NCBI RefSeq assembly: GCF_020622065.1
Contig: NZ_JAHRYQ010000001.1
Coordinates: forward strand, 1,612,001 to 1,676,000
Direction of reading: 5' to 3'
From: Geothrix sp.
Lineage (GTDB): Bacteria > Acidobacteriota > Holophagae > Holophagales > Holophagaceae
Length of the DNA stretch: 64,000 nt
Shown: in pieces, positions 1-64,000 of the stretch
Position numbering within the stretch: the first letter of the stretch is position 1
Layout of the letters: every line of letters starts with the position of its first letter
The notes under the pieces: generated by a model
Seen by the model: only the letters and a program-made list of their open reading frames with translations
Told to the model about the DNA's origin: nothing
Database searches by the model: none
Made by a program: the position numbers and the translations under genes

Positions 1-1059
1 CAGGGTGGGTGTGCGCTGCTTCACATTGGCGTCGGCCTCCGCCGCGATGCGGGCCAGCCACTGGACGGCCTCCACGGGATGGGCGCCGGTGGCGCTCTCG
101 GCGCTGAGCATCACGGCATCGGTGCCGTCCCAGATGGCGTTGGCCACATCGCTGGCCTCGGCCCGGGTGGGCTGGGAGTGTTCGATCATGCTCTCCAACA
201 TCTGGGTGGCGGTGATCACGGGCTTCAGGGCCCGGCGGGCGGTCTTGATGATCTGCTTCTGGAGGCCGGGAACCCGCTCCACGCCGAGTTCCACCCCCAG
301 GTCGCCGCGGGCCACCATCACCCCCCAGGAGACCTCCAGGATCTCGCCGAGATTGGCGAGGGCTGCCGGGTGCTCGATCTTGGCGATGATGGGCTGGGTG
401 CCCCCCAGGTGCTGGATGATGGCCTGGAGCTGCTGCACATCTGAGGCCCGGCGGACGAAGCTCTGGGCGAAGAGGTCCACCTCGTGCTCCACGCCCCACC
501 GGATGTCGACATGGTCCTTCTCGGTGAGGGGATCCATGTTGATGTCCATGCCGATGGGATGGATGCCCTTCCTGGCCTTCAGCGGCCCGCCGATGATCAC
601 CCGGGCCTTCAGGAAATCCGCACGCTTGGCCAGGATCTCCACCGTGATGGCGCCGTCGTCCAGGAGCCAGTGCTGGCCGGCCTCGGCCCCCTCGAACAGC
701 TCGGGGTGCGGCAGGGGTGCGGCCCAGGCGGCGTCGGCGGGAACCGTCGCCCCTGCAGCGAAGAAGTAGCCTTCGCTGCCTTCGGCCAGGTCGATGGGCG
801 CCTCGAGCAGGCCCACCCGCCACTTCGGTCCTTGCAGATCGAGGAAGACGGGAATCGACCGCCCGAGTTCCTGAGCCAGGGTCCGGACCTTCTGGAGGGC
901 CTCGGCCCGGCTCTCGGGATCCCCGTGGCTCGCATTTAATCGCACCGCATCGGCTTCGCGGAGGGATTCCCGCAACCGATCGCCCTGCATCAGGGCCGGA
1001 CCCAAGGTCATCACGAGTTTGGTCTTGCGCACATCAACCCCCATGGCCTGCACAGGCAT
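1..1059 (-). CDS. pyk: Pyruvate kinase (C-terminus off the window)
   Basis: Catalyses phosphoenolpyruvate plus ADP to pyruvate plus ATP, the last step of glycolysis. The reverse strand reads through the left edge, giving 353 codons of a family usually near 470 residues, so roughly the last 120 residues are missing. Visible signatures are the N-terminal [11 protein letters not shown] and VRLNASHGD stretches, the [10 protein letters not shown] segment with the conserved Arg and Asp, and ATQMLESMI followed by [18 protein letters not shown] at 1059 is chosen; an in-frame ATG at 1044 is also possible and lies closer to the usual start. It is divergent from the small Fis-like gene. The family call is secure. 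Confidence 0.96.
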
Positions 1060-1172
1060 TCCACACACTTTTCCACAGTCTGCGCCTGCGTTTCCAAGTT
1101 GTCACGGGGCTTTCCCTCTTGTCATCGCGGTGCTACCTTCTTGGTCCCGATACGGTTGTTGGAGAAGACGGA

Positions 1173-1397
1173 ATGCGCGAAAAGCTGCGAGTCCTCGTGG
1201 CCGAAATGGTGCGTGGAGGCGTCCCTCTGGAGATGGCCCGCCGCGAATTCGAGCGGCTCTACCTGGAAGAGGTGCTGGCCACCCACGAGGGCAACCACAG
1301 CGCCGCTGCCCGGGAGCTGGGCATCCACCGGAACACCCTCGCCAAGAAGCTGGAGACGCCCCCCAGCCGGATCCGCCAGGTGAGCCTGGCCAGCTGA
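1173..1397 (+). CDS. Small Fis-type helix-turn-helix protein (74 aa)
   Basis: The product begins MREKLRVLVAEMV and ends in a Fis/NtrC-type helix-turn-helix: YLEEVLATHEGNHSAAARE followed by LGIHRNTLAKKLE, about residues 28-60. This resembles the DNA-binding end of sigma-54 activators but has no AAA+ or receiver domain, so it is a stand-alone Fis-like DNA-binding protein of about the size of E. coli Fis. GGAG at 1161-1164 supports the ATG at 1173. It lies alone between divergent pyk and the downstream gap genes and is followed by a strong terminator. Its target and role cannot be read from the sequence; a nucleoid or local transcription factor role is inferred. Confidence 0.75.
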   Translation: MREKLRVLVAEMVRGGVPLEMARREFERLYLEEVLATHEGNHSAAARELGIHRNTLAKKLETPPSRIRQVSLAS

Positions 1398-1425
1398 AGC
1401 CCCCATCCCCGGCTCCGTTTCATCC

Positions 1426-1452
1426 AAAGCCCGGCCCCGCCGGGCTTTTCAT
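1426..1452 (+). terminator. Rho-independent terminator after the Fis-like gene
   Basis: Perfect 9-bp stem AAAGCCCGG / CCGGGCTTT (1426-1434 with 1440-1448) with a 5-nt loop. It is followed by TTTTCATTTT and lies 28 nt after the stop codon. Confidence 0.85.
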
Positions 1453-1524
1453 TTTGTCGGCGCGACAGCCTTTTCCTTCGACAGGATGGGACGGGGCCGA
1501 TACAACAAGGATTCGGAGGACGCC

Positions 1525-2529
1525 ATGAAGAAGGTGGCCATCAATGGACTCGGACGGATCGGAAGGCTGGTGCTGCGCCACTTGATGAAGGTCCCGCATG
1601 TCCAGGTGGTGGCCGTGAACGACCTCACCGATGCGGCCACCCTGGCCCACCTGATGAAGTACGACTCGGTCCACGGCCAGGCGGATTTCCCCGTGGCCTC
1701 CGACGGGAACTACCTCGTGCTCGGCGGGCGGCGCATCCGCGTCTACGCCGAGAAGGATCCCCAGCTCATCCCCTTCGGGGCCCAGGGGGCCCAGGTGGTC
1801 CTCGAATGCACGGGCAAGTTCACCAAGCGCGCCCAGGCCGCTGTCCACCTCCAGGGCAGCGTCACCCATGTGGTGATCAGCGCCCCGGCGGGCGACGCGG
1901 ACCGCACCGTGGTCATGGGCGTGAACGAGGCGGCCCTGGATCCCACCGCGGACCACATCATCTCCAACGCCAGCTGCACCACCAATTGCCTGGCCCCGGT
2001 CGTTAAGATCCTCGACGACGCCTACGGCCTGGACTACGGCTTCATGACCACGGTGCACAGCTACACCAACGATCAGCGCATCCTCGACCTGCCCCACAAG
2101 GACCTGCGCCGGGCCCGGGCCGCGGCCCTCAGCATGATTCCCACCAGCACGGGCGCCGCCAAGGCCATCGGGTTGGTGCTGCCCCACCTCAAGGGGCGCC
2201 TGGACGGCATCGCGGTGCGGGTCCCCACCCCCGATGTGAGCCTCGTGGACCTCACGGCCACCCTGAAGCGCGATGCCTCGTTGGAGGGCATCCAGGAGCT
2301 CTTCCGCCAGGCCGCCACGGCCGGCCCCCTGGCACCCTATGTCGAGGTACTCGACGCCGAGCTGGTCAGCGCGGATCTGGTGGGCAGCACCGCCAGCACC
2401 CTGTACGACCCCTACCTCACCAAGATGCTGGGCCCCCGGCTGGTCAAGGTCTTTGCCTGGTACGACAACGAATTCGGCTACGCGGCACGATTGAAGGACC
2501 TCTGCGTGCACCTGCTGGAGCGGATCTAG
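1525..2529 (+). CDS. gap: Glyceraldehyde-3-phosphate dehydrogenase, type I
   Basis: NAD-dependent oxidative phosphorylation of glyceraldehyde-3-phosphate in glycolysis. The 334-residue product has the usual length. It shows the Rossmann start AINGLGRIGR, Asp33 in VNDLTD (typical of NAD preference), ECTGKF, the catalytic SNASCTTNC with Cys151, TTVHSYT with His178, the phosphate-site segment PTSTGAAKA and the C-terminal WYDNEFGYA. ATG at 1525 is selected because GGAGG lies just upstream and the Rossmann motif starts immediately. A second GAPDH-family gene starts 3 nt after the stop codon, so the two are almost certainly co-transcribed. Confidence 0.97.
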   Translation: MKKVAINGLGRIGRLVLRHLMKVPHVQVVAVNDLTDAATLAHLMKYDSVHGQADFPVASDGNYLVLGGRRIRVYAEKDPQLIPFGAQGAQVVLECTGKFTKRAQAAVHLQGSVTHVVISAPAGDADRTVVMGVNEAALDPTADHIISNASCTTNCLAPVVKILDDAYGLDYGFMTTVHSYTNDQRILDLPHKDLRRARAAALSMIPTSTGAAKAIGLVLPHLKGRLDGIAVRVPTPDVSLVDLTATLKRDASLEGIQELFRQAATAGPLAPYVEVLDAELVSADLVGSTASTLYDPYLTKMLGPRLVKVFAWYDNEFGYAARLKDLCVHLLERI

Positions 2530-2532
2530 TCG

Positions 2533-3543
2533 ATGGGTTCCATCGCCCTCAACGGCCTGGGCCGCATCGGCCGGCTGCTGGTCCGCCTGCTGGGCACCAC
2601 CCGACCCGGGCTCCTGGGCGCTGTGAACGACCCGGCCCCGCTGGACCAGCTCGTGCACCTGCTCCGGTACGACTCGGTGCATGGGCCCAGCCATCGCCCC
2701 ATCGACGGGTTCACCGAGGGCGGACAGGACTTCCTCCTCCTGGGGGACCGGCGCCTGCCCCTCTTCCATGCCACGGATCCCGGCAGCATTCCCTTCCCTT
2801 CCGCAACCCGCCTGGTGGTGGAGGCCAGCGGCCGCTTCACCCGCCGGGAGGAGGCCGCCCGGCATCTGAAGGGGGCGGTATCCCATGTGGTGATCAGCGC
2901 GCCCAGCCCGGATGCGGACTACACCGTCATCGCCCCGGTGAACGGCTCAGGACTGGATCTGGCGCGCCACCGCATCGTCTCCAACGCCAGCTGCACCGCC
3001 CACGCGACGGCGCCCATGCTGAAGATCCTGGAAGATGCCTTCGGCCTGGAGCACGCGGGAATGAGCACCGTGCATGTGGTCACCAACGACCAGCGCCTGC
3101 TGGACCTGCCCCACAAGGACCGGCGGCGAGCCCGGGCGGCCTTCCAGAGCATCATCCCCACCACCTCGAGCGCCTTCGGCGCCCTGCACCGCGCCATGCC
3201 GGACCTGCCTCCGGCCTTCGATGGCGTGGCCCTGCGCGTGCCCCTCCTCAGTGTGAATCTGGTGGATGTGGTGGCCACCCTCCGCCGGGATGCCGAGGTC
3301 GCGGGAATCCGGGCCGCCTATGCCGCCGCCATCGCGGGCCCCTGGAAGGGTCTCGTGGCCCTGGCCGATCCGCACACGGTCAGCTGCGACATCACGGGCC
3401 GGACGGAAAGCGTGATCATGGATCTGGACCTGACCATGATGCTCGGACCCCGCTTCGTGAAGGTCTTCGGGTGGCACGACAACGAAACCGGCTACGCCGC
3501 CCGGCTCCGCGACCTGGTGGTGGACCTGGCGGCCAGGATCTAG
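2533..3543 (+). CDS. Divergent GAPDH-family dehydrogenase (second tandem copy)
   Basis: 336 residues, collinear with the preceding gap product: ALNGLGRIGR, VNDPAP, SNASC with catalytic Cys154 and STVHVVTND with His181. Several positions nearly invariant in GAPDH differ. ECTG has become EASG, CTTNC has become CTAHA so the second Cys is lost, and the phosphate-site TGAAKA is replaced by SSAFGA after an SIIPT segment. The acylating Cys and general-base His remain, so dehydrogenase chemistry is plausible, but substrate recognition is probably altered. An erythrose-4-phosphate dehydrogenase-like activity is one possibility; a specialised or gluconeogenic isozyme is another. Three nt separate it from gap, consistent with local duplication and divergence. 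Confidence 0.85.
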   Translation: MGSIALNGLGRIGRLLVRLLGTTRPGLLGAVNDPAPLDQLVHLLRYDSVHGPSHRPIDGFTEGGQDFLLLGDRRLPLFHATDPGSIPFPSATRLVVEASGRFTRREEAARHLKGAVSHVVISAPSPDADYTVIAPVNGSGLDLARHRIVSNASCTAHATAPMLKILEDAFGLEHAGMSTVHVVTNDQRLLDLPHKDRRRARAAFQSIIPTTSSAFGALHRAMPDLPPAFDGVALRVPLLSVNLVDVVATLRRDAEVAGIRAAYAAAIAGPWKGLVALADPHTVSCDITGRTESVIMDLDLTMMLGPRFVKVFGWHDNETGYAARLRDLVVDLAARI

Positions 3544-4769
3544 AGATTCCCCGCCGCGAAGCCCGTGCTGAAGGCCGCCTGCAGGTTGTAGCCGCCCACC
3601 GGGCCATCCAGATCCAGGAGCTCGCCGCAGACGCGCAGGTTCTCCCAGCCCCGCAGGGCCATGGTGTGCGGATCCACGGCCGCCAGTTCCACGCCGCCCG
3701 CCGCCACTTCGCCCCGGGCCAGGGGGACCGGCTGAGGGGCGCCGAGGGGCAGCGCCGTGACCAGCCCCACCAGCTCCCGGCGCGCGGCCCTGGAGAGATC
3801 CTTGAGCATGAGCCCGCGATCCATGCCAGCCTCCTGCAGCAGCGGGTCCACGAGCCGCTCCGGCAGATGCCGCTGCAGCCAGGTGGCGGCCAGCAGGCGC
3901 GGGTTTGCCCGGGCTTCTTCGATCAGCGTCGCATCCACGCGTTCCGGCGCCTCCAGGCTTGAAGCGTAGACCAGGCAGGCGGCTCCCTCCCGCCGGGCCC
4001 GTTCCGTGGCCTGGCTCAGCTCCAGCGCCGCGGGCCCGCTGATGCCCACCTTCGTGAAGAGGATGTCTCCCGCGAAGGCGGCGAGGCGGCGGCCTTCAGG
4101 CCCTGCGCTCAGGCGCAGCTCTCCCTCCCGCAGGGCCACGCCTTCCCAGGTGGCGCGGGGACGGGCCAGGGGGATGGGGGCCAGGGCCGGGAACCAGGGG
4201 CGCACCGGGGCCTTCAGGCCCTTCAGCCAGCCCAGGGCCTCGCCCCGGGTGCCCGTTTCCGGATAGCTCGCGCCCCCCGTGGCCAGGATGAAGGCGTCCG
4301 CGGCGAGGCGCTCCTCGCCCACCCACAGCGCCGCCAGGCGGGGGAGCTCCCCTTCCAGCCCAGTCACGCGGGCGCCCGTCCGCACCTCCACCCCCGCCCG
4401 GTGCACCAGAGCCTCGAAGGCCGACACCACCGCCCCGGCGCTGCCGGGCCGGTCCAGGGGAAACACGCGGCCGTTGTCCCGGACATAGGTCTCCACCCCC
4501 TCCCGCCGAAGCAGGTCCAGCACGGCCCGGTTGTCGAAGGCGTGGAGAGACGGCCTCAAGAACCGCGCCTGCTCCTTGGAGAAGGCCGCCATCAGGGCCT
4601 TGGGGGGGCCGTCATGCGTGATGTTGCATTTGCCGCCGCCGCTGATGCGGAGCTTCACGCCCAGGCGTCCATTGGCTTCCAGCAGCAGGACCGCATGGCC
4701 CCGCGAGGCCGCCCGCCAGGCCGCCACCAGTCCTGCCGCACCCCCGCCCACCACGACCACCTTCGCCAT
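3540..4769 (-). CDS. BaiN/HI0933-type NAD(P)/FAD-dependent oxidoreductase
   Basis: A flavoprotein of 409 residues with the N-terminal dinucleotide-binding motif VVVGGGAAGLVAAWRA, an acidic EANGRLG end of strand 2, and the family signature KLRISGGGKCNITHDG around residues 40-55. A second FAD contact, DAFILATGGASYPETGT, lies mid-protein, and the C-terminal GGYNLQAAFSTG matches the family. Members are predicted oxidoreductases; physiological substrates are mostly unknown, although BaiN acts on bile acids in gut clostridia. Its stop codon overlaps that of the convergent GAPDH paralog: the palindrome CTAG at 3540-3543 supplies TAG on both strands. Confidence 0.9.
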   Translation of the reverse strand: MAKVVVVGGGAAGLVAAWRAASRGHAVLLLEANGRLGVKLRISGGGKCNITHDGPPKALMAAFSKEQARFLRPSLHAFDNRAVLDLLRREGVETYVRDNGRVFPLDRPGSAGAVVSAFEALVHRAGVEVRTGARVTGLEGELPRLAALWVGEERLAADAFILATGGASYPETGTRGEALGWLKGLKAPVRPWFPALAPIPLARPRATWEGVALREGELRLSAGPEGRRLAAFAGDILFTKVGISGPAALELSQATERARREGAACLVYASSLEAPERVDATLIEEARANPRLLAATWLQRHLPERLVDPLLQEAGMDRGLMLKDLSRAARRELVGLVTALPLGAPQPVPLARGEVAAGGVELAAVDPHTMALRGWENLRVCGELLDLDGPVGGYNLQAAFSTGFAAGNL

Positions 4770-4794
4770 GGCTCCATCATGGCCGAGGCGGGGC

Positions 4795-4800
4795 TACACT
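4795..4800 (+). promoter_or_regulatory. Putative -10 element of the purE transcript
   Basis: TACACT followed by GGG, 25 nt before the first mini-ORF of the purE leader. It fits the TAnnCT-plus-GG pattern seen upstream of many genes here. No convincing -35 is visible. Confidence 0.4.
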
Positions 4801-4825
4801 GGGACATCACGCCTGGGGATGATCC

Positions 4826-4894
4826 ATGACCCATGCACCGCTGGTCGGCATCATCATTCTTCGCCTGAACGCCACCCCTGGAGGCCCATCATGA
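4826..4894 (+). repeat. First partial copy of the purE 5' end, a 22-codon mini-ORF
   Basis: The reading frame begins MTHAPLVGIIILRL and ends at TGA 4892-4894. Its first ten codons closely match the start of purE ([11 protein letters not shown]). The sequence around it, GAACGCCACC...GGAGGCCCATC, recurs before the next two ATGs. The stop overlaps the following ATG (4891) as ATGA. It looks like a duplicated translation-initiation region rather than a functional protein, but it carries a start and could be translated. Confidence 0.75.
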
Positions 4895-4995
4895 CGAGTG
4901 CACCGCTGGTCGGCCTCATCTTCTTCGCCGACTTCGCTGGCTCAGACCTCTGCCCCATCCTTCGCTCGAACGCCACCCTGGGAGGCCCATCATGA
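4891..4995 (+). repeat. Second partial copy of the purE 5' end, a 34-codon mini-ORF
   Basis: The frame begins [10 protein letters not shown], the same ten residues as purE, and is nearly base-identical to the real gene start for about 30 nt. It then diverges ([10 protein letters not shown]...) and ends at TGA 4993-4995, overlapping the true purE ATG at 4992 as ATGA. The GGAGGCCCATC ribosome-binding segment before it is repeated before purE. Translation could therefore pass from mini-ORF 1 to mini-ORF 2 to purE through two ATGA couplings. Confidence 0.75.
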
Positions 4996-5483
4996 CGAGT
5001 GCACCGCTGGTCGGCCTCATTATGGGCAGCCGCTCCGACTGGGAGACCATGGAGCACGCGGCCGAGATGCTCAAGGAGCTGGGCATCCCCTTCGAGGCCG
5101 AGGTCGTCAGCGCCCATCGCACGCCGGACAAGCTCTTCAAATACTGCGAGAAGGCCGAGGGCCGGGGCCTGAGGGTCATCATCGCCGGAGCCGGCGGCGC
5201 TGCCCACCTGCCGGGCATGGTCGCCGCCAAGTCCCCCCTGCCCGTGCTGGGCGTTCCCGTGCAGGGCAAGTCCCTGAACGGCCTGGATTCCCTCCTCTCC
5301 ATGGTGCAGATGCCCGCGGGCATCCCGGTGGGAACACTCGCCATCGGCAAGGCCGGCGCGGTGAACGCGGCGCTCTTCGCGGCGGCCATCCTGGCGGGCA
5401 CGGACGAGGCCCTCCGCGCCCGCCTGCGCGCCTACCGCGAAGCCCAGACCCAGAAGGTGCTGCTGAACGACCGCCTGCCCTAG
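4992..5483 (+). CDS. purE: N5-carboxyaminoimidazole ribonucleotide mutase
   Basis: Converts N5-CAIR to CAIR in de novo purine synthesis. 163 residues, the normal size of class I PurE. Visible motifs are [10 protein letters not shown] (phosphate/ribose binding), [11 protein letters not shown] with the catalytic-site His, [17 protein letters not shown], and [20 protein letters not shown] followed by [18 protein letters not shown] at 4981-4985 supports ATG 4992. No purK follows; the next gene is a convergent kinase with 40 bp between. The 5' flank carries two partial tandem copies of the gene start, which is very unusual. Confidence 0.97.
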
Positions 5484-5523
5484 GGAACCCGGCCTCGCGG
5501 GCACCTCTGAACATCGTCGAGGG

Positions 5524-6984
5524 CTATTTCTGGAAGATGCCCTTGAAGAACTTCTTGATCTTCCCGTCTCCCGGATGGCCCTTTTTCCCACGCAGCTTTT
5601 GAAGGCGGATGGGCTCGGGCAGGGGGCGGTGGCGCTCGGCCACGGTGGTCCAGGGCGCGTGGCCATCCAGGGTCAGCCGCAGCTGATGGGTGCCTTCGCC
5701 AGGCACGGAGACCGTGGCGGGCGTCCGTCCCTTCGATTCCCCGTCGAGGAAGACCTCGGCCCCGGCGGGCTCGGTGATCAGCGACACCTCGAAGGGCGCA
5801 GGCTGGAGGCGCAGGGAGAGATCGCGATCCTCGGGCTTGAGGCGCACTTCCAGGGGCTGGAAATCGGGTTTCTCCAGGCGGAGGGTTTCCGCCTTGCCCT
5901 TCACCACCACCTGGCGGAGCGGCGTCTGGCCCAGGGGCGTTCCGTCCAGGAAGACCTGGGCCCCGCCTGGACGGGATTCGATGGACAGCACACGGCTCCG
6001 GTCCGGGCGGAAGAAGGCCACCCAGAGCAGGAGGCCCACGCCCAGGGCCCCGGCCGCCCAAACCCACCGGGAGCGCAAGGAGAACCGCCCGGTGGGCGCC
6101 GATGGCATGCGCAGGGTGCCTGGGGAAGTCTCGGTGCCCAGAGCCTCGATTCGCGCCAGGCACCCGCTCCGCAGGGCCGGGTCGAGGGGAAGGACCTCCA
6201 CCAGGGCCCGCAGGAAGGCCCGCAGGTCCCCGAACCTCAGGGCGGGGTCTTTCTCGAAGGCCCGCCGGAATACGGCCACCGCTTCGGGAGGCATCCCCTC
6301 CGCGAAGACCGGCGGGTCGTGGATGATCCGGTAGAGCGTGGCGCCCACGCTCTCGCCCGAAAAGGGCAGGCCGCCGGTCAACATCTCGTAGGCCGTCAGG
6401 GCGAAGGACCAGCGGTCCGAAGCCGCCGTGGCCCTGGCCCCGTTCAGCACCTCCGGCGCGGAATAGGCCGGCGTGCCTAGAAAAGCGGCCGTACTGGTGA
6501 GCCGTCCGTCATCGTTGCGGGCGATGCCGAAATCCATGAGCTTCATGCGCCCATCGCGGCCCACCATGAAGTTCTCGGGCTTGATGTCCCGGTGGACGAT
6601 GCCCAGGGCATGCACGGCCTCCAGGGCCTCGCCGGCCTGGATGAGCAGCCCCAGGGCCTCCTCGGGTTCGAGGGGGCCCCGCCGAATCCGCTCCGACAGG
6701 CATTCGCCTTCGACGAATTCCATGACCAGGAACGGACCGAGATCGGGCTCCTCGCCCACATCGAACACGGTGATGGCACTGGGATGGTTCAGGCGGGCCG
6801 AGATCTCCGCCTCGCGCTTGAAGCGCTCCAGCACCTCGGCGTCCCCGGTGCCCTCCCGCACGACCTTGATGGCCAGGGGCCGCTTGAGAAGCGGGTCTTC
6901 CGCCAGGTACACCGTGCCCATCGCCCCTGAACCGAGGGTGCCGAGGACCTTGTAGCGGCCGATGGTGGAAGGGTCCAGGCTCAT
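5524..6984 (-). CDS. Membrane-anchored Ser/Thr protein kinase with two PEGA repeats
   Basis: 486 residues. A Hanks-type kinase domain fills residues 10-270 with a glycine-rich loop LGSGAMGTV, Lys40 in LAIKVV, catalytic HRDIKPEN at 131-138, DFG at 151-153 and the activation segment ending SAPE at 175-178. A linker and one transmembrane helix (about 306-324, VWAAGALGVGLLLWVAFF) follow. Two extracytoplasmic PEGA-like repeats lie at about 332-390 and 398-450, each with a VFLDG turn. The tail is lysine-rich (KIKKFFKGIF). The kinase is predicted to sense something outside the membrane and phosphorylate cytoplasmic targets; no substrate is evident. ATG 6984 follows AAGGAAC. It is divergent from lipB. 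Confidence 0.92.
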   Translation of the reverse strand: MSLDPSTIGRYKVLGTLGSGAMGTVYLAEDPLLKRPLAIKVVREGTGDAEVLERFKREAEISARLNHPSAITVFDVGEEPDLGPFLVMEFVEGECLSERIRRGPLEPEEALGLLIQAGEALEAVHALGIVHRDIKPENFMVGRDGRMKLMDFGIARNDDGRLTSTAAFLGTPAYSAPEVLNGARATAASDRWSFALTAYEMLTGGLPFSGESVGATLYRIIHDPPVFAEGMPPEAVAVFRRAFEKDPALRFGDLRAFLRALVEVLPLDPALRSGCLARIEALGTETSPGTLRMPSAPTGRFSLRSRWVWAAGALGVGLLLWVAFFRPDRSRVLSIESRPGGAQVFLDGTPLGQTPLRQVVVKGKAETLRLEKPDFQPLEVRLKPEDRDLSLRLQPAPFEVSLITEPAGAEVFLDGESKGRTPATVSVPGEGTHQLRLTLDGHAPWTTVAERHRPLPEPIRLQKLRGKKGHPGDGKIKKFFKGIFQK

Positions 6985-6995
6985 CTGTTCCTTGA

Positions 6996-7017
6996 TGATG
7001 CCAGAGTGATGCCAGAG
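6996..7017. repeat. Two tandem copies of an 11-bp unit
   Basis: TGATGCCAGAG occurs twice head to tail (6996-7006 and 7007-7017) in the 81-bp intergenic region between the divergent kinase and lipB genes. It may be a regulatory repeat or replication slippage. Confidence 0.8.
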
Positions 7018-7053
7018 CGGGGCCGGTCCGGGCCCGTGATCGGAGCGTACGGG

Positions 7054-7059
7054 TAGACT
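7054..7059 (+). promoter_or_regulatory. -10 element that would make the lipB mRNA nearly leaderless
   Basis: TAGACT ends only 6 nt before the lipB ATG (7066), so initiation at the usual distance would start at or next to the start codon. Confidence 0.45.
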
Positions 7060-7065
7060 CGAGGC

Positions 7066-8211
7066 ATGTCCGACATCGGCTTTTCCACCCTCCACCCCGC
7101 CCAGCTCCGCCGCTTCGGGCGCGTGTTCTACCCCGCGGGGCTCCGGCTGCAGAAGGCCCTCTCGGCCCATGTCAGCCAGGATGGGAACCCGGATCAGCTC
7201 GTGATCCTGGAGCACGATCCCGTCTTCACGCTGGGTCGCAACGCCACGCCCGCCGACATCCACATGAGCGATGACTTCCTGGCCGCCCAGGGCGTGAGCG
7301 TCCACCGCACGGACCGGGGCGGCGAGGTCACTTACCACGGGCCCGGACAGATCGTGGCCTATCCCATCTGCAACCTGCGGGGCGGCCGCGAGGATGTGGG
7401 TCGCCTGGTCCGGGGCCTGGAGGAGGCCATGATCCGCACCGCCGCGGATTACGGCGTGGTGGCCGATCGCCTGAAGGGCGCACCGGGCATCTGGGTGGAC
7501 ACCGCCCGATATCGCACCGGAGGCGGCCTGGAGAAGCTGGGCGCCATCGGCCTGCACCTCAGCCGGTGGATCACCACCCACGGCATCGCCTTCAATGTGC
7601 GCCCCAACCTCGACCACTTCCGCTGGATCACGCCCTGCGGCTTCACGGACAAGGGTGTCTGCAGCCTCGCTTCCCTGCTGGGCGAGGCCGCGCCCACCCT
7701 GGAAGCGGCCACGGACCGGCTCCAGGCTCACCTGACTAGCTGCCTGGCTCTGGATCTCCAGCCCGTTCGGGAGCCCAGCCGCAGCGTTTCGGCCCTGACC
7801 TGGCGCCGGGGCCCCGCAGGTCCCGAAGTGCTCATGATGCTCCGGGTGCCTGAGCATGGCCTCTGGTGGCAGAGCGTGACCGGCATGATGGAGCCGGGGG
7901 AAACGCCGGAAGAAACCGCCCATCGGGAACTGATGGAAGAGACGGGCCTCTCCGGCACCCTGCGGCCGCTGGGCCTTTCCCACAGCTTCTGGGTGGATCC
8001 CGCCATCGTGCGATTCCCCGATGCCGAACCGCGCTTCAACACCGAGATCTGCTTCTCCATGGAGGTGGCCCCGGAGGCCCCGGTCCGCCTGGAGCCGCTG
8101 GAGCACAGTGAATGCAAATGGTGCGGCCTGAAGGAGGCCCATGACCTGATGAAGTGGGAAGGTTCCAAGGCGGCGTTGAAGCTGCTGGAGACCTGGCTTG
8201 CCCAAGCCTGA
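7066..8211 (+). CDS. lipB: Octanoyltransferase LipB fused to a C-terminal Nudix hydrolase
   Basis: 381 residues in two domains. Residues 1-230 are LipB, which moves octanoyl from acyl-ACP to lipoyl domains: the RGGEVTYHGPGQIVAYP signature, Lys157 in LEKLGAIGLHLSR and catalytic Cys191 in ITPCGFTDKGVCSL. Residues about 240-381 are a Nudix fold with a perfect Nudix box at 273-295 (G-x5-E-x7-REL-x-EE-x-G-L). This half resembles dihydroneopterin triphosphate or nucleotide pyrophosphohydrolases. Nothing in the sequence shows what the Nudix part acts on. Both active sites look intact and there is no internal start or frameshift, so I read it as a real fusion. Confidence 0.93.
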   Translation: MSDIGFSTLHPAQLRRFGRVFYPAGLRLQKALSAHVSQDGNPDQLVILEHDPVFTLGRNATPADIHMSDDFLAAQGVSVHRTDRGGEVTYHGPGQIVAYPICNLRGGREDVGRLVRGLEEAMIRTAADYGVVADRLKGAPGIWVDTARYRTGGGLEKLGAIGLHLSRWITTHGIAFNVRPNLDHFRWITPCGFTDKGVCSLASLLGEAAPTLEAATDRLQAHLTSCLALDLQPVREPSRSVSALTWRRGPAGPEVLMMLRVPEHGLWWQSVTGMMEPGETPEETAHRELMEETGLSGTLRPLGLSHSFWVDPAIVRFPDAEPRFNTEICFSMEVAPEAPVRLEPLEHSECKWCGLKEAHDLMKWEGSKAALKLLETWLAQA

Positions 8212-8268
8212 AGCAGGCGGCCGGATTCAGGTCCCCCTTCAAAACGCCGATAGGTGAAGGGACCGGCC

Positions 8269-10008
<1,740 letters not shown>

Positions 10009-10093
10009 TCGGTACCTGCGCCGGGTGACCACCGCGGTCTGTGACCCGCGGCACGCCCTCCGCCCGGCGCGATGAGGGAGGCTCCTGGCTTGC

Positions 10094-10099
10094 TAACCT
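10094..10099 (+). promoter_or_regulatory. Putative -10 of the acyl-CoA dehydrogenase gene
   Basis: TAACCT followed by GG, 22 nt before ATG 10122. Same pattern as other promoters in the window; no clear -35. Confidence 0.35.
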
Positions 10100-10121
10100 G
10101 GATGATTCCCCTGGAGTCACC

Positions 10122-11261
10122 ATGTTCCCCTTGTTCACCGAGGACCAGACCGCCATCCGCGAGGCCGCGCGCGACTTCGCGATGTCCGAGATCGATCCTG
10201 GCGCGGCGGCCCGGGATGCCAGCGGGGAGTTCCCGAAGGCGATCCTGAAGCAGCTGGGCGAGATGGGCTTCCTCGGCATGACCGTCCCCGAAGCCTACGG
10301 CGGTGCGGGCGTGGATTTCCTCAGCTACATCCTGGCGCTGGAGCAGGTGGCCTACGCGGACGCTTCCGTGGCCGTGACCATGAGCGTGAACAACTCCGTG
10401 GCCTGCGCCCCCATCCTGGCCTTCGGCACCGAAGCGCAGAAGCAGAAGTACCTGAAGCCCCTGGCCAACGGCGAGGAACTGGGCGGGTTCATGCTCACGG
10501 AGCCTGATGCCGGCTCCGATGCCGCGGCCCAGAAGACCCGGGCCACGAAAGTGGATGGCGGCTGGCAGCTGAACGGCGCCAAGGCCTGGATCACCAACGG
10601 TGGCGTGGGCCGGTACTTCGTGACCATGGCGCGCACCGATCCGGACAAGGGCAAGAAGGGCATCAGCGCCTTCATCCTCGATGCCCGGCAGCCCGGCGTG
10701 GTCATGGGCAAGCCCGAGGAGAAGATGGGTCTGCGCTCCAGCAAGACCGTGATGGTGGCCCTGGAGAACGCCTTCGTGGCCGAGGATGCCCTGCTGGGCA
10801 AGCCCGGGGACGGCCTCAAGGTGGCCTTCGGCGGCCTCGACGGCGGCCGCGTCGGCATCGCGGCCCAGGCCCTGGGCATCGCCCAGCGGGCCATGGACGA
10901 GAGCGTGGCCTACGCCAAGGCCCGTGTCTCCTTCGGCAAGCCCATCGGCGAACATCAGATGATCCAGACCTACCTGGCCGAGATGGAGGCCCGCCTCCAG
11001 GCGGCCCGCCTGCTGGTTTACCGTGCCGCCGCGCTGAAGGAGGCCGGGAAGCCCTGCACGGTGGAGGCGGCCACCGCCAAACTCTTCACCACGGAAAGCG
11101 CCGTCTGGATCTGCGACCGCGCCGTGCAGATCCACGGCGGCTACGGCTATTCCCGGGAATACCTCGTCGAGCGCCTGTACCGCGATGTCCGCGTGACCAC
11201 CATCTACGAGGGCACCAGCGAAATCCAGCGGATGGTGATCGCCCGGGAACTGCTGAAGTAA
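10122..11261 (+). CDS. Acyl-CoA dehydrogenase (short/medium-chain type)
   Basis: FAD-dependent alpha,beta-dehydrogenation of acyl-CoA thioesters, the first step of beta-oxidation. 379 residues, typical length. N-terminal TEDQTAIREAARDFA, the FAD/substrate segment GGFMLTEPDAGSDAAA, AWITNGG, the DGGRVGIAAQALGIAQRA helix, and the C-terminal VQIHGGYGYSREY ending in VTTIYEGTSEIQ, whose Glu is the expected catalytic base. ATG 10122 is chosen over upstream starts because GGAG lies 6 nt before it and homology begins immediately. Enoyl-CoA hydratase (16182) and 3-hydroxybutyryl-CoA dehydrogenase (27969) are elsewhere in the window, so the pathway is present but scattered. Confidence 0.95.
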   Translation: MFPLFTEDQTAIREAARDFAMSEIDPGAAARDASGEFPKAILKQLGEMGFLGMTVPEAYGGAGVDFLSYILALEQVAYADASVAVTMSVNNSVACAPILAFGTEAQKQKYLKPLANGEELGGFMLTEPDAGSDAAAQKTRATKVDGGWQLNGAKAWITNGGVGRYFVTMARTDPDKGKKGISAFILDARQPGVVMGKPEEKMGLRSSKTVMVALENAFVAEDALLGKPGDGLKVAFGGLDGGRVGIAAQALGIAQRAMDESVAYAKARVSFGKPIGEHQMIQTYLAEMEARLQAARLLVYRAAALKEAGKPCTVEAATAKLFTTESAVWICDRAVQIHGGYGYSREYLVERLYRDVRVTTIYEGTSEIQRMVIARELLK

Positions 11262-11408
11262 TTATTTTCAACACCTGGTGAAATCTTTCTTGCCCTCATC
11301 TTGCGAGGGAGGCATCCTGCTTCCGGGGTTAACCTAAACCGGCCCCAGGACCCGTCCGTAGGCAGCCTGTCCCCGTGGCAGCTCTTTTCGATCTTCAAGG
11401 AGTGGTAG

Positions 11409-12938
11409 ATGATGCGTCTCCCGATCTTCCCGGCCCTGCTGGTGGCCTTCTCCCTGGTGGCCCAGGAGACTCCCAAGGCCGATGGAGCCAAGGTCACCAC
11501 CCAGCTGACCCTGCAGGGCGCCATCGAGACTTCCCTGAAGAACAACCTGCAGGTGCAGATCGCCGTCGAGACGCGGGACTTCACGCGTGCCGGCCTGACC
11601 ATCGAGCAGGGTGCCTTCGATTGGAATCTGACCAGCAGCCTGAGCCTGAGCAAGGTCCAGGACGCCAGCCGCGCCCAGAATTTCCCGGGAGGTCCCCTCA
11701 CCTCTTCGGAGACGACCACCTTCAGCCGGAACTTTACCCTGGGTTCCACCAAGGCCTTCGGCTGGGGCGGCAACCTGAGCCTGAACTACGCGCCCACCTA
11801 CCGCTTCAGCAAGGGCACGGTCAACGGCGGGCCCGAGTCCCCCTTCACCACGAACCCCTACGACGGCAGCTTCTCGGCCACCTACTCCCAGAGCCTGCTG
11901 AAGGGCTTCGGCCGCGACGCGACGGAAAGCCGTCTGATCGTGGCGCGCAAGAGCGCCCAGGCCGCGGATCTCGCCTTCCAGAAGGCCATCATCGACCTGG
12001 TGGCCAGCACCGAATCCCTCTACTGGGATGTGGTGTACGCGCAGCGCAACCTGGAGAACAAGCAGCAGGCCCTGACCCTGGCCCAGAAGCAGCTCAAGGA
12101 GAACCAGATCCGCGTGCAGGTGGGCACCCTGGCCCCCATCGAGGTCACCTCTTCCGAGGCCTCCGTCGCCCAGCGCGAGCAGGACATCATCGCCGCCGAG
12201 GCCCAGCTGCTGAATGCCAAGGACGCCCTGATCCGCGCCCTGTATCCGTCGTCCGAGCGCCCCGCCGGCCTGGAGCCCACCGATGCCCCCAGCATCAAGC
12301 CCCTGGAGTTGAATGAGGCCGCCGCCGAGAAGCAGGCCCTGGCGAACCGCATCGAGCTGAAGAGCGCCCGCCTGGACCTGGAGTCCAAGCAGGTGCTCGA
12401 GACCGCGGCCAACAACCGCACCCTGCCCCAGCTGGACGCCTACGCCACCTACAACGGCAACGCGGCTTCGCAGATCCCCTCCGAGGGTCTCTCGGCCGTC
12501 AACAAGGACCTGACCAAGGGCGCCTATCCCGGCTACACCGTGGGCCTCCAGTTCGCCCTGCCCATCCAGAACCGGGCCGCCAAGGGCAACCAGGCCCAGG
12601 CCCGCGCCAACCGGCGGCAGAGCGAGTGGAGCCTGCGCGACCTGGAGCTCGGCATCACCCTGGAGGCCCGCCAGGCCTTCCGCAATGTGGAGGCCTCCGC
12701 CAAGGGCGTCGCCGCCGCCGAGAAGACCCGCATCTTCCGCGAGAAGGATCTCGAAGCCGAGCAGAAGAAGTTCGAGAACGGCATGAGCACCAACTTCCTC
12801 GTGCTCTCCAAGCAGAACGACCTCGACACCGCCAAGAGCAGCGAACTCCAGTCCCAGATCACCTACGCCAAGGCCATCACCGCCCTGGAGAAGGCCCTGG
12901 GCCACCTGCTGGAAGCGCGGAAGCTGGAAGTCAAGTAA
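11409..12938 (+). CDS. TolC-family outer-membrane efflux/secretion protein
   Basis: 509 residues with a signal peptide (MMRLPIFPALLVAFSLVAQ). It has the duplicated long-helix architecture of TolC proteins: LTLQGAIETSLKNNLQVQIA near the start, repeated DLVASTESLYWDVVYAQRNL-type helices rich in Ala, Gln and Glu, and a second repeat ending NFLVLSKQNDLDTAKSSELQ with ITYAKAITALEKALG. It should form the trimeric outer-membrane channel of a type I secretion system or RND/ABC pump, but no inner-membrane partner is adjacent. AAGGAG upstream supports the start. A convergent S9 peptidase follows across a hairpin. Confidence 0.9.
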   Translation: MMRLPIFPALLVAFSLVAQETPKADGAKVTTQLTLQGAIETSLKNNLQVQIAVETRDFTRAGLTIEQGAFDWNLTSSLSLSKVQDASRAQNFPGGPLTSSETTTFSRNFTLGSTKAFGWGGNLSLNYAPTYRFSKGTVNGGPESPFTTNPYDGSFSATYSQSLLKGFGRDATESRLIVARKSAQAADLAFQKAIIDLVASTESLYWDVVYAQRNLENKQQALTLAQKQLKENQIRVQVGTLAPIEVTSSEASVAQREQDIIAAEAQLLNAKDALIRALYPSSERPAGLEPTDAPSIKPLELNEAAAEKQALANRIELKSARLDLESKQVLETAANNRTLPQLDAYATYNGNAASQIPSEGLSAVNKDLTKGAYPGYTVGLQFALPIQNRAAKGNQAQARANRRQSEWSLRDLELGITLEARQAFRNVEASAKGVAAAEKTRIFREKDLEAEQKKFENGMSTNFLVLSKQNDLDTAKSSELQSQITYAKAITALEKALGHLLEARKLEVK

Positions 12939-12953
12939 GGGTTCCATCCTGCG

Positions 12954-12983
12954 CAGAACGGGCCCCATCCGGGGCCCGTTCTG
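12954..12983. terminator. Hairpin between convergent tolC-like and S9 peptidase genes
   Basis: Perfect 13-bp stem CAGAACGGGCCCC / GGGGCCCGTTCTG with a 4-nt loop ATCC, 15 nt after the TolC-type stop. The following T-run is poor (TATTACTT), so termination strength is uncertain. Confidence 0.7.
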
Positions 12984-12985
12984 TA

Positions 12986-15223
12986 TTACTTCCGCCGCGA
13001 AGCGGCGGAAGCCGAAGGTCCTTCGGATTTGGCCTCCGCATCCGCCGGCAGCGTATCCAGCAGGACCTTCCACTCGAACCAGTCCTTCTTCCCCTTGATC
13101 CACTTCTCGAACCAGTTGAACTCGCTGACCATCTTCACCAGCTGGTAGCGCGGTTCGGTGAGGCCGTGGGGCATGCCGGGATAGACGAGGTACTCCACGG
13201 GCACGCCCAGCTTCTTGAGGGCCATGTAGAGCTCATCGCTCTGGGGCTTGGGCACCCGCTGATCCGCCTCGCCCACATGGATGAGCGTGGGGGTCTTCGC
13301 GTTCTTGATGTACTTGAGCGCCGATTCCTTCAGGAAGTTGTCCCAGGCATCGTAGGGTCTTCCGCCCAGGTAGAACTCGCGGACGCTCTGGACATCGCTT
13401 TCTGCGTACATCGAGATCCAGTTCACCGCCCCGGCGCCGGTGCTGATGGCCTTGAAGCGGTCGGTCTGGGTGAGTGTCCAGCTGGACAGGTGCCCGCCGG
13501 CGCTCCAGCCCATCATGCCGAGCCGGTCCGGATCCGCCACGCCCTCGCGGATGAGGTGGTCCACGCCGCTCATGATGTCGCCGTAGGAAAGGCGCATGAA
13601 GTTCCCGCCGATCTGCCGGGCGAAGGCCTCGCCGTAGTTCGTCGAGCCCCGGTAGTTGGGCTGGAGCACGGCGTAGCCTGCGGCGGCGTAGATGTGCGGG
13701 TAGGTGACATAGCGGCCCTGGAATCCATTCATGTCCGCGGCGGCCGGCCCACCGTGGAGCTGCACGATGAGGGGATAGCGCTTCCCCTTCTCGTAGCCCA
13801 GGGGCTTGATGAGCAGGCCCTCCACCTCGACGCCATCCTTGGCCTTCCAGCGGACCGTCTCCGTGGCGCCCAGGGCCAGCCGCGCCACCTGGGGATTCGC
13901 GTCAGAGACCCTGACCCAGCTGGCCGCCGACCCCACTGTCCGGGGCTTCGCCACATAGAGATCCAGGGGCTTCCGGGGCTGGCTGTAGCCCACCAGGAAG
14001 GCCTTGGCGTCGGCGTTGTAGCCGCCGTTGAGGACGCCGGTCTCCTTCGTGAGCTGGGTCATGGCGCCGTCGGCGACGGACAGCGCGAACAGGTGCTGGT
14101 TCGCGCCCACGGCCTCGGTGAAGTAGAGGGTGTGCGAGTCCTCGCTCCAGCTGGCGTTGGACACACTCATGTCCTTCCCGGCCATCAGATTCCGGGCCGG
14201 CCCGCCGGCCGTAGGCACCACCCAGAGCTTCTCGTTGCGGAGGCGCTCGAACCGCTCGGGCGCAGCGTAGACAAGCCATTGCCCGTCCGGCGAGAAGGCC
14301 GAGAATCCGGCGTACCTCTCCAGGACCTGGCGGCCCTGGCCACTGCCCAGATCCAGCAGATGCAGGCTCGCCTCCTCGTGGGTGATGTCGCCCACGCGGC
14401 GTGCGGCCGGAAGGGCCCGGTACGAGGCCCAGCGGCCATCCCTCGAGAGCTGGAAGGCCGTCACGGTGAAGCCCGCCCCCGCCGTCCAGCGCTTCTCCGT
14501 CCTGTCCTTCAGATCCACGGACCACACATGCACGGGCGGCTGCTCCGGGTCCGCGACGCGCACATCGAACTTCTTCTCCTTCCGCTTCAGGTCGTCCTTG
14601 TCCACCCCATCGGGGCTGGTGAAGAAGATGCGCTGCCCGTCCTCCGTGAATGCGAAGTCGCGGATGGGCGCGGCGTGTTTGGGGAGGGCCGCCACGGTCA
14701 GGTCCTCCGCAGCCAGGTCCACGAGCGAGAGCTGGCGCTCCTCCGCCTTGCCCGCGCTGAAGGCCAGCCACTTCCCGTCCCTGCTGAAGGCGAAGGCGTG
14801 GACGCCGTCCTTGGCCTCCGTGAGCTTGCGGGCCTCGCCCCCGTCCACCGACATCAGATACACCTGCTGGCTGCCCTCACGGTCACTGAGGAAGGCGAAG
14901 CGCCGGCCGTCCCGAGCCCACTGGGGGGCCGTCTCGTTCTTCTCGCGGGTGAAGGTCATCTGGCGGGCGGCGCCGGTGGCGGCCTCCGCGATGAAGATCT
15001 CGGTGAAGGTCTTGCCCGATTTCCAGTGGGGGATGCTCACGGTGTAGACCACCCGGGCCCCGTCGGCCGACAGCTGGCCGCCGCCCACCCCGCGCATCTC
15101 CATCACATCCATGAAGGTCATGGGCCGCGTGGCCGGAGTCGGCGTCGGCGTCGGCGTTTGGGCCAGCAGGGGCCCTGCTGCCGCCAGCACCATCGGGACC
15201 AGTCCCCATCGATTCGAACGCAT
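12986..15223 (-). CDS. Secreted S9 (prolyl oligopeptidase-family) peptidase
   Basis: 745 residues. A signal peptide (VPMVLAAAGPLLAQ) is followed by a TPTPTPTPA linker, a seven-bladed propeller region (repeated LSADGARVVYTVS, WARDGRRFAFLSDREG and similar blades) and a C-terminal alpha/beta-hydrolase. The catalytic triad is visible as Ser574 in MGWSAGGH, Asp654 in GEADQRVP and His686 in MPHGL. Architecture and size fit acylaminoacyl- or dipeptidyl-peptidase-like S9 enzymes that trim peptides in the periplasm. GGAGG sits just before ATG 15223. nadC lies upstream on the same strand with a 52-nt gap. Confidence 0.93.
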   Translation of the reverse strand: MRSNRWGLVPMVLAAAGPLLAQTPTPTPTPATRPMTFMDVMEMRGVGGGQLSADGARVVYTVSIPHWKSGKTFTEIFIAEAATGAARQMTFTREKNETAPQWARDGRRFAFLSDREGSQQVYLMSVDGGEARKLTEAKDGVHAFAFSRDGKWLAFSAGKAEERQLSLVDLAAEDLTVAALPKHAAPIRDFAFTEDGQRIFFTSPDGVDKDDLKRKEKKFDVRVADPEQPPVHVWSVDLKDRTEKRWTAGAGFTVTAFQLSRDGRWASYRALPAARRVGDITHEEASLHLLDLGSGQGRQVLERYAGFSAFSPDGQWLVYAAPERFERLRNEKLWVVPTAGGPARNLMAGKDMSVSNASWSEDSHTLYFTEAVGANQHLFALSVADGAMTQLTKETGVLNGGYNADAKAFLVGYSQPRKPLDLYVAKPRTVGSAASWVRVSDANPQVARLALGATETVRWKAKDGVEVEGLLIKPLGYEKGKRYPLIVQLHGGPAAADMNGFQGRYVTYPHIYAAAGYAVLQPNYRGSTNYGEAFARQIGGNFMRLSYGDIMSGVDHLIREGVADPDRLGMMGWSAGGHLSSWTLTQTDRFKAISTGAGAVNWISMYAESDVQSVREFYLGGRPYDAWDNFLKESALKYIKNAKTPTLIHVGEADQRVPKPQSDELYMALKKLGVPVEYLVYPGMPHGLTEPRYQLVKMVSEFNWFEKWIKGKKDWFEWKVLLDTLPADAEAKSEGPSASAASRRK

Positions 15224-15275
15224 GCCGCCTCCTGCCTCGTGTATTGAGGCCTAGATCATGGCGCAGGTCGCCGCT

Positions 15276-16124
15276 TCAGTCCATCCGCAGGCTGAGATCC
15301 ACCGAAGGCGCGCTGTGGGTGAGGGCCCCGACGCTGAGGAAGTCCACGCCGGTTTCCGCCACGGCGCGGGCGCGCTCCAGGGTGAGGTTGCCGCTGGCCT
15401 CCAGGAAGAGGCGCCGCCCGCTGCGGTCCCGCAGGGCCACCGCCTCGCGCATCTGCTCGAGGGGCATGTTGTCCAGCAGGACGCCATCCACATCCGGCAG
15501 GTCCAGGCAGGCCTTCAGCTGGCCCAGGGTCTCCACCTCGACTTCGATCTTCACCAGGTTGGGCGCGCCGTGTCGTGCCGCCTCCACCGCCGCCCGGATG
15601 CCGCCGGCCGCGGCAAGGTGATTCTCCTTGAGCAGGACGCCATCGCCCAGGGTCAGGCGGTGGTTCACGCCCCCGCCGCAGCGCACGGCGTATTTCTCCA
15701 GCAGCTTGAGGCCCGGCGTGGTCTTGCGCGTATCGAGGATGCGGGCGCCCGTGCCTTCGATGGCGTCCACGAACAGGTGCGTGAGGGTCGCCGTACCGGA
15801 TAGCCGCTGCAGGAGGTTCAGCATCACGCGCTCGGCCAGCAGGATGCCGTGGCTGGACCCCTCCACGCGCAGGACTTCGGTCCCCTTGGACACCCGTTGT
15901 CCGTCGGCGGCCTCCAGGGTCACCGCCAGCCCGGGTTCGGCCAGCCGGAACACCTCCTGGGCCACGGGCAGGCCGGCCAGCACCAGGTCCCCCTTGGCCA
16001 CCACCCGCGCCACCATGGGCCGGTCCGGCACGGCGGCCGTGGTCCAGTCCTGGGTGCCCCAATCCTCGCGCAGGAAGGCGCGCAGCTGGTCGCGGTAGGT
16101 TTCGGGGTGTGGGGGATGGAACAT
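15276..16124 (-). CDS. nadC: Nicotinate-nucleotide diphosphorylase (carboxylating)
   Basis: Quinolinate phosphoribosyltransferase of NAD biosynthesis: quinolinate plus PRPP gives nicotinate mononucleotide, CO2 and PPi. 282 residues. Recognisable motifs are REDWGTQDWTT at the N-terminus, ERVMLNLLQRLSGTAT, LDTRKTTPGLK, CGGGVNHRL, VKIEVEVET and the LEASGN phosphate-binding loop. The start at 16124 is divergent from enoyl-CoA hydratase with 57 bp between; the two promoters appear to overlap. nadA and nadB are not in the window. Confidence 0.96.
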   Translation of the reverse strand: MFHPPHPETYRDQLRAFLREDWGTQDWTTAAVPDRPMVARVVAKGDLVLAGLPVAQEVFRLAEPGLAVTLEAADGQRVSKGTEVLRVEGSSHGILLAERVMLNLLQRLSGTATLTHLFVDAIEGTGARILDTRKTTPGLKLLEKYAVRCGGGVNHRLTLGDGVLLKENHLAAAGGIRAAVEAARHGAPNLVKIEVEVETLGQLKACLDLPDVDGVLLDNMPLEQMREAVALRDRSGRRLFLEASGNLTLERARAVAETGVDFLSVGALTHSAPSVDLSLRMD

Positions 16125-16140
16125 CGGTCACTCCGGCCCC

Positions 16141-16150
16141 AGCGTACAAT
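16141..16150. promoter_or_regulatory. Overlapping divergent -10 elements for nadC (-) and enoyl-CoA hydratase (+)
   Basis: The decamer AGCGTACAAT reads TACAAT on the plus strand (16145-16150) and TACGCT on the minus strand (16146-16141). Each is followed by GG. The two hexamers share the central TA step. Confidence 0.5.
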
Positions 16151-16181
16151 GGTCGGCAACGATCCCCCATCAGGAGTCCCC

Positions 16182-16958
16182 ATGCCCTTCGTCCTCGTCG
16201 AGAAAGCCGACCGCATCGCCTGGGTCACCCTCAACCGGCCCGAGAAGCTCAACGCCCTGAACAACGAAGTGCTGAAAGAGCTGGAACAGGCCTTCGCGGA
16301 ACTCGAGCACGACGCCGAGGTGGGCGTGGTGGTGGTCACCGGCGCCGGCGAGAAGGCCTTTGTGGCCGGGGCCGACATCGCCGAGCTGAAGTCCCTCGAC
16401 ACGGCCTCGGCCCGGGTGCAGGCCCTGCGCGGCCAGGCCGTATTCCAGCGCATCGAGTCCATGCCCAAGCCCGTGGTCGCCGCCGTGAACGGCTTCGCCC
16501 TGGGCGGCGGCTGCGAGCTGGCCCTGGCCTGCCACATCCGCATCGCCAGCGAGAACGCCCGCTTCGGCCTGCCCGAGGTGAGCCTCGGCATCATCCCCGG
16601 CTACGGTGGCACCCAGCGCCTGCCCCGCCTCGTGGGCAAGGGCGTGGCCCTGGACCTGATCCTCGGCGGGGAGATGACGCCCGCTGCCGATGCCCTCCGC
16701 ATGGGCCTCGTGAGCCGGGTCGTGCCCCAGGCCGATCTCCGGGCCGCCGCCGAGAAGCTCGCGAAGACCCTCCTCTCCCGCGGTCCGCTGGCCCTTCGCA
16801 GCGCCCTCGCGGCCGTGCATGAGGGCCTCGAGATGCCCCAGGAGCAGGGCCTCCAGTACGAGGCCGCCCTCTTCGGCCTCCTGGCCGCCACCCAGGACAT
16901 GCAGGAGGGCATGGGCGCCTTCCTGGAGAAGCGGGCCGCGCAATTCAAAGGCCTTTAG
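16182..16958 (+). CDS. Enoyl-CoA hydratase
   Basis: Hydrates trans-2-enoyl-CoA to 3-hydroxyacyl-CoA in beta-oxidation or butyrate-type metabolism. 258 residues, standard crotonase length. The oxyanion-hole segments KAFVAGADIAEL and NGFALGGGCELALACH are present. Both catalytic glutamates are retained: Glu112 in GGCELA and Glu132 in LPEVSLGIIPGYGGTQ. GGAG 6 nt upstream fixes ATG 16182; longer upstream frames run antisense to nadC. The gene is monocistronic, bounded by a divergent promoter and a bidirectional terminator. Confidence 0.96.
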   Translation: MPFVLVEKADRIAWVTLNRPEKLNALNNEVLKELEQAFAELEHDAEVGVVVVTGAGEKAFVAGADIAELKSLDTASARVQALRGQAVFQRIESMPKPVVAAVNGFALGGGCELALACHIRIASENARFGLPEVSLGIIPGYGGTQRLPRLVGKGVALDLILGGEMTPAADALRMGLVSRVVPQADLRAAAEKLAKTLLSRGPLALRSALAAVHEGLEMPQEQGLQYEAALFGLLAATQDMQEGMGAFLEKRAAQFKGL

Positions 16959-16973
16959 GTTCTGACATCCTCA

Positions 16974-17003
16974 AAAAAGGCGGGCCATCCGGCCCGCCTT
17001 TTT
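16974..17003. terminator. Bidirectional rho-independent terminator
   Basis: AAAAAGGCGGGCC / GGCCCGCCTTTTT, a 13-bp stem with loop ATCC and A- and T-runs on the two sides. It serves the enoyl-CoA hydratase and the convergent beta-propeller gene. Confidence 0.93.
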
Positions 17004-17020
17004 CCTGAAAGAGGAAACCG

Positions 17021-19126
17021 CTAACGCTTGGCGGTGGCCCCCACATTGACCACCGCCGTCTGCTCGTTGTGGTATTGATCGGCGACCTTCACCAGGATGC
17101 GGTCGCCGCGCACGGCCTCACGGGGCACGATCACATCGAAGCGCTCCTCCTTCTGATCGAAGACGCGGTCCTCGGGAACGATCTGGAGCCAGTGCTCGCC
17201 ATCGGCGCTCACCGCGGCCTCTTTCAGCACCGAGGTCTCGTCCCGGGCCACGAAGCGCAGGCGCACGCCCTCGCCTTCGGGCACGGCGCTCAGCTCGGCG
17301 ATGGCCGGGGGTGTATGGTCGATGAGGAAGGGTGCCGTGCGCCAGGTGCTCGTGAGGGCGGCGTTGAAGGGGACCGTGGGCGCATCCGAGGCGACCACTT
17401 CCAATCGGTAGCGGCCATCGGGCACGGGCAGGGTGTCGAAGCTGAAGAATTTTTCCCTCCAGGCCTTTTCCAAGAGCAGGGGCGCCCCGCGTTCGGGCAC
17501 CAACCGGATGGTGAACTCGAGGGCGTCACCGTTGGGATCGTTCACCCGGAACACGAAGCTCGCCCCCCCCCGGCGGAAGCTGCGCTTTTCCGCGCCCATG
17601 TAGCCCAAGGCGGGGATGAGCTTCTGGGTCTCCAGGGGCACGCGCTCGATGCCGATGTCATCGGGTGGCGCAGTACGGGTGATGACCAGCCCGGGCGGCA
17701 TGATGTCCACGCCCTCCCAGACCGGCGCCAGGTTGCGGTGAGCCCAGTGCAGGGTGACGGTCTCCACCGTGGGGGTGGCGCCACCCCGGGTGCTGCTGAG
17801 CCGCAACCGGAACTGGGCGAACCGGGAGGGCGGCAGCGCCGGGCGCTCTCCGCTGCGCAGCGGCGGCGTCCACGCGCTCCAGGTGGCGTCCGGCGTCTCG
17901 GTGCTGCCCGTGCGGAACTGCAATTCCACATTCGTGCCGGTGGGCAGGTCCGACTCGAGGTAGGCCCGGCCCCAGTCGGCCAGGGGCGCTCCCTTGAGGA
18001 TCTTGGATTCCAATGTTCCTTCCGTGGCCTGGGCCTCCGAGAGCAGGTGCAGCTCAGCCGGATTGGAGCCCACCACCAGCAGATCCCCACCGGCGGGAAG
18101 AAACGCCGTGGCCTGGGCTGTTCCCAGTTCCTGCACCACCGCGAAGGGATCGGCATCGCGGGTCTTGCCCAGAGGCAGCGAGAAGAGGCGTGAACGGTTG
18201 CCCGTCCCCACGAGCAGCTGCCCCTTCCAGGCCGTCAGGGCATAGACCTGGCTCTGGGCGCTCTGCCACAGGGTTTCCGGCACCCGGTCCCGGTCCAGGC
18301 GGATGACGGCGGAGCGGGCGGTGCTTGCCGTATCGGCCTGAAGGTAGCCCTCCCGACGCTCGAGCTGACCCGTGCTGAATTTGGGCGTGAGCCCGTTGTC
18401 GGCGCCGACATAGAGCTGGCCCTCGGCCACGGCCAGGGCGCGCACTTCCTCGAAGGGCGTGTCCATGAGCGTTTCCAGGCGATCGCCCTGCCGGCTGTAG
18501 CGCAGCACCAGGCCCCGGCCATGGCTGCCCAGGTACCAGCCACCCTGCCCGTCCGGCGTCATGGCCGTGAAGGCCGTCTCATCCGCCAGTTCCGCCAGGC
18601 GGCGGCTGGAGCCTTCCCTCGCCTGCAGCAGCACCGCCCCCTTCTCGGCCCCGCCGGCCACGATCACCGCGTCGCCTTCGACGGCCAGGGCCCAGACGAT
18701 GCGGGCTTCGATGTCGGCGAACGGCTTCACCTCGCCGGCGGGAGACACCCGGAACAGCTTGCCCTCGCCCGTGGGCGCCACCACCAGATCCTGCCCCAGC
18801 CGCGCCAGGGCGAACACGATGCCGCCCTTCACTTGGCCAAGCGGCTTCACCTGGCCGCCCGCGTAGTGGAAGAGCTTGCCATCCGTGCCTGCCGACAGGT
18901 AGGCCCCGCCAGCTCCGTCCGACACCGCCGCCCAGATGACGCCCTCGGGCAGCTGGCCCACGCGCCGAAGGTTCGGCGCCAGGCGCAGGCGGCCGTCGGC
19001 GCCGATGCGGACACCCCGCGTCTCGGACCCCAGCCAGTCGTTGAATCCCGAAAAAGTCGCCATGGGCTGGTCCGCCAAGGCGGCCACGCTCAGGACGGTG
19101 GGAAGCAGCATGGTCAGCCAGCGCAT
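17021..19126 (-). CDS. Secreted beta-propeller protein of unknown function
   Basis: 701 residues from ATG 19126, chosen because AGGAAAGGG precedes it and a signal peptide follows at once (MRWLTMLLPTVLSVAALA). Upstream GTG/ATG codons at 19153 and 19150 would overlap the previous stop. Residues about 30-370 contain repeated propeller-like blades (GVIWAAVSDGAGGAYLSAG, GGIVFALARLGQDLVVAP, VRALAVAEGQLYVGA). The C-terminal half has Ig/FN3-like strands and the phrase IDHTPPAIAELSA typical of such modules. No catalytic motif is seen. It follows an S55-type peptidase gene on the same strand almost without a gap, suggesting the two exported products work together, but the substrate or ligand is unknown. 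Confidence 0.75.
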   Translation of the reverse strand: MRWLTMLLPTVLSVAALADQPMATFSGFNDWLGSETRGVRIGADGRLRLAPNLRRVGQLPEGVIWAAVSDGAGGAYLSAGTDGKLFHYAGGQVKPLGQVKGGIVFALARLGQDLVVAPTGEGKLFRVSPAGEVKPFADIEARIVWALAVEGDAVIVAGGAEKGAVLLQAREGSSRRLAELADETAFTAMTPDGQGGWYLGSHGRGLVLRYSRQGDRLETLMDTPFEEVRALAVAEGQLYVGADNGLTPKFSTGQLERREGYLQADTASTARSAVIRLDRDRVPETLWQSAQSQVYALTAWKGQLLVGTGNRSRLFSLPLGKTRDADPFAVVQELGTAQATAFLPAGGDLLVVGSNPAELHLLSEAQATEGTLESKILKGAPLADWGRAYLESDLPTGTNVELQFRTGSTETPDATWSAWTPPLRSGERPALPPSRFAQFRLRLSSTRGGATPTVETVTLHWAHRNLAPVWEGVDIMPPGLVITRTAPPDDIGIERVPLETQKLIPALGYMGAEKRSFRRGGASFVFRVNDPNGDALEFTIRLVPERGAPLLLEKAWREKFFSFDTLPVPDGRYRLEVVASDAPTVPFNAALTSTWRTAPFLIDHTPPAIAELSAVPEGEGVRLRFVARDETSVLKEAAVSADGEHWLQIVPEDRVFDQKEERFDVIVPREAVRGDRILVKVADQYHNEQTAVVNVGATAKR

Positions 19127-19149
19127 AGAACCCTTTCCTCTCATGCTCA

Positions 19150-20895
19150 TCACTCGATCTCCACTTCCAACTGGCTGAGGCCGCGGACTTCCCGCTCCAG
19201 CGGCAGCACGGCTCGGCCCACGATCCGCCGCTGCAGGCGGTTGTCGCTGCTGGCCCCGTCGCCGCCGACCAGGCTGGCCACGGTGGGGGGGATCCCCTCG
19301 ATGCGGCTGCCTCGGAGGCCGGCGCCCGGCTGTGCCTGCACCAGCAGGGCGTAGGCGTGGTTGTTCCGGAGGGCCCCGTTCAGGATCCGCACCATGTCGT
19401 TCAGGCTGGCCACCTCGATCATCCGCTCGTCCGGATCCGCGGCCATGAGGCTGAAGCCGTCGCCCACCATGAGGATGGCCTTGCCCTTGGCGGCCGAGGA
19501 AGGCACCTGGATGTTGAAGGTGGCCGTCTCCCGCACGCCCTGGATGTTCTGGAGGGTCACCAGCACCGGCAGCACCTCACCCCGCTTGGCCCGGGCCTTG
19601 AGCAGGCGGATGCCGGCGATGCCCGTGAGGTCGAGCCGCTCCTCTGCTTTGATCGTGAGCGAGATGCCCTCGAACACGGGCCGCTCGAAGGGATTGAAAC
19701 TCACGGCCTGCAGGATGCCGCCCACATACTGCGCCATCCGGAGGGAGTTCAGGTCCGCGATGACATTTTCGATCTGGATGGCGGGATGCCCGGCCAGCTT
19801 GATGTTCCCCTGCATGGAGAGGCTCTGGAATCCGAGGCCGCGGGTATGGGCCTCAAGGGTCTGGGCCACGGCCGTGGCCGCCAGCGCGGGCGTGACCACG
19901 GGATGGTCCATGATCTCGAAGCGGAAGTTCAGCGTCCGTTTGCCCCCCAGGTTCAGGCCGATGCGCAGGGGCACCATGCGGGCCTCGGCCCCCAGCAGCC
20001 CCGCCACGCCCGAACTGCGATCCAGGCGCAGGGCGCCGATGGGCGCCACGGGCATGGCCATCTTGAAGGAGCTCTGATAGCTGGCCACGGTGCTCGCCAC
20101 CGTGGCCGACCACAGCGGCAGGTCCACCGGGCCCAGGTTGAACAGCTGGTGGCCGAAGAGCAGGATGCGCTTGCCCGAAACATAGGTGATGGTGCCCGCG
20201 GCCGCCAGATCCAGGTCACCCTGCATGAGCGTGACCGCCACCATGCCGCCGGGCTCCAGCGGGCTGGCCTCCTCGCGGCTCCCGGACATCACGGGGGCGG
20301 CGGCGAAGGTGACCGGCAGCCCTGCCCAGAGGCGCTGGACCTCGGCACCCAGGGCGCTGCCGGCGATGGACATGGACAGCGCCTGGGGGTCCGGGTCGCC
20401 CATCAGGGCCCGGAAATCGAGCATCTGACCCGTGAGAGCGGACTTGAGGACCTTCGGCGGCTCCAGCTTGGGCAGGATCAGGGGGGTCCGGCTCGGGGCG
20501 GTCTCGGGGATGTCCCGGAGCTGATCCAGCATCTCGGCGATGGGCGTGATGCCCCCGATGGCCTCCTTCTCGAAGGCGATGCCCGTGCTGAGGGCCCCGA
20601 TGAGCTTGCCGTCGATGTAGCAGGGGCTGCCGCTCATCCCGGCCAGGATGCCGGTTTCCGCCAAGGGCCCCCCTGATGCCCTCACCATGATCCGGCTGCG
20701 GCCCGGCGCGGCGTTCTTTTGGACGCCCAGCACCTCGAAGTCGAACCGCTCGATCTTGCCGCCCTGAAACACGGTCCGGCCATACCCCTTCATGCCGGCG
20801 CGGATCTCGGACGCGCCCATGGTGGCTGGCCCCTGGGCACACAGGGAGGCACCGAAGAGGAGGGTGAAGGCAAGGGCGACCAGTTTCATCGACAT
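19150..20895 (-). CDS. Exported SpoIVB-type (S55) serine peptidase
   Basis: 581 residues with a signal peptide (LVALAFTLLFGASLCAQ). The S55 signature is clear near residue 90: ILAGMSGSPCYIDGKLIGALS, where the Ser of MSGSP is the expected nucleophile; GMKGYGRTVF lies before it. The remaining 450 residues include a conserved LFGHQLFNLGP segment and beta-rich repeats without a recognised catalytic role. The family is named after the sporulation peptidase SpoIVB, but long relatives occur in non-sporulating Acidobacteriota. Its substrate is unknown. ATG 20889 is an alternative start. It is transcribed ahead of the beta-propeller gene. Confidence 0.85.
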   Translation of the reverse strand: MSMKLVALAFTLLFGASLCAQGPATMGASEIRAGMKGYGRTVFQGGKIERFDFEVLGVQKNAAPGRSRIMVRASGGPLAETGILAGMSGSPCYIDGKLIGALSTGIAFEKEAIGGITPIAEMLDQLRDIPETAPSRTPLILPKLEPPKVLKSALTGQMLDFRALMGDPDPQALSMSIAGSALGAEVQRLWAGLPVTFAAAPVMSGSREEASPLEPGGMVAVTLMQGDLDLAAAGTITYVSGKRILLFGHQLFNLGPVDLPLWSATVASTVASYQSSFKMAMPVAPIGALRLDRSSGVAGLLGAEARMVPLRIGLNLGGKRTLNFRFEIMDHPVVTPALAATAVAQTLEAHTRGLGFQSLSMQGNIKLAGHPAIQIENVIADLNSLRMAQYVGGILQAVSFNPFERPVFEGISLTIKAEERLDLTGIAGIRLLKARAKRGEVLPVLVTLQNIQGVRETATFNIQVPSSAAKGKAILMVGDGFSLMAADPDERMIEVASLNDMVRILNGALRNNHAYALLVQAQPGAGLRGSRIEGIPPTVASLVGGDGASSDNRLQRRIVGRAVLPLEREVRGLSQLEVEIE

Positions 20896-20911
20896 CTCAA
20901 GGAAAGAATGA

Positions 20912-20917
20912 AGCCTA
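20912..20917 (-). promoter_or_regulatory. Putative -10 of the S55 peptidase/beta-propeller operon
   Basis: TAGGCT on the minus strand, 16 nt before the ATG at 20895. No clear -35. Confidence 0.35.
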
Positions 20918-21038
20918 GCAGGGCTGTCCCGGGAACCGGGACGGCCTCCGAATGGGCGCCCCTGTGACCTTCAGGTGCCCGGGGTGACATTTTCGTTCCT
21001 TGACCAACCGGTCCTTTTATTACGAGGGGGTCTGAGGC

Positions 21039-21044
21039 TACTCT
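21039..21044 (+). promoter_or_regulatory. Putative -10 of the TonB-dependent receptor gene
   Basis: TACTCT followed by TGG, 21 nt before ATG 21066. A TTGACC at 21000-21005 is too distant to pair with it. Confidence 0.35.
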
Positions 21045-21065
21045 TGGATCACGGAGGAACTTCCC

Positions 21066-24017
21066 ATGCGTTCAAGGCATTTGAACAGCTCAACCCTGGT
21101 GGCCCTGCTGGTCGCGGCGGCTCCCCTTATGGCCCAGGGCGTGTCTGCCCAGCTGGGTGGCCGGATCATGGATACCAAGGGCGCGGCCGTGGCGGGTGCC
21201 ACGGTGACCATCCGCAACACGGAGACCGGTCTCACCCGTACCACGCAGACCAACGCCGAAGGGCGCTACCTGGCCACCCTCCTGCCGGTGGGCCCCTACA
21301 GCGTCACCGTGACCAAGGCCGGCTTCCAGACCGCCAGCAATGTGAAGGTGAACCTCAACCTGGGTGATGCCGCCCCCCTGGCCATCCGCCTGGCTCCCGA
21401 GACCGGCGCCGTGGTGGAAGTCGTAGCCGCCGCCAGCCAGGTGGACAGCGAGCGCGCCAGCGCCGCCGCCATCGTCTCCCCCGACAACCTGACCAATCTG
21501 CCCGTCTTCAACCGCAACTTCACCAACCTCGCGACGCTGGCCCCCCAGGTCGTGGTGGACAGCAGCCGCGGCAACCTCGCCATCGCCGGTCAGCGTGGTG
21601 TGAACACCTCCATCAACATCGACGGCGGCGACAACAATGAGCCCTTCTTCGGCGGCGCCACCGGCGCGGCGGAAGGCAAGACCCCCTTCACCATCTCCAT
21701 CGAAGCGATCCGTGAGTACCAGGTCGTCACGGACGGCGCCAGCGCCGAGTTCGGCCGCATGGGCGGTGGTTATGTGAACGCCATCACCAAGAACGGCACC
21801 AACGACCTCAGCGGCAGCCTCTTCTACTACATGCGCCCCCGCGGCTGGGTGGAAGCCGGCCCGACGCTGCGCCAGCCCAATGGCAGCACCACCACCAATC
21901 CCGTCGGCGACTTCCAGCAGGAGCAGTTCGGCTTCAGCGTGGGCGGCCCCATCGTCAAGGACAAGCTCTTCTACTTCGTGGCCTACGACGCCCAGCGCTA
22001 CAAGTCCCCCATCAACCAGGTCTGGGGTGGCAACACGCCGGTCACCCTCAATCCCGCGCTCCCGGGCCAGGCCAATGATGCGGTGCTGCTCGCCAAGGGC
22101 GGCAGCTACTCCAACAAGCTCGATTCGGATGTCTACTTCATCCGCTTCGACTGGAACCCCACCATCGACCAGAACATCCAGTTCCGGGTCAACCACTCCA
22201 GCTTCAAGGGCGTCACCGGCGCCAGCAGCATGGCGGCCTACGAGAACCTCGCCTCGGACGATGTGAAGACCGACGCCTATGTCCTCCAATGGAACTGGGT
22301 GATCAACGGCAACTGGATGAACGAGTTCCGGATCAGCCACACCAAGGACGACATGCCCCGGTCGACCTACTCGAAGATCCCCGAAGTCAGCATCTCCAAT
22401 GTGGGCTACTACGGCGCCTATCCCTTCGACCGCACCTACAGCACGAAGCGCACCCAGTTCCAGGAAAACATCAGCTATGTGACGCCGACCTTCCAGGTGA
22501 AGGCGGGCGTGGACTACAACGACATCAATGTGTCTGAGTTCTTCGCCGGCAACTGGCAGGGTGTCTACCAGTTCAGCTCCCTCGCCAACTTCCGGGCGGG
22601 CAACTGGTCCTACTACCGCCAGAACTTCGGCCTGAACAGCCCCGTGCAGCAGGCGGGCCTCTTCGACACCAGCTACAAGCAGCTGGCCGCGTTCATCCAG
22701 ACCGACTGGCGCCTCACCGACACCTTCAAGCTGGGCGTCGGCGTCCGCTGGGACCGCCAGGAGAACCCCGACTTCCCGATCCTGGACATGAGCAACCGGC
22801 TCGCGACCACCATGCCCGTGACGGCCAAGATCCCCACGGACAGCCAGTTCTCCCCCCGCGTGTCCTTCACCTGGACCCCCGCCTTCGACCAGGGCAAGAC
22901 CGTGGTCCGTGGCAGCGTGGGCCGCTATGTGAGCACCACCCCCGCCGTGTTCCTCTACCAGGCCTTCGCGGCCAACGGGATCCGCACGGGCTCCAAGGAC
23001 TTCCAGCCGACCGAAGCGGCCACCTACGGCATCCCCCGCGGCGCGTCCTTCAATGCCGCGAATCCCTACTGGATCTCGGCCATGCCCGCGGGCGTGACCC
23101 TCTCCGGGTTCAACATCTGGAGCTTCAGCCCCGACTTCAAGAACCCCTACACCGACCGCGTGAACATCGGCGCCGAGCGCCCCTTCTTCGGCGATCTGGT
23201 GCTGGGCCTGTCCGCAACCTACGCGAAGGCCAAGCAGCTTGAGCGCACGGCGGATCTGAACCTCGGCAACCCCACCCCGAATGCCTCGGGCCGCCTCATC
23301 TACCCCAGCACCATCAGCGCCTCCGGTGCCTACACGGCGGTCCGCCCCAACGCCGCCTACGGCACCATGGGTCTGTATCTGTCCGATGCCACCAGCCAGT
23401 ACCACGCCTACACGGCCAGCATGAAGTACCACAAGGACGGCAGCCCCTTCGATGCCCAGCTGTACTACACCTACGCCATCAACAAGGACAGCGACTCCAA
23501 CGAGCGCAACTACTCCGGCATCGGCATCCAGGACCAGGGCCGGTTGGGTGCCCAGTGGGGCTATGCCGATACTGACCGCCGCGAGGTGCTCACCGGCTAC
23601 TTCAGCTTCCTCGACAAGGAAGTGACGGGCATCCTGACCTCCGTCTCCATCCGCTACCAGACGGGCACGCCCTACACCCTGACCTACAGCACCGATGTGA
23701 ACGGCGATGCCAACAGCACCAATGACCGCGTCTTCCAGAATGGCGTCGATCCCGGCCGCAACACCCTGCGCGGAGGTTCCAACCTGACCTTCGACCTCGG
23801 CCTGCGCCGCGACTTCTTCTTCACGAAGCGGATCAAGATGACCCTGTCCGCCGATGTGTTCAACCTGCTCAACCGCCAGGACACCTACCTGTCCTACCGT
23901 GCCCCCTCGGTTGGCAACGCCTCCACGATCGATGCGGTCAACCCGGCGCCCACCCCCCAGCAGACCTGGATCGGCGCCGCCCGCCAGATCCAGATCGGCG
24001 CCCGTTTCGCCTTCTAG
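21066..24017 (+). CDS. Oar-type TonB-dependent outer-membrane receptor
   Basis: 983 residues. A signal peptide (LVALLVAAAPLMAQ) is followed by a carboxypeptidase regulatory-like domain (about 28-110: GGRIMDTKGAAVAGATVTI, NAEGRYLATLLPVGPYSVTV). A plug-like region comes next (LPVFNRNFTNLATLAPQ, INIDGGDNNEPFFGG, EFGRMGGGYVNAITKNGTN), then a large beta-barrel with alternating aromatic strands ending in a terminal Phe (IGARFAF). This matches the very large OmpA-related/Oar receptors abundant in Acidobacteriota, which probably take up oligosaccharides, peptides or metal complexes with TonB energy; the ligand cannot be deduced. CGGAGGAAC precedes the ATG. Confidence 0.93.
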   Translation: MRSRHLNSSTLVALLVAAAPLMAQGVSAQLGGRIMDTKGAAVAGATVTIRNTETGLTRTTQTNAEGRYLATLLPVGPYSVTVTKAGFQTASNVKVNLNLGDAAPLAIRLAPETGAVVEVVAAASQVDSERASAAAIVSPDNLTNLPVFNRNFTNLATLAPQVVVDSSRGNLAIAGQRGVNTSINIDGGDNNEPFFGGATGAAEGKTPFTISIEAIREYQVVTDGASAEFGRMGGGYVNAITKNGTNDLSGSLFYYMRPRGWVEAGPTLRQPNGSTTTNPVGDFQQEQFGFSVGGPIVKDKLFYFVAYDAQRYKSPINQVWGGNTPVTLNPALPGQANDAVLLAKGGSYSNKLDSDVYFIRFDWNPTIDQNIQFRVNHSSFKGVTGASSMAAYENLASDDVKTDAYVLQWNWVINGNWMNEFRISHTKDDMPRSTYSKIPEVSISNVGYYGAYPFDRTYSTKRTQFQENISYVTPTFQVKAGVDYNDINVSEFFAGNWQGVYQFSSLANFRAGNWSYYRQNFGLNSPVQQAGLFDTSYKQLAAFIQTDWRLTDTFKLGVGVRWDRQENPDFPILDMSNRLATTMPVTAKIPTDSQFSPRVSFTWTPAFDQGKTVVRGSVGRYVSTTPAVFLYQAFAANGIRTGSKDFQPTEAATYGIPRGASFNAANPYWISAMPAGVTLSGFNIWSFSPDFKNPYTDRVNIGAERPFFGDLVLGLSATYAKAKQLERTADLNLGNPTPNASGRLIYPSTISASGAYTAVRPNAAYGTMGLYLSDATSQYHAYTASMKYHKDGSPFDAQLYYTYAINKDSDSNERNYSGIGIQDQGRLGAQWGYADTDRREVLTGYFSFLDKEVTGILTSVSIRYQTGTPYTLTYSTDVNGDANSTNDRVFQNGVDPGRNTLRGGSNLTFDLGLRRDFFFTKRIKMTLSADVFNLLNRQDTYLSYRAPSVGNASTIDAVNPAPTPQQTWIGAARQIQIGARFAF

Positions 24018-24033
24018 TTCCAACCGCACCACG

Positions 24034-24064
24034 AAAGGGCGGCGCACCTGCGCCGCCCTTTTTT
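24034..24064 (+). terminator. Rho-independent terminator after the TonB-dependent receptor
   Basis: 12-bp stem AAAGGGCGGCGC / GCGCCGCCCTTT with loop ACCT, followed by further T residues. Confidence 0.93.
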
Positions 24065-24067
24065 CGT

Positions 24068-24073
24068 TAGTCT
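24068..24073 (+). promoter_or_regulatory. -10 element predicting a nearly leaderless mRNA
   Basis: TAGTCT ends 6 nt before the ATG of the YmdB-type gene (24080). The context TAGTCTGGAGGCATG closely matches TAGACTCGAGGCATG before lipB. The GGAGG is only 1 nt from the ATG, too close for a normal ribosome-binding site. Confidence 0.45.
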
Positions 24074-24079
24074 GGAGGC

Positions 24080-24850
24080 ATGCGAATCCTGGCCTTGGGC
24101 GATGTGGTGGGAGAGCCGGGGCGGCGGCTGGTGGAGGCCTTCCTGCCCGACCTGCGGCGGGAGACCGGCGCTGATCTGGTGGTCGTGAATGGCGAAAACG
24201 CCGCCCACGGCCACGGCATCACGGAGACCATCGCCCGGGAGTGGTTCGATCGGTACAGCGTGGATGTCATCACCACGGGCAACCACGCGTTCGATGTGAA
24301 GGGCATCGACGGCTATTTCCGACAGGAGCCCCGCCTGCTCCGGCCCGCCAACCACCCCCCGGACACGGCCGGGAACGGCTGGGTGAAGCTCCACACGCCT
24401 TCCGGCGCTGAGGTGCTGATCATCAACCTCATGGGCCGGGTGCACATGCCTCCCTGCGAATGCCCGTTCCGCTGCGTCGATGCCATCCTCCAGAAGGAGC
24501 GAGCCGACCTGGTGCTCGTGGACATGCACGCCGAGGCCACCAGCGAGGCCCAGGCCATGGGTCACCACCTGGATGGCCGCGCCGCCGCCGTCCTGGGCAC
24601 CCACACCCATGTCCCCACCCTGGATGCCAAGGTGCTGCCCGGCGGCGTCGCCTATGTGACCGACATCGGCATGACCGGCCCCTACGACGGCGTCATCGGC
24701 ATGAAGAAGGAGGCCAGCCTGGGCCGCTTCCTGAAAGTGCAGCGCCCCCGGTACGAGGTCGCCGAAGGCGATCTCCAGCTCCACGCGGTGCTGGTGACCA
24801 CCGAAGGTCGCAAGGCCACCTCGATCGTGCGCCTCCAACGCAGCCTTTGA
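24080..24850 (+). CDS. YmdB-type metallophosphoesterase (2',3'-cNMP phosphodiesterase family)
   Basis: 256 residues of the TIGR00282/YmdB family, whose characterised members hydrolyse 2',3'-cyclic nucleotides and influence development or biofilm formation in Firmicutes. Metal-binding motifs are in order: LALGDVVGEPGRR (Asp), VVVNGENAAHGHG (Asn-Glu), ITTGNHAFD (Asn-His), VDMHAEATSEAQAMG (His) and VLGTHTHVPT (two His). The protein is cytoplasmic with no signal peptide. It sits directly after a strong terminator. Confidence 0.93.
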   Translation: MRILALGDVVGEPGRRLVEAFLPDLRRETGADLVVVNGENAAHGHGITETIAREWFDRYSVDVITTGNHAFDVKGIDGYFRQEPRLLRPANHPPDTAGNGWVKLHTPSGAEVLIINLMGRVHMPPCECPFRCVDAILQKERADLVLVDMHAEATSEAQAMGHHLDGRAAAVLGTHTHVPTLDAKVLPGGVAYVTDIGMTGPYDGVIGMKKEASLGRFLKVQRPRYEVAEGDLQLHAVLVTTEGRKATSIVRLQRSL

Positions 24851-24880
24851 TCCTTTTGCTCCTGAACCCGCGCAGCGAGG

Positions 24881-25183
24881 TCAGCGGCTGAAGCGCCTCA
24901 GCATCCGCATGTTCCGCCGGTAGGCCACGCCCCGGGTGAAGTTGATGGCCACCTGCCGGGGGAAGCGGGTGATGGAACTGGCCAGGGTGATGAAGACGCG
25001 CACCGTCTGAGCCGGGCCCCGGCCCTGCCGGCTGGCGTTGTCGTAATAGACCATCAGGGCCTGGCGCATGGTGGCGCGGGGCAGGTTGAAGAGGCCATAG
25101 CTCTCGATCACATCGTGGTTGATGCGGCGGGTACCGTCTTGTTCGGTGACGATGAGGTCCTCGGGGCGGATCTCCTGGGTCAT
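24881..25183 (-). CDS. Small basic protein of unknown function
   Basis: 100 residues from ATG 25183, which has GAGGAG eight nt upstream; an in-frame ATG at 25201 lacks this. The N-terminal third is acidic (MTQEIRPEDLIVTEQDG) and the rest strongly basic, ending AYRRNMRMLRRFSR. A central ESYGLFNLPRATMRQALMVY segment is probably helical. No transmembrane helix, signal peptide or known motif is seen. Its own -10-like TACACT lies upstream, so it appears to be expressed independently of its neighbours. I do not recognise a family. Confidence 0.65.
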   Translation of the reverse strand: MTQEIRPEDLIVTEQDGTRRINHDVIESYGLFNLPRATMRQALMVYYDNASRQGRGPAQTVRVFITLASSITRFPRQVAINFTRGVAYRRNMRMLRRFSR

Positions 25184-25202
25184 GGCGGCTCCTCGGGTCA
25201 AG

Positions 25203-25208
25203 AGTGTA
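25203..25208 (-). promoter_or_regulatory. Putative -10 of the small basic protein gene
   Basis: TACACT on the minus strand, 19 nt before ATG 25183. Confidence 0.35.
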
Positions 25209-25252
25209 TCGGCCCGAAGCGGGGTTTGCTGTAGCCGGGGCCTCCAGGCCCC

Positions 25253-25930
25253 TCAATCCTCGAGTTTCGGGAACACGAAACCGGCCAAGGCCGCTCCGAT
25301 CAGGGGAGCCACCCAGAAGAGCCAGAGCTGGGACAGGGCCCACCCGCCCACGAACAGGGCCGGGCCCGTGCTGCGGGCCGGGTTCACGGAGGTGTTCGTG
25401 ACGGGAATGCTGATGAGGTGGATGAGCGTCAGGCAAAGGCCGATGGCGATGGGGGCGAAGCCCGGCGCCGCCTTCTTGGCGGTGCTGCCCAGGATCACCA
25501 TGAGGAAGAAGAAGGTCATCACGACTTCCGTGAGGAGGGCCGCGCCGAGCCCGTACTTCCCGGGGGAGTGCTCTCCGAATCCGTTGCTGGCGAACCCACC
25601 GATGGCAGAGCCGTTGCCGGTGGCGATCACATAGAGGATGGCCGAGGCCGCCACGGCCCCCAGCACCTGGGCGATCCAGTAACCCGCCAGGTCCTTGAAG
25701 GGAAAACGCCCGCCCACGGCCAGTCCCAGGGTCACGGCGGGGTTCAGGTGGCAGCCGGAGATGGGCCCGATGGCGAAGGCCATGGTGAGCACCGTGAGGC
25801 CGAAAGCCAGGCTGACGCCATGGAGCCCGATGCCCACCCCCGGGAAAGCCGCGGCCAGCACCGCGCTTCCGCACCCGCCCAGCACCAGCCAGAGCGTCCC
25901 GAAGAATTCCGCCGCAAGCCGCTTATTCAC
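25253..25930 (-). CDS. aqpZ: Aquaporin Z-type water channel
   Basis: 225 residues with six transmembrane helices and both half-helix signatures: [12 protein letters not shown] and [14 protein letters not shown]. Overall wording is very close to E. coli AqpZ ([61 protein letters not shown]), so a water-selective inner-membrane channel is the likely function. The start is GTG at 25930 after a GGGGGG stretch. It is monocistronic between unrelated genes. Confidence 0.96.
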
Positions 25931-25975
25931 ACATCCCCCCTTGGAAGAAAACGCAACGACTGGAATGGTGCGGCC

Positions 25976-25981
25976 AGTCTA
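25976..25981 (-). promoter_or_regulatory. Putative -10 of aqpZ
   Basis: TAGACT followed by GG on the minus strand, 45 nt before the GTG start. Confidence 0.4.
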
Positions 25982-26013
25982 GCGGCCTTCGGGAGGGATT
26001 CAAGCGGAACGGG

Positions 26014-26829
26014 TCAGGAAAGGCGGGTCCAGCCCTCCAGATACAGGTTGAAGCCCGGATCGACGGCGGCCTTCTGCTGGACCAGGGCCCGGATCTGGGC
26101 CTCCTCGGCCTCCATCTGCTCTGGAGTCAGGTGGCCGGAGAGGGTCATGGCCCGCAGCCAGACCAGGAAGGTCGTGAGGGCGTCGAACTGGTTGTAGCGG
26201 ACGATGCCGGCCAAGTCCCCGGCTCGCCAGAGGTCGATGACGCTCTTGCCATCCGTGCCCAGCTTGCCGGGAATGCCACAGGCCGTCGCCAGTTCATGGA
26301 GGGTGGAGGACGCCTTGCCCCAGGCGCCGGTGATCTCTCGCAGGTCGATGTGCTGGTTGCCGTAGCGGTCGAAGAAATCGCCCGCGGCCCACTTCTCGGC
26401 GCTCCGCCCCAGCCCCGGGATCGACAATCGGTGGACCATGGCCCGCTGCACCAGGATGGGCAGGTCCGAGTCCCTGGAATTGAAGCCCACCAGCTGCGGC
26501 TTCTTGTCCCCGATGGCCAGCAGGAAGCGGCGGAGCAGCTCGTCCTCCGGCAGCGCCTCGGGTCCCTCCGGCAGCGCATAGAGGCGGTGCTGCACCTCGC
26601 CGTGCTTCACAGTCCGGATCACCGCGGCGATGGACACCACTCGGCAGAGGATGGTTTTCAGGTAGGGCCGGGGGTCGGCCTCGGTGGCGCCACCGTAGGC
26701 CCAGAGGCGGGTGATCACCTCGTCGTCCGGCATGTCCCTCGGCAGGTCCAGCACCCGGCGGCCCGTCGCCGGATCCGGCACCCACTCGGCGTCGAAGGCG
26801 AAGAGCTGATGATGCGGGGGGCGCAGCAT
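26014..26829 (-). CDS. Predicted 3'-5' exonuclease related to the PolB exonuclease domain
   Basis: 271 residues. The first DnaQ-type motif is FAFDAEWVPD (Asp and Glu metal ligands), the second region LVGFNSRDSDLPILVQRAM and the last YNQFDALTTFLVWLR. An internal EKWAAGDFFDRYGNQHIDL fits the COG3298/DUF2059-like group of PolB-related exonucleases. These are presumed DNA repair or RNA-processing nucleases with no assigned substrate. ATG 26829 is chosen because the N-terminal motif begins at once; longer upstream frames run into the DoxX gene. It begins 2 nt after the DoxX stop codon, so the two form an operon. Confidence 0.88.
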   Translation of the reverse strand: MLRPPHHQLFAFDAEWVPDPATGRRVLDLPRDMPDDEVITRLWAYGGATEADPRPYLKTILCRVVSIAAVIRTVKHGEVQHRLYALPEGPEALPEDELLRRFLLAIGDKKPQLVGFNSRDSDLPILVQRAMVHRLSIPGLGRSAEKWAAGDFFDRYGNQHIDLREITGAWGKASSTLHELATACGIPGKLGTDGKSVIDLWRAGDLAGIVRYNQFDALTTFLVWLRAMTLSGHLTPEQMEAEEAQIRALVQQKAAVDPGFNLYLEGWTRLS

Positions 26830-26831
26830 GG

Positions 26832-27188
26832 TCAGCGCCCCAGGGCCCACTTGCCCCCGCCACCCACGGCGCAGGCCAGGCCCACCAGCAGGCGGAAGAG
26901 GCCCCCGAGATTCCCGAGCACCCCCGTGCCGTGCATCCAGCCATGCACCAGGGGCCAGCCCAGTACCGCCACTAGGAGGCCACCCGCCAGGGGGACCCAC
27001 AGGCCCAGGAGAATCAACGCGCCGCAGACCAGCTCCCCGAGGGCCAGGCCCCAGGTGGAGGCATGAGCAAACGAGATCGCCCCGTGGGCGCGGCGGAGGA
27101 CCTCGAACCCCTGCACCACCGCCATGCCGCCCACGGCGAGGCGGAGCAGCAGAAGGGCCCAGTCGGTACGGGTTTTAGAAGCGGCCAT
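26832..27188 (-). CDS. DoxX-family membrane protein
   Basis: 118 residues with four hydrophobic segments: ALLLLRLAVGGMAVVQGFEVL, WGLALGELVCGALILLGLW, LAGGLLVAVLGWPLVHGW and the C-terminal LFRLLVGLACAVGGGGKWALGR. The ending is typical of DoxX-like proteins. Members are small quinol-associated or redox-related inner-membrane proteins; the role here is unproven. It is transcribed ahead of the exonuclease gene and is divergent from a HAD hydrolase gene. Confidence 0.85.
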   Translation of the reverse strand: MAASKTRTDWALLLLRLAVGGMAVVQGFEVLRRAHGAISFAHASTWGLALGELVCGALILLGLWVPLAGGLLVAVLGWPLVHGWMHGTGVLGNLGGLFRLLVGLACAVGGGGKWALGR

Positions 27189-27208
27189 GGAATCCCCGGG
27201 AATCCATC

Positions 27209-27218
27209 ATTGTAGGCT
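27209..27218. promoter_or_regulatory. Overlapping divergent -10 elements for DoxX (-) and HAD hydrolase (+)
   Basis: ATTGTAGGCT reads TAGGCT on the plus strand (27213-27218) and TACAAT on the minus strand (27214-27209), sharing the central TA. It is the mirror of the nadC/enoyl-CoA hydratase element AGCGTACAAT. Confidence 0.5.
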
Positions 27219-27241
27219 GGGAGTTCTTCCACGGGACCGCC

Positions 27242-27928
27242 ATGCTCCGCACCCTCGCCTTCGACGCCGACGACACCCTCTGGCACAACGAGACCCACTA
27301 CGCCGAGACCCAGGAGGCCTTCCGCGCCCTGCTGCGCCCCTTCCACGACGATGCCTGGATCGATGCCCGCCTGCATGACACCGAGATGCGGAACCTGGGC
27401 CAGTACGGATACGGCATCAAGGGGTTCACCCTCTCCATGATTGAGACGGCCCTGGAACTCACGGAGGACCGTCTCGACGGCGCGGGGCTCCGGCGGGTGC
27501 TCGACCTGGGCAAGGCCATGCTGGACAAGCCGGTGGAGCCCCTGCCGGGCGTCGCCGAGGTCCTGGCGGAGCTGACCGGAACCTTTGAGTTGATGGTGAT
27601 CACCAAGGGCGACCTCTTCGACCAGGAGACCAAGCTCGCGAAATCGGGCCTGGGCAACCACTTCTCCAAGGTCGAGATCGTGTCGGAGAAGGACGAGGCC
27701 ACCTACGCGGCCCTCCTCCAGCGCCATGGGATCGCCCCCGCCTCCTTCACCATGGTGGGCAACTCCGTGAAATCCGACATCCTCCCCGTCCTGGCCCTGG
27801 GGGCCCGCGCCGTCCATATTCCCTATCACCTGACCTGGGCGCATGAAGTGGTGACCGCTTCCGGGGAGTCCCCCTTCCCCGTGCTTGAGTCCATCCGGGA
27901 GCTGCCCACCCTGCTCGCAGGCTGGTGA
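27242..27928 (+). CDS. HAD-superfamily phosphatase
   Basis: 228 residues. Motif I is [13 protein letters not shown] with the nucleophile Asp and the second Asp two residues later. Motif II is MVITKGD, the conserved Lys lies in [13 protein letters not shown], and motif IV is [25 protein letters not shown]. The helical cap between motifs I and II marks a subclass I hydrolase of the YjjG/Gph type, which typically dephosphorylates small sugar phosphates or nucleotides. The substrate cannot be assigned. The next gene starts 40 nt downstream behind its own -10-like element. Confidence 0.92.
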
Positions 27929-27941
27929 CCGCTTCCTCCGC

Positions 27942-27947
27942 TATGCT
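27942..27947 (+). promoter_or_regulatory. Putative -10 of hbd
   Basis: TATGCT followed by TGG, 21 nt before ATG 27969. Confidence 0.4.
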
Positions 27948-27968
27948 TGGAGGCAAGGAGAGATCCCT

Positions 27969-28826
27969 ATGAGCATCCAGAGCATCGGCGTCATCGGCGC
28001 AGGCCAGATGGGCAACGGCATCGCCCATGTCTTCGCGCAGGCGGGTTTCAGCGTGCTGATGCAGGACATCAGTGAGGCCTTTGCCGCCAAGGGCGTGGCC
28101 ACCATCGACAAGAACCTGCAGAGGGGCGTGGACAAGGGCAAGATGACGGCCGACGAGAAGGCAGCCGTCCTGGGCCGGATCCGCACTACCACCAAGCTCG
28201 AAGACCTGGCCCCCTGCGATATCGTCATCGAGGCCGCCACCGAGAAGTGGGAGGTCAAGAAACAGATCTTCGAGACCCTCGACAAGGTCTGCAAGCCCGG
28301 CACGATCCTGGCCAGCAACACCAGCAGCATCTCCATCACCAAGCTGGCGGCGGTCACGAAGCGCCCCGAGGCCTTCATCGGCATGCACTTCATGAACCCC
28401 GTGCCGGTCATGCAGCTCATCGAGGTCATCCGCGGCCTGGCCACCGGCGATGCCACCTTTGAGGCGGTCATGGACCTCTCGAAGCAGCTCGGCAAGACCC
28501 CCATCCATTGCAACGACTTCCCCGGCTTCGTCAGCAATCGCGTGCTGCTGCCCATGATCAACGAAGCCATTTACGCCCTCTACGAAGGCGTGGCCACGGT
28601 GGAGAGCATCGACGGGATCATGAAGCTGGGCATGAACCACCCCATGGGCCCGCTGACCCTGGCGGACTTCATCGGTTTGGATACCTGCCTCTTCATCCTC
28701 AATGTGCTGCATGAGGGCTTGGGCGATCCCAAGTACCGCCCCTGCCCCCTGCTCATCAAATATGTGGATGCCGGCTGGCTCGGAAAGAAGAGCGGGCGCG
28801 GGTTCTACGACTACGGCAAGGCCTGA
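27969..28826 (+). CDS. hbd: 3-Hydroxybutyryl-CoA dehydrogenase
   Basis: NAD(P)-dependent interconversion of acetoacetyl-CoA and 3-hydroxybutyryl-CoA in fatty-acid or butyrate metabolism. 285 residues, usual length. Rossmann motif [28 protein letters not shown], catalytic-site [17 protein letters not shown] with the active His, and [19 protein letters not shown] with the conserved Asn. [18 protein letters not shown] and SGRGFYDY complete the family pattern. AAGGAG eight nt upstream fixes the start. Its partner enoyl-CoA hydratase is at 16182. Confidence 0.96.
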
Positions 28827-28829
28827 GAC

Positions 28830-28848
28830 GGGCCGAACGGGCCCTTTT
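28830..28848 (+). terminator. Short terminator-like hairpin after hbd
   Basis: 5-bp GC stem GGGCC / GGCCC with loop GAACG followed by TTTT. The stem is short, so efficiency is uncertain. Confidence 0.5.
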
Positions 28849-28853
28849 ACAGG

Positions 28854-28859
28854 TAGAAT
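28854..28859 (+). promoter_or_regulatory. Putative -10 of the aldolase gene
   Basis: TAGAAT followed by GG, 29 nt before ATG 28889. Confidence 0.4.
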
Positions 28860-28888
28860 GGCCGTTTGAATTCATGCGAGGTGACATC

Positions 28889-29812
28889 ATGGCCACGGCG
28901 AAAGTCCGCGAGATCCTGTCCTGGTACAGCTCTGAAAACCCCGGCGTGAAGGCCAACCTGGCCCGCCTCATGAATACGGGCCGGCTCGCCGGCACCGGCA
29001 AGTTCGTGATCCTGCCCGTGGACCAGGGCTTCGAGCACGGACCCGCCCGCAGCTTCGCACCCAACCCCGGTGGCTACGATCCCCGCTACCACATCGAGCT
29101 GGCCATCGAAGCCGGCTGCAACGCCTACGCCGCGCCCCTGGGCTTCATCGAGCATGTGGCCTCGGATTACGCCGGGGACATCCCCCTCATCCTCAAGCTC
29201 AACAACAGCGACAGCCTCAGCAAGGGCCACGAGCCCTGCAGCGCCATCACCGGCAGCGTGGAAGATGCCCTGCGCCTGGGTTGTGCCGCCATCGGCTACA
29301 CCATCTACCCCGGTAGCGGCGCCCGCAATGAGCAGTACCAGGACCTGCGCGAGCTGATCCTCGAGGCCAAGGCCGTGGGCCTGCCCACTGTCCTGTGGGC
29401 CTATCCCCGCGGCGCGGGCCTTTCCAAGGAAGGCGAGACGGCCGTGGATGTGGTGGCCTATGCCGCCCAGATCGCCGCCCAGCTGGGCGCCCACATCATC
29501 AAGGTGAAGCCGCCCAAGGACCATGTGGAACAGGCCGAGGCGAAGAAGGTCTACGAGAAGTTCGGCATCCCCACCGCCAGCCTGAAGGACCGCATCGCCC
29601 ATGTGGTGCAGAGCGCCTTCAATGGCCGCCGCATCGTGATCTTCAGCGGCGGCGAAGCCAAGGGCACCGACGAAGTCCTGAAGGAAGTGGCCGAGATCGC
29701 CGCCGGCGGCGCATTCGGTTCCATCATGGGCCGCAACGCCTTCCAGCGCCCCAAGGTCGAGGCCATCCAGTTGCTGCACTCCGTCATGGATGCGTTCGCG
29801 AAGGCCAAATAG
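28889..29812 (+). CDS. fbaB: Class I fructose-bisphosphate aldolase (FbaB/DhnA type)
   Basis: Schiff-base aldolase splitting fructose-1,6-bisphosphate. 307 residues. The family hallmark VILPVDQGFEHGPARSFAPNP and ELAIEAGCNAYAAPLGF are near the N-terminus; LKLNNSDSLS, TIYPGSGARNEQ, LWAYPRGAGLS and GAHIIKVKPPK (with the expected Schiff-base Lys) follow, then FSGGEAKGTDEVL and IMGRNAFQRP for phosphate binding. This is the DhnA-type class I enzyme, not the metal-dependent class II. ATG 28889 is preferred over an in-frame start five codons earlier because of GAGGTGAC upstream. A very strong hairpin follows. Confidence 0.95.
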   Translation: MATAKVREILSWYSSENPGVKANLARLMNTGRLAGTGKFVILPVDQGFEHGPARSFAPNPGGYDPRYHIELAIEAGCNAYAAPLGFIEHVASDYAGDIPLILKLNNSDSLSKGHEPCSAITGSVEDALRLGCAAIGYTIYPGSGARNEQYQDLRELILEAKAVGLPTVLWAYPRGAGLSKEGETAVDVVAYAAQIAAQLGAHIIKVKPPKDHVEQAEAKKVYEKFGIPTASLKDRIAHVVQSAFNGRRIVIFSGGEAKGTDEVLKEVAEIAAGGAFGSIMGRNAFQRPKVEAIQLLHSVMDAFAKAK

Positions 29813-29834
29813 CCGCTAGGAACGCTTTGCGTTC

Positions 29835-29880
29835 CCAGCATGGAAAGAGCGGCGCGAATGCGCCGCTCTTTCCATGCTGG
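29835..29880 (+). terminator. Perfect 21-bp hairpin after the aldolase gene
   Basis: CCAGCATGGAAAGAGCGGCGC (29835-29855) pairs without mismatch with 29860-29880 around the loop GAAT. It lies 22 nt after the stop. T-richness is within the stem, not after it, so it may act as a terminator, a transcript stabiliser or both. Confidence 0.75.
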
Positions 29881-29929
29881 CCTTTCATCTCTTCCCCACT
29901 CGGAATGCCGCATTCCGAGCCGGACGAGC

Positions 29930-31498
29930 CTACTTCGGTGGATGCTCCCGGAAAGTCAAACCGGGACATTTCTCAGCGGTGGTCCTCCGCTGCCAGTCGT
30001 TCTCGAAGAGGATGGCGGGGTTGCCCTCGGCGTCTTCCACCAGCTCGCCCCAGAAGCGGCTGGGCTCGGGCCAGCCACCCCCGATCCAGCGGGCCATCTG
30101 GAAACCCCGGGATTCCAGCAGCACCGGACAGGCGTATTCCTCCTTGAGGCGGTGCTGCAGCACCTCGAACTGGAGGCGGCCGATGGCGCCGAGGATGGGC
30201 AGGGGCGCGCCGCCCTTGGGCCAGAAGACCTGCACCACGCCTTCTTCCGCGATCTGGCCCAGCCCCTTCAGGAAGCCCTTGCGGGCGCCCGGGTCCGCCA
30301 GCCGCACGGAAGCGAACTGCTCCGGCGAGAACCGGGGCACCGCATGGAATTCCACGGCGCCCTGGGCGCTGAGCACATCACCGATGCGGAAGAGGCCGGG
30401 GTTGATGAGGCCCAGGATGTCGCCCGGGTAAGCCTCGTCTACGATCTGCCGCTCACGCCCGAAGAACATATGGGGATAGTTCAGCTTGATGGACTTCTTC
30501 TCGCGCACATGGAGCGCATCCATGCCGCGCTCGAACCGGCCCGACACGATGCGGGCGAAGGCCACGCGGTCCCGGTGGGCCTTATTCATGTTGGCCTGCA
30601 CCTTGAAGACGAAGGCCGTGAAGGGCTGTTCGGGCAGCACCTCGCCGCCGTTCATGAGGGGCCTGGCCCCGGGGGCCGGCGCCAGCTCCAGGAACTCCTC
30701 CAGGAATTCCGCGACGCCGAAATTGTTCACGGCCGAGCCGAAGAACATGGGGGACTGTTCCCCCCGCAGGAAGGCCTCCCGGTCGAAGGCGGGCAGCACA
30801 TGGTCCATGAGGTCCACATCGTCTTTCAGCTGCTGAAGTTCGGCGGGGGTCAGCAGCGCGGCGATCTCAGGGTCATCCAGGCCGCCCTTCCCCGCCACCC
30901 GGGCCTTCTGACCCGCCTTGGCCCGCTCGAAGACCTGGATCTGGCCGGTGGCGCGCACATAGACGCCCTTGAAGTCCGTGCCCGAACCGATGGGCCAGGT
31001 CATGGGCACCGCGTGGAGGCCGAACAGCTCCTCGACTTCGTCGATGAGTTCCACCGGCTCGCGACCGGGGCGGTCCAGCTTGTTCACGAAGGTGAAGATG
31101 GGGAGCTTGCGTTCACTGGCCACCCGGAACAGCTTCTTGGTTTGTTCTTCCACGCCCTTGGCGCAATCCAGGAGCATCACCACGGCATCCGCAGCCGTGA
31201 GGGCCCGGTAGGTGTCCTCACTGAAATCCTGGTGACCCGGGGTGTCCAGAAGGTTGATGGCCCGGCCCTGGTACTCGAACTGCATGGCCGCGGAGGTGAC
31301 GCTGATGCCGCGCTCCTGCTCGATGCTCATCCAATCGGAGTGGGCCGCGGCCCCGCCCTCCCGGGCCTTGACGCTGCCGGCCCGATCGATGGCGCCGCCG
31401 TAGAGCAGCAGCTTCTCCGTCAGCGTGGTCTTGCCCGCATCGGGGTGGCTGATGATGGCGAAAGTGCGCCGCCGTTGGATTTCCTCAGAGAGGGACAT
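29930..31498 (-). CDS. prfC: Peptide chain release factor 3
   Basis: Translational GTPase that recycles RF1/RF2 after peptide release. 522 residues, normal length. G1 is ISHPDAGKTTLTEKLL, the switch I region QERGISVTSA, G3 LLDTPGHQDFSEDTYRAL and G4 FVNKLDRPGREP. The C-terminal domains II and III contain GRFERGMDALHVR and IGRLQFEVLQHRLKEEY, diagnostic for RF3 rather than EF-G. ATG 31498 lies behind AGGGGAACC; upstream in-frame codons are antisense to other sequence. It is followed downstream by the convergent aldolase hairpin. Confidence 0.96.
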   Translation of the reverse strand: MSLSEEIQRRRTFAIISHPDAGKTTLTEKLLLYGGAIDRAGSVKAREGGAAAHSDWMSIEQERGISVTSAAMQFEYQGRAINLLDTPGHQDFSEDTYRALTAADAVVMLLDCAKGVEEQTKKLFRVASERKLPIFTFVNKLDRPGREPVELIDEVEELFGLHAVPMTWPIGSGTDFKGVYVRATGQIQVFERAKAGQKARVAGKGGLDDPEIAALLTPAELQQLKDDVDLMDHVLPAFDREAFLRGEQSPMFFGSAVNNFGVAEFLEEFLELAPAPGARPLMNGGEVLPEQPFTAFVFKVQANMNKAHRDRVAFARIVSGRFERGMDALHVREKKSIKLNYPHMFFGRERQIVDEAYPGDILGLINPGLFRIGDVLSAQGAVEFHAVPRFSPEQFASVRLADPGARKGFLKGLGQIAEEGVVQVFWPKGGAPLPILGAIGRLQFEVLQHRLKEEYACPVLLESRGFQMARWIGGGWPEPSRFWGELVEDAEGNPAILFENDWQRRTTAEKCPGLTFREHPPK

Positions 31499-31514
31499 GG
31501 TTCCCCTGGACATA

Positions 31515-31542
31515 GAAAGGCGCGGCGTTCGCCGCGCCTTTC
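31515..31542 (-). terminator. Hairpin between the VOC gene and prfC
   Basis: 12-bp stem GAAAGGCGCGGC / GCCGCGCCTTTC with loop GTTC, 27 nt after the VOC stop in the minus direction. It is followed by a short T-poor run. Confidence 0.65.
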
Positions 31543-31568
31543 CATTGTCCCGCGAGAACGGTGTGGAC

Positions 31569-31997
31569 TCAACCCCGGGCCGCCATCCGCCGCTGGATCT
31601 CCGCCTCGTCCACATCCTCGATGTGGGTGGCGATCCACCAGTTGTTGCCCCAGGGATCCTGGACCCCGGCATTGCGGTCCCCGTAGAACTGGTCGGAGGG
31701 CTCCATCAGGGAGGCCCCACCCGCCGCGAGAGCGGCCTGGTAGGTGGCGTCGGTGTCGGGCACATAGAGGTAGAAGCCCGCCGGCATGGGCTTCCAGGGA
31801 TCCCGGGCCTGGGCCATCATCACCATGGAATCGCCGATGCGCACTTCCGCATTGGCGATGGTGCCATCGGGACGGAGGGTCCGGCTCTCCTCCACCGCCC
31901 CGAAAGCCTTTTCAACGAAGGCCAGGAAGGCCAAGCCGTTGGGCACGACCAGATAGGGCGTGACCGTGTGGTAGCCAGCAGGAATGGGTGCAACCAT
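31569..31997 (-). CDS. VOC-superfamily (glyoxalase/PhnB-like) protein
   Basis: 142 residues from ATG 31997, which has a strong AAGGAGGAAAAG immediately upstream. The paired beta-alpha-beta-beta-beta modules of the vicinal oxygen chelate fold are visible: TVTPYLVVPNGLAFLAFVEKAFGA with AEVRIGDSMVMMA, then GFYLYVPDTDATYQAALAAG with DPWGNNWWIATHIEDV. The IGDSxxMxA and DPWGNxWxIATH wording is that of PhnB-like subgroup members. Enzymatic activity is not assignable from sequence. It is transcribed as an independent small gene between prfC and the oligopeptidase gene. Confidence 0.9.
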   Translation of the reverse strand: MVAPIPAGYHTVTPYLVVPNGLAFLAFVEKAFGAVEESRTLRPDGTIANAEVRIGDSMVMMAQARDPWKPMPAGFYLYVPDTDATYQAALAAGGASLMEPSDQFYGDRNAGVQDPWGNNWWIATHIEDVDEAEIQRRMAARG

Positions 31998-32055
31998 CTT
32001 TTCCTCCTTCACTTTCTCCAGAGGGCGCCCACGCGCCCCCTGGAGCATGGAGCGG

Positions 32056-34185
<2,130 letters not shown>

Positions 34186-34229
34186 GATGGGCTCCTGGAA
34201 ATCACGGTGTCTACCGTACCACGAAAGAA

Positions 34230-34253
34230 CGGGCCCCTCGGTTGAGGGGCCCG
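34230..34253 (-). terminator. Terminator hairpin after hppA
   Basis: 10-bp stem CGGGCCCCTC / GAGGGGCCCG with a 4-nt loop, followed in the minus direction by TTCTTTCG. Confidence 0.7.
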
Positions 34254-34287
34254 GCTGTTAATTCTTCGTCAGGTTCGTCGAAGTGGC

Positions 34288-36732
<2,445 letters not shown>

Positions 36733-37130
36733 GGTTTCCTCCATATGGACTCAAGAAAGGGTCAGTCGGGCACTCGAATTAATTAGTGATGGAAGTCATA
36801 CGGCTCTCGATGGCTGGCCTTGATGCGGCCTGAGCCCCCACCCGGAGGCAAACCACCCTTGATCATCTCTAGATCGTGACCAAAGATAGCTGGGAACAGG
36901 CTCCGACTGCAAGAGCGGGCCGCCCGGGTGTGATGGATTGCTCTCGGAACAGCCTTTCCACCGGGCCCTGGCGGCCAGCCCCCTGGAACCTGGGCATTCA
37001 CCTTTAGGGCTTGGGATTCGAGACACCTCCGAGGATACTTGGGTCAGATATGGCCCCGTCATTGAAAGCGGGCCCCGCCGTCAGCCGCGGGTGCCCGGCC
37101 CCACCTCCCCGATTTCACAAGGAGTCCCCT
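36733..37130. other. Long intergenic region between divergent hppA and sdhCAB
   Basis: 398 bp without a credible gene. A possible sdh promoter lies at 37011-37039 (TTGGGA, 17 nt, GATACT). The hppA-proximal end is AT-richer (AATTAATTAG near 36778). I compared the segment with common riboswitch cores such as c-di-GMP types and saw no match, and no strong hairpin was found. It probably holds long 5' leaders for both operons. Confidence 0.6.
37011..37039 (+). promoter_or_regulatory. Candidate sdhCAB promoter
   Basis: TTGGGA and GATACT separated by 17 nt, four of six matches to each sigma-70 consensus, 92 nt upstream of sdhC. Confidence 0.35.
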
Positions 37131-37826
37131 ATGTCCGTTGCTGAACAGAGCATCGCGGGCGCGGAAGCGCGCGGCCGCGGTTTCATGGCGTCCTCGGTCG
37201 GACGCAAGGTCCTGATGGCCGTCACCGGCGTCCTCCTCTTCGGATTCGTCACCGTCCACATGCTGGGGAACCTGACCTCCTACATGGGGGCCACGGCGAT
37301 GAACCACTACGCCGAGTTCCTGCACACCATGATCCATGGCATGGGCATCTGGGTGTTCCGGGCAGTGCTCCTCAGCGCGGTCGGCCTGCACATCTGGGCC
37401 GCCGTGACCCTCACCCTCGACAACCGCGCCGCCCGCCCCCTGGGCTACCGCAACCAGCACACGCAGGCCTCCACCTGGGCCTCGCGCACCATGCGCTGGA
37501 GCGGCGTCATCCTCGCCGCATTCATCGTCTACCATCTGCTCCACCTCACCACCGGCACCGTCCATCCCAACTTCGATCACGCGAACCCCTACGCCAACTT
37601 CGTGAACGGGTTCAAGGTTCCGGCTGCCGCTGGCTTCTACATCGTGGCCCAGCTCTGCCTCGGCCTCCACATGTGGCACGGCGTCTGGAGCTTCACCCAG
37701 TCGCTGGGCCTGGCGCATCCCCGCTACGACGGCCTCCGGCGGAACTTCGCCACCGGCCTGACCGTCCTCGTCGTGGGCGTGAACATCTCCTACCCCATCG
37801 CCGTCCTGACCGGCTTCATCCACTGA
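37131..37826 (+). CDS. sdhC: Succinate dehydrogenase cytochrome b558 subunit
   Basis: Di-haem membrane anchor of respiratory complex II, b558 type (TIGR02046-like). 231 residues with five transmembrane helices and conserved histidines on helices: [49 protein letters not shown] and [11 protein letters not shown]. It passes electrons from SdhB to menaquinone. GGAG seven nt before ATG 37131 supports this start. sdhA follows after 16 nt and sdhB after 11 nt more, the standard CAB order of this type. Confidence 0.94.
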
Positions 37827-37842
37827 TCCCAGGGAGCGCTCC

Positions 37843-39762
<1,920 letters not shown>

Positions 39763-39773
39763 GGAACTGAGCC

Positions 39774-40559
39774 ATGTCCAAGCACCTCAATCTCACCCTC
39801 CATGTGTGGCGGCAGAAGAACGCCAAGTGCGACGGCAAGTTCGTCGAGTACCCCGCCGAGAACATCAGCCCCGACATGTCCTTCCTGGAGATGCTCGACA
39901 TCGTGAACGAGGGTCTCATCCGCAAGGGCGAGGAACCCATCACCTTCGACCACGACTGCCGCGAAGGCATCTGCGGAACCTGCAGCATGGTGATCAACGG
40001 GCGCCCCCACGGCCCCCGCGAGCGCACCACCACCTGCCAGCTGCACATGCGCAGCTTCAAGGACGGCGATAGCGTCACCATCGAGCCCTGGCGCGCTGAG
40101 GCGTTCCCCGTCATCAAGGATCTGATGGTGGACCGTGGCGCCTTCGACCGCATCATCGCGGCCGGCGGCTTCATCAGCGTGCCCACCGGCTCGCCCCAGG
40201 ATGCCAATGCCCTGCCGATCCCCAAGGAGAAGGCCGAGCTCTCCATGGACGCTGCCGCCTGCATCGGGTGCGGCGCCTGCGTGGCCGCCTGCCCCAATGC
40301 CAGCGCCATGCTGTTCCTGTCCGCCAAGGTCACCCACCTGGGCCTGCTGCCCCAGGGCCAGCCCGAACGCTACATCCGCGTTCGCGACATGGTCGCCCAG
40401 ATGGATGCCGAGCAGTTCGGCACCTGCACCAACCACGGCGAGTGCGAGGCCGCCTGCCCCAAGGGCATCAAGATGGAGAACATCGCGCGCATGAACCGCG
40501 ACTTCATCAAGGCCAGCCTCACCTATCGTCCCGCCACCACCAGCGGTGGCGCCGGCTGA
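39774..40559 (+). CDS. sdhB: Succinate dehydrogenase iron-sulfur subunit
   Basis: 261 residues. The [2Fe-2S] ferredoxin domain shows [20 protein letters not shown] with a further Cys in TTTCQLHM. The C-terminal domain carries [14 protein letters not shown] for [4Fe-4S] and [17 protein letters not shown] for [3Fe-4S]. It relays electrons from SdhA FAD to the b haems of SdhC. GGAACTGAGCC precedes the ATG. A strong terminator ends the operon. Confidence 0.96.
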
Positions 40560-40578
40560 TCGCCTGTTTCATCCGCCT

Positions 40579-40606
40579 AAAACGCCCGGCATCCGCCGGG
40601 CGTTTT
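40579..40606 (+). terminator. Rho-independent terminator of sdhCAB
   Basis: 12-bp stem AAAACGCCCGGC / GCCGGGCGTTTT with loop ATCC, followed by ATTT. Confidence 0.93.
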
Positions 40607-40610
40607 ATTT

Positions 40611-40830
40611 CGATGGGTTAGAAGGAAAAAATTAACTCTAATTCTACAGGCTATCGGCCAATTATAAATACGCACGAACACTTATTCCAAGATTAAAAGC
40701 GACAATATATTCTAAAGAGTGGAAGTTACTTCTTAAAATGAATATTTATATTTTACGGAAAATAGGCCAACGACCAACACAGGACAATAGTTCTCGTAAG
40801 TATTAATAGCTGCCTCTCGCCTGGATTGGA
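40611..40830. other. AT-rich intergenic island
   Basis: About 220 bp of strongly AT-rich sequence (runs such as AATATTTATATTTTACGG and AATTATAAATACG) inside a GC-rich chromosome, between the sdh terminator and the PAS histidine kinase. No reading frame with a ribosome-binding site, no tRNA and no clear inverted repeat was found. It could be a promoter-upstream region of the kinase operon, a xenogeneic-silencer target or a remnant of acquired DNA. Confidence 0.7.
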
Positions 40831-40919
40831 CCCAATAAACGCAGGAGAAGGCGCTTTGGACCTCCACCCCGCTGCCGCAAAGATGATGCGATGATCGGTT
40901 GGAGTACGAGGTCATTGAG

Positions 40920-42821
40920 ATGGAAAGTCCTTCAAATCCAGCCACCACCTCCTTTCAGCTACTGACGGTGGGGGTGCCCGCGGCGATGCGACGGGCCCTG
41001 GGCCGGGCCTTCATGGCGGTTGGGGAGCCTGTTCCGGATTGCATTGACATCAGCGGCTGGTCCGAGGCGGAGCTGGACTCGTTCGTCTGTGGCCCGGGTG
41101 ATGCGCTGCTGCTCTGGGGGCCCGCGGCGACAGAGGCCTGGAACATCAGGATCCGGACATTCCGAGCCCATCATCCCGACCTTCCCACCCTGGTGCGAAT
41201 CCCCAAGGGCGATTCAGCCATCGGCGAAGCCATGCTGCGGGAGGGGTTCCACGAAACCTATGTGACCGCCGCCCAGGCTCCCGAAGCGCTCCGCCGCGGC
41301 AGGGCGAGGTTGATGGGACCCCGGGGCCAGGCCCAGAGCAGTTCAGGTCTGGCCAGGGGAGAGGATCCCTACCGGTTCGACGGGCTCTTCCAGAACCTGT
41401 ATGACTGGATTTATGTCGTGGGCATTTCCGAACAGGGGGAGATGACCTTCGAGACGGTGAATCCGCCGCTCCACGCCTCAGGCAGTTTCCTCAATCCGGA
41501 CTTTGCCGGCCGCTCACCCGAGTCCTGCCTCACCAGCAGCAGCGCGACCCAGCTGATCGCCCACTTCCAGCGAGTCCTCCAGGGAGGCACCCCCCTCCAG
41601 TTCGAGGAGGAGCACCCCATCGCCCGGGAAGTCCGCACCTTCCAGACCATCCTGACCCCCGTCCGAAACAAGTGGGGGCGCATCCACCGCATCGCCGGGA
41701 TCTCCCGGGACATCACCGCCCTCAAGGTGGCCCAGGCGGAACTTCGGGCCAGCGAAGAGCGGCTGAACCATGCCCTGGACGGCACCCAGCAGGGCCTCTG
41801 GGACCTGGACCTGGAGACCGGGAACATCTACCGCAGTCCGCGCTGGTTCGGGATGCTGGGCTATGAGCCGGGAGCCATTGCCTCCACCCTGCAGGCGGGC
41901 TTCGACCTCATCCATCCCGAGGACCGCCTGCAGACCGAAGCCGCCTTGAACGCCCACCTGGAGGGCCGGCTTCCGGGCCTCCAAGTGGAATATCGGCTTC
42001 GCACCCAGTCCGGCGACTGGCTCTGGGTCTTCGACGCGGGCAAGGTCGTCGCCTGGCGCAGCGATGGCCAGCCGGCGCGGATGGCGGGCATGTGCACGGA
42101 CATCACCGATCGCCGCCGCGCCGAAGAATCCCTGCGGGCCCTGGTGGGAGGCGTGGTCCACGAGATCCGCAACCCGGTCTATGGCATCTCCATCAACCTT
42201 GATGCCCTGGAGGCCACCTTCGGCGAGGAACCCCGCTACCGCCCCTTCCTCTCGGCCCTGCGGGAGAGTTCCGACCGCATCCAGGGCCTGATGAACGACC
42301 TCCGCGACTATGGTGAGCCGAGGACGCTCAACCCCGAACCCTGTCGCGTCCGCTCCCTGCTGGAAGATGCCCTTCGTTCCTGCGAGACCCTGCAGGTCAG
42401 CCGCGCTTGCAAGGTGCGCCTGGCCCTGGAAGATGAGGCGCTGGTGCTGCCCCTGAATGCCCGGCGCATGCACCAGGTGTTCCGGAACCTCATCGAGAAT
42501 GCCCTGCATCATTCCCCTTCGAACGGGACGGTGTCGGTGCGCGGGCGGCACCTCCGCGACGAAGGCCATGACTGGTGGACCTTCTCGGTGGAAGACGAAG
42601 GGTCCGGCTTCGATCCCGAGAGCCTCGCCAGGGCCTTTGAACCCTTCTTCACACGGCGGAAAGGCGGCACCGGCCTCGGCCTGTCCATCGTGAAGCGGGT
42701 CGTGGAGGAGCACGGCGGGACAGTGGCCGTGGAGAACGCCTCCGGTGGTGGTGCCCGAGTGACCCTCAGGCTTCCGGCTCCCCGTCGTCGCATGGAACTG
42801 ATTGGAGAGCCCCGTGGCTAA
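40920..42821 (+). CDS. PAS-domain sensor histidine kinase paired with an NtrC-type regulator
   Basis: 633 residues, no transmembrane helix, so cytoplasmic. Residues 10-135 look like a degenerate receiver-like domain (ALLLWGPAATEAWNIRIRTF...GFHETYVTAAQAPEALRRG) without the phospho-acceptor Asp pattern. A PAS-like domain spans about 155-270 (ending AGISRDITALK) and a PAS_3-type domain about 285-400 (GLWDLDLETGNIYRSPRWFGMLGYEPG, ending AGMCTDITDRRRAEE). The kinase core has His414 in VVHEIRNPVYG, then NLIENALHHS, EGSGFDP and GGTGLGLSIVKRVVEEHGG. ATG 40920 is preferred to TTG 40899. Its last 8 nt overlap the response regulator gene, so the pair is translationally coupled. Confidence 0.93.
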   Translation: MESPSNPATTSFQLLTVGVPAAMRRALGRAFMAVGEPVPDCIDISGWSEAELDSFVCGPGDALLLWGPAATEAWNIRIRTFRAHHPDLPTLVRIPKGDSAIGEAMLREGFHETYVTAAQAPEALRRGRARLMGPRGQAQSSSGLARGEDPYRFDGLFQNLYDWIYVVGISEQGEMTFETVNPPLHASGSFLNPDFAGRSPESCLTSSSATQLIAHFQRVLQGGTPLQFEEEHPIAREVRTFQTILTPVRNKWGRIHRIAGISRDITALKVAQAELRASEERLNHALDGTQQGLWDLDLETGNIYRSPRWFGMLGYEPGAIASTLQAGFDLIHPEDRLQTEAALNAHLEGRLPGLQVEYRLRTQSGDWLWVFDAGKVVAWRSDGQPARMAGMCTDITDRRRAEESLRALVGGVVHEIRNPVYGISINLDALEATFGEEPRYRPFLSALRESSDRIQGLMNDLRDYGEPRTLNPEPCRVRSLLEDALRSCETLQVSRACKVRLALEDEALVLPLNARRMHQVFRNLIENALHHSPSNGTVSVRGRHLRDEGHDWWTFSVEDEGSGFDPESLARAFEPFFTRRKGGTGLGLSIVKRVVEEHGGTVAVENASGGGARVTLRLPAPRRRMELIGEPRG

Positions 42822-44163
42822 GCCGAAGATCCTGATCATCGAAGACGACCCGGCGGTACGCCACGGCATGACCGCCTTTCTGCGTGCCAACGAGATGGAG
42901 GTGGATGAGGCGGACACCTGCCAGAAGGCGACGGAGCTCTTCCGCAGCGGCGGCTACGATGTGGTGGTGGCGGACTACAGCCTGCCCGACGGGACCTCCC
43001 TCGACCTGCTGCCGCAGTTCAAGCGGCTGAGCGAAGACACCCCCTTCATCATCCTCACGGCCCACGGCTCCATTGATCTGGCGGTTCGCGCCATCAAGGA
43101 GGGGGCCGAGCAGTTCCTCACCAAGCCCGTGGAATCCAAGACCCTCCTGGTTCTCGTGAAGCGCCTCCTGCAGCAGCAGCGCCTGCGTAAGCGCCAGGAG
43201 GTGGCCAGCCGCGAACAGCCCGGTCTCATGAATCCCTTCCAGGGCGTAAGCGCCTCCATCCGGCGGCTGGAGGAACAGGCGCGGCTGATGCTCGAGTGGG
43301 ACAGCCCAGTCCTGATCCTCGGCGAGACCGGCTCCGGCAAGGGCGTGCTCGCCCGGTGGATCCACGCCCAGGGGCCGCGACGGGAAGAGACCTTCGTGAA
43401 CCTCAACTGCGCAGGTTTGACGCGGGAGCTCCTGGAATCCGAGCTGTTCGGCCACGAGCGCGGTGCGTTTACCGGCGCCATCGCCGCCAAGCAGGGCCTG
43501 CTGGAGGTGGGCCACCGGGGCATCGTCTTCCTGGACGAGATCGGCGACATGGACCCCGCCATCCAGCCGAAGCTGCTGAAGGCCCTGGAGGAGAAGACCT
43601 TCCGGCGCCTGGGTGATGTGCGGGACCGCCATGTGGACATCCGGCTCATCGCCAGCACCAACCTCGATCTGGAGGAGATGGTCCGGGCGAAGAAATTCCG
43701 GGACGACCTCTTCTACCGCGTGAGCACCCTCACCCTCCGGATTCCGCCCCTGCGGGAACGCGCCGAGGACATCCCCGTCCTCGCCATGACCATCCTCAAG
43801 AGCGTCTGCAGTCGCATGGGCCGGCCCGAGGTCCAGTTCAGCGCCCGGGCCCTGGAGGCCCTGAGGGAATACGCCTGGCCGGGCAACATCCGCGAGCTCG
43901 CCAATGTGCTGGAGCGGGCCATGATCCTGCAGAAGGGGGAATGCCTCGAAGCGGCGGATCTGGGTTTGGGCGGGCGGCGTCCGAGCCAGGTCGCCACGGA
44001 AGCCGGCCTTGTCACGCTCAAGGAAATGGAGCGGATCCACATCGAGAAGGTGCTGCAGCGCAGCGGCGGAAATGTCACGGACGCCGCCCAGATTCTCGGG
44101 CTGGCCCGCCGGACCCTCTACGACCGCCTCAAGGCCCTGGGCATCGCCACCGGGAAAGACTGA
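42814..44163 (+). CDS. NtrC-type sigma-54-dependent response regulator
   Basis: 449 residues from GTG 42814 (GGAGAGCCCC upstream), overlapping the kinase stop by 8 nt. The receiver domain (1-120) has the acidic pair at 11-12, phospho-acceptor Asp54 in VVVADYSLP, TAHG and Lys in FLTKP. The AAA+ domain has Walker A LGETGSGKG, ESELFGHERGAFTGA with the sigma-54 contact loop GAFTGA, Walker B VFLDEIGDMD, and the FRDDLFYRVSTLTLRIPPLRER sensor region. The C-terminal Fis-type helix-turn-helix is RSGGNVTDAAQILGLARRTLYDRL. It should activate sigma-54 promoters; two with a shared upstream dyad lie immediately downstream. Confidence 0.96.
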   Translation: MAKPKILIIEDDPAVRHGMTAFLRANEMEVDEADTCQKATELFRSGGYDVVVADYSLPDGTSLDLLPQFKRLSEDTPFIILTAHGSIDLAVRAIKEGAEQFLTKPVESKTLLVLVKRLLQQQRLRKRQEVASREQPGLMNPFQGVSASIRRLEEQARLMLEWDSPVLILGETGSGKGVLARWIHAQGPRREETFVNLNCAGLTRELLESELFGHERGAFTGAIAAKQGLLEVGHRGIVFLDEIGDMDPAIQPKLLKALEEKTFRRLGDVRDRHVDIRLIASTNLDLEEMVRAKKFRDDLFYRVSTLTLRIPPLRERAEDIPVLAMTILKSVCSRMGRPEVQFSARALEALREYAWPGNIRELANVLERAMILQKGECLEAADLGLGGRRPSQVATEAGLVTLKEMERIHIEKVLQRSGGNVTDAAQILGLARRTLYDRLKALGIATGKD

Positions 44164-44198
44164 GCGGAACCCCGCACTGGAGGTGCGGGATTCCGCTC
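44162..44198. promoter_or_regulatory. Putative enhancer (UAS) dyad A for the NtrC-type regulator
   Basis: GAGCGGAACCCCGCAC (44162-44177) and GTGCGGGATTCCGCTC (44183-44198) are inverted with 15 of 16 positions complementary around TGGAG. The first base lies 111 bp before the -24 element of promoter P1, the usual distance for NtrC-family sites. An almost identical element sits at 48989-49025. As RNA it could also fold into a terminator-like hairpin, but no T-run follows. Confidence 0.75.
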
Positions 44199-44272
44199 AG
44201 GTGGACCGTGCGCCGCTCGTGCAGGTCTGCGTAATTGGGTGAATTACTATAAATTAACCACAAGGTCGGGAA

Positions 44273-44288
44273 TGGCTCGACCCTTGCT
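44273..44288 (+). promoter_or_regulatory. Sigma-54 promoter P1
   Basis: TGGCTC-GACCC-TTGCT places GG (44274-44275) and GC (44286-44287) exactly ten bases apart, as in the TGGCAC-N5-TTGCW consensus. AAATTAACC lies 14 bp upstream. The transcript would start near 44299 and run into the exported CYTH-like gene at 44397. Confidence 0.88.
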
Positions 44289-44396
44289 CGACCTTGTCTG
44301 ATCCCCGGCCCGTCCCGGGGCCGGATGGTGCTCAATCCATCCGGAATGCGCCCTGAGCTGGCTCCAGGGCGACCCAGCCATAGGGAGGCACGCGTC

Positions 44397-45350
44397 ATGA
44401 TCAAGCCATTCAGGAACCTGCTTCTGGCCCTGGCGGCCGCGACCTGCGCCCTGGTCACGGCTGGAGACGACCCCACGCCGCTCTTCAAGCGGAAGATCGC
44501 AATCCATCCCGCCCCCATGCTTGAAGATGTGAGTGGCCGGGAATACAAATTCCTCGTGGATCCCGCCAAGGCCAAGGGCACGCCGGCGGAGGCCTTCAAG
44601 GCGGTCTGGACCCGGGTGAAGGCCGCCGCCGCCAAGGAAGGCTTCACGGTCACCGAGAAGGAGAAGGCTCCGCTCAAGGTCGAGATGACCACGAAGGAGT
44701 ACCTGGACACGGCCGATCAGGCCCTCTGGAAGCGGGGCTACCTCATCCGCATCACCACCAAATACAAGGCCGGCATCGCCGATGCGAACGGCAAGGTGAC
44801 CGTGAAGGCCATCCATGAGGAGGTGGCCAAAACCTTGGCCGCGCCCCTGGAAGTGGTGGGGGTCAAGGGTGAGCAGGAGTGCCAGGACAATGTCGGCTCC
44901 GGCCCCAAAGGCCAGCTCGTCGGCTACATCGAGAAGGGCGCCAGTTTCTCGGTGCCGCTGGACGACCTCGGGAGCCTCACCCTGGGCGATTTCGGGAAGT
45001 ACATGCCTGAGCTCCTGAAGCTCGGCCTGCCGGCGGGGACGCGCCTGATTTCGAGCAAGGCCTACTCCTACCGCGTCCGCCCAGGCTATGTGGTATTGCC
45101 GGGAACCGAGCCCTGCGGCGTCTCCATGGAAGGCTGGGCGATGAAGGAGGACGGCCCGATCTTCCTCTACGACTTTTCCTACGGCTACGAAGACCTGACG
45201 CTCTACGAGAGCCCTGAGACCCACCTCCAGGGCGAGCGGTTCCTGAGCAAGGTCCTGCGCGGCGAGCTGGCCGGCCTGGCGCTTGCCGATGACGGCAAGT
45301 GGGGCGGCTCCAAGGTGCGCGTCCTCATGAAGCGGCCCATCGGCCAGTAG
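44397..45350 (+). CDS. Exported CYTH-like protein
   Basis: 317 residues with a signal peptide (NLLLALAAATCALVTAG). The mature part has the strand order of the CYTH/triphosphate tunnel fold: REYKFLVDP, VEMTTKEYLDTADQALWKRGYLIRITTKY, GKVTVKAIHEEV, then SKAYSYRVRP, SMEGWAMK with IFLYDFSYGYED, and a terminal ERFLSKVL helix. YLDTxDxxLxxxGxxLRI-type wording is typical, but the N-terminal ExExK is reduced to REYK. CYTH enzymes bind di-, tri- or polyphosphates in a cationic tunnel. It is the first gene after sigma-54 promoter P1, with GGGAGGC before ATG 44397. Periplasmic phosphate-compound handling is inferred. Confidence 0.75.
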   Translation: MIKPFRNLLLALAAATCALVTAGDDPTPLFKRKIAIHPAPMLEDVSGREYKFLVDPAKAKGTPAEAFKAVWTRVKAAAAKEGFTVTEKEKAPLKVEMTTKEYLDTADQALWKRGYLIRITTKYKAGIADANGKVTVKAIHEEVAKTLAAPLEVVGVKGEQECQDNVGSGPKGQLVGYIEKGASFSVPLDDLGSLTLGDFGKYMPELLKLGLPAGTRLISSKAYSYRVRPGYVVLPGTEPCGVSMEGWAMKEDGPIFLYDFSYGYEDLTLYESPETHLQGERFLSKVLRGELAGLALADDGKWGGSKVRVLMKRPIGQ

Positions 45351-45392
45351 CCAAGGGCCCCCAATCACCCCTTTCGAAGGAGAACCCCCGCG

Positions 45393-46244
45393 ATGCGAAT
45401 GTCGCTCACCCCGTCTCTGCTGCGGACCGCCCTGGTCTGCACCTTCCTCCCCGCCTTCGGCGGTCAGGATCCCGACCTTCTGGACAAGCAGTACGGCACC
45501 CTCCAGCAGCCCGCCTACATCAAGCACTACGAGGCGGATAAGGGCGGGAAAGTCCTGTTGAACCCCTACCTCCAGGTGGCCACGAAGGACCACCCCGGCA
45601 TCCTGGATCCCAAGCACGCGCCGTACAACTGGGTGATTGATGCGGAAGGCCGTGTGGGCATCATCCAGGAAGCTGCCCATCCCCTGGGTCGCACCTACGA
45701 GAAGGGCTTCTACCGGCCCGAGGACAAGTCCAAGCGCAAGCCCGGCACCACGGAGAACTACGGGCATGTCTCGGCCCTGGCGGGCGGCATGGGTCGCATC
45801 AGTGGCGAGATCCTCTACGACAAGGGCACGAACACCTTCACGGTGAACAACAAGTCGGGCCGATATTCCAAGAACAACGCGGACCGCACCCCCGAGCAGC
45901 TGGTGAATGCCGCCGCGCTGATCCGCGAGGTGGTGGATCCGGGTTCCGCCACCTGGGGTCCGGTGTTCTACCTGCTCGAATACGCTCCCGAGGACATCCG
46001 GGAGGAAAGCCTGAAACGGCCCGATGTGGCCTATGACGATGCGGCCAAGAAGAGCCGGCCGCACCTCACCGTGATGCCCGCGGCACCAGCGGCTCCCAAG
46101 GCGGCCAAGCCCGCAGTCAAAGCAGAAGAGGCCGAAGCCAAGCCCGCCGTCGCCGCATCCAAGGCCCCCGCGCCCAAGGCCGAGCCCGTGAAGGGGAAGA
46201 AGGCCAAGAAGCCCAAGGCAGCCAACAACGACGATCCGTCCTGA
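45393..46244 (+). CDS. Exported protein of unknown function with an Ala/Lys/Pro-rich tail
   Basis: 283 residues. A signal peptide (LLRTALVCTFLPAFGG) is followed by about 190 residues of unfamiliar globular sequence: PYNWVIDAEGRVGIIQEAAHPLG, ENYGHVSALAGGMGRISGEILYD, NNKSGRYSKNNADRTPEQLV and WGPVFYLLEYAPEDIREESL. The final 65 residues are low-complexity Ala, Lys and Pro (AAPAAPKAAKPAVKAEEAEA...), a cationic tail that could bind polyanions or the cell envelope. AAGGAG 10 nt upstream fixes the start. It is the second gene of run A, 42 nt after the CYTH-like gene. I do not recognise a family. Confidence 0.75.
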   Translation: MRMSLTPSLLRTALVCTFLPAFGGQDPDLLDKQYGTLQQPAYIKHYEADKGGKVLLNPYLQVATKDHPGILDPKHAPYNWVIDAEGRVGIIQEAAHPLGRTYEKGFYRPEDKSKRKPGTTENYGHVSALAGGMGRISGEILYDKGTNTFTVNNKSGRYSKNNADRTPEQLVNAAALIREVVDPGSATWGPVFYLLEYAPEDIREESLKRPDVAYDDAAKKSRPHLTVMPAAPAAPKAAKPAVKAEEAEAKPAVAASKAPAPKAEPVKGKKAKKPKAANNDDPS

Positions 46245-46292
46245 GGCATGTCCCGACCGCGCCTTCCAACCATTCCATGGAGTTGAGCAGAG

Positions 46293-47090
46293 ATGAGAAA
46301 GACACCGCTAGAAAAGACCGTTGCCACCCTGTTCGGACTGGGCCTGGCCCTTTCCACGAGCTGGGGGCTGAGCGCCCTTCCCCTGTCCGGTGCCGAACCT
46401 GGGCCCGGGGTAACCCCGCAGGTCTCCGTACTCAAGGGGGAGAAGAACTTCTTCACGGGCTATGACACCCACAATGTGGATGGCACGGTCAACGCCGTGA
46501 TCGAGATCCCCGCGGGCACCACGGCCAAATACGAAGTCAGCATCAAGACCGGCCTCATCGAGCTGGAGCAGAAGAACGGCGCCCCCCGATTCGTCCAGTA
46601 CTTGGGCTATCCCTGCAACTACGGCAACATCCCCCGCACCATCCTCTCCAAGCAGAAGGGCGGGGATGGCGATCCCGTGGATGTCCTCGTGCTCGGTCCC
46701 GCGATCCCCACCGGATCCGTGGTGAAGACGCGCCCCATCGGGATCCTCAGCCTCGTCGACGGCGGCGAGATTGACGACAAGGTCATTCTCGTCCCGGAAG
46801 GGAGCCCCTTCGCCAGCTGCAAGAGTGTGGACGAGCTGGACGCGAAATTCCCCGGGGCGACCACGATCCTGAAAACCTGGTTCACCTCGTACAAAGGGCG
46901 GGACAAGAAGGGCAACCTGATCCTGAGTTCACCCGGTTTCAAGGGGCGTGCCGAGGCCATCCGGCTCATCGGGGACGCGGCCCTCGACTACGAGCGCTCC
47001 GTGGTCACCGAGGCCGACAAGCGGACCCTGGACGAGAAGGGCAACCCCCGCCTGTACCGCTGGGCCGGCGCCAAGAACCTGGGCGAGTGA
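46293..47090 (+). CDS. Exported family I inorganic pyrophosphatase
   Basis: 265 residues, against about 175 for cytoplasmic Ppa. The extra N-terminus includes a hydrophobic signal-like segment (TVATLFGLGLALSTSWGLSA, residues 9-28) and a 25-residue linker. The catalytic core is canonical: EIPAGTTAKYEVSIKTG, YLGYPCNYGNIPRT, the metal-binding signature GDGDPVDVLVLG with Asp125, Asp127 and Asp130, and LKTWFTSYKG with the conserved Lys-Tyr region. It should hydrolyse PPi, and the leader implies a periplasmic site. Lying in the sigma-54 run with a porin of the phosphate/pyrophosphate class, it may supply phosphate from external PPi. Confidence 0.9.
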   Translation: MRKTPLEKTVATLFGLGLALSTSWGLSALPLSGAEPGPGVTPQVSVLKGEKNFFTGYDTHNVDGTVNAVIEIPAGTTAKYEVSIKTGLIELEQKNGAPRFVQYLGYPCNYGNIPRTILSKQKGGDGDPVDVLVLGPAIPTGSVVKTRPIGILSLVDGGEIDDKVILVPEGSPFASCKSVDELDAKFPGATTILKTWFTSYKGRDKKGNLILSSPGFKGRAEAIRLIGDAALDYERSVVTEADKRTLDEKGNPRLYRWAGAKNLGE

Positions 47091-47113
47091 TCGCCGCCTC
47101 ACCAGGAGTCCCC

Positions 47114-47563
47114 ATGTCAGTCACCCATTGGCTCATGCCCATCGCCCTGGTCAGTCCCGTCCTGGTGGCCCAGGACACCCGGGAGGTCGAGGCCTTCGTG
47201 AAGGAGGCCGTCAGCTACGCCAAGGCTAATTCCCGTGACGCCTTCCTGAACGAAGTGTCGCGCCCCACCGGGCGGTTCAATGTCCAGAAGACGAAGCGGC
47301 TCTACCTCACGGTCTACGATCTCGATGGCAAGGTCATTGGCCACGGCAAGAAGACCCAGGAAGTCGGCGGCAACCAGTTCGCCGCCAAGGACAAATCCGG
47401 GAAGCTCTACATCCAGGAGCGGATCGGCCTCGCCCGCAAGAAGGGCGGTGGCTGGGTCGAGGAGACGAAGATCAATCCCGCCAACATGCAGACCCAGGTG
47501 AAGCGGACCTTGGTCGCTTTCCAGAGCGGTATGGTCATCTGCTGCGGCATGTACGAAGGTTAG
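47114..47563 (+). CDS. Exported single Cache-domain protein
   Basis: 149 residues. After a signal peptide (HWLMPIALVSPVLVAQ) nearly the whole mature protein is one sCache_2-like domain: EAFVKEAVSYAKANSRDAFLNEVSR, GRFNVQKTKRLYLTVYDLDGKVIGHGKK, KDKSGKLYIQERIGLARKKGGGWVEE and a closing VAFQSGMVICCGMYEG. Cache domains usually form the ligand-binding part of chemoreceptors and sensor kinases. Here there is no transmembrane helix or output domain, so it may be a soluble binding protein. AGGAG precedes ATG 47114. It is the fourth gene of run A. Confidence 0.82.
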   Translation: MSVTHWLMPIALVSPVLVAQDTREVEAFVKEAVSYAKANSRDAFLNEVSRPTGRFNVQKTKRLYLTVYDLDGKVIGHGKKTQEVGGNQFAAKDKSGKLYIQERIGLARKKGGGWVEETKINPANMQTQVKRTLVAFQSGMVICCGMYEG

Positions 47564-47590
47564 CCCGGTCCTCCAGCCAGGCTGATCACC

Positions 47591-47617
47591 GGGGGGAGCG
47601 TGTTTATCGCTCCCCCC
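47591..47617 (+). repeat. Intercistronic 10-bp hairpin
   Basis: GGGGGGAGCG / CGCTCCCCCC perfect stem with a 7-nt loop TGTTTAT between the Cache and histidine phosphatase genes. There is no T-run, so processing or attenuation is more likely than full termination. Confidence 0.7.
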
Positions 47618-47635
47618 TTCCAGTTGGAGGCCCGA

Positions 47636-48160
47636 GTGCTCCGTTCCCTGCTGCTCACCTTGACCCTCTGCCTCACCCTCGGCGCCCAGGACACCGTGGT
47701 CGTATTCCTCCGGCACGCGGAGAAGGCCCACCGGGGCGACACCGCCGTGCTATCGGCCCAGGGCCGCCGCCGCGCTGAAGCGCTTCCCGGCGACCTGGCT
47801 GCCTATCATCCGACGGCCCTGTTCGCCTCGAACCTGATCCGCACCCAGCAGACCTTGGCACCCCTCTCGAAGCGGCTCGGCCTTCCGATCCGGGTCTACA
47901 CGCGGGGAAGCGAGGGCGCGCTCGGCCGGCACCTCCTCATCCAGCATCCGGGCCAGGTCATAGTGGTCTGCGGCCATTCGGACACCCTGACGGATCTGGT
48001 GAGCGCCCTGGGGTACCCGGACACCTTTCCGGAGGTCGCGGGATTTGACCGCTTCTGGGTGCTCCGGGTCAAACCCGGCGACGGAACGCCAAGCCTGGAG
48101 GAATGTCGACAGCGGCCCCTGCCCCCGGACCCAGCGCCCGCCCAGGAGGCCAAGCCGTGA
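47636..48160 (+). CDS. Exported histidine phosphatase (RHG family)
   Basis: 174 residues from GTG 47636, preceded by TTGGAGG; a GTG at 47600 lies inside the hairpin and is less likely. The signal peptide is MLRSLLLTLTLCLTLGAQ. Phosphoglycerate mutase-type motifs follow: VVVFLRHAEKAHRGD with Arg26 and phospho-acceptor His27, FASNLIRTQQTLAPLSKRLG, and VVCGHSDTLTDLVSALG with the second catalytic His. Periplasmic relatives include phytase-like and sugar phosphatases. The location and neighbours suggest release of phosphate from external esters, but the substrate is unproven. The next gene starts within its stop codon (GTGA). Confidence 0.88.
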   Translation: MLRSLLLTLTLCLTLGAQDTVVVFLRHAEKAHRGDTAVLSAQGRRRAEALPGDLAAYHPTALFASNLIRTQQTLAPLSKRLGLPIRVYTRGSEGALGRHLLIQHPGQVIVVCGHSDTLTDLVSALGYPDTFPEVAGFDRFWVLRVKPGDGTPSLEECRQRPLPPDPAPAQEAKP

Positions 48161-48960
48161 GGCCGGCGGTCGCAGTCCTTCTGCTGGCCACGGGCCTGCC
48201 TCTGCTGCCCTGGGGACCAGAAGGCCATCGATTGGCTGCGGCGGCCTCTCTCTCCAGCCTGCCGCCTGGCCTCCGGAGTTGGTACACCGGGAGGGAGCCA
48301 GAATTTCTCCTGGCGGCCTTGGAACCAGATCTCTGGAAAGACCAGGATCCCGCTGAAGTCGGCCGCCATCGGATCTACAGCGAAACCTACGGGGGCGCCA
48401 CCCGGGTGCCGCTGACCATCGCGGAAGCCCGCACCCAGGTGGGTGCCTGGGCCTTCGAGCAGAGCGGTCAACTCCCATGGGTGATCGCCGAGCGGTACGC
48501 CCTCCTCGTAAAAGCCTTCCGGTCGAGGCGACTCGAAGCGGTGGTGACGGCCAGCGGCTGGCTTTGCCATTATGTCGCCGATGCCCAGGTGCCCCTCCAC
48601 ACCACCCGGAACCGGAACGGCAAGCTGACCGGGCAGAAGGGCGTGCACCGGCGCTGGGAGATCGATCTGTTGCGCCAGGGTGTCGAGAACCTCCCCGATC
48701 CCCGTCTGGCCGTGGCGCCAGCGGATCTTCACCGTGCCGTGTCCAGTTGGGTGGTCGAGAGCCACGCCCTCGTGCAGACCCTGCTGGCGGCGGACTCGGC
48801 GACCCCCCGGCACGGACTCCGAGGGACCGCGTCGGCCGAAGAAGGCCCATGGCACGAACAGAAGGCGGTGGCCGAGCGCCAGCTCCGGCGATCTGGCGAA
48901 CGCACCGGCGACCTCTTACTGGCAGCCTGGGTGGAGGCTGGGCGCCCTTCGCCACGCTGA
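48157..48960 (+). CDS. S1/P1-nuclease / zinc phospholipase C-like exported protein
   Basis: 267 residues from GTG 48157, overlapping the previous stop by 4 nt and preceded by AGGAGG. The short signal peptide VRPAVAVLLLATGLPLLP leads directly into WGPEGHRLAAAA; mature S1/P1 nucleases and PLC enzymes begin with Trp as a zinc ligand. The metal-binding core HYVADAQVPLHTTRNRNG followed by GVHRRWEIDL matches the family order of His, Asp and His. The fold cleaves phosphodiesters in nucleic acids or phospholipids, again a phosphate-releasing function. Substrate class is not certain. It is the last gene of run A. Confidence 0.78.
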   Translation: MRPAVAVLLLATGLPLLPWGPEGHRLAAAASLSSLPPGLRSWYTGREPEFLLAALEPDLWKDQDPAEVGRHRIYSETYGGATRVPLTIAEARTQVGAWAFEQSGQLPWVIAERYALLVKAFRSRRLEAVVTASGWLCHYVADAQVPLHTTRNRNGKLTGQKGVHRRWEIDLLRQGVENLPDPRLAVAPADLHRAVSSWVVESHALVQTLLAADSATPRHGLRGTASAEEGPWHEQKAVAERQLRRSGERTGDLLLAAWVEAGRPSPR

Positions 48961-48988
48961 TACCGATCCAGGGGCCCGCCCTTTCCGC

Positions 48989-49025
48989 GAGCGGAACCCC
49001 GCATGGGGTGTGCGAGATTCCGCGC
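48989..49025. promoter_or_regulatory. Putative enhancer (UAS) dyad B
   Basis: GAGCGGAACCCCGCAT and GTGCGAGATTCCGCGC (49010-49025) form an imperfect dyad (12 of 16). 31 of 37 positions match dyad A in the same orientation, and its first base is likewise exactly 111 bp before the -24 element of promoter P2. Confidence 0.75.
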
Positions 49026-49099
49026 AAAGCCGAGGCCGCAGTGCGGATGCCAATGTCCTATCTAAAGGTAATCAAAGAAATTAACCTTCTGGTAGAGAA

Positions 49100-49115
49100 T
49101 GGCTCGGGGCTTGCT
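49100..49115 (+). promoter_or_regulatory. Sigma-54 promoter P2
   Basis: TGGCTC-GGGGC-TTGCT with GG (49101-49102) and GC (49113-49114) ten bases apart. AAATTAACC occurs 14 bp upstream, at the same relative place as in P1. The transcript would start near 49126, 90 nt before the porin gene. Confidence 0.88.
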
Positions 49116-49215
49116 GTTGAGGAATTGGCCCCGGGTCCACGCCAGGGGCGACACATCTACTCCCCCACCGGCAGGCCCGCGTGACCTGCGTTCAAGCTCA
49201 CCTAGGAGCGAACCC

Positions 49216-50541
49216 ATGAAAGCTCTCCTCTCCCCCCTGGCCCTGGCCCTGATGGCCGGCCCGCTCTTCGCCCAGACATCGGCGGATACGGACCAGCGCC
49301 TGTCCGATCTTGAGAAGAAGATCGAAAAGCTGACGAAGCTCGAGACCAGGAAGGACGACGCCAAGGACAGCGGATTCACCGTGAAGTTCGGTGGCCGCTT
49401 CCACCTCGATTCCGTCTTCTTCAATGGCAACGAAAACCGTCTGGCGAACGGCACCCAGCTGCGCCGCGCCCGCATCAGCTTCAAGGCCACCTTCGGGAAG
49501 AACTGGCTGGGCGAAGGCGACTACGACTTCGCCGACAGCACCGCGTCCATCAAGGACATGTGGATTGGCTACCAGGGCTTCAAGAACACGCTGATCCAGG
49601 TGGGCCAGTTCAAGGCCCCCTTCGGTTTCGACACCCTCAGTTCCTCGAACGCGATCTGGTTCACGGAGCGCTCGTACAGCGATGTCTGGACACCGGACCG
49701 GCATGTGGGCGTCGCCTACCAGACCTGGGGCGAGCGCTGGCAGACCAAGCTGAACTTCTTCGGCCAGGCCATTGACGACACGAACAACGCGGGTTCCCTC
49801 GACGCCAACGGCTCGGATCAGGGCTGGGGCTACGCCGGCCGGTTCACCTTCGCGCCCGTGCTGGTCTCGGAAACCAAGGCCGTGCACCTGGGCGTGGCCA
49901 CCACCTACCGCAAGCCCAACGCCGACTACAGCACCACCACGCTCACCCCCCTGGCGAGCCTGCAGTATGTGGTGGATCTCTCCGGCCGGCCCGAGGCGGG
50001 GAAGATCAGCAAAGCGAAGTTCCTGAACGCGAAGATCTCGAATGTGGACAACTGGAAGCAGTACGGCGCTGAGCTGGCGGGCGTCTGGGGCCCGTTCTCC
50101 TGGCAGGGTGAGTATCAGCAGACCAAGGTCTACCGCCGCGCCGCGGTCGGTACTGGCGCCGCGGCCCTGGCCAGCGTGGTGGATCACAGCTTCGCCACCT
50201 ACTACGGCCAGGTGTCGTGGGTCTTCGGCGGGCAGCGCACTTATGAGGTCAGCGATGGCCTCTTCGGCAAAGTGGTGCCTTCCAAGAACGGCGCCTGGGA
50301 AGTGGTGGCCCGCTACAGCAAGATGGACCAGGACGACCTGACGGCCCTGGATGCGGTGAAGGGCGGCGTGGCGAAGAACATGAGCCTCGGCCTGACCTAC
50401 TACATGAACAAGAACATCCGCTGGATGATGGACTACACGAAGGTGGACAACAACGAGAACGCCAAGCCCAAGGGCGTCTACGGCGGCATCGTGAACGACG
50501 ACTTCGCCTTCACCAGCCTCCGCCTGCAGGTGAACTTCTAA
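49216..50541 (+). CDS. OprO/OprP-family phosphate- or pyrophosphate-selective porin
   Basis: 441 residues. A signal peptide (LLSPLALALMAGPLFAQ) precedes a short coiled coil (TDQRLSDLEKKIEKLTKLETRK, about residues 23-44) and then a 16-stranded barrel with the family wording FTVKFGGRFHLDSVFF, LRRARISFKATFGKNW, VGQFKAPFGFDTLSSSN and a C-terminal strand ending LRLQVNF. Pseudomonas OprP selects phosphate and OprO pyrophosphate/polyphosphate; selectivity here cannot be read. It is the first gene after sigma-54 promoter P2 with AGGAG before ATG 49216. It is the outer-membrane entry point that best supports a phosphorus role for the block. Confidence 0.92.
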   Translation: MKALLSPLALALMAGPLFAQTSADTDQRLSDLEKKIEKLTKLETRKDDAKDSGFTVKFGGRFHLDSVFFNGNENRLANGTQLRRARISFKATFGKNWLGEGDYDFADSTASIKDMWIGYQGFKNTLIQVGQFKAPFGFDTLSSSNAIWFTERSYSDVWTPDRHVGVAYQTWGERWQTKLNFFGQAIDDTNNAGSLDANGSDQGWGYAGRFTFAPVLVSETKAVHLGVATTYRKPNADYSTTTLTPLASLQYVVDLSGRPEAGKISKAKFLNAKISNVDNWKQYGAELAGVWGPFSWQGEYQQTKVYRRAAVGTGAAALASVVDHSFATYYGQVSWVFGGQRTYEVSDGLFGKVVPSKNGAWEVVARYSKMDQDDLTALDAVKGGVAKNMSLGLTYYMNKNIRWMMDYTKVDNNENAKPKGVYGGIVNDDFAFTSLRLQVNF

Positions 50542-50556
50542 TCCTGGATCCGGCCT

Positions 50557-50587
50557 GGAGGGGCCATCCATCGCGGTGGCCCCCTCC
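50557..50587 (+). repeat. Intercistronic hairpin after the porin gene
   Basis: GGAGGGGCCA pairs with TGGCCCCCTCC (one bulged C) around a 10-nt loop, 16 nt after the porin stop. There is no T-run. It may protect the porin mRNA end or lower downstream expression. Confidence 0.65.
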
Positions 50588-50643
50588 GCCCGTCTCCGGG
50601 AGGCACGAACTCAACCCATCACCCTCTGGCCTCCGGGATATCC

Positions 50644-51255
50644 ATGAGCAAGGCCGCTCCCCTAGACATGCCCCGTTGGGAATGGCGATCCTTCGCTCCG
50701 TCCTTCGACACATTCCGACGGGACCACCCTGAGTTGTTGGTCTCGCCAACGGTCACTTCGCAGGATGTCTGCCTCCTGTGCCGGATGAGCATGCACGATG
50801 TCCAGATCCAGCAGGGCGCGGTGCGGCTCAAGTGGCGCAAGGAAACGGGACCCGGCGGCTTGGAACTGTGGGATCCGGTCCTCTCCGCCGCCTTTCCCTG
50901 CCCGGCAGCGGTGGTGGCACGACTCTTCGAGGCCTGGGGCCTCCCGACCCCGAAGCTGGACCGATCCGAGTACACCCAAGAGCAGTTCCTGGAAACCGTC
51001 CGACAGCACACCCCCGAGGTCCGTGCCGTCAGCATCTTGAAGCAATCCGAAATGTTTCAACTGGATGGCGTCAGCGGCGAATTCGACCGATTGACAATCC
51101 GCCACGCCAGGGTCGAGTGCCTTTCCGTGGAGCACGAAGATCCTGGCCTGACCCTCCAGGTCATCGCCCGCCTGGGACTCCGAGCGCGAGGCAACACCAG
51201 TTACCCGCAGGGACTCAAAGACGCCCTGCGAATCCACCCCATCCCCAGACACTGA
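50644..51255 (+). CDS. Divergent CYTH-like protein (cytoplasmic)
   Basis: 203 residues, no signal peptide. The strand pattern resembles the CYTH-like superfamily: RWEWRSFAPSF, SQDVCLLCRMSMHDVQIQQGAVRLKWRKE, LELWDPVLSAAFP, SILKQSEMFQLDGVSGEFDRL, and RVECLSVEHEDPGLTLQVIARLGL. It is clearly collinear with the product at 55505 (matching EFR-x-F, Y-T-x-F, a charged strand before the basic K-W-R-K turn, and an NT-x-YP/L ending). The classical ExExK is absent, so it may bind rather than hydrolyse phosphates. It stands between the porin and the canonical CYTH gene. Confidence 0.62.
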   Translation: MSKAAPLDMPRWEWRSFAPSFDTFRRDHPELLVSPTVTSQDVCLLCRMSMHDVQIQQGAVRLKWRKETGPGGLELWDPVLSAAFPCPAAVVARLFEAWGLPTPKLDRSEYTQEQFLETVRQHTPEVRAVSILKQSEMFQLDGVSGEFDRLTIRHARVECLSVEHEDPGLTLQVIARLGLRARGNTSYPQGLKDALRIHPIPRH

Positions 51256-51269
51256 ATCGGAGCCTCGAC

Positions 51270-51743
51270 ATGGCCAAGGAAATCGAACGGAAGTACCTCG
51301 TCAACCTCGCCGCCTGGAAACCCCAGGGCGAAGGCACGCATTTCAAGCAGGGCTACCTGAACTCGCAGAAGGAGCGGGTTGTGCGCGTGCGCATCGAGGG
51401 GACGAAGGCCAAACTCACCATCAAGGGCATCACCACGGGCGTCACCCGCGCCGAGTTCGAGTACCTGATCCCCGGGGAGGATGCCGCGATCCTCCTGGAC
51501 AACCTCTGCGAGCAGCCGCTCATCGACAAGCACCGCCACAAGGAAGTACACGGGGGAAAGACCTGGGAGATTGATGTCTTCCATGGCGAAAACGAAGGCC
51601 TGGTGGTGGCCGAGGTGGAGCTGGCCTCCGAAGGCGAGAAGATCATGCTGCCGGACTGGGTCGGCCAGGAGGTATCCAGTGATCCGCGCTACTTCAACTC
51701 CAACCTCCTGAAGCACCCCTTCAAGAACTGGACCAAGGCCTAA
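51270..51743 (+). CDS. CYTH-domain protein (triphosphate tunnel family)
   Basis: 157 residues, cytoplasmic, one complete CYTH domain. It begins with the hallmark EIERKYLVN (residues 4-12), then FKQGYLNSQKERVVRVRIEGTKAKLTIKG, RAEFEYLIPGEDAAILLDNL, IDKHRHKEVHGGKTWEIDVFHGENEGLVVAEVEL, and the closing DPRYFNSNLLKHPF. Characterised relatives (for example the short bacterial TTM proteins) hydrolyse inorganic triphosphate or make cAMP. Triphosphatase is the likelier activity given size and context. GGAG upstream of ATG 51270; 14 nt after the divergent CYTH gene. Confidence 0.93.
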   Translation: MAKEIERKYLVNLAAWKPQGEGTHFKQGYLNSQKERVVRVRIEGTKAKLTIKGITTGVTRAEFEYLIPGEDAAILLDNLCEQPLIDKHRHKEVHGGKTWEIDVFHGENEGLVVAEVELASEGEKIMLPDWVGQEVSSDPRYFNSNLLKHPFKNWTKA

Positions 51744-51753
51744 TCCCTCTCCC

Positions 51754-51778
51754 GCGGGCCACCCCATCGGTGGCCCGC
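51754..51778 (+). repeat. Intercistronic hairpin before the DASS gene
   Basis: Perfect 10-bp stem GCGGGCCACC / GGTGGCCCGC with loop CCATC. No T-run follows. Confidence 0.65.
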
Positions 51779-51794
51779 ACTTTCAGGTTCCGGC

Positions 51795-53360
51795 ATGAAT
51801 TCCGAAGCACGACCCGCCAACGCCTCGCCCACCCTCCAGGAGCTCCTGGACATGGAGAAGATGACACTCTCCTCGAAGGTGAGGGAGGCGCAGAGCCCCA
51901 CCGAACAGTGGATGCGCTACCTGGGATTCCCGGGCGGCATCCTGCTGTTCCTCCTCATCTACTACCTGCCCGCCGGCGCCGGCCTGAGCGCGTCGGCCCA
52001 ATCCGGCGCGGCCTGCTTCATGCTCGCCCTGGTCTGGTGGGTGACTGAACCCTTCCCGACCTATGTCACCTCTCTCGTCCTGATGTTCCTGCTGCTGGTG
52101 ACGCGCACCTCGAACGCCAAAGCCATCATGGATGTCCTGGGGATGGAGGTGATTTGGCTGAACCTGCTGGCTTTCATCCTGAGTTCCATGCTGGTGAAGA
52201 CCCGCCTGGCCAAGCGCATGGCCCTGTGGCTGGTGCTGCGCTTCGGCCACAAGGCCAGCTGGGCCCTGCTGGCCTTCGTCGTCCTGCAGCTGGCCCTCGC
52301 GCCGCTCATCCCCGCCACGGCCGCCCGGTGCGTGATGACCCTGCCCCTCATGATCGTGGTCGCCACCATCTATGGCTCCACGGAAGCCACGCCGAACGCC
52401 TTTGGCAAGAACATCATGCTGCTCAACCTGGCCTGCATTTCGGTGCTCTCGTCCATCACCATGACCGGCAGCTCGGCCAACCTCATCGCAGTGGGTCTCA
52501 TCCAGAACATGGGCGGGCACCGGGTCTACTACATGGACTGGATGCGTCTGGGCGCGCCGGTGGCCATCGTCACCATGCTGCTCATGTGGATCCTCGGGCA
52601 GAAGCTCCTCTTCCGCATCCGGCCCGAAGACCAGGTTCCCCAGGTGGAGGGCGGGCTTGATCTGGTCCGGGAGCAGTACCGGGCCATGGGCCCCCTGAGC
52701 TTCCAGGAGAAGAAGGCCATCGCCATCTTCAGCATGGTGTTGTTCCTATGGATGACCGACATCTTCCACATGCGATGGTTTGGCGTGGAGATCAGCGCGC
52801 CCTTCGCCGCACTGCTGGGGGCGGTGATCGTGCTCTTCCCCCGTTGGGGCATCCTGTCCTGGGCCGAGGCGGACATTCCGTGGCACCTGTTGATCTTCAG
52901 CGCGGGCGCCTACGCGGGCGGCCTGGCCCTGGATGACACGGGGGCAGCCGAGTGGGGCGTCCGGATGCTCTTCGGGGGGATGAACCTCCAGGGGGTGCCC
53001 TTCGGGATCACCTACACCGTGGTGATCTCCGTGATGATGTACAGCCACCTGCTCACCACCTCGAAGACCGTCCGTACCCTCATCATGATTCCGATCATCA
53101 TCACCCTGGCCAAGGCCCTGGGCTGGAATCCGCTGTCGCTGGCCCTTCCTGCCGCCCTCTGCATCGACTGGGTGGTGGGCCTGCCCATCAGCGGCAAGCC
53201 GAATGTGATCCTCTTCTCCACCAACCAGTTCACGGTTTCGGACAATTTCAAGTACGGCATGCTCACCTGCACCCTAGGAGTGCTGATCCTGGTGATCTCC
53301 GGGGCCACCTGGTTCCACTGGCTGGGCATCACGCCCGCGTTCTGGGCGGTGGCACCATGA
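51795..53360 (+). CDS. DASS-family (SLC13-type) anion:Na+ symporter
   Basis: 521 residues with about 12 transmembrane segments. Family-typical stretches are WWVTEPFPTYVTSLVLMFLL, IWLNLLAFILSSMLVKT, MTLPLMIVVATIYGS, TMTGSSANLIAVG (the SNT-like substrate/sodium hairpin) and the second-half WHLLIFSAGAYAGGLAL with LPISGKPNVILFSTNQF. DASS proteins carry dicarboxylates, sulfate or phosphate. The N-terminal 45 residues are cytoplasmic and charged. In this context phosphate or an organic anion is plausible but not shown. The stop overlaps the next ATG (ATGA), indicating coupling with the membrane-anchored protein. Confidence 0.88.
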   Translation: MNSEARPANASPTLQELLDMEKMTLSSKVREAQSPTEQWMRYLGFPGGILLFLLIYYLPAGAGLSASAQSGAACFMLALVWWVTEPFPTYVTSLVLMFLLLVTRTSNAKAIMDVLGMEVIWLNLLAFILSSMLVKTRLAKRMALWLVLRFGHKASWALLAFVVLQLALAPLIPATAARCVMTLPLMIVVATIYGSTEATPNAFGKNIMLLNLACISVLSSITMTGSSANLIAVGLIQNMGGHRVYYMDWMRLGAPVAIVTMLLMWILGQKLLFRIRPEDQVPQVEGGLDLVREQYRAMGPLSFQEKKAIAIFSMVLFLWMTDIFHMRWFGVEISAPFAALLGAVIVLFPRWGILSWAEADIPWHLLIFSAGAYAGGLALDDTGAAEWGVRMLFGGMNLQGVPFGITYTVVISVMMYSHLLTTSKTVRTLIMIPIIITLAKALGWNPLSLALPAALCIDWVVGLPISGKPNVILFSTNQFTVSDNFKYGMLTCTLGVLILVISGATWFHWLGITPAFWAVAP

Positions 53361-54073
53361 GGATCCTTCGGCTTCTTCCCTTCCTGGCGCCCTGCCTGCT
53401 GATGGCCACGGACATCCAGTCCTATGTGGTGCGGCTCCACGCCGACGAACAGGGGACTGGCCAGGCCACGGCCACGGTGGTCCTCACGGGCGCAATGCCC
53501 GGCACGCTCAGCCTGCCGCTCGGCTTTCCCTCCCCTGAGAATCCGCGGCTGGTGGAAGCGCCAGCCGGCGTGGGCCTGGAATGCGGGCCGCGAAACGGCA
53601 TGACCACCCTCCGGTTCCACCTGCCCGAGGGCATCCCGGACACGGCCACCCTGCGCGTCGCCTTCGAGGTGAAGCGGGCCATCCAGGAGGTTCAGCTGGG
53701 GCCGGGCGAGCGGACCACCCTCCCGGCAAACAGCCGCCTCTTCCGGCATGCCTTCGTGAACTCCCAGGAAACCGCCATCGGGAGCTACCGGTTCGAATTT
53801 CTCTTCCCGGAGGACATGATGGCCCAGGCCATCCGCGAGCAACTGCCGAAACTGAAGAAGGCAGAAGTCGGCCCCCGGGTGCTGCTCACCCAGCTGGACG
53901 GGCATCAGGCCGCCATCTTGCAGTTCACGGGCCTTCGTCAGGGCGATGACACCTCCATGGTCGTGGAGGTGGTGCCAAGGCGCCGGTCCTTCGGCTGGCT
54001 GATCGCCGGCATCGTTCTCGCGGGGCTCTACCTCGTCCACTTCAAAGATCTCGTGTCCAGGAAGCGGTCCTAG
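53357..54073 (+). CDS. Membrane-anchored beta-rich protein of unknown function
   Basis: 238 residues. A signal peptide (LRLLPFLAPCLLMATD) and a single C-terminal transmembrane helix (SFGWLIAGIVLAGLYLVHF, about 212-230) with basic flanks (RRR before, SRKRS at the end) place the body outside and the short tail in the cytoplasm. The external part is beta-strand-rich (ATATVVLTGAMPGTLSLPLG, TTLRFHLPEGIPDTATLRVAFEV) followed by AQAIREQLPKLKKAEVG. No known domain was recognised. The ATG lies inside the DASS stop codon, so it may be an accessory subunit of that transporter. Confidence 0.75.
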   Translation: MRILRLLPFLAPCLLMATDIQSYVVRLHADEQGTGQATATVVLTGAMPGTLSLPLGFPSPENPRLVEAPAGVGLECGPRNGMTTLRFHLPEGIPDTATLRVAFEVKRAIQEVQLGPGERTTLPANSRLFRHAFVNSQETAIGSYRFEFLFPEDMMAQAIREQLPKLKKAEVGPRVLLTQLDGHQAAILQFTGLRQGDDTSMVVEVVPRRRSFGWLIAGIVLAGLYLVHFKDLVSRKRS

Positions 54074-54131
54074 CCCGATCCCCACAACCGCGATCAACCC
54101 GCAGCCGGCCCCGGCCGCCTTGGAGCGTCAT

Positions 54132-55421
54132 TTGTTCCCACCCCAGTTCACCCCTTTCCTCCTCACCGTCGCCATCAGTTCGCTGATCGGCATCGGCCTG
54201 CGCGAATACTACGAGCAGGAAGGAAAGCGGGACACCTTCGGGACGGTCAGGACCTTCATCTTCCTCGGGCTGCTGGGTCACATGCTCTACCGGATCCCGG
54301 TCATCGGCCCCTACGCCTTCCTGGTGGGCATGGTGGTGGTGGGCCCCTTCCTCCTGATCTACTACAACCACAAGGTCAGCCAGCAGAAAAGTCCTGGTCT
54401 CATCGGCGTGCTCATCGCCCTCCTCACCTACAGCGTGGGCCCGGTGGTGATCCACGAGCCGCACTGGTACCTCGTCGCCTTCGCTGTCACCATTCTCTTC
54501 GTGCTGCATTCCAAGGGCCGCATCCGGCAGTTCACGGACCGGCTGGAAACTGGCGAAGTCGTGACCGCCTGCAAATTCCTGGCGATCGCCGGCGTCATCC
54601 TGCCCCTGATCCCGGCGGTACCGCCCACGGATGGCCTGGGCGGAAAGATCTTTGCCGTGCTTCCCGTCGGACCGCATCAGATCTGGATGGCCGTGGTGGT
54701 GACCACCGCCATCTCCTACTTCGGCTATGTGTTGCAGACCTACCTCTACCCCAAGAAGGGCCTGCTGCTGACGGGCCTGATCGGGGGGCTCTATTCCAGC
54801 ACCATGACGGTCCTGGTGATCTCCAAGAAGACCCGTGCCCACGGCCACCAGGCCCGGGAGGCCGCCGCGGCCATCATGCTGTCCACCCCCACGATGTACC
54901 TCCGCATCCTCTTCCTGGTTGCAGCCTTCATGCCCCTGGGTGCCATCCAGCTCGTGCCGCCCTTCCTGATCTTCTCCCTCATGGCCGGTGCCTATGCCTG
55001 GTGGCTGCGCCGTGGCGGAGCCCCCGCCACCGATCCAACTGAGGGTGACGAGGTCGTGGAAGTCAAGGAGCGCAACCCGCTTGAGCTGAACGCCGCACTG
55101 CTGTTCGCCCTCATGTTCGTCACCGTGTCCCTGGTCACCAAGTTCGTTCTGCTGCGCTTCCAGGAGCTGGGGCTCCGGATGCTCTCCTTCCTCGTGGGCG
55201 CTTCCGACATCGTCCCCTTCATCGTGTCAGTCCTGCAGGGGAACCTCGGCATCGGCACGCACCAGATCCTCCAGGCCATCGTCATCGCCACCGCCTCGAA
55301 CAATGTGATGAAGACCGCCTACACCTTCGCCTTCGGTCACCGCCAGACCGCCCGCCTCACGGCGCTCGGCATGGCGGGGATCGTCGGCCTCTCCTTCCTC
55401 TACGCCGCCGTTGCCTTCTAG
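54132..55421 (+). CDS. MgtC/DUF4010-type membrane protein (copy 1)
   Basis: 429 residues with about 12 hydrophobic segments. The N-terminus has the MgtC/SapB-like pattern FLLTVAISSLIGIGLREYYEQ...TFGTVRTFIFLGLLG, and the rest follows the DUF4010 pattern: GRIRQFTDRLETGEVVTACKFLAIAGVILPLIP, GLLLTGLIGGLYSSTMTVLVISKK and DIVPFIVSVLQGNLGIGTHQILQAIVIATASNN. TTG 54132 is chosen because GGAG precedes it and the frame then aligns from residue 1 with copy 2 (MFPPQFTPFLL versus MLPPQVAPFLL). Function is unknown; MgtC relatives affect Mg2+ and phosphate homeostasis and ATP synthase. Confidence 0.85.
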   Translation: MFPPQFTPFLLTVAISSLIGIGLREYYEQEGKRDTFGTVRTFIFLGLLGHMLYRIPVIGPYAFLVGMVVVGPFLLIYYNHKVSQQKSPGLIGVLIALLTYSVGPVVIHEPHWYLVAFAVTILFVLHSKGRIRQFTDRLETGEVVTACKFLAIAGVILPLIPAVPPTDGLGGKIFAVLPVGPHQIWMAVVVTTAISYFGYVLQTYLYPKKGLLLTGLIGGLYSSTMTVLVISKKTRAHGHQAREAAAAIMLSTPTMYLRILFLVAAFMPLGAIQLVPPFLIFSLMAGAYAWWLRRGGAPATDPTEGDEVVEVKERNPLELNAALLFALMFVTVSLVTKFVLLRFQELGLRMLSFLVGASDIVPFIVSVLQGNLGIGTHQILQAIVIATASNNVMKTAYTFAFGHRQTARLTALGMAGIVGLSFLYAAVAF

Positions 55422-55439
55422 GCCCGGCGGCATCTTCCC

Positions 55440-55484
55440 GCCCCTGCCCCCAGGGGCACCCGCCCTGGATGGATCTCCCATCCA
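55440..55484 (+). repeat. Two adjacent small hairpins between DUF4010 copy 1 and the next gene
   Basis: GCCCCTG / CAGGGGC (55440-55446 with 55451-55457) and TGGATGG / CCATCCA (55466-55472 with 55478-55484), both perfect 7-bp stems without T-runs. Confidence 0.5.
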
Positions 55485-55504
55485 CCCCTCACTGGAGCAA
55501 CCCC

Positions 55505-56143
55505 ATGTCCGATGTGTTTGCCAAGAACACTGCCACTTCCGCCGAAGACGCCCTGAAGGTGATTCCCCGCGCCGAGTTCCGGGTCTTCGGGCCTGGCATC
55601 ATCGAGTTCGTGAAGGAAAAGATGTGGAACGGCAAGACCGTCCTCTTCCAGGCCCGCCGCATGCCGAAGGAGACCTACTTCCTGAGCGCGAAGACGAACG
55701 ACGCCAATGTGAAGGTGCGCGACGGCCTGCTGGACATCAAGACCAAGGTGGGCGAGACCCCCGAAGGCTATGAGATCTTCCAGCCCCGCGGGAAGTTCCA
55801 GTTCCCCGTGAAGAAAGAAGATCTGGCCACCATCCTGTCCCACCTCAAGGTCGAGATGGTCCTGGACAAGGAGGTCTACACCATCGATGAATTCATCGCG
55901 ATGGCCCGCAAGCACCCCGACCTGGTTCCCGTGGCAGTCGAGAAGATGCGCTACGGATTCACCATTGACGGCATCATCTGCGAGTACGCCCAGGTCTGGT
56001 TCAACGGCGCCATGGTGGAATCCGCCTGCGCGGAGAGCGAGAACTACGATGGGATGCGCCAGGTGATCGAGGGCCTCGGCATCTGTGCCATGCCGAACAC
56101 CAACTACCTGAAGGCGGCCAAGCGCGTCATGGGCATGGAATAG
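55505..56143 (+). CDS. CYTH-like protein, paralog of the 50644 product
   Basis: 212 residues, no signal peptide. It shares the layout of the gene at 50644: RAEFRVFGPGIIEFV, KETYFLSAKTNDANVKVRDGLLDIKTKV, GYEIFQPRGKFQFPVKKEDL, YTIDEFIAMARKHPDLVPVAVEKMRYGFTIDGIICEYAQVWF, ESACAESENYDGMRQVIEGLGI and TNYLKAAKRVMG. Strands VKVRDGLLDIKTK and EKMRYGFTIDGIICEYAQV suit the CYTH beta-tunnel, with several inward Lys/Arg/Glu candidates, although ExExK is not conserved. GGAG before ATG 55505. It sits between the two DUF4010 copies. A phosphate-ligand role is inferred from fold and neighbours. Confidence 0.65.
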   Translation: MSDVFAKNTATSAEDALKVIPRAEFRVFGPGIIEFVKEKMWNGKTVLFQARRMPKETYFLSAKTNDANVKVRDGLLDIKTKVGETPEGYEIFQPRGKFQFPVKKEDLATILSHLKVEMVLDKEVYTIDEFIAMARKHPDLVPVAVEKMRYGFTIDGIICEYAQVWFNGAMVESACAESENYDGMRQVIEGLGICAMPNTNYLKAAKRVMGME

Positions 56144-56166
56144 CTTCACCCCACCTCCATGCCCCA

Positions 56167-56200
56167 CCCCGGGGCGGCTTCGGGGGGAGCCGCTCCGGGG
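56167..56200 (+). repeat. Intercistronic hairpin before DUF4010 copy 2
   Basis: CCCCGGGGCGGCT pairs with AGCCGCTCCGGGG (13 bp with one G-U) around an 8-nt loop. No T-run follows. Confidence 0.65.
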
Positions 56201-56263
56201 CCTGCATAGGGACCCTTCCCCGACGCTTGCCCCTTCCTCCTGTTCCACCGTCCCGGAGTCCCC

Positions 56264-57598
56264 ATGCTTCCACCCCAGGTGGCGCCCTTCCTGCTGACCC
56301 TCGCCATCAGCACCCTGATCGGCATCGGTCTGCGGGACTACTACGAGAGCGAAAAGAAGTTCGACACCTTCGGCACAGTTCGGACCTTCGTCTTCCTCGG
56401 CATGCTGGGCTTCATGCTCTACCAGATCCCCGGGGTCGGCCAGATCGCGTTCCTGCTGGGCATGGCCGCGGTGGTCCCCTTCCTGCTGGTCTACTACAGC
56501 AACAAGGTGCACCAGAAAAAGAGCCCCGGGCTCATCGGTGTGCTCATCGCCCTGCTCACCTACACCACAGGGCCCGTGGCACTCCACCAGCCCCACTGGT
56601 TCCTGGTGCTCTTCGGCGTCTCGATCCTGTTCATCCTCCATTCGAAAGGGCGGATCCGCCAATTCACCGACCGGCTGGAGACGGGCGAGGTGGTCACCGC
56701 CTGCAAGTTCCTCGCAATCGCCGGAGTGGTGCTGCCGCTGATCCCGAGCCTGCCGCCGACTTCCGGGGCCATGGGCCAGATCTTCACAGTGCTGCCCGTG
56801 ACCCCCCGGCAGATCTGGATGGCCGTGGTGATCACCACGACCATCTCCTACCTGGGCTATGTGCTCCAGACCTACCTCGTCCCCCGCAAGGGCATGCTGC
56901 TGACGGGCCTGATCGGCGGGGTCTACTCCAGCACGGTGGCCGTGCTGGTGCTGGCCAAGAAATCCAAGCGCCACCCCGGGCACGACCAGGAGGCCGCCGC
57001 AGCGATCCTGCTGGCGGTCTGCATGATGTACCTGCGCCTCCTGGTGCTGGTCTCCATCTTCCGCATCAGCTCAGCCCTCCAGGTGGGACCGGCGCTGCTG
57101 GTGCTTGCGGGCCTGGCCGCCGGGTACGCCTTCTGGATCCGCCGAGACCAGTCAGCGGCAGCGGTCACCCCCATTCCCGAGGCGATGCCCGTGGAAGCTC
57201 CTGGCGAAGGCCCCACACCCGCCGAGGGTGAGGAGCCGGCCCTGCACAAGAACCCCCTGGAGATCAATTCGGCCCTCTTCTTCGCCGTCATGTTCGTGGC
57301 GGTCTCGCTGGCCACGAAGTACACCCTGCTCTACTACAAGGGCATGGGCCTGCGCATGCTGTCCTTCCTGGTGGGCTGTTCCGACATCACGCCTTTCGTG
57401 GTCTCGGTCCTGCAGGGCAACCTGGGCATCGGCACTTCTCAGATCCTGCAGGCCATCATCATCGCCAGCGCCAGCAACAACCTGCTGAAGGTGGCCTATA
57501 CCTACATGTTCGGAACACGGCACACCGCCAACCTGGCGGCCATGGGGATGATCCCCCTGGCGGTACTCTCGATCCTGTATTCCGTCTTCTTCCTGTGA
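56264..57598 (+). CDS. MgtC/DUF4010-type membrane protein (copy 2)
   Basis: 444 residues, a close paralog of the product at 54132 over its full length: FLLTLAISTLIGIGLRDYYE, FGTVRTFVFLGMLGFMLYQIPG, GRIRQFTDRLETGEVVTACKFLAIAGVVLPLIP, GMLLTGLIGGVYSSTVAVLVLAKK and DITPFVVSVLQGNLGIGTSQILQAIIIASASNN. A variable acidic/proline loop (VEAPGEGPTPAEGEEP) replaces the shorter one of copy 1. GGAG before ATG 56264. The two copies are separated only by the CYTH-like gene, suggesting duplication and possibly hetero-oligomers or two ion specificities. Function unknown. Confidence 0.85.
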   Translation: MLPPQVAPFLLTLAISTLIGIGLRDYYESEKKFDTFGTVRTFVFLGMLGFMLYQIPGVGQIAFLLGMAAVVPFLLVYYSNKVHQKKSPGLIGVLIALLTYTTGPVALHQPHWFLVLFGVSILFILHSKGRIRQFTDRLETGEVVTACKFLAIAGVVLPLIPSLPPTSGAMGQIFTVLPVTPRQIWMAVVITTTISYLGYVLQTYLVPRKGMLLTGLIGGVYSSTVAVLVLAKKSKRHPGHDQEAAAAILLAVCMMYLRLLVLVSIFRISSALQVGPALLVLAGLAAGYAFWIRRDQSAAAVTPIPEAMPVEAPGEGPTPAEGEEPALHKNPLEINSALFFAVMFVAVSLATKYTLLYYKGMGLRMLSFLVGCSDITPFVVSVLQGNLGIGTSQILQAIIIASASNNLLKVAYTYMFGTRHTANLAAMGMIPLAVLSILYSVFFL

Positions 57599-57610
57599 CG
57601 CCGCGACCCC

Positions 57611-58684
57611 ATGCCCGACAGAGATGCCATGCCCCACCTCATGCGCCTGATTGTGTTCATGCTGTTGGCGATGGGGGTGGCGCGGGGTGCCGTCCCCACC
57701 TTCCGTGTGCTCGCCAAGGGGAGGACACCTTCCTTCGCGAAGGAAGGCCCCCGGCGTCAGGATCTCAGCGGCGCCGTCTGCGTGGATGGAAAGGCCTACC
57801 TGGCCTACGACGGAGGGCTCAACTCGGAGCACCCGGAGATCCGGGTGGCCAACCTGGACCGCCTGGAGGAAGCGGGCGTCGTCCTGCCCCGAGTGGTGCA
57901 GCAGAAGGACCTGGAGGGCATCACCTTCCAGACGGGCCAGTTCTATGTGCTCTCCAGCCAGGCCCAGGCGGACGAAGACACCGAGTCCTACCGCTTGCTG
58001 ACCTCCTTCACCCTGGATCCCACCCGGAGGTTCGTCCACCAGGAACGCGCCACCGTCATCCGCGACTTGCTGCTGGAAGGCCTCAAGAGCCTCCCCGACG
58101 AGCATTGGTACTCGAGGGTGGCCGCCACCTTCGGCGTAAGGGGCGGACTCAACACCGAGGGCCTCTCCTGGGTTCCGGAGCAGCCGGAGACCCTGGTGAT
58201 CGGCCTGAGGTCGCCACTGTATGGCCCCGCTTTCGGAGACCCCACCTTCGGCAAGGCCTTCGCCCTGAACCACGGCAAGGCCCTCCTGGCCTTCGTCTCG
58301 AAGCCGTTCTCGGATCGGCCCGGGGTGCGGATGCAGCCGATCGACCTGGATGGCCACGGCATCCGGGACATTCAATATGTGCCTGCCCTGGGTGCCTACC
58401 TGGTGATCGGCGGACCCGTGGACAAGGCCGCAGGCTACTCCCTCTGGCTGTGCTCGCTGAAGGGGAAGACGGAGCGCATCTGGTTTCCTGAATTCGAAGG
58501 GCTGTGCCGCCCCGAAGCCGTTATGCCTGTTCCTGGGACGAACGAGGTCTACCTCTTCAGCGAAGAAGGAGGTGCCCTCTGCGAGGCACCCGCCTACACC
58601 TACCTCCGCCTGGCCTTCTCCGTCGGCGAACCCCCAAGACCCCTCTCATCCCATGAGTCAGGGCAAACGGGCACCCCCCGATAG
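57611..58684 (+). CDS. Exported DUF3616-type (phytase-like propeller) protein
   Basis: 357 residues. A signal peptide (LMRLIVFMLLAMGVARGAV) follows one of three possible starts (57611, 57629, 57641); none has a strong ribosome-binding site, so the start is uncertain. The body matches DUF3616 wording: LSGAVCVDGKAYLAYDG, KDLEGITFQTGQFYVLSSQAQAD, GGLNTEGLSWVPEQPETLVIGLRSPLYG, GIRDIQYVPALGAYLVIGGP and CRPEAVMPVPGTNEVYLFSEEGG. Such proteins form a beta-propeller related to esterase-like phytases. Activity on phosphate esters is possible, not demonstrated. It is 12 nt after DUF4010 copy 2, the last likely gene of run B. Confidence 0.8.
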   Translation: MPDRDAMPHLMRLIVFMLLAMGVARGAVPTFRVLAKGRTPSFAKEGPRRQDLSGAVCVDGKAYLAYDGGLNSEHPEIRVANLDRLEEAGVVLPRVVQQKDLEGITFQTGQFYVLSSQAQADEDTESYRLLTSFTLDPTRRFVHQERATVIRDLLLEGLKSLPDEHWYSRVAATFGVRGGLNTEGLSWVPEQPETLVIGLRSPLYGPAFGDPTFGKAFALNHGKALLAFVSKPFSDRPGVRMQPIDLDGHGIRDIQYVPALGAYLVIGGPVDKAAGYSLWLCSLKGKTERIWFPEFEGLCRPEAVMPVPGTNEVYLFSEEGGALCEAPAYTYLRLAFSVGEPPRPLSSHESGQTGTPR

Positions 58685-58858
58685 TGCGACGAACGACCCT
58701 TCATCCAACCGGAGACATGGCCCCCGATTCACTGGATCATGTCTCCCATGGATAAGCCGGCGGATCACTCCAATCACCCCCAGAATCCCGCTTCATCCGG
58801 GAAAGTGCACTCGGATGACGAAACCGGACCGCCTGAAGCGGGTTCGCGCAGCCTTCGC

Positions 58859-59764
58859 ATGCTTTCATCTCGAGAAAACAAATCAGCTATTTACAACCAA
58901 TGTATCGAACTGCTCGACATGATCAAGTTCGAGCACACCGTGTTCGCCCTGCCCTTTGCTTTCCTGGGGGCGTTGGGGGCCGCTCAGGGAGTGCCGCCGC
59001 TGAAGACCATCCTCTGGATCCTGGCGGCGATGGTCGGCGCCCGGACGGCGGCCATGACCTTCAACCGGCTGGTGGACGCGGACCTGGATGCCGAGAACCC
59101 GCGGACGGCGGGTCGGGCCCTTCCCGCCGGCCGGGTCTCCAAGGCCGGGGCCATGGCGCTGATGGGCGCCGGCATCATCCTCTTCGGCTTGGCGGCCGGC
59201 GCCCTCGGCCCCCTCACCTGGGCCCTGTCGCCGCTGGCGCTGATCATCATCCTCGGCTATTCCCTCTGCAAGCGCTTCACCACTTGGGCCCATGTGGTGC
59301 TGGGGCTGTCGCTGGCCGGGGCGCCGCTGGGCGCCTGGATCGCGGTGTCGGGCCGGATCGAGGCCCCGGCCCTGTGGCTGTCGGCCGGCGTACTGGCCTG
59401 GACCGCGGGGTTCGACATCCTCTATGCCCTGCAGGATGAGGGCTACGATCGCTCGAAGGGCCTCCACTCCGTACCCGCGCGCCTGGGGACCTCGGGGGCG
59501 CTGGCGCTGTCCCGCGCCCTCCACGGGCTGGCCCTGGTGGCCTGGGCCCTGTTCAACCTCCAGATGGGCAGCCATGCCCTGCCCTGGCTCGGTTGGGCGG
59601 CGGTTGCGGCCATGCTGGCCCGGGAGCAGTGGCTGGTCCGGGGCGGAGACCTGTCCCGCATCGACCAGGCTTTCTTCACCCTGAACAGTTTTGTGGGGCT
59701 CGTGTTTTTCTTGGGCCATGCTTTGGAATGGTGGCTTTCAAAGTCGATGCTGGCTCCGATCTAG
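58859..59764 (+). CDS. ubiA: UbiA-family prenyltransferase
   Basis: 301 residues from ATG 58859, with about eight transmembrane helices. It has MIKFEHTVFALPFAFLGA, the first Asp-rich motif FNRLVDADLDAENPRTAGRALPAG and the second around DILYALQDEGYDRSKGLHSVPARLG. This wording is that of 4-hydroxybenzoate polyprenyltransferases and of MqnP in futalosine-pathway menaquinone synthesis; which quinone precursor is used cannot be told. An ATG at 58739 would add 40 polar residues unlike the family. No good ribosome-binding site is seen for either. The local sequence at 58870-58910 is unusually AT-rich. Confidence 0.88.
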   Translation: MLSSRENKSAIYNQCIELLDMIKFEHTVFALPFAFLGALGAAQGVPPLKTILWILAAMVGARTAAMTFNRLVDADLDAENPRTAGRALPAGRVSKAGAMALMGAGIILFGLAAGALGPLTWALSPLALIIILGYSLCKRFTTWAHVVLGLSLAGAPLGAWIAVSGRIEAPALWLSAGVLAWTAGFDILYALQDEGYDRSKGLHSVPARLGTSGALALSRALHGLALVAWALFNLQMGSHALPWLGWAAVAAMLAREQWLVRGGDLSRIDQAFFTLNSFVGLVFFLGHALEWWLSKSMLAPI

Positions 59765-59810
59765 ATCGTTCGTTGTAAGAAGACGATTCGATCCTCGACG
59801 GCTTCCCAGG

Positions 59811-59816
59811 TATGCT
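59811..59816 (+). promoter_or_regulatory. Putative -10 of the M23 peptidase/bactofilin operon
   Basis: TATGCT followed by GGG, 8 nt before ATG 59825, again implying a very short leader. Confidence 0.35.
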
Positions 59817-59824
59817 GGGATTCC

Positions 59825-60796
59825 ATGTCCAGCCAACCGCCCGAACGCCGCCGCGCTGTGCGCTCCAGCCGCCCCGATTCCGTGCGGTGGCTCACGGTCA
59901 TGGTGGTCTTCAGCCACCGCACCTTCCGCTGGTCGCTGACCCGCCAGACGATGCTCTGGGTCCTCGGCTGCGTGGCCGGCTTCTCGGCCCTGGCCATGAT
60001 CGGCTCCGGTTACGGATTCTGGGCCACCAAGAAGATCATGAGCTTCGGCCGCCTCCAGCAGGAAACCCAGGAACAGCAGCAACTGATCCGGTCTTCCCTG
60101 GACCAGGCCCAGGCTCTGGAAGCCGAGGTCGCCACCCTCCGCCAGCAGCACACGGAACTGCTCAAGCTGCTGGACCCCAAGGCTCCGGCCACCTCGCCCC
60201 TCCCCGCCCCGCCGAACCAGCCTGATTCGACGCCACCGCCTCCAGGGGCCCGGGAACGGCTCTCCCGGCTGCGCCAGGATCTGGATTACACCGCCAAGCA
60301 GGCCGCGGTCGTGCGCGCCCGCATGGCGCCCGTGCTCCGCTCCTGGAGCCACACGCCCTCCATTCCGCCCACGGCCGGCTACATGAGCTCAGGCTTCGGT
60401 GTCCGCGTCAGCCCCTTCTCCCGGGGCAACGAGACGGGAGACGGCCTGCTGGGCTACCACTCGGGCATCGACATCAGCAATGTCCTGGACACCCCCATCC
60501 AGGCCACGGCGGATGGCGAAGTGGTGGAGGCGGGGTGGATGGATCGCTACGGCTGGGGCGTCCGCGTGCGCCATACGGATGACCAGGAAACCCTCTACGC
60601 CCACATGAACCACCTGAATGTGAAAGTCGGGCAGCAGGTCTCCCGGGGAGATATCCTTGGGACCATGGGACGCTCGGGCAATGCGACCGGCGTCCATCTT
60701 CATTACGAGGTCCGGCGGAACGGGAAAGCCGTGAATCCCCAACCCTACCTTCGCCTTCAGCGGCAGTGGCTGAAGGCCCTCGGCAAGCCGTCCTGA
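59825..60796 (+). CDS. Membrane-anchored M23 (LytM-type) peptidoglycan endopeptidase
   Basis: 323 residues. A basic cytoplasmic N-terminus, one transmembrane helix (MLWVLGCVAGFSALAMIGSGYGF, about 43-65), a coiled coil (LQQETQEQQQLIRSSLDQAQALEAEVATL, about 77-110), a Pro-rich linker and a LytM domain (about 185-310). Zinc ligands appear intact: GYHSGIDIS (His, Asp) and VHLHYEV (His-x-His). ETLYAHMNHLNVKVGQQVSRGD follows the family. It should cleave peptide cross-links in the cell wall. The bactofilin gene begins 12 nt downstream, a pairing known to shape or localise peptidoglycan hydrolases in other bacteria. Confidence 0.94.
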   Translation: MSSQPPERRRAVRSSRPDSVRWLTVMVVFSHRTFRWSLTRQTMLWVLGCVAGFSALAMIGSGYGFWATKKIMSFGRLQQETQEQQQLIRSSLDQAQALEAEVATLRQQHTELLKLLDPKAPATSPLPAPPNQPDSTPPPPGARERLSRLRQDLDYTAKQAAVVRARMAPVLRSWSHTPSIPPTAGYMSSGFGVRVSPFSRGNETGDGLLGYHSGIDISNVLDTPIQATADGEVVEAGWMDRYGWGVRVRHTDDQETLYAHMNHLNVKVGQQVSRGDILGTMGRSGNATGVHLHYEVRRNGKAVNPQPYLRLQRQWLKALGKPS

Positions 60797-60807
60797 AGGA
60801 GCGCCCC

Positions 60808-61287
60808 ATGGCCGTCTTCCGCAGCAGCAAGTCCAAATCCGAAGCCGCCCCCGCCATCCATTCCCTGCTGGGCAAGGAAGTGACCCTGACCGGCGAGATC
60901 CATACCGGTGCTCACAGCCTCCGTGTCGAAGGGGTGGTGGACGGGATCATCCACTCCACCGGCGAGGTGTCCATCGCCCCCAACGGCCTGGTGAAGGGCA
61001 CCATCTTCGCGAAGCACCTGGTGGTGACCGGCCGCGCCGAAGGCACCATGAAGATCACGGATTGCCTGGAGATCCACGGCACCGGCTTCGTCGAAGGCGA
61101 TGTGGAAGTGGGCTCCCTCGTCGTCGACGAGGGGGGCACCCTCCAGGGGGTCTGCATCCGCAAGGACCAGACCCGGAATCTGGATGCCGGTACCGGCAGC
61201 GGCGTGAATGGCGCGGCCAAGGGTGGGGTCCTGCCCCTCTCCAAGCCCGGGGACAAGGATCTCAAGAAGCTCGAGAGCAAGTACTGA
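60808..61287 (+). CDS. Bactofilin (polymer-forming cytoskeletal protein)
   Basis: 159 residues from ATG 60808, which has AAGGAG upstream. The central beta-helix is built of short repeats: EIHTGAHSLRVEGVVDGIIHSTGEVSI, PNGLVKGTIFAKHLVVTGRAEGTMKITDCLEIHGTGFVEGDVEVGSLVVDEGG. Disordered, charged tails flank it (FRSSKSKSEAAPA and KPGDKDLKKLESKY). Bactofilins form non-polar filaments at the membrane that position cell-wall enzymes. Here the partner is probably the M23 peptidase encoded just upstream. It converges on ruvB with a 14-nt gap. Confidence 0.95.
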   Translation: MAVFRSSKSKSEAAPAIHSLLGKEVTLTGEIHTGAHSLRVEGVVDGIIHSTGEVSIAPNGLVKGTIFAKHLVVTGRAEGTMKITDCLEIHGTGFVEGDVEVGSLVVDEGGTLQGVCIRKDQTRNLDAGTGSGVNGAAKGGVLPLSKPGDKDLKKLESKY

Positions 61288-61301
61288 TCCGCAGCCCTGG
61301 T

Positions 61302-62315
61302 TCAGCGGAACAGGGGCCCCGGGTCCGAGTTCACGCCGAGGTAGGCATAGGCTGCATCTGTGGCCTTCCGGCCCTGCGGGGTGCGGTCGAGGAATCCCAC
61401 CTGCATGAGGTAGGGCTCCACCAGATCCTCCAGCGCGCCGTCGTCCTCGCCCAGGGCCGCGGCCAGCGTCCGCAGGCCCACGGGCCCGCCCCGGTGCTTG
61501 TGGCACAGGGCCTGGAGGTAGTCCCGGTCCAGGGCGTCGAGGCCCAGGTCGTCCACCTCGTGCAGCTTCAGGCAGGCCTCCGCAGCGGCGGCGGTGATGG
61601 TGCCGTCCCCTTTCACTTCCGCATAGTCCCTGCAGCGCCGCAGCAGGCGGTTGCAGATGCGCGGCGTCCCCCGGCTCCGGCGGGCGATGGCCTCGGACCC
61701 TTCGGTAGCGAGGTGGATGCCCAGCAGGTCCGCCGACCGGCGGGCAATGATGGCCAGGTCCGCGCGGGTATAGAACTCGAGGCGATGCACCATGCCGAAG
61801 CGGTCGTGGAGGGGTTTTGAGATCAATCCGGCCCGGGTGGTGGCCCCCACCATCGTGAAGGGCCTGAGGTCCACCTTCAGGGTCTGGGCGCTGGGGCCCT
61901 GCCCGATGAGGATGTCCAGCTTGCGATCCTCCATGGCCGCGTAGAGCATCTCCTCGATGGGGGCGGACAGGCGGTGGATCTCATCGATGAACAGGAACTC
62001 GCCGGCCTCCAGGTTGGTGAGGATGGCGGCCAGGTCGCCCTTCTTCTCCAGCGCCGGAGCCTGGATCACCTTGCAGGAGGCGCCCATTTCGTTGGCCAGG
62101 ACATGGGCCAGGGTGGTCTTCCCCAGGCCCGGAGGCCCGAACAGCAGCACATGATCGAGGACATCCCCGCGCTTCTTCGCGGCCTGCAGGGCGATCTCCA
62201 ACCTGACTTTAACCTTAGCCTGGCCGATATATTCCTGAAGTCGCTGCGGCCGCAGCGAGTATTCAATGGGGTCCTCCTGGCCGGTGGAGGGATCGAGGTC
62301 GGGGTGCCGGTGCAT
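61302..62315 (-). CDS. ruvB: Holliday junction branch-migration ATPase RuvB
   Basis: 337 residues, normal size. N-terminal [17 protein letters not shown], Walker [18 protein letters not shown], Walker [11 protein letters not shown], the [18 protein letters not shown]-type sensor region (here [16 protein letters not shown]), the Arg-finger stretch [16 protein letters not shown], and the C-terminal winged helix with [22 protein letters not shown]. It drives branch migration with RuvA at recombination intermediates. ruvA and ruvC are not in the window. The gene lies between convergent bactofilin and a divergent FHA-domain kinase. Confidence 0.97.
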
Positions 62316-62365
62316 GACCTCTATTCCCTCACGGGACTTCCACTTGTGTCCAGCCGATGGCCGGA

Positions 62366-62371
62366 TAATCT
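62366..62371 (+). promoter_or_regulatory. Putative -10 of the FHA-GAF kinase gene
   Basis: TAATCT followed by TGGG, about 60 nt before the GTG start. Confidence 0.35.
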
Positions 62372-62431
62372 TGGGTTCGCAGCCGAATTTCCCAATCGCC
62401 CCTCCCCCCTGACCCCCGCCCGGGAGATGCC

Positions 62432-63958
62432 GTGGCCCAGCGCTACCAGCTCCTGATTCGAGACCGCCATGGGTTCGAGCGCACCGTGCCGCTCACCCGT
62501 TCCGTCACCCTCGGACGCCAGAGCCTCTGCGATGTGGTGCTGTCCGACAACATGATCAGCCGGAACCACCTGCGCCTGGAGTTGAAGGACGACGCCTGGT
62601 GGGCCGAAGACCTCCAGACCACCCACGGCAGCTTCTACAAGGACCAGCAGCTGGGGCGCGTGACCTGGGAGCCGGGAACGCCCCTGCGCCTGGCGGACGG
62701 GGCCTACACCCTGACCCTGATGCGGACGGACCAGACCAGCTCCGAGCTCCACCTCCAGGCCATTCTCGAAACGGCCCAGCTCCTGGCCCAGGAGATCGAC
62801 CTTGAGGATCTGCTGGAGCAGTCCCTGGATCGCCTGCTCTCCATTTCTGGCACGGATCGCGGCTTCCTCATGCTCCTGGAGAATGGCGAGCTGACCAGCC
62901 GCGTGCAGCGCAATCTGGGCCAGGAGCTGGAGGGCCACATCCAGTTGTCCATGTCGAGCGTCCACAAGGTCTTCGAGACCGGCGACCCCGTCTGGATCCT
63001 GAATGTCGCCGAGGACCAGTTCCTGCTCAGCCAGCACTCGATCCAGCGGCTGGAGTTGAAGACCATCCTCTGCCTGCCGCTGGTGCTCCAGGGCAAGCGC
63101 ATCGGCGTGGTCTACCTCGACAGCCGCCGCCCCATCACAGAACCGCCGGACCGGGAGACCTTCGAGGCCATCGTCTCGCTCTGCGCCATCGCCATCGAAC
63201 GCACCCGGCTCTCCGAGGAGAACCTTCGGAGCCATGTGCTGGCGACCGTCGGGCAGGTGGCCAGCTCCATCGTCCACGACTTCAAGAATGGCCTGTTCGT
63301 GCTGCGCGGACATGCGGATCTTCTGGATCTCTCCACCGACGACACCAAGGTTCGCCACCATTGCCGGAAGATCCTGGAGTGCGTGGACCGCCTCACCCAC
63401 CTCAGCCAGGATGTGCTGGACTTCGCGAAAATCCGGGAGCCCAACCGGGAGACGGTGGACCTGTTGCCCTTCTTCGAGGGGATCGTCGAACCGATGATGT
63501 CGCGGGCTGCGGAGATGGGAGTTGCTCTTCGCGCAGAAGGCCCGCCCTGCCTGATCAAGCTCGATCCCAGCCGGTTCACCCGGGTCATGGAGAACCTCCT
63601 GGCCAATGCGCTGGATGCCACCACCGACATGACGGGTGAAGTGCTCGTGTCCTGGACCCAGGTCACCGGCGGCGTCCAGATCCGCGTGCGCGACCGGGGC
63701 AAGGGCATCCCCAAGCGCGTGATCAAGCGGATCTTCGAACCCTTCTTCAGCTATGGGAAGAAGAAGGGGACGGGGCTCGGCATGGCCACCGTGAAGAAAA
63801 TTGTCGAGGAACATGGCGGTACCCTGGAGTTCGTCAGCGAGGAAGGCATGGGTACCGAGGTCATCGTTCTGCTTCCCGACCACCCCATCACCGGTGCGAT
63901 CAAGGTCTCCGAACAGTCCACGGGTGAGCACCGCAACCTGGGCGCGGGGCCCGCATGA
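62432..63958 (+). CDS. FHA-GAF sensor histidine kinase
   Basis: 508 residues from GTG 62432 (GGGAGATGCC upstream), no transmembrane helix. An FHA domain spans about 22-97 with [25 protein letters not shown], which should bind phosphothreonine. A GAF domain follows at about 105-260 ([49 protein letters not shown]). The kinase core has His282 in [10 protein letters not shown], then [42 protein letters not shown]. The FHA domain suggests input from a Ser/Thr kinase such as the one at 5524, but that link is inferred. No response regulator is adjacent; ispF starts inside its stop codon. Confidence 0.93.
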
Positions 63959-64000
63959 CCGGCTTCCGGATCGGCCAGGGCTTCGATGTCCACCGCTTCG
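63955..64000 (+). CDS. ispF: 2-C-methyl-D-erythritol 2,4-cyclodiphosphate synthase (5' end only)
   Basis: Only the first 15 codons are in the window: [15 protein letters not shown]. The IGxGFDVHRF motif is the N-terminal signature of IspF, whose Asp and His bind the catalytic metal in the MEP isoprenoid pathway. ATG 63955 overlaps the preceding kinase stop as ATGA, so the two are translationally coupled. The rest lies beyond the right edge. Confidence 0.88.
   Translation, partial: MTGFRIGQGFDVHRF

Follow-up and report, generated by a model that had tools for sequence, protein, structure and literature searches.

In the genome of a Geothrix species we find a single gene that joins the octanoyltransferase LipB to a Nudix domain of the NudB-like type, and we conclude that this fusion is a real, conserved and apparently undescribed architecture that brings together two known enzyme types. 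Judged by its sequence, the protein pairs an enzyme of lipoic-acid attachment with an enzyme that most resembles one from folate synthesis, a combination that is unusual yet conserved. The gene lies in the 64,000-nucleotide stretch of contig NZ_JAHRYQ010000001.1 that we analyzed (hereafter, the window), with the following layout:

7066..8211, + strand: LipB-Nudix fusion gene, a single open reading frame of 381 aa with an ATG start and a TGA stop
7066..7761, + strand: LipB (octanoyl-ACP:protein N-octanoyltransferase) domain, residues 1-232, placed by Pfam, NCBIfam and fold
7534..7536, + strand: AAG codon of the catalytic Lys157 of the LipB half, invariant in a 17-row alignment
7636..7638, + strand: TGC codon of the catalytic Cys191 of the LipB half, invariant in the same 17-row alignment
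7762..7776, + strand: very short linker, residues 233-237, between strand 229-232 and the next strand, 238-248, of the AlphaFold2 model
7777..8208, + strand: NudB-like Nudix domain, residues 238-381, placed by Pfam, NCBIfam and the PDB profile match
7882..7950, + strand: Nudix box GX5EX7REUXEEXGU, residues 273-295, read from the sequence

Both domains score well over the Pfam cut-off (LplA-B_cat, residues 25-223, E = 2.7e-40; NUDIX, residues 247-368, E = 4.3e-18), and an AlphaFold2 model of the fusion, built from a 30-row alignment of the window protein with proteins from related loci, reached a pLDDT of 91.5 and a pTM of 0.89. In this model LipB closes with a strand that runs to residue 232, and the Nudix domain opens with a strand from residue 238, which suggests that there is hardly any linker. 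A first-pass annotation of this DNA had described one frame encoding LipB and then a Nudix domain with a perfect Nudix box, and both descriptions are borne out. It had also named translational separation of the halves as an outcome that would count against it; a complete Nudix product made separately from an internal start is unlikely, because around the junction no in-frame start codon occurs before residue 255, which falls within the Nudix domain and past strand 238-248. The protein is most likely bifunctional.

By equivalog score, catalytic pair and fold, the LipB half is an ordinary LipB. The window protein scored 167 bits with the NCBIfam LipB model PRK14345 (cut-off 155) and 140.4 bits with TIGR00214 (LipB; cut-off 83.55), and residues 10-232 of the model matched the LipB structure 2qhs (Z 27.1, rmsd 2.2, 209 aligned). 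The octanoyltransferase had earlier been called intact on account of Lys157 and Cys191, correctly so: both are invariant over 17 family-spanning sequences, and the Lys motif and the Cys motif are each present in all 21 fused representatives. The fusion is the sole LipB match in the window genome, where a genome search returned no second match to the protein. The same genome carries two lipA (lipoyl synthase) genes (C2:40651-41502 and C2:1156965-1157819), both above the family cut-off.

The Nudix half, by profile and tree, resembles E. coli NudB far more than it resembles other Nudix types. Its best NCBIfam Nudix model is PRK09438 (dihydroneopterin triphosphate (DHNTP) diphosphatase; 64.1 bits, with the next Nudix model at 20.9), and each of the 17 proteins in the family-spanning set is matched by this NudB model, which is also the top-scoring one for the first protein of the set. 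The PRK09438 score of the window protein (64.1-67.7 bits) and the best score among the LipB fusions surveyed (79.9) both lie below the curated equivalog cut-off of 103 bits, which none of these fusions reaches, and we therefore term the domain NudB-like rather than NudB. When the Nudix profile was compared with the PDB, E. coli NudB ranked at the top (79.5 bits), followed by a hypothetical Nudix protein of Listeria (66.5 bits) and human Ap4A hydrolase (53.8 bits). By fold, NudB and Ap4A hydrolase are tied: residues 237-377 of the model aligned with E. coli NudB 5u7e at Z 19.3 (rmsd 2.0, 135 aligned) and with the Ap4A hydrolase 1ktg at Z 19.2. The motifs W[QS][SP][VI]TG and EHxxxxW, both also found in E. 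coli NudB, occur in 21 out of 21 fused representatives, as does the catalytic REXXEE; across the 17 family-spanning sequences, the catalytic residues of the Nudix domain do not vary. The canonical Nudix box is present in 17 of the 21 representatives; three proteins have a two-residue insertion inside it (L028, L112, and L115) and one has a single substitution (L022). We considered whether the box drifts where a second NudB-like domain is available, as two genomes with an additional NudB-FolP protein (G051 and G063) have the insertion, an idea that is weakened by a genome with the insertion and no NudB-FolP match (G267). Signatures of other Nudix types were looked for in the 21 fused proteins and found in none: PKG[HR] before the box, which we take to be the Ap4A-hydrolase signature; LLTxR[SA], presumably the motif of CoA pyrophosphatases of the NudL/NUDT7 type; and SQPWPF, by our assumption the motif of the NADH pyrophosphatase NudC. 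The SQPWPF motif is present in another Nudix protein of the window genome (L123), in which the family search gave no further match to the NudB model.

Among the matches listed, a nearly full-length fusion occurs in at least 38 of 297 Acidobacteriota genomes, a number to which very divergent fusions might add, and 217 of the 297 have some match to the fusion protein. By family, these listed fusions fall in 26 of 27 Holophagaceae genomes, the family to which the window belongs (in the remaining one, G292, the match is a fragment where a contig ends), five genomes each in families f25 and f32, and a single genome each in f40 and f77. All 38 fusion genomes recur in the NudB family search with a NudB-model match of at least 54 bits inside the fusion frame, a score seen in just 42 of the 297 genomes. 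In a collection of named genomes, 46 out of 79 loci have a Nudix box in the LipB frame, all from Geothrix, Holophagaceae or "Acidobacteria bacterium" entries (closest named match: a Geothrix MAG, 98% identity), and the remaining 33, from other groups, are LipB alone; one locus of the collection, L073, ends at its contig end. Retention of the box in the same frame in 46 loci excludes a chance co-occurrence of the two domains. A Tannerellaceae protein with a match up to residue 329 (L081) proved to be LipB alone. Neither the 33 LipBs from other groups nor 54 plasmid records, none of which covers 80% of the query, include a fusion, although neither set amounts to a systematic survey. The fusion had been suspected to be non-standard, and the LipBs that we examined outside the fused set are indeed LipB alone. 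A survey of LipB homologs had been suggested, with occurrence in a single genome as one outcome that would refute the idea; carried out within the Acidobacteriota, it instead recovered the fusion in five families.

Purifying selection acts on each half of the protein, and the catalytic residues are retained: in 10 pairwise comparisons with Geothrix and other Holophagaceae-type relatives, dN/dS was 0.09-0.15 for the LipB half and 0.01-0.17 for the Nudix half. In the Nudix tree, the 21 fused Nudix halves make up one side of a branch (support 93/89). The group that encloses them (92/95) also takes in E. coli NudB, along with three free Nudix proteins and the Nudix domains of three NudB-FolP fusions. 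The unconstrained LipB tree places the fused LipB halves in four groups that are not united, and a single clade of these halves was not rejected (AU test, p = 0.198). The simplest history is one old fusion in the Acidobacteriota that was retained in several families, which the Nudix tree favors and does not prove.

The NudB-FolP proteins in this group are found in three Acidobacteriota genomes, where FolP (dihydropteroate synthase) carries a NudB-like Nudix domain at its N-terminal end: G219 (L134:4963-6315), G051 (L136:4746-6089), and G063 (L133), with the domains confirmed by Pfam for G219 and G051. Since a kindred Nudix domain is joined to FolP in the same phylum, this Nudix type appears to be tied to folate, although caution is called for, as two of these genomes, G051 and G063, have the LipB-NudB fusion in addition to NudB-FolP. 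The gene neighborhood of the fusion shows a lipoylation context in two families. In f25, lipA directly follows the fusion in five out of five genomes (in L029 and L110 the two genes share 4 bp), and the motif of E2 (lipoyl acyltransferase) lies upstream in four out of five loci examined; the fifth, L030, includes just some 1.5 kb of upstream sequence, and the motif is present in the longer locus from that genome (L225). In f40, genes for E2 and E3 lie upstream of the fusion. In Holophagaceae, f32 and f77, a search of stretches around the fusion detected neither lipA nor an E2 motif. Linkage to folate genes is loose, was noticed after the fact, and is weak: FolK lies 13-22 kb from the fusion in four out of five f25 genomes, FolP lies 7.6 kb away in G087, and NudB-FolP lies 21 kb away in G063, whereas FolP is about 320 kb from the fusion in the window genome. 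Elsewhere in the window, two tandem genes (1486-2529 and 2533-3543) resemble, by eye, glyceraldehyde-3-phosphate dehydrogenase paralogues.

The folate background was surveyed in 21 genomes, 18 with the LipB fusion and three with other NudB types. FolP and FolE were found in all 21 (FolE above the cut-off in six) and FolK in 20, with none detected in G174, which still has the fusion. FolB was present in G174 only and was not found in the other 20 genomes examined. All 21 genomes have PTPS-family proteins, and each has one with ExxHGH, the signature given for PTPS-III (PMC5041015). PTPS-III replaces FolB and is described as acting directly on DHNTP (PMC4674097). With FolB gone and a PTPS-III that may start from DHNTP, a DHNTP diphosphatase is possibly superfluous, which counts against a simple folate role: if the PTPS protein takes the triphosphate, this enzyme is not needed for folate, and if it takes the monophosphate, the NudB-like half would supply it. 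In Holophagaceae the protein with ExxHGH belongs to a divergent subfamily (46 bits to Pfam PTPS) and occurs in addition to an ordinary QueD; the PTPS-family proteins of the window genome are at C2:910376-910696 (L226:4362-4712), which is the ExxHGH protein, and C1:252413-252748 (L205). In f25 the ExxHGH motif is of the EPLHGH type. A third, degenerate PTPS-like protein without HGH occurs in six out of six Holophagaceae genomes examined (C1:422909-423046 in the window genome (L227); L240, L242, L244, L246, and L248 in the others). On C2 of the window genome, folK adjoins genes that by eye are queF- and queC-like (L229:4317-5982), linking the pterin and queuosine branches.

We propose that the fusion protein is a two-headed housekeeping enzyme, in which LipB is combined with a NudB-type pyrophosphohydrolase predicted to act on DHNTP. 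We assign this reading a probability of about one half, mainly because the PTPS-III background cuts both ways. The LipB half would move octanoyl groups from ACP onto the lysines of lipoyl domains, and the Nudix half would serve the pterin branch of the folate pathway by splitting DHNTP into PPi and the monophosphate, each half having its own substrate, with no channelling assumed. We infer both DHNTP as the substrate and a physiological coupling of the halves. Their common theme may be one-carbon metabolism, because the glycine cleavage system needs both lipoylated H protein and tetrahydrofolate. A bolder version of this idea, which we consider doubtful, is that the fusion physically links the supply of both cofactors on which glycine cleavage depends, through lipoyl-H protein and through pterin flux to tetrahydrofolate, with the Nudix half either feeding dihydroneopterin monophosphate to the PTPS protein that replaces FolB or draining DHNTP that is shared with queuosine synthesis. 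In E. coli, deletion of nudB or of a glycine-cleavage gene is reported to raise sensitivity to sulfamethoxazole (PMC5843663). By analogy, these data make a pairing of lipoate and folate plausible and give a reason to look for such a link, while not being evidence on the fusion protein itself.

Other roles for the Nudix half have to be weighed against DHNTP hydrolysis. It may be NudB-like by descent and now work on ApnA, dATP or oxidised nucleotides as a general clean-up enzyme unconnected with folate, which we consider unlikely. The tie between Ap4A hydrolases and NudB by fold fits such a role, as do the second-tier rank of Ap4A hydrolases by profile, the possible bypass of the DHNTP diphosphatase step by PTPS-III-type proteins, the separate NudB-FolP in two fusion genomes, and a clan-wide tree that places NudB among the ApnA hydrolases (PMC5389931). 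Against it, the NudB profile is ahead of all others by wide margins, the Ap4A signature is missing from all 21 fused proteins, and the nearest Nudix domains are those fused to FolP. A stricter folate role, in which dihydroneopterin monophosphate from the Nudix half is the true substrate of the ExxHGH protein and hence a required step of a FolB-less route, would fit the absence of FolB from 20 of the 21 genomes and the presence of an ExxHGH protein in all 21, as well as the suggestion that the monophosphate may be the substrate of some PTPS-III enzymes of archaea (PMC5041015). Most of the 297 Acidobacteriota genomes lack a strong NudB-like match, however, and the ExxHGH protein of Holophagaceae is divergent; we find this version improbable.

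The first-pass annotation had suggested that the Nudix domain could clear a nucleotide inhibitor such as a lipoyl-AMP-like or CoA-type compound, or simply be co-expressed. In the former case the Nudix half would serve lipoylation, for example by removing octanoyl- or lipoyl-AMP or a CoA compound. The lipoylation genes next to the fusion in f25 and f40 suit this suggestion, but the LipB reaction, with ACP as the octanoyl donor, needs no acyl-adenylate, the CoA-type motif is absent from all 21 fused proteins, and the kin of the Nudix half are NudB and NudB-FolP; we regard such a role as very improbable. Even less probable in our view is a non-catalytic or structural role for this half: the two-residue box insertion in three proteins might be read in this way, but the catalytic REXXEE in every fused representative and the purifying selection on this half argue against it. 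What stands of the original reading is a real, non-standard and recurrent fusion; the clean-up of CoA compounds or acyl-AMP is not supported, and DHNTP, one of the substrates that had been listed for assay, is the leading candidate.

We found no paper on a LipB-Nudix fusion in the open-licence literature. A 2007 survey of folate synthesis, which notes that the DHNTP diphosphatase gene was still missing from most bacterial genomes, mentions neither lipoate nor LipB in its main text as available to us (PMC1971073), and the available portion of the Nudix clan review likewise mentions neither (PMC5389931). As the LipB half exceeds its NCBIfam cut-off and the Nudix half falls below its own, NCBIfam models would name only LipB and leave unnamed a NudB-like domain that lies behind it in at least 38 of 297 Acidobacteriota genomes. 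This raises the question of why a NudB-like domain is kept in genomes that lack FolB and encode a PTPS-III-type protein. Acidobacteriota are a phylum of soil and groundwater bacteria. If the link to glycine cleavage were true, its FolB-less members would have a cofactor enzyme that serves two pathways, together with a hitherto unassigned step of folate synthesis.

Among known systems, the fusion shares with LipB (PRK14345/TIGR00214; structures 2qhs and 1w66) the whole catalytic domain, the Lys/Cys pair and the fold, and differs from the stand-alone LipBs examined outside the fused set by the Nudix domain added in frame. NudB/FolQ (PRK09438; 2o1c and 5u7e) is the nearest Nudix family by profile and tree, with WQxVTG and EHxxxxW common to both, whereas the Nudix half of the fusion is only 27% identical to NudB 5u7e in the structure alignment, lies under the equivalog cut-off, and is joined to LipB. 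The NudB-FolP proteins, also from Acidobacteriota, are likewise fusions with this Nudix type, but their partner is dihydropteroate synthase and their Nudix domain is N-terminal. Bifunctional enzymes of the folate branch, such as FolKP described in Rickettsia (PMC4674097), also place cofactor-pathway enzymes in one chain; enzymes of this type join steps within one pathway, whereas the LipB-Nudix fusion would join two.

Follow-up and report, generated by a model that had tools for sequence, protein, structure and literature searches.

Predicted triphosphate tunnel proteins inside and outside the cell in a putative sigma-54-regulated gene cluster of Geothrix sp.

NeuTTM (NE1496) is a specific inorganic tripolyphosphatase (PPPase) with the catalytic dyad Tyr28/Lys52 (PMC3440374). 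In AtTTM3, another protein with the triphosphate tunnel (TTM) fold and with described residue roles, the acidic patch for metal 2 comprises Glu2, Glu4, Glu90 and Glu171, and the yeast polyphosphate polymerase Vtc4 has basic residues at acidic-patch positions (PMC4641920). External polyphosphate serves as a phosphorus source for Haloferax volcanii, which grows on exogenous polyphosphate (PMC13318637); there the enzyme is archaeal, and that paper does not use the term CYTH. The gene cluster described here, from Geothrix sp., a bacterium of the soil or sediment type, resembles the Pho-regulon systems with an OprO/OprP porin and a pyrophosphatase in possessing a porin of the same Pfam family and exported phosphate hydrolases. 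However, here the porin goes together with DASS/Tct transporters and with three tunnel proteins of the cytosol, and the regulator is of the NtrC type instead of the PhoB type. Our best explanation, to which we give an about even chance, is a sigma-54-regulated locus for the acquisition of phosphate or phosphoanhydride energy from external condensed phosphates, with tripolyphosphate and polyphosphate of short chain length as the likeliest compounds. What we show are predicted folds, a pattern of residues, a gene unit that is conserved, and promoter-like sites; the substrate, the transport direction and possible activities of the proteins 55505, 50644 and 44397 (named, like all genes here, after their first position) are what we infer.

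The window, a DNA stretch of 64 kb, contains the following features, a kinase/regulator pair followed by two units.

40899..42821, + strand: PAS-domain-type sensor histidine kinase, probably paired with the 42802 regulator (open reading frame; conserved ahead of the cluster in three further genomes)
42802..44163, + strand: NtrC-type sigma-54 activator with GAFTGA motif, probably regulating both units (sequence; co-occurrence)
44273..44288, + strand: sigma-54-like promoter TGGCTCG-N4-TTGCT before unit 1 (motif scan; orthologous positions in L025, L027 and L039 have a similar site)
44397..45350, + strand: exported protein with predicted TTM fold, GxExK (AF2 model, PDB and Foldseek comparison, family alignment)
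45393..46244, + strand: exported protein, weakly XopV-like (NCBIfam NF041375, 33.9 bits, cut-off 220); companion of the exported TTM gene
46293..47090, + strand: exported inorganic pyrophosphatase (Pfam PF00719, E 2e-34; N-terminal hydrophobic segment)
47087..47563, + strand: exported single-Cache-domain protein (Pfam sCache_2)
47600..48160, + strand: exported histidine-phosphatase-superfamily protein (Pfam PF00300, E 1.8e-11)
48103..48960, + strand: exported zinc-dependent phospholipase C / S1-P1-like protein (Pfam PF00882, 28.4 bits, barely over the cut-off)
49100..49115, + strand: sigma-54-like promoter TGGCTCG-N4-TTGCT before unit 2 (motif scan; conserved in orthologous upstream regions)
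49216..50541, + strand: OprP/OprO-type anion (phosphate/polyphosphate) porin (Pfam Porin_O_P, E 3.7e-52)
50644..51255, + strand: degenerate paralogue of 55505 with lost tunnel residues; TTM fold by homology
51270..51743, + strand: canonical CYTH protein, predicted NeuTTM-type inorganic tripolyphosphatase (Pfam CYTH; 2fbl, 3typ; ExExK; dyad)
51795..53360, + strand: DASS-family sodium-coupled anion symporter (TIGR00785, 203.4 bits, cut-off 198.6)
53357..54073, + strand: small exported or membrane protein (no Pfam match; conserved in orthologous clusters)
54120..55421, + strand: DUF4010 membrane protein a (Pfam PF13194, E 1.3e-48)
55505..56143, + strand: RxExR-type TTM protein heading a widespread non-Pfam family (AF2 model, PDB comparison, conserved tunnel residues)
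56264..57598, + strand: DUF4010 membrane protein b, paralogue of 54120 (about 64% identity)

All products of unit 1 behind the site at 44273 are exported, among them a tunnel protein, the pyrophosphatase and phosphatases; unit 2 behind the site at 49100 encodes the porin, tunnel proteins and the anion transporter. These two sites, with one mismatch each, are the only sigma-54-like sites with at most one mismatch in the window. When up to two mismatches are allowed, the window as a whole shows no enrichment of such sites. A sigma-54-like site is found in 12 of 15 own or orthologous upstream regions, compared with about 0.001 expected per region from the rate in the motif scan. Of the 31 genomes of the genus, those with an orthologue of 42802 (at least 79% identity) are precisely the 7 with the exported TTM protein, 50644 and 55505; these 7 may be one clade. 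Both units with their four tunnel genes are thus predicted, from sequence, to form one sigma-54/NtrC-type regulon with -24/-12 promoters and an adjacent activator.

An earlier note on this DNA had proposed four proteins of the CYTH superfamily in two cell compartments. The four open reading frames are present, all on the + strand, and four tunnel-fold proteins within 12 kb are borne out, three by structure prediction or family match and 50644 by homology to 55505; 44397 is exported, and 50644, 51270 and 55505 are internal. In this phylum the number of Pfam-detectable CYTH genes is 0–2 per genome. The neighbourhood of exported tunnel protein and exported pyrophosphatase is likewise real and recurs in L033, L039, L042, L043, L059 and L077; in L033, the exported TTM gene and the counterpart of 45393 form one fused open reading frame.

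The canonical CYTH protein of the earlier note, 51270, is confirmed by the Pfam CYTH model with 55.8 bits (cut-off 23.2). The closest solved structures are 3typ (E 6.6e-14) and 2fbl (E 1.4e-13), both NE1496/NeuTTM. Like NeuTTM and CthTTM, 51270 is a single domain (157 aa) with ExExK, a second ExE (E62/E64), VRVR and a Tyr29/Lys52 dyad; the dyad, ExExK and the second ExE are invariant in 55 of 55 relatives, and the acidic patch for metal 2 is complete by sequence. Judged by its residues and nearest structures, 51270 is a predicted tripolyphosphatase of the NeuTTM type. It differs from NeuTTM in being embedded in a porin/transporter/pyrophosphatase regulon, a context that is not described for NeuTTM in the papers searched. 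Since no residue of a catalytic tripolyphosphatase is missing from 51270, the internal proteins are not solely binding or sensing members, as had been suggested. CyaB-type cyclase is the annotation of many CYTH proteins in bacteria (PMC3440374), and the fold matches include 3n10 and 2fjt, so that the CYTH protein could be regarded as a class IV adenylate cyclase in a cAMP-controlled transport system. We consider this very improbable: a cNMP-binding domain occurs only in the SulP variant of L034/L037, and the tested short NeuTTM/CthTTM members are PPPases with no significant cyclase activity (PMC3440374). Adenylate cyclase was set aside for 51270, which is of this short type.

The protein 44397 has an N-terminal export signal, MIKPFRNLLLALAAATCALVTAG, recognised by sequence and hydrophobicity. 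Its AF2 model (pLDDT 89.8, pTM 0.85) has TTMs throughout the top of the PDB list, with 6yp4 (Z 12.5 over 192 aa), AtTTM3 (Z 12.1) and YgiF (Z 11.4), and Foldseek matches TTM with E 7.6e-8. The model of 55505 (pLDDT 93.0, pTM 0.86) with the strand order b1-a-b2-b3-b4-b5-a-b6-b7-b8-a resembles the thiamine triphosphatase (ThTPase) 5a64 (Z 12.7 over 176 aa) and YgiF (Z 12.0), with a Foldseek E of 1.6e-6. By these models, which contain the eight-stranded tunnel, the fold of both proteins is that of a triphosphate tunnel. The relation is visible at the fold level only: the CYTH model (PF01928) does not match 44397, 50644 or 55505 at E values up to 1, Pfam and NCBIfam searches give no CYTH match for the exported protein or for 55505, and the profile–profile comparison with CYTH that had been proposed turned out negative for the 55505 family and the exported family (probabilities below 8%). 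Sequence-profile searches against the PDB give only weak matches, e.g. 1yem (E 0.27) and 3sy3 (E 0.12). The assignment of 44397 and 55505 therefore relies on predicted folds, and the three proteins are classed as TTM-fold sister families and not as CYTH members. With AtTTM3, YgiF and thiamine triphosphatase, 44397 and 55505 share the tunnel fold and conserved basic residues in the same strand order; they differ from them in the missing sequence-profile relation and in the motifs GxExK and RxExR, respectively, and 44397 also in its export and long insertions. Residues were mapped onto TTMs by strand order, side-chain alternation and weak HMM-HMM registers, not by superposed coordinates.

R118, K137, E179, E245 and D259 are conserved in the alignment of the 44397 family, which a phylum search with its own profile did not extend beyond the members from the single-sequence search. 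By strand order, Asp259 takes the last-strand position of the site-1 Glu in TTMs. The metal-2 acidic patch is incomplete (G47, E49, probably E179, S261): the first Glu is lost and DxS stands in place of the usual ExE. Catalysis outside the cell is plausible from the sequence, but 44397 is possibly no enzyme because of these two changes.

The 55505 family, absent from Pfam and NCBIfam, comprises no fewer than 550 relatives among species genomes. These genomes come from many phyla, among them Burkholderiales and Bacteroidales of the gut, Desulfobacterota, Spirochaetes and an Accumulibacter genome. The tunnel pattern RxExR/KxR/DxK/K/KxR/E/E of the family hardly varies among about 80 relatives drawn from many phyla; K70, R72, K79, K147, R149 and E177, by strand order the basic residues on strands 3, 4 and 6 and the site-1 Glu on the last strand, are found in at least 79 of 80 sequences. 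The metal-2 acidic patch is incomplete here too (R22, E24, K97, E179, the last being Glu in 47 of 80). Vtc4 has the same fold (Z 7.5–9.4 for VTC entries with the models of 44397 and 55505), and R22 and K97, mapped by secondary-structure order and weak profile registers, would put basic residues at acidic-patch positions as in Vtc4, with metal site 1 kept. However, only two of the four positions are basic in 55505 (E24 and E179 are still acidic), SPX and membrane domains are missing, and the VTC model of Pfam matches neither 55505 nor its relatives at E values up to 1.

The protein 50644 is related to 55505 with E 3.8e-11 and 26% identity and confined to Holophagaceae. Relative to 55505 it carries K70Q, R72Q, D77R, K97S and R149S, the Arg mapped to the catalytic one being lost, with other residues in other genomes. 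As had been stated, both paralogues lack ExExK (both have RxExR), but so does the exported 44397. Their proposed union in one non-catalytic subfamily holds in part. The 55505 family is apparently a new TTM subfamily, seemingly undescribed, and 50644, by its residues, looks decayed, a degenerate copy for which the term non-catalytic fits. Since 55505 does not look decayed, the two are not one subfamily with one function, and the term is unproven for 55505 with its near-invariant residue set including the Arg mapped to the catalytic one.

The core of CYTH, 55505 and DASS, or TctCBA instead of DASS, recurs across phyla. Among the 55 loci in which the 55505 relative is flanked on each side by 3.5 kb or more, a CYTH gene lies within 5 kb in 43, DASS or TctA in 48, Porin_O_P in 22 and PiT in 18; these loci were picked by similarity to 55505, include many MAGs and are not independent samples. 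Neighbours were clustered with codon-bias filtering against antisense reading frames in GC-rich loci. In the isolates Saezia, Parasutterella, Turicimonas and Cardiobacterium, CYTH and DASS lie within 28 and 95 bp. A DHH-DHHA2 phosphatase is encoded in 16 of 80 loci, and DUF47/PhoU_div also occurs among the neighbours. Two genomes show a fusion of a 55505-like domain with a Ppx/GppA exopolyphosphatase.

DASS and TctCBA are classically carboxylate transporters, known mainly for di- and tricarboxylates, and carboxylate uptake is usually under sigma-54 control of the DctB/DctD kind. This counts against condensed phosphates and for a module importing citrate or another tri- or dicarboxylate, a polyanion which the tunnel proteins would bind; DASS and TctCBA are interchangeable beside 55505, and AtTTM3 was crystallised with citrate in the tunnel (3v85; PMC4641920). 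We regard carboxylate import as improbable, because the remaining neighbours (pyrophosphatase, PiT, DUF47, DHH-DHHA2, Porin_O_P, Ppx/GppA fusion) are phosphate-linked and 51270 has the full tripolyphosphatase dyad. The same phosphate-linked neighbours and fusion of 55505, together with the nearness of 51270 to the specific PPPase NeuTTM with an invariant Tyr/Lys dyad, argue for phosphate chains.

More serious, though clearly less probable than acquisition, is a role in the management of internal polyphosphate or PPPi and of phosphate balance. Here 55505, perhaps with 50644, would be a non-catalytic polyphosphate/PPPi sensor controlling the adjacent DASS, DUF4010 and PiT proteins, and 51270 would remove toxic internal PPPi; SPX domains, which control VTC and Pi transporters, offer an analogy. 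The genome encodes a polyphosphate kinase, 55505 directly adjoins membrane transporters in nearly all loci, its metal-site-2 patch is partly replaced, and 50644 is without the mapped catalytic Arg. However, the exported TTM/pyrophosphatase/phosphatase unit under a like promoter and the porin are left unexplained, and 55505 keeps the mapped catalytic Arg and the invariant site-1 Glu, beyond the needs of pure binding.

If the locus acquires condensed phosphates, the pair 40899/42802 would switch on both units. The periplasmic tunnel protein, the pyrophosphatase and the phosphatases of unit 1 would bind or shorten chains and split pyrophosphate, the OprP/O-type porin would admit chains across the outer membrane, and the DASS symporter (TctCBA in other phyla) would transport them across the inner membrane. 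In the cytosol, 51270 would cleave PPPi to PPi and Pi, 55505, with Arg and Lys at glutamate positions of the tripolyphosphatase acidic patch, may hold or process longer chains, and the decayed copy 50644 could be a partner subunit.

Neither the module nor an exported CYTH-like protein is described in the open-access papers searched, an absence which, given this scope, is weak evidence. Tentatively, and at somewhat less than an even chance, the module may be an undescribed, horizontally spread uptake pathway for tripolyphosphate and short polyphosphate, in which a Vtc4-like charge-swapped tunnel of the 55505 type threads longer chains beside a NeuTTM-type tripolyphosphatase; in some lineages it would include the exported protein, and a single regulon would then cover tunnel proteins of the periplasm and of the cytosol. 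A conserved unit in which a specific PPPase is combined with an anion porin, an importer, an exported pyrophosphatase and two tunnel families not recognised before would give this PPPase a testable job. Furthermore, the residue swap of 55505 would provide a natural comparison between the tunnels of tripolyphosphatases and polyphosphate polymerases.

Open reading frames on the + strand were confirmed for 44397 (the exported tunnel protein), 51270 (the canonical CYTH protein), 55505 and its paralogue 50644. Just 51270 is matched by the Pfam CYTH model; one further Pfam-detectable CYTH gene is located on a second contig of the same genome, and other genomes of the phylum possess 0–2 each. Profile–profile comparison with CYTH, proposed in the earlier note for 50644 and 55505, failed for the 44397 and 55505 families, so both are beyond sequence recognition of CYTH. 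The triphosphate tunnel (TTM) fold, whose absence the earlier note had named as refuting, was found in the AF2 models of both proteins, which were built from alignments of relatives (A3, 11 rows, for 44397; A2, 67 rows, for 55505) and are confident (pLDDT 89.8 and 93.0). Their top matches among solved structures are all TTM proteins (HpAC1, AtTTM3, YgiF, ThTPase, SaTTM), with best Z scores of 12.5 and 12.7 and Foldseek E-values of 7.6e-8 and 1.6e-6, respectively, followed in both lists by Mediator Med18/20 and RNA triphosphatases. 50644, homologous to 55505, is assigned to the fold only by this homology. With this, the earlier observation of four CYTH-type or tunnel proteins in one cluster stands.

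The short protein 51270 has NE1496/NeuTTM and 3typ as closest structures; tripolyphosphate (PPPi) hydrolase activity is known for NeuTTM and CthTTM (PMC3440374). All 55 relatives examined preserve the ExExK motif, a second ExE, the VRVR-type arginines and the Tyr/Lys catalytic dyad without change, and 51270 looks fully catalytic. Binding or sensing members inside the cell, as suggested earlier, are therefore only a partial picture; an internal sensor or homeostasis role is a main rival to the scavenging of condensed phosphates favoured here.

Neither Pfam nor NCBIfam contains a model for the 55505 family. A search with just one peptide pattern, PR[FWA]E[FW]R[TVS]F[GA], was enough to collect at least 550 relatives from GTDB species genomes of Acidobacteriota, Spirochaetes, Burkholderiales, Alphaproteobacteria, Cardiobacterium, Desulfobacterota, Bacteroidota and one Accumulibacter; isolates are among them, and the labels of some MAGs are doubtful. 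Relatives from different phyla are 75–85 % identical, which points to horizontal spread or MAG misbinning. Near-invariant in 80 sequences are R22, E24, R26, F28, K70, R72, D77, K79, E90, K97, K147, R149, E160 and E177; judged by strand order, they would correspond to the basic residues and site-1 glutamate of TTM proteins. On the basis of the mutations and structures mapped in PMC4641920, R22 and K97 would occupy the acidic-patch positions Glu2 and Glu90 of AtTTM3; in Vtc4 the acidic-patch positions carry basic residues, which guide the growing polyP chain away (PMC4641920). Five near-invariant residues are lost in 50644, with different replacements in its orthologues, and such copies were seen in Holophagaceae only. 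The proposed non-catalytic subfamily fits 50644 and is only a possibility for 55505. Bacteroidota have their own tandem pair, both copies keeping nearly the whole motif.

Burkholderiales, Bacteroidota, Acidobacteriota and other groups share the gene order CYTH, 55505, DASS symporter, which a Porin_O_P gene often precedes; TctCBA replaces DASS in Spirochaetes and Desulfobacterota. Where 3.5 kb or more of sequence was available on each side (55 loci), CYTH lies within 5 kb in 43 and DASS or TctA occurs in 48. A carboxylate system is the other main rival. The phosphate-linked genes near 55505 relatives encode PiT, DUF47/PhoU_div and a DHH-DHHA2 phosphatase (16/80 loci), and two Acidobacteriota genomes code for a fusion of a 55505-like domain with a Ppx/GppA exopolyphosphatase domain (proteins 62 % identical). 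Regulators at these loci are of LysR or NtrC type. Further genes were seen in the neighbourhood:

L016:547-2055 (G125), − strand, and L144 (G332): the 55505-like/Ppx-GppA fusion
L063:12265-13719, L099:12735-14228 and 12 other loci: protein of ~485 aa directly after DASS (Burkholderiales, Bacteroidota, Cardiobacterium, Desulfospira), no Pfam match
L034:10667-12883 and L037:10636-12870, two MAGs labelled Gemmatimonadetes: SulP transporter immediately 3' of the 55505 relative; the L037 protein also carries STAS and cyclic-nucleotide-binding domains
Window 54120-55421 and 56264-57598: DUF4010 membrane protein pair flanking 55505 in Holophagaceae and some other Acidobacteriota
L088-L108, Bacteroidota-type: exported lamin-tail/CotH-like and SdiA-regulated proteins between porin and tunnel genes
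Window 57611-58684, after the cluster: exported 357-aa protein

The exported tunnel protein, a XopV-like protein and pyrophosphatase co-occur in Rhodocyclaceae, Parasutterella and Desulfospira, and the first two also in Desulfovibrionaceae; this conserved linkage supports the earlier view, in which the cluster spans two compartments and includes an exported pyrophosphatase. Several neighbours were recorded:

Window 45393-46244: exported family accompanying the exported tunnel protein, weak XopV likeness (NCBIfam, far below cut-off)
L033 (MAG), 15214-17034: exported tunnel and XopV-like protein as a single open frame of 606 aa
L027 (related Holophagaceae genome, same locus), 2134-3298 and 6105-6776: next to the exported pyrophosphatase, a probable exported metallophosphatase-like ORF and an adenylate kinase
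L033:17912-18931 and L043:15912-16934 (Rhodocyclaceae): DHH phosphatase adjoining the trio, with a signal-peptide-like start

Because of this start the DHH phosphatase is possibly exported, and it may be an exopolyphosphatase or pyrophosphatase.

Orthologues of the NtrC-type regulator 42802 (at least 79 % identity), the exported tunnel protein, 50644 and 55505 are present in the same 7 of 31 genomes of the genus. Two sigma-54-like sites, at 44273 and 49100, are the sole ones with at most one mismatch from consensus in the 64 kb window, and each lies in one of the gene run's two large gaps. Their total is without significance (2 vs 0.53 expected; 12/100 shuffles); however, 12 of the 15 own and orthologous upstream regions contain such a site 71–180 bp before the start codon, at an expected rate of ~0.001 per region. 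Every product of the first unit (44397-48960) has an N-terminal export signal, and the second (49216-57598) encodes the porin, cytosolic tunnel proteins and membrane transporters.

Read most economically, the cluster would serve to scavenge condensed phosphates, the putative substrate. Direct results are the folds, the conserved residues and gene linkage, and the promoter-like sites. Chains would be shortened and PPi hydrolysed in the periplasm, where 44397 is a candidate enzyme; porin and DASS (or Tct) would serve as passage, presumably inwards. Inside the cell 51270 would act as tripolyphosphatase, and 55505, perhaps with 50644, may act on or sense longer chains.
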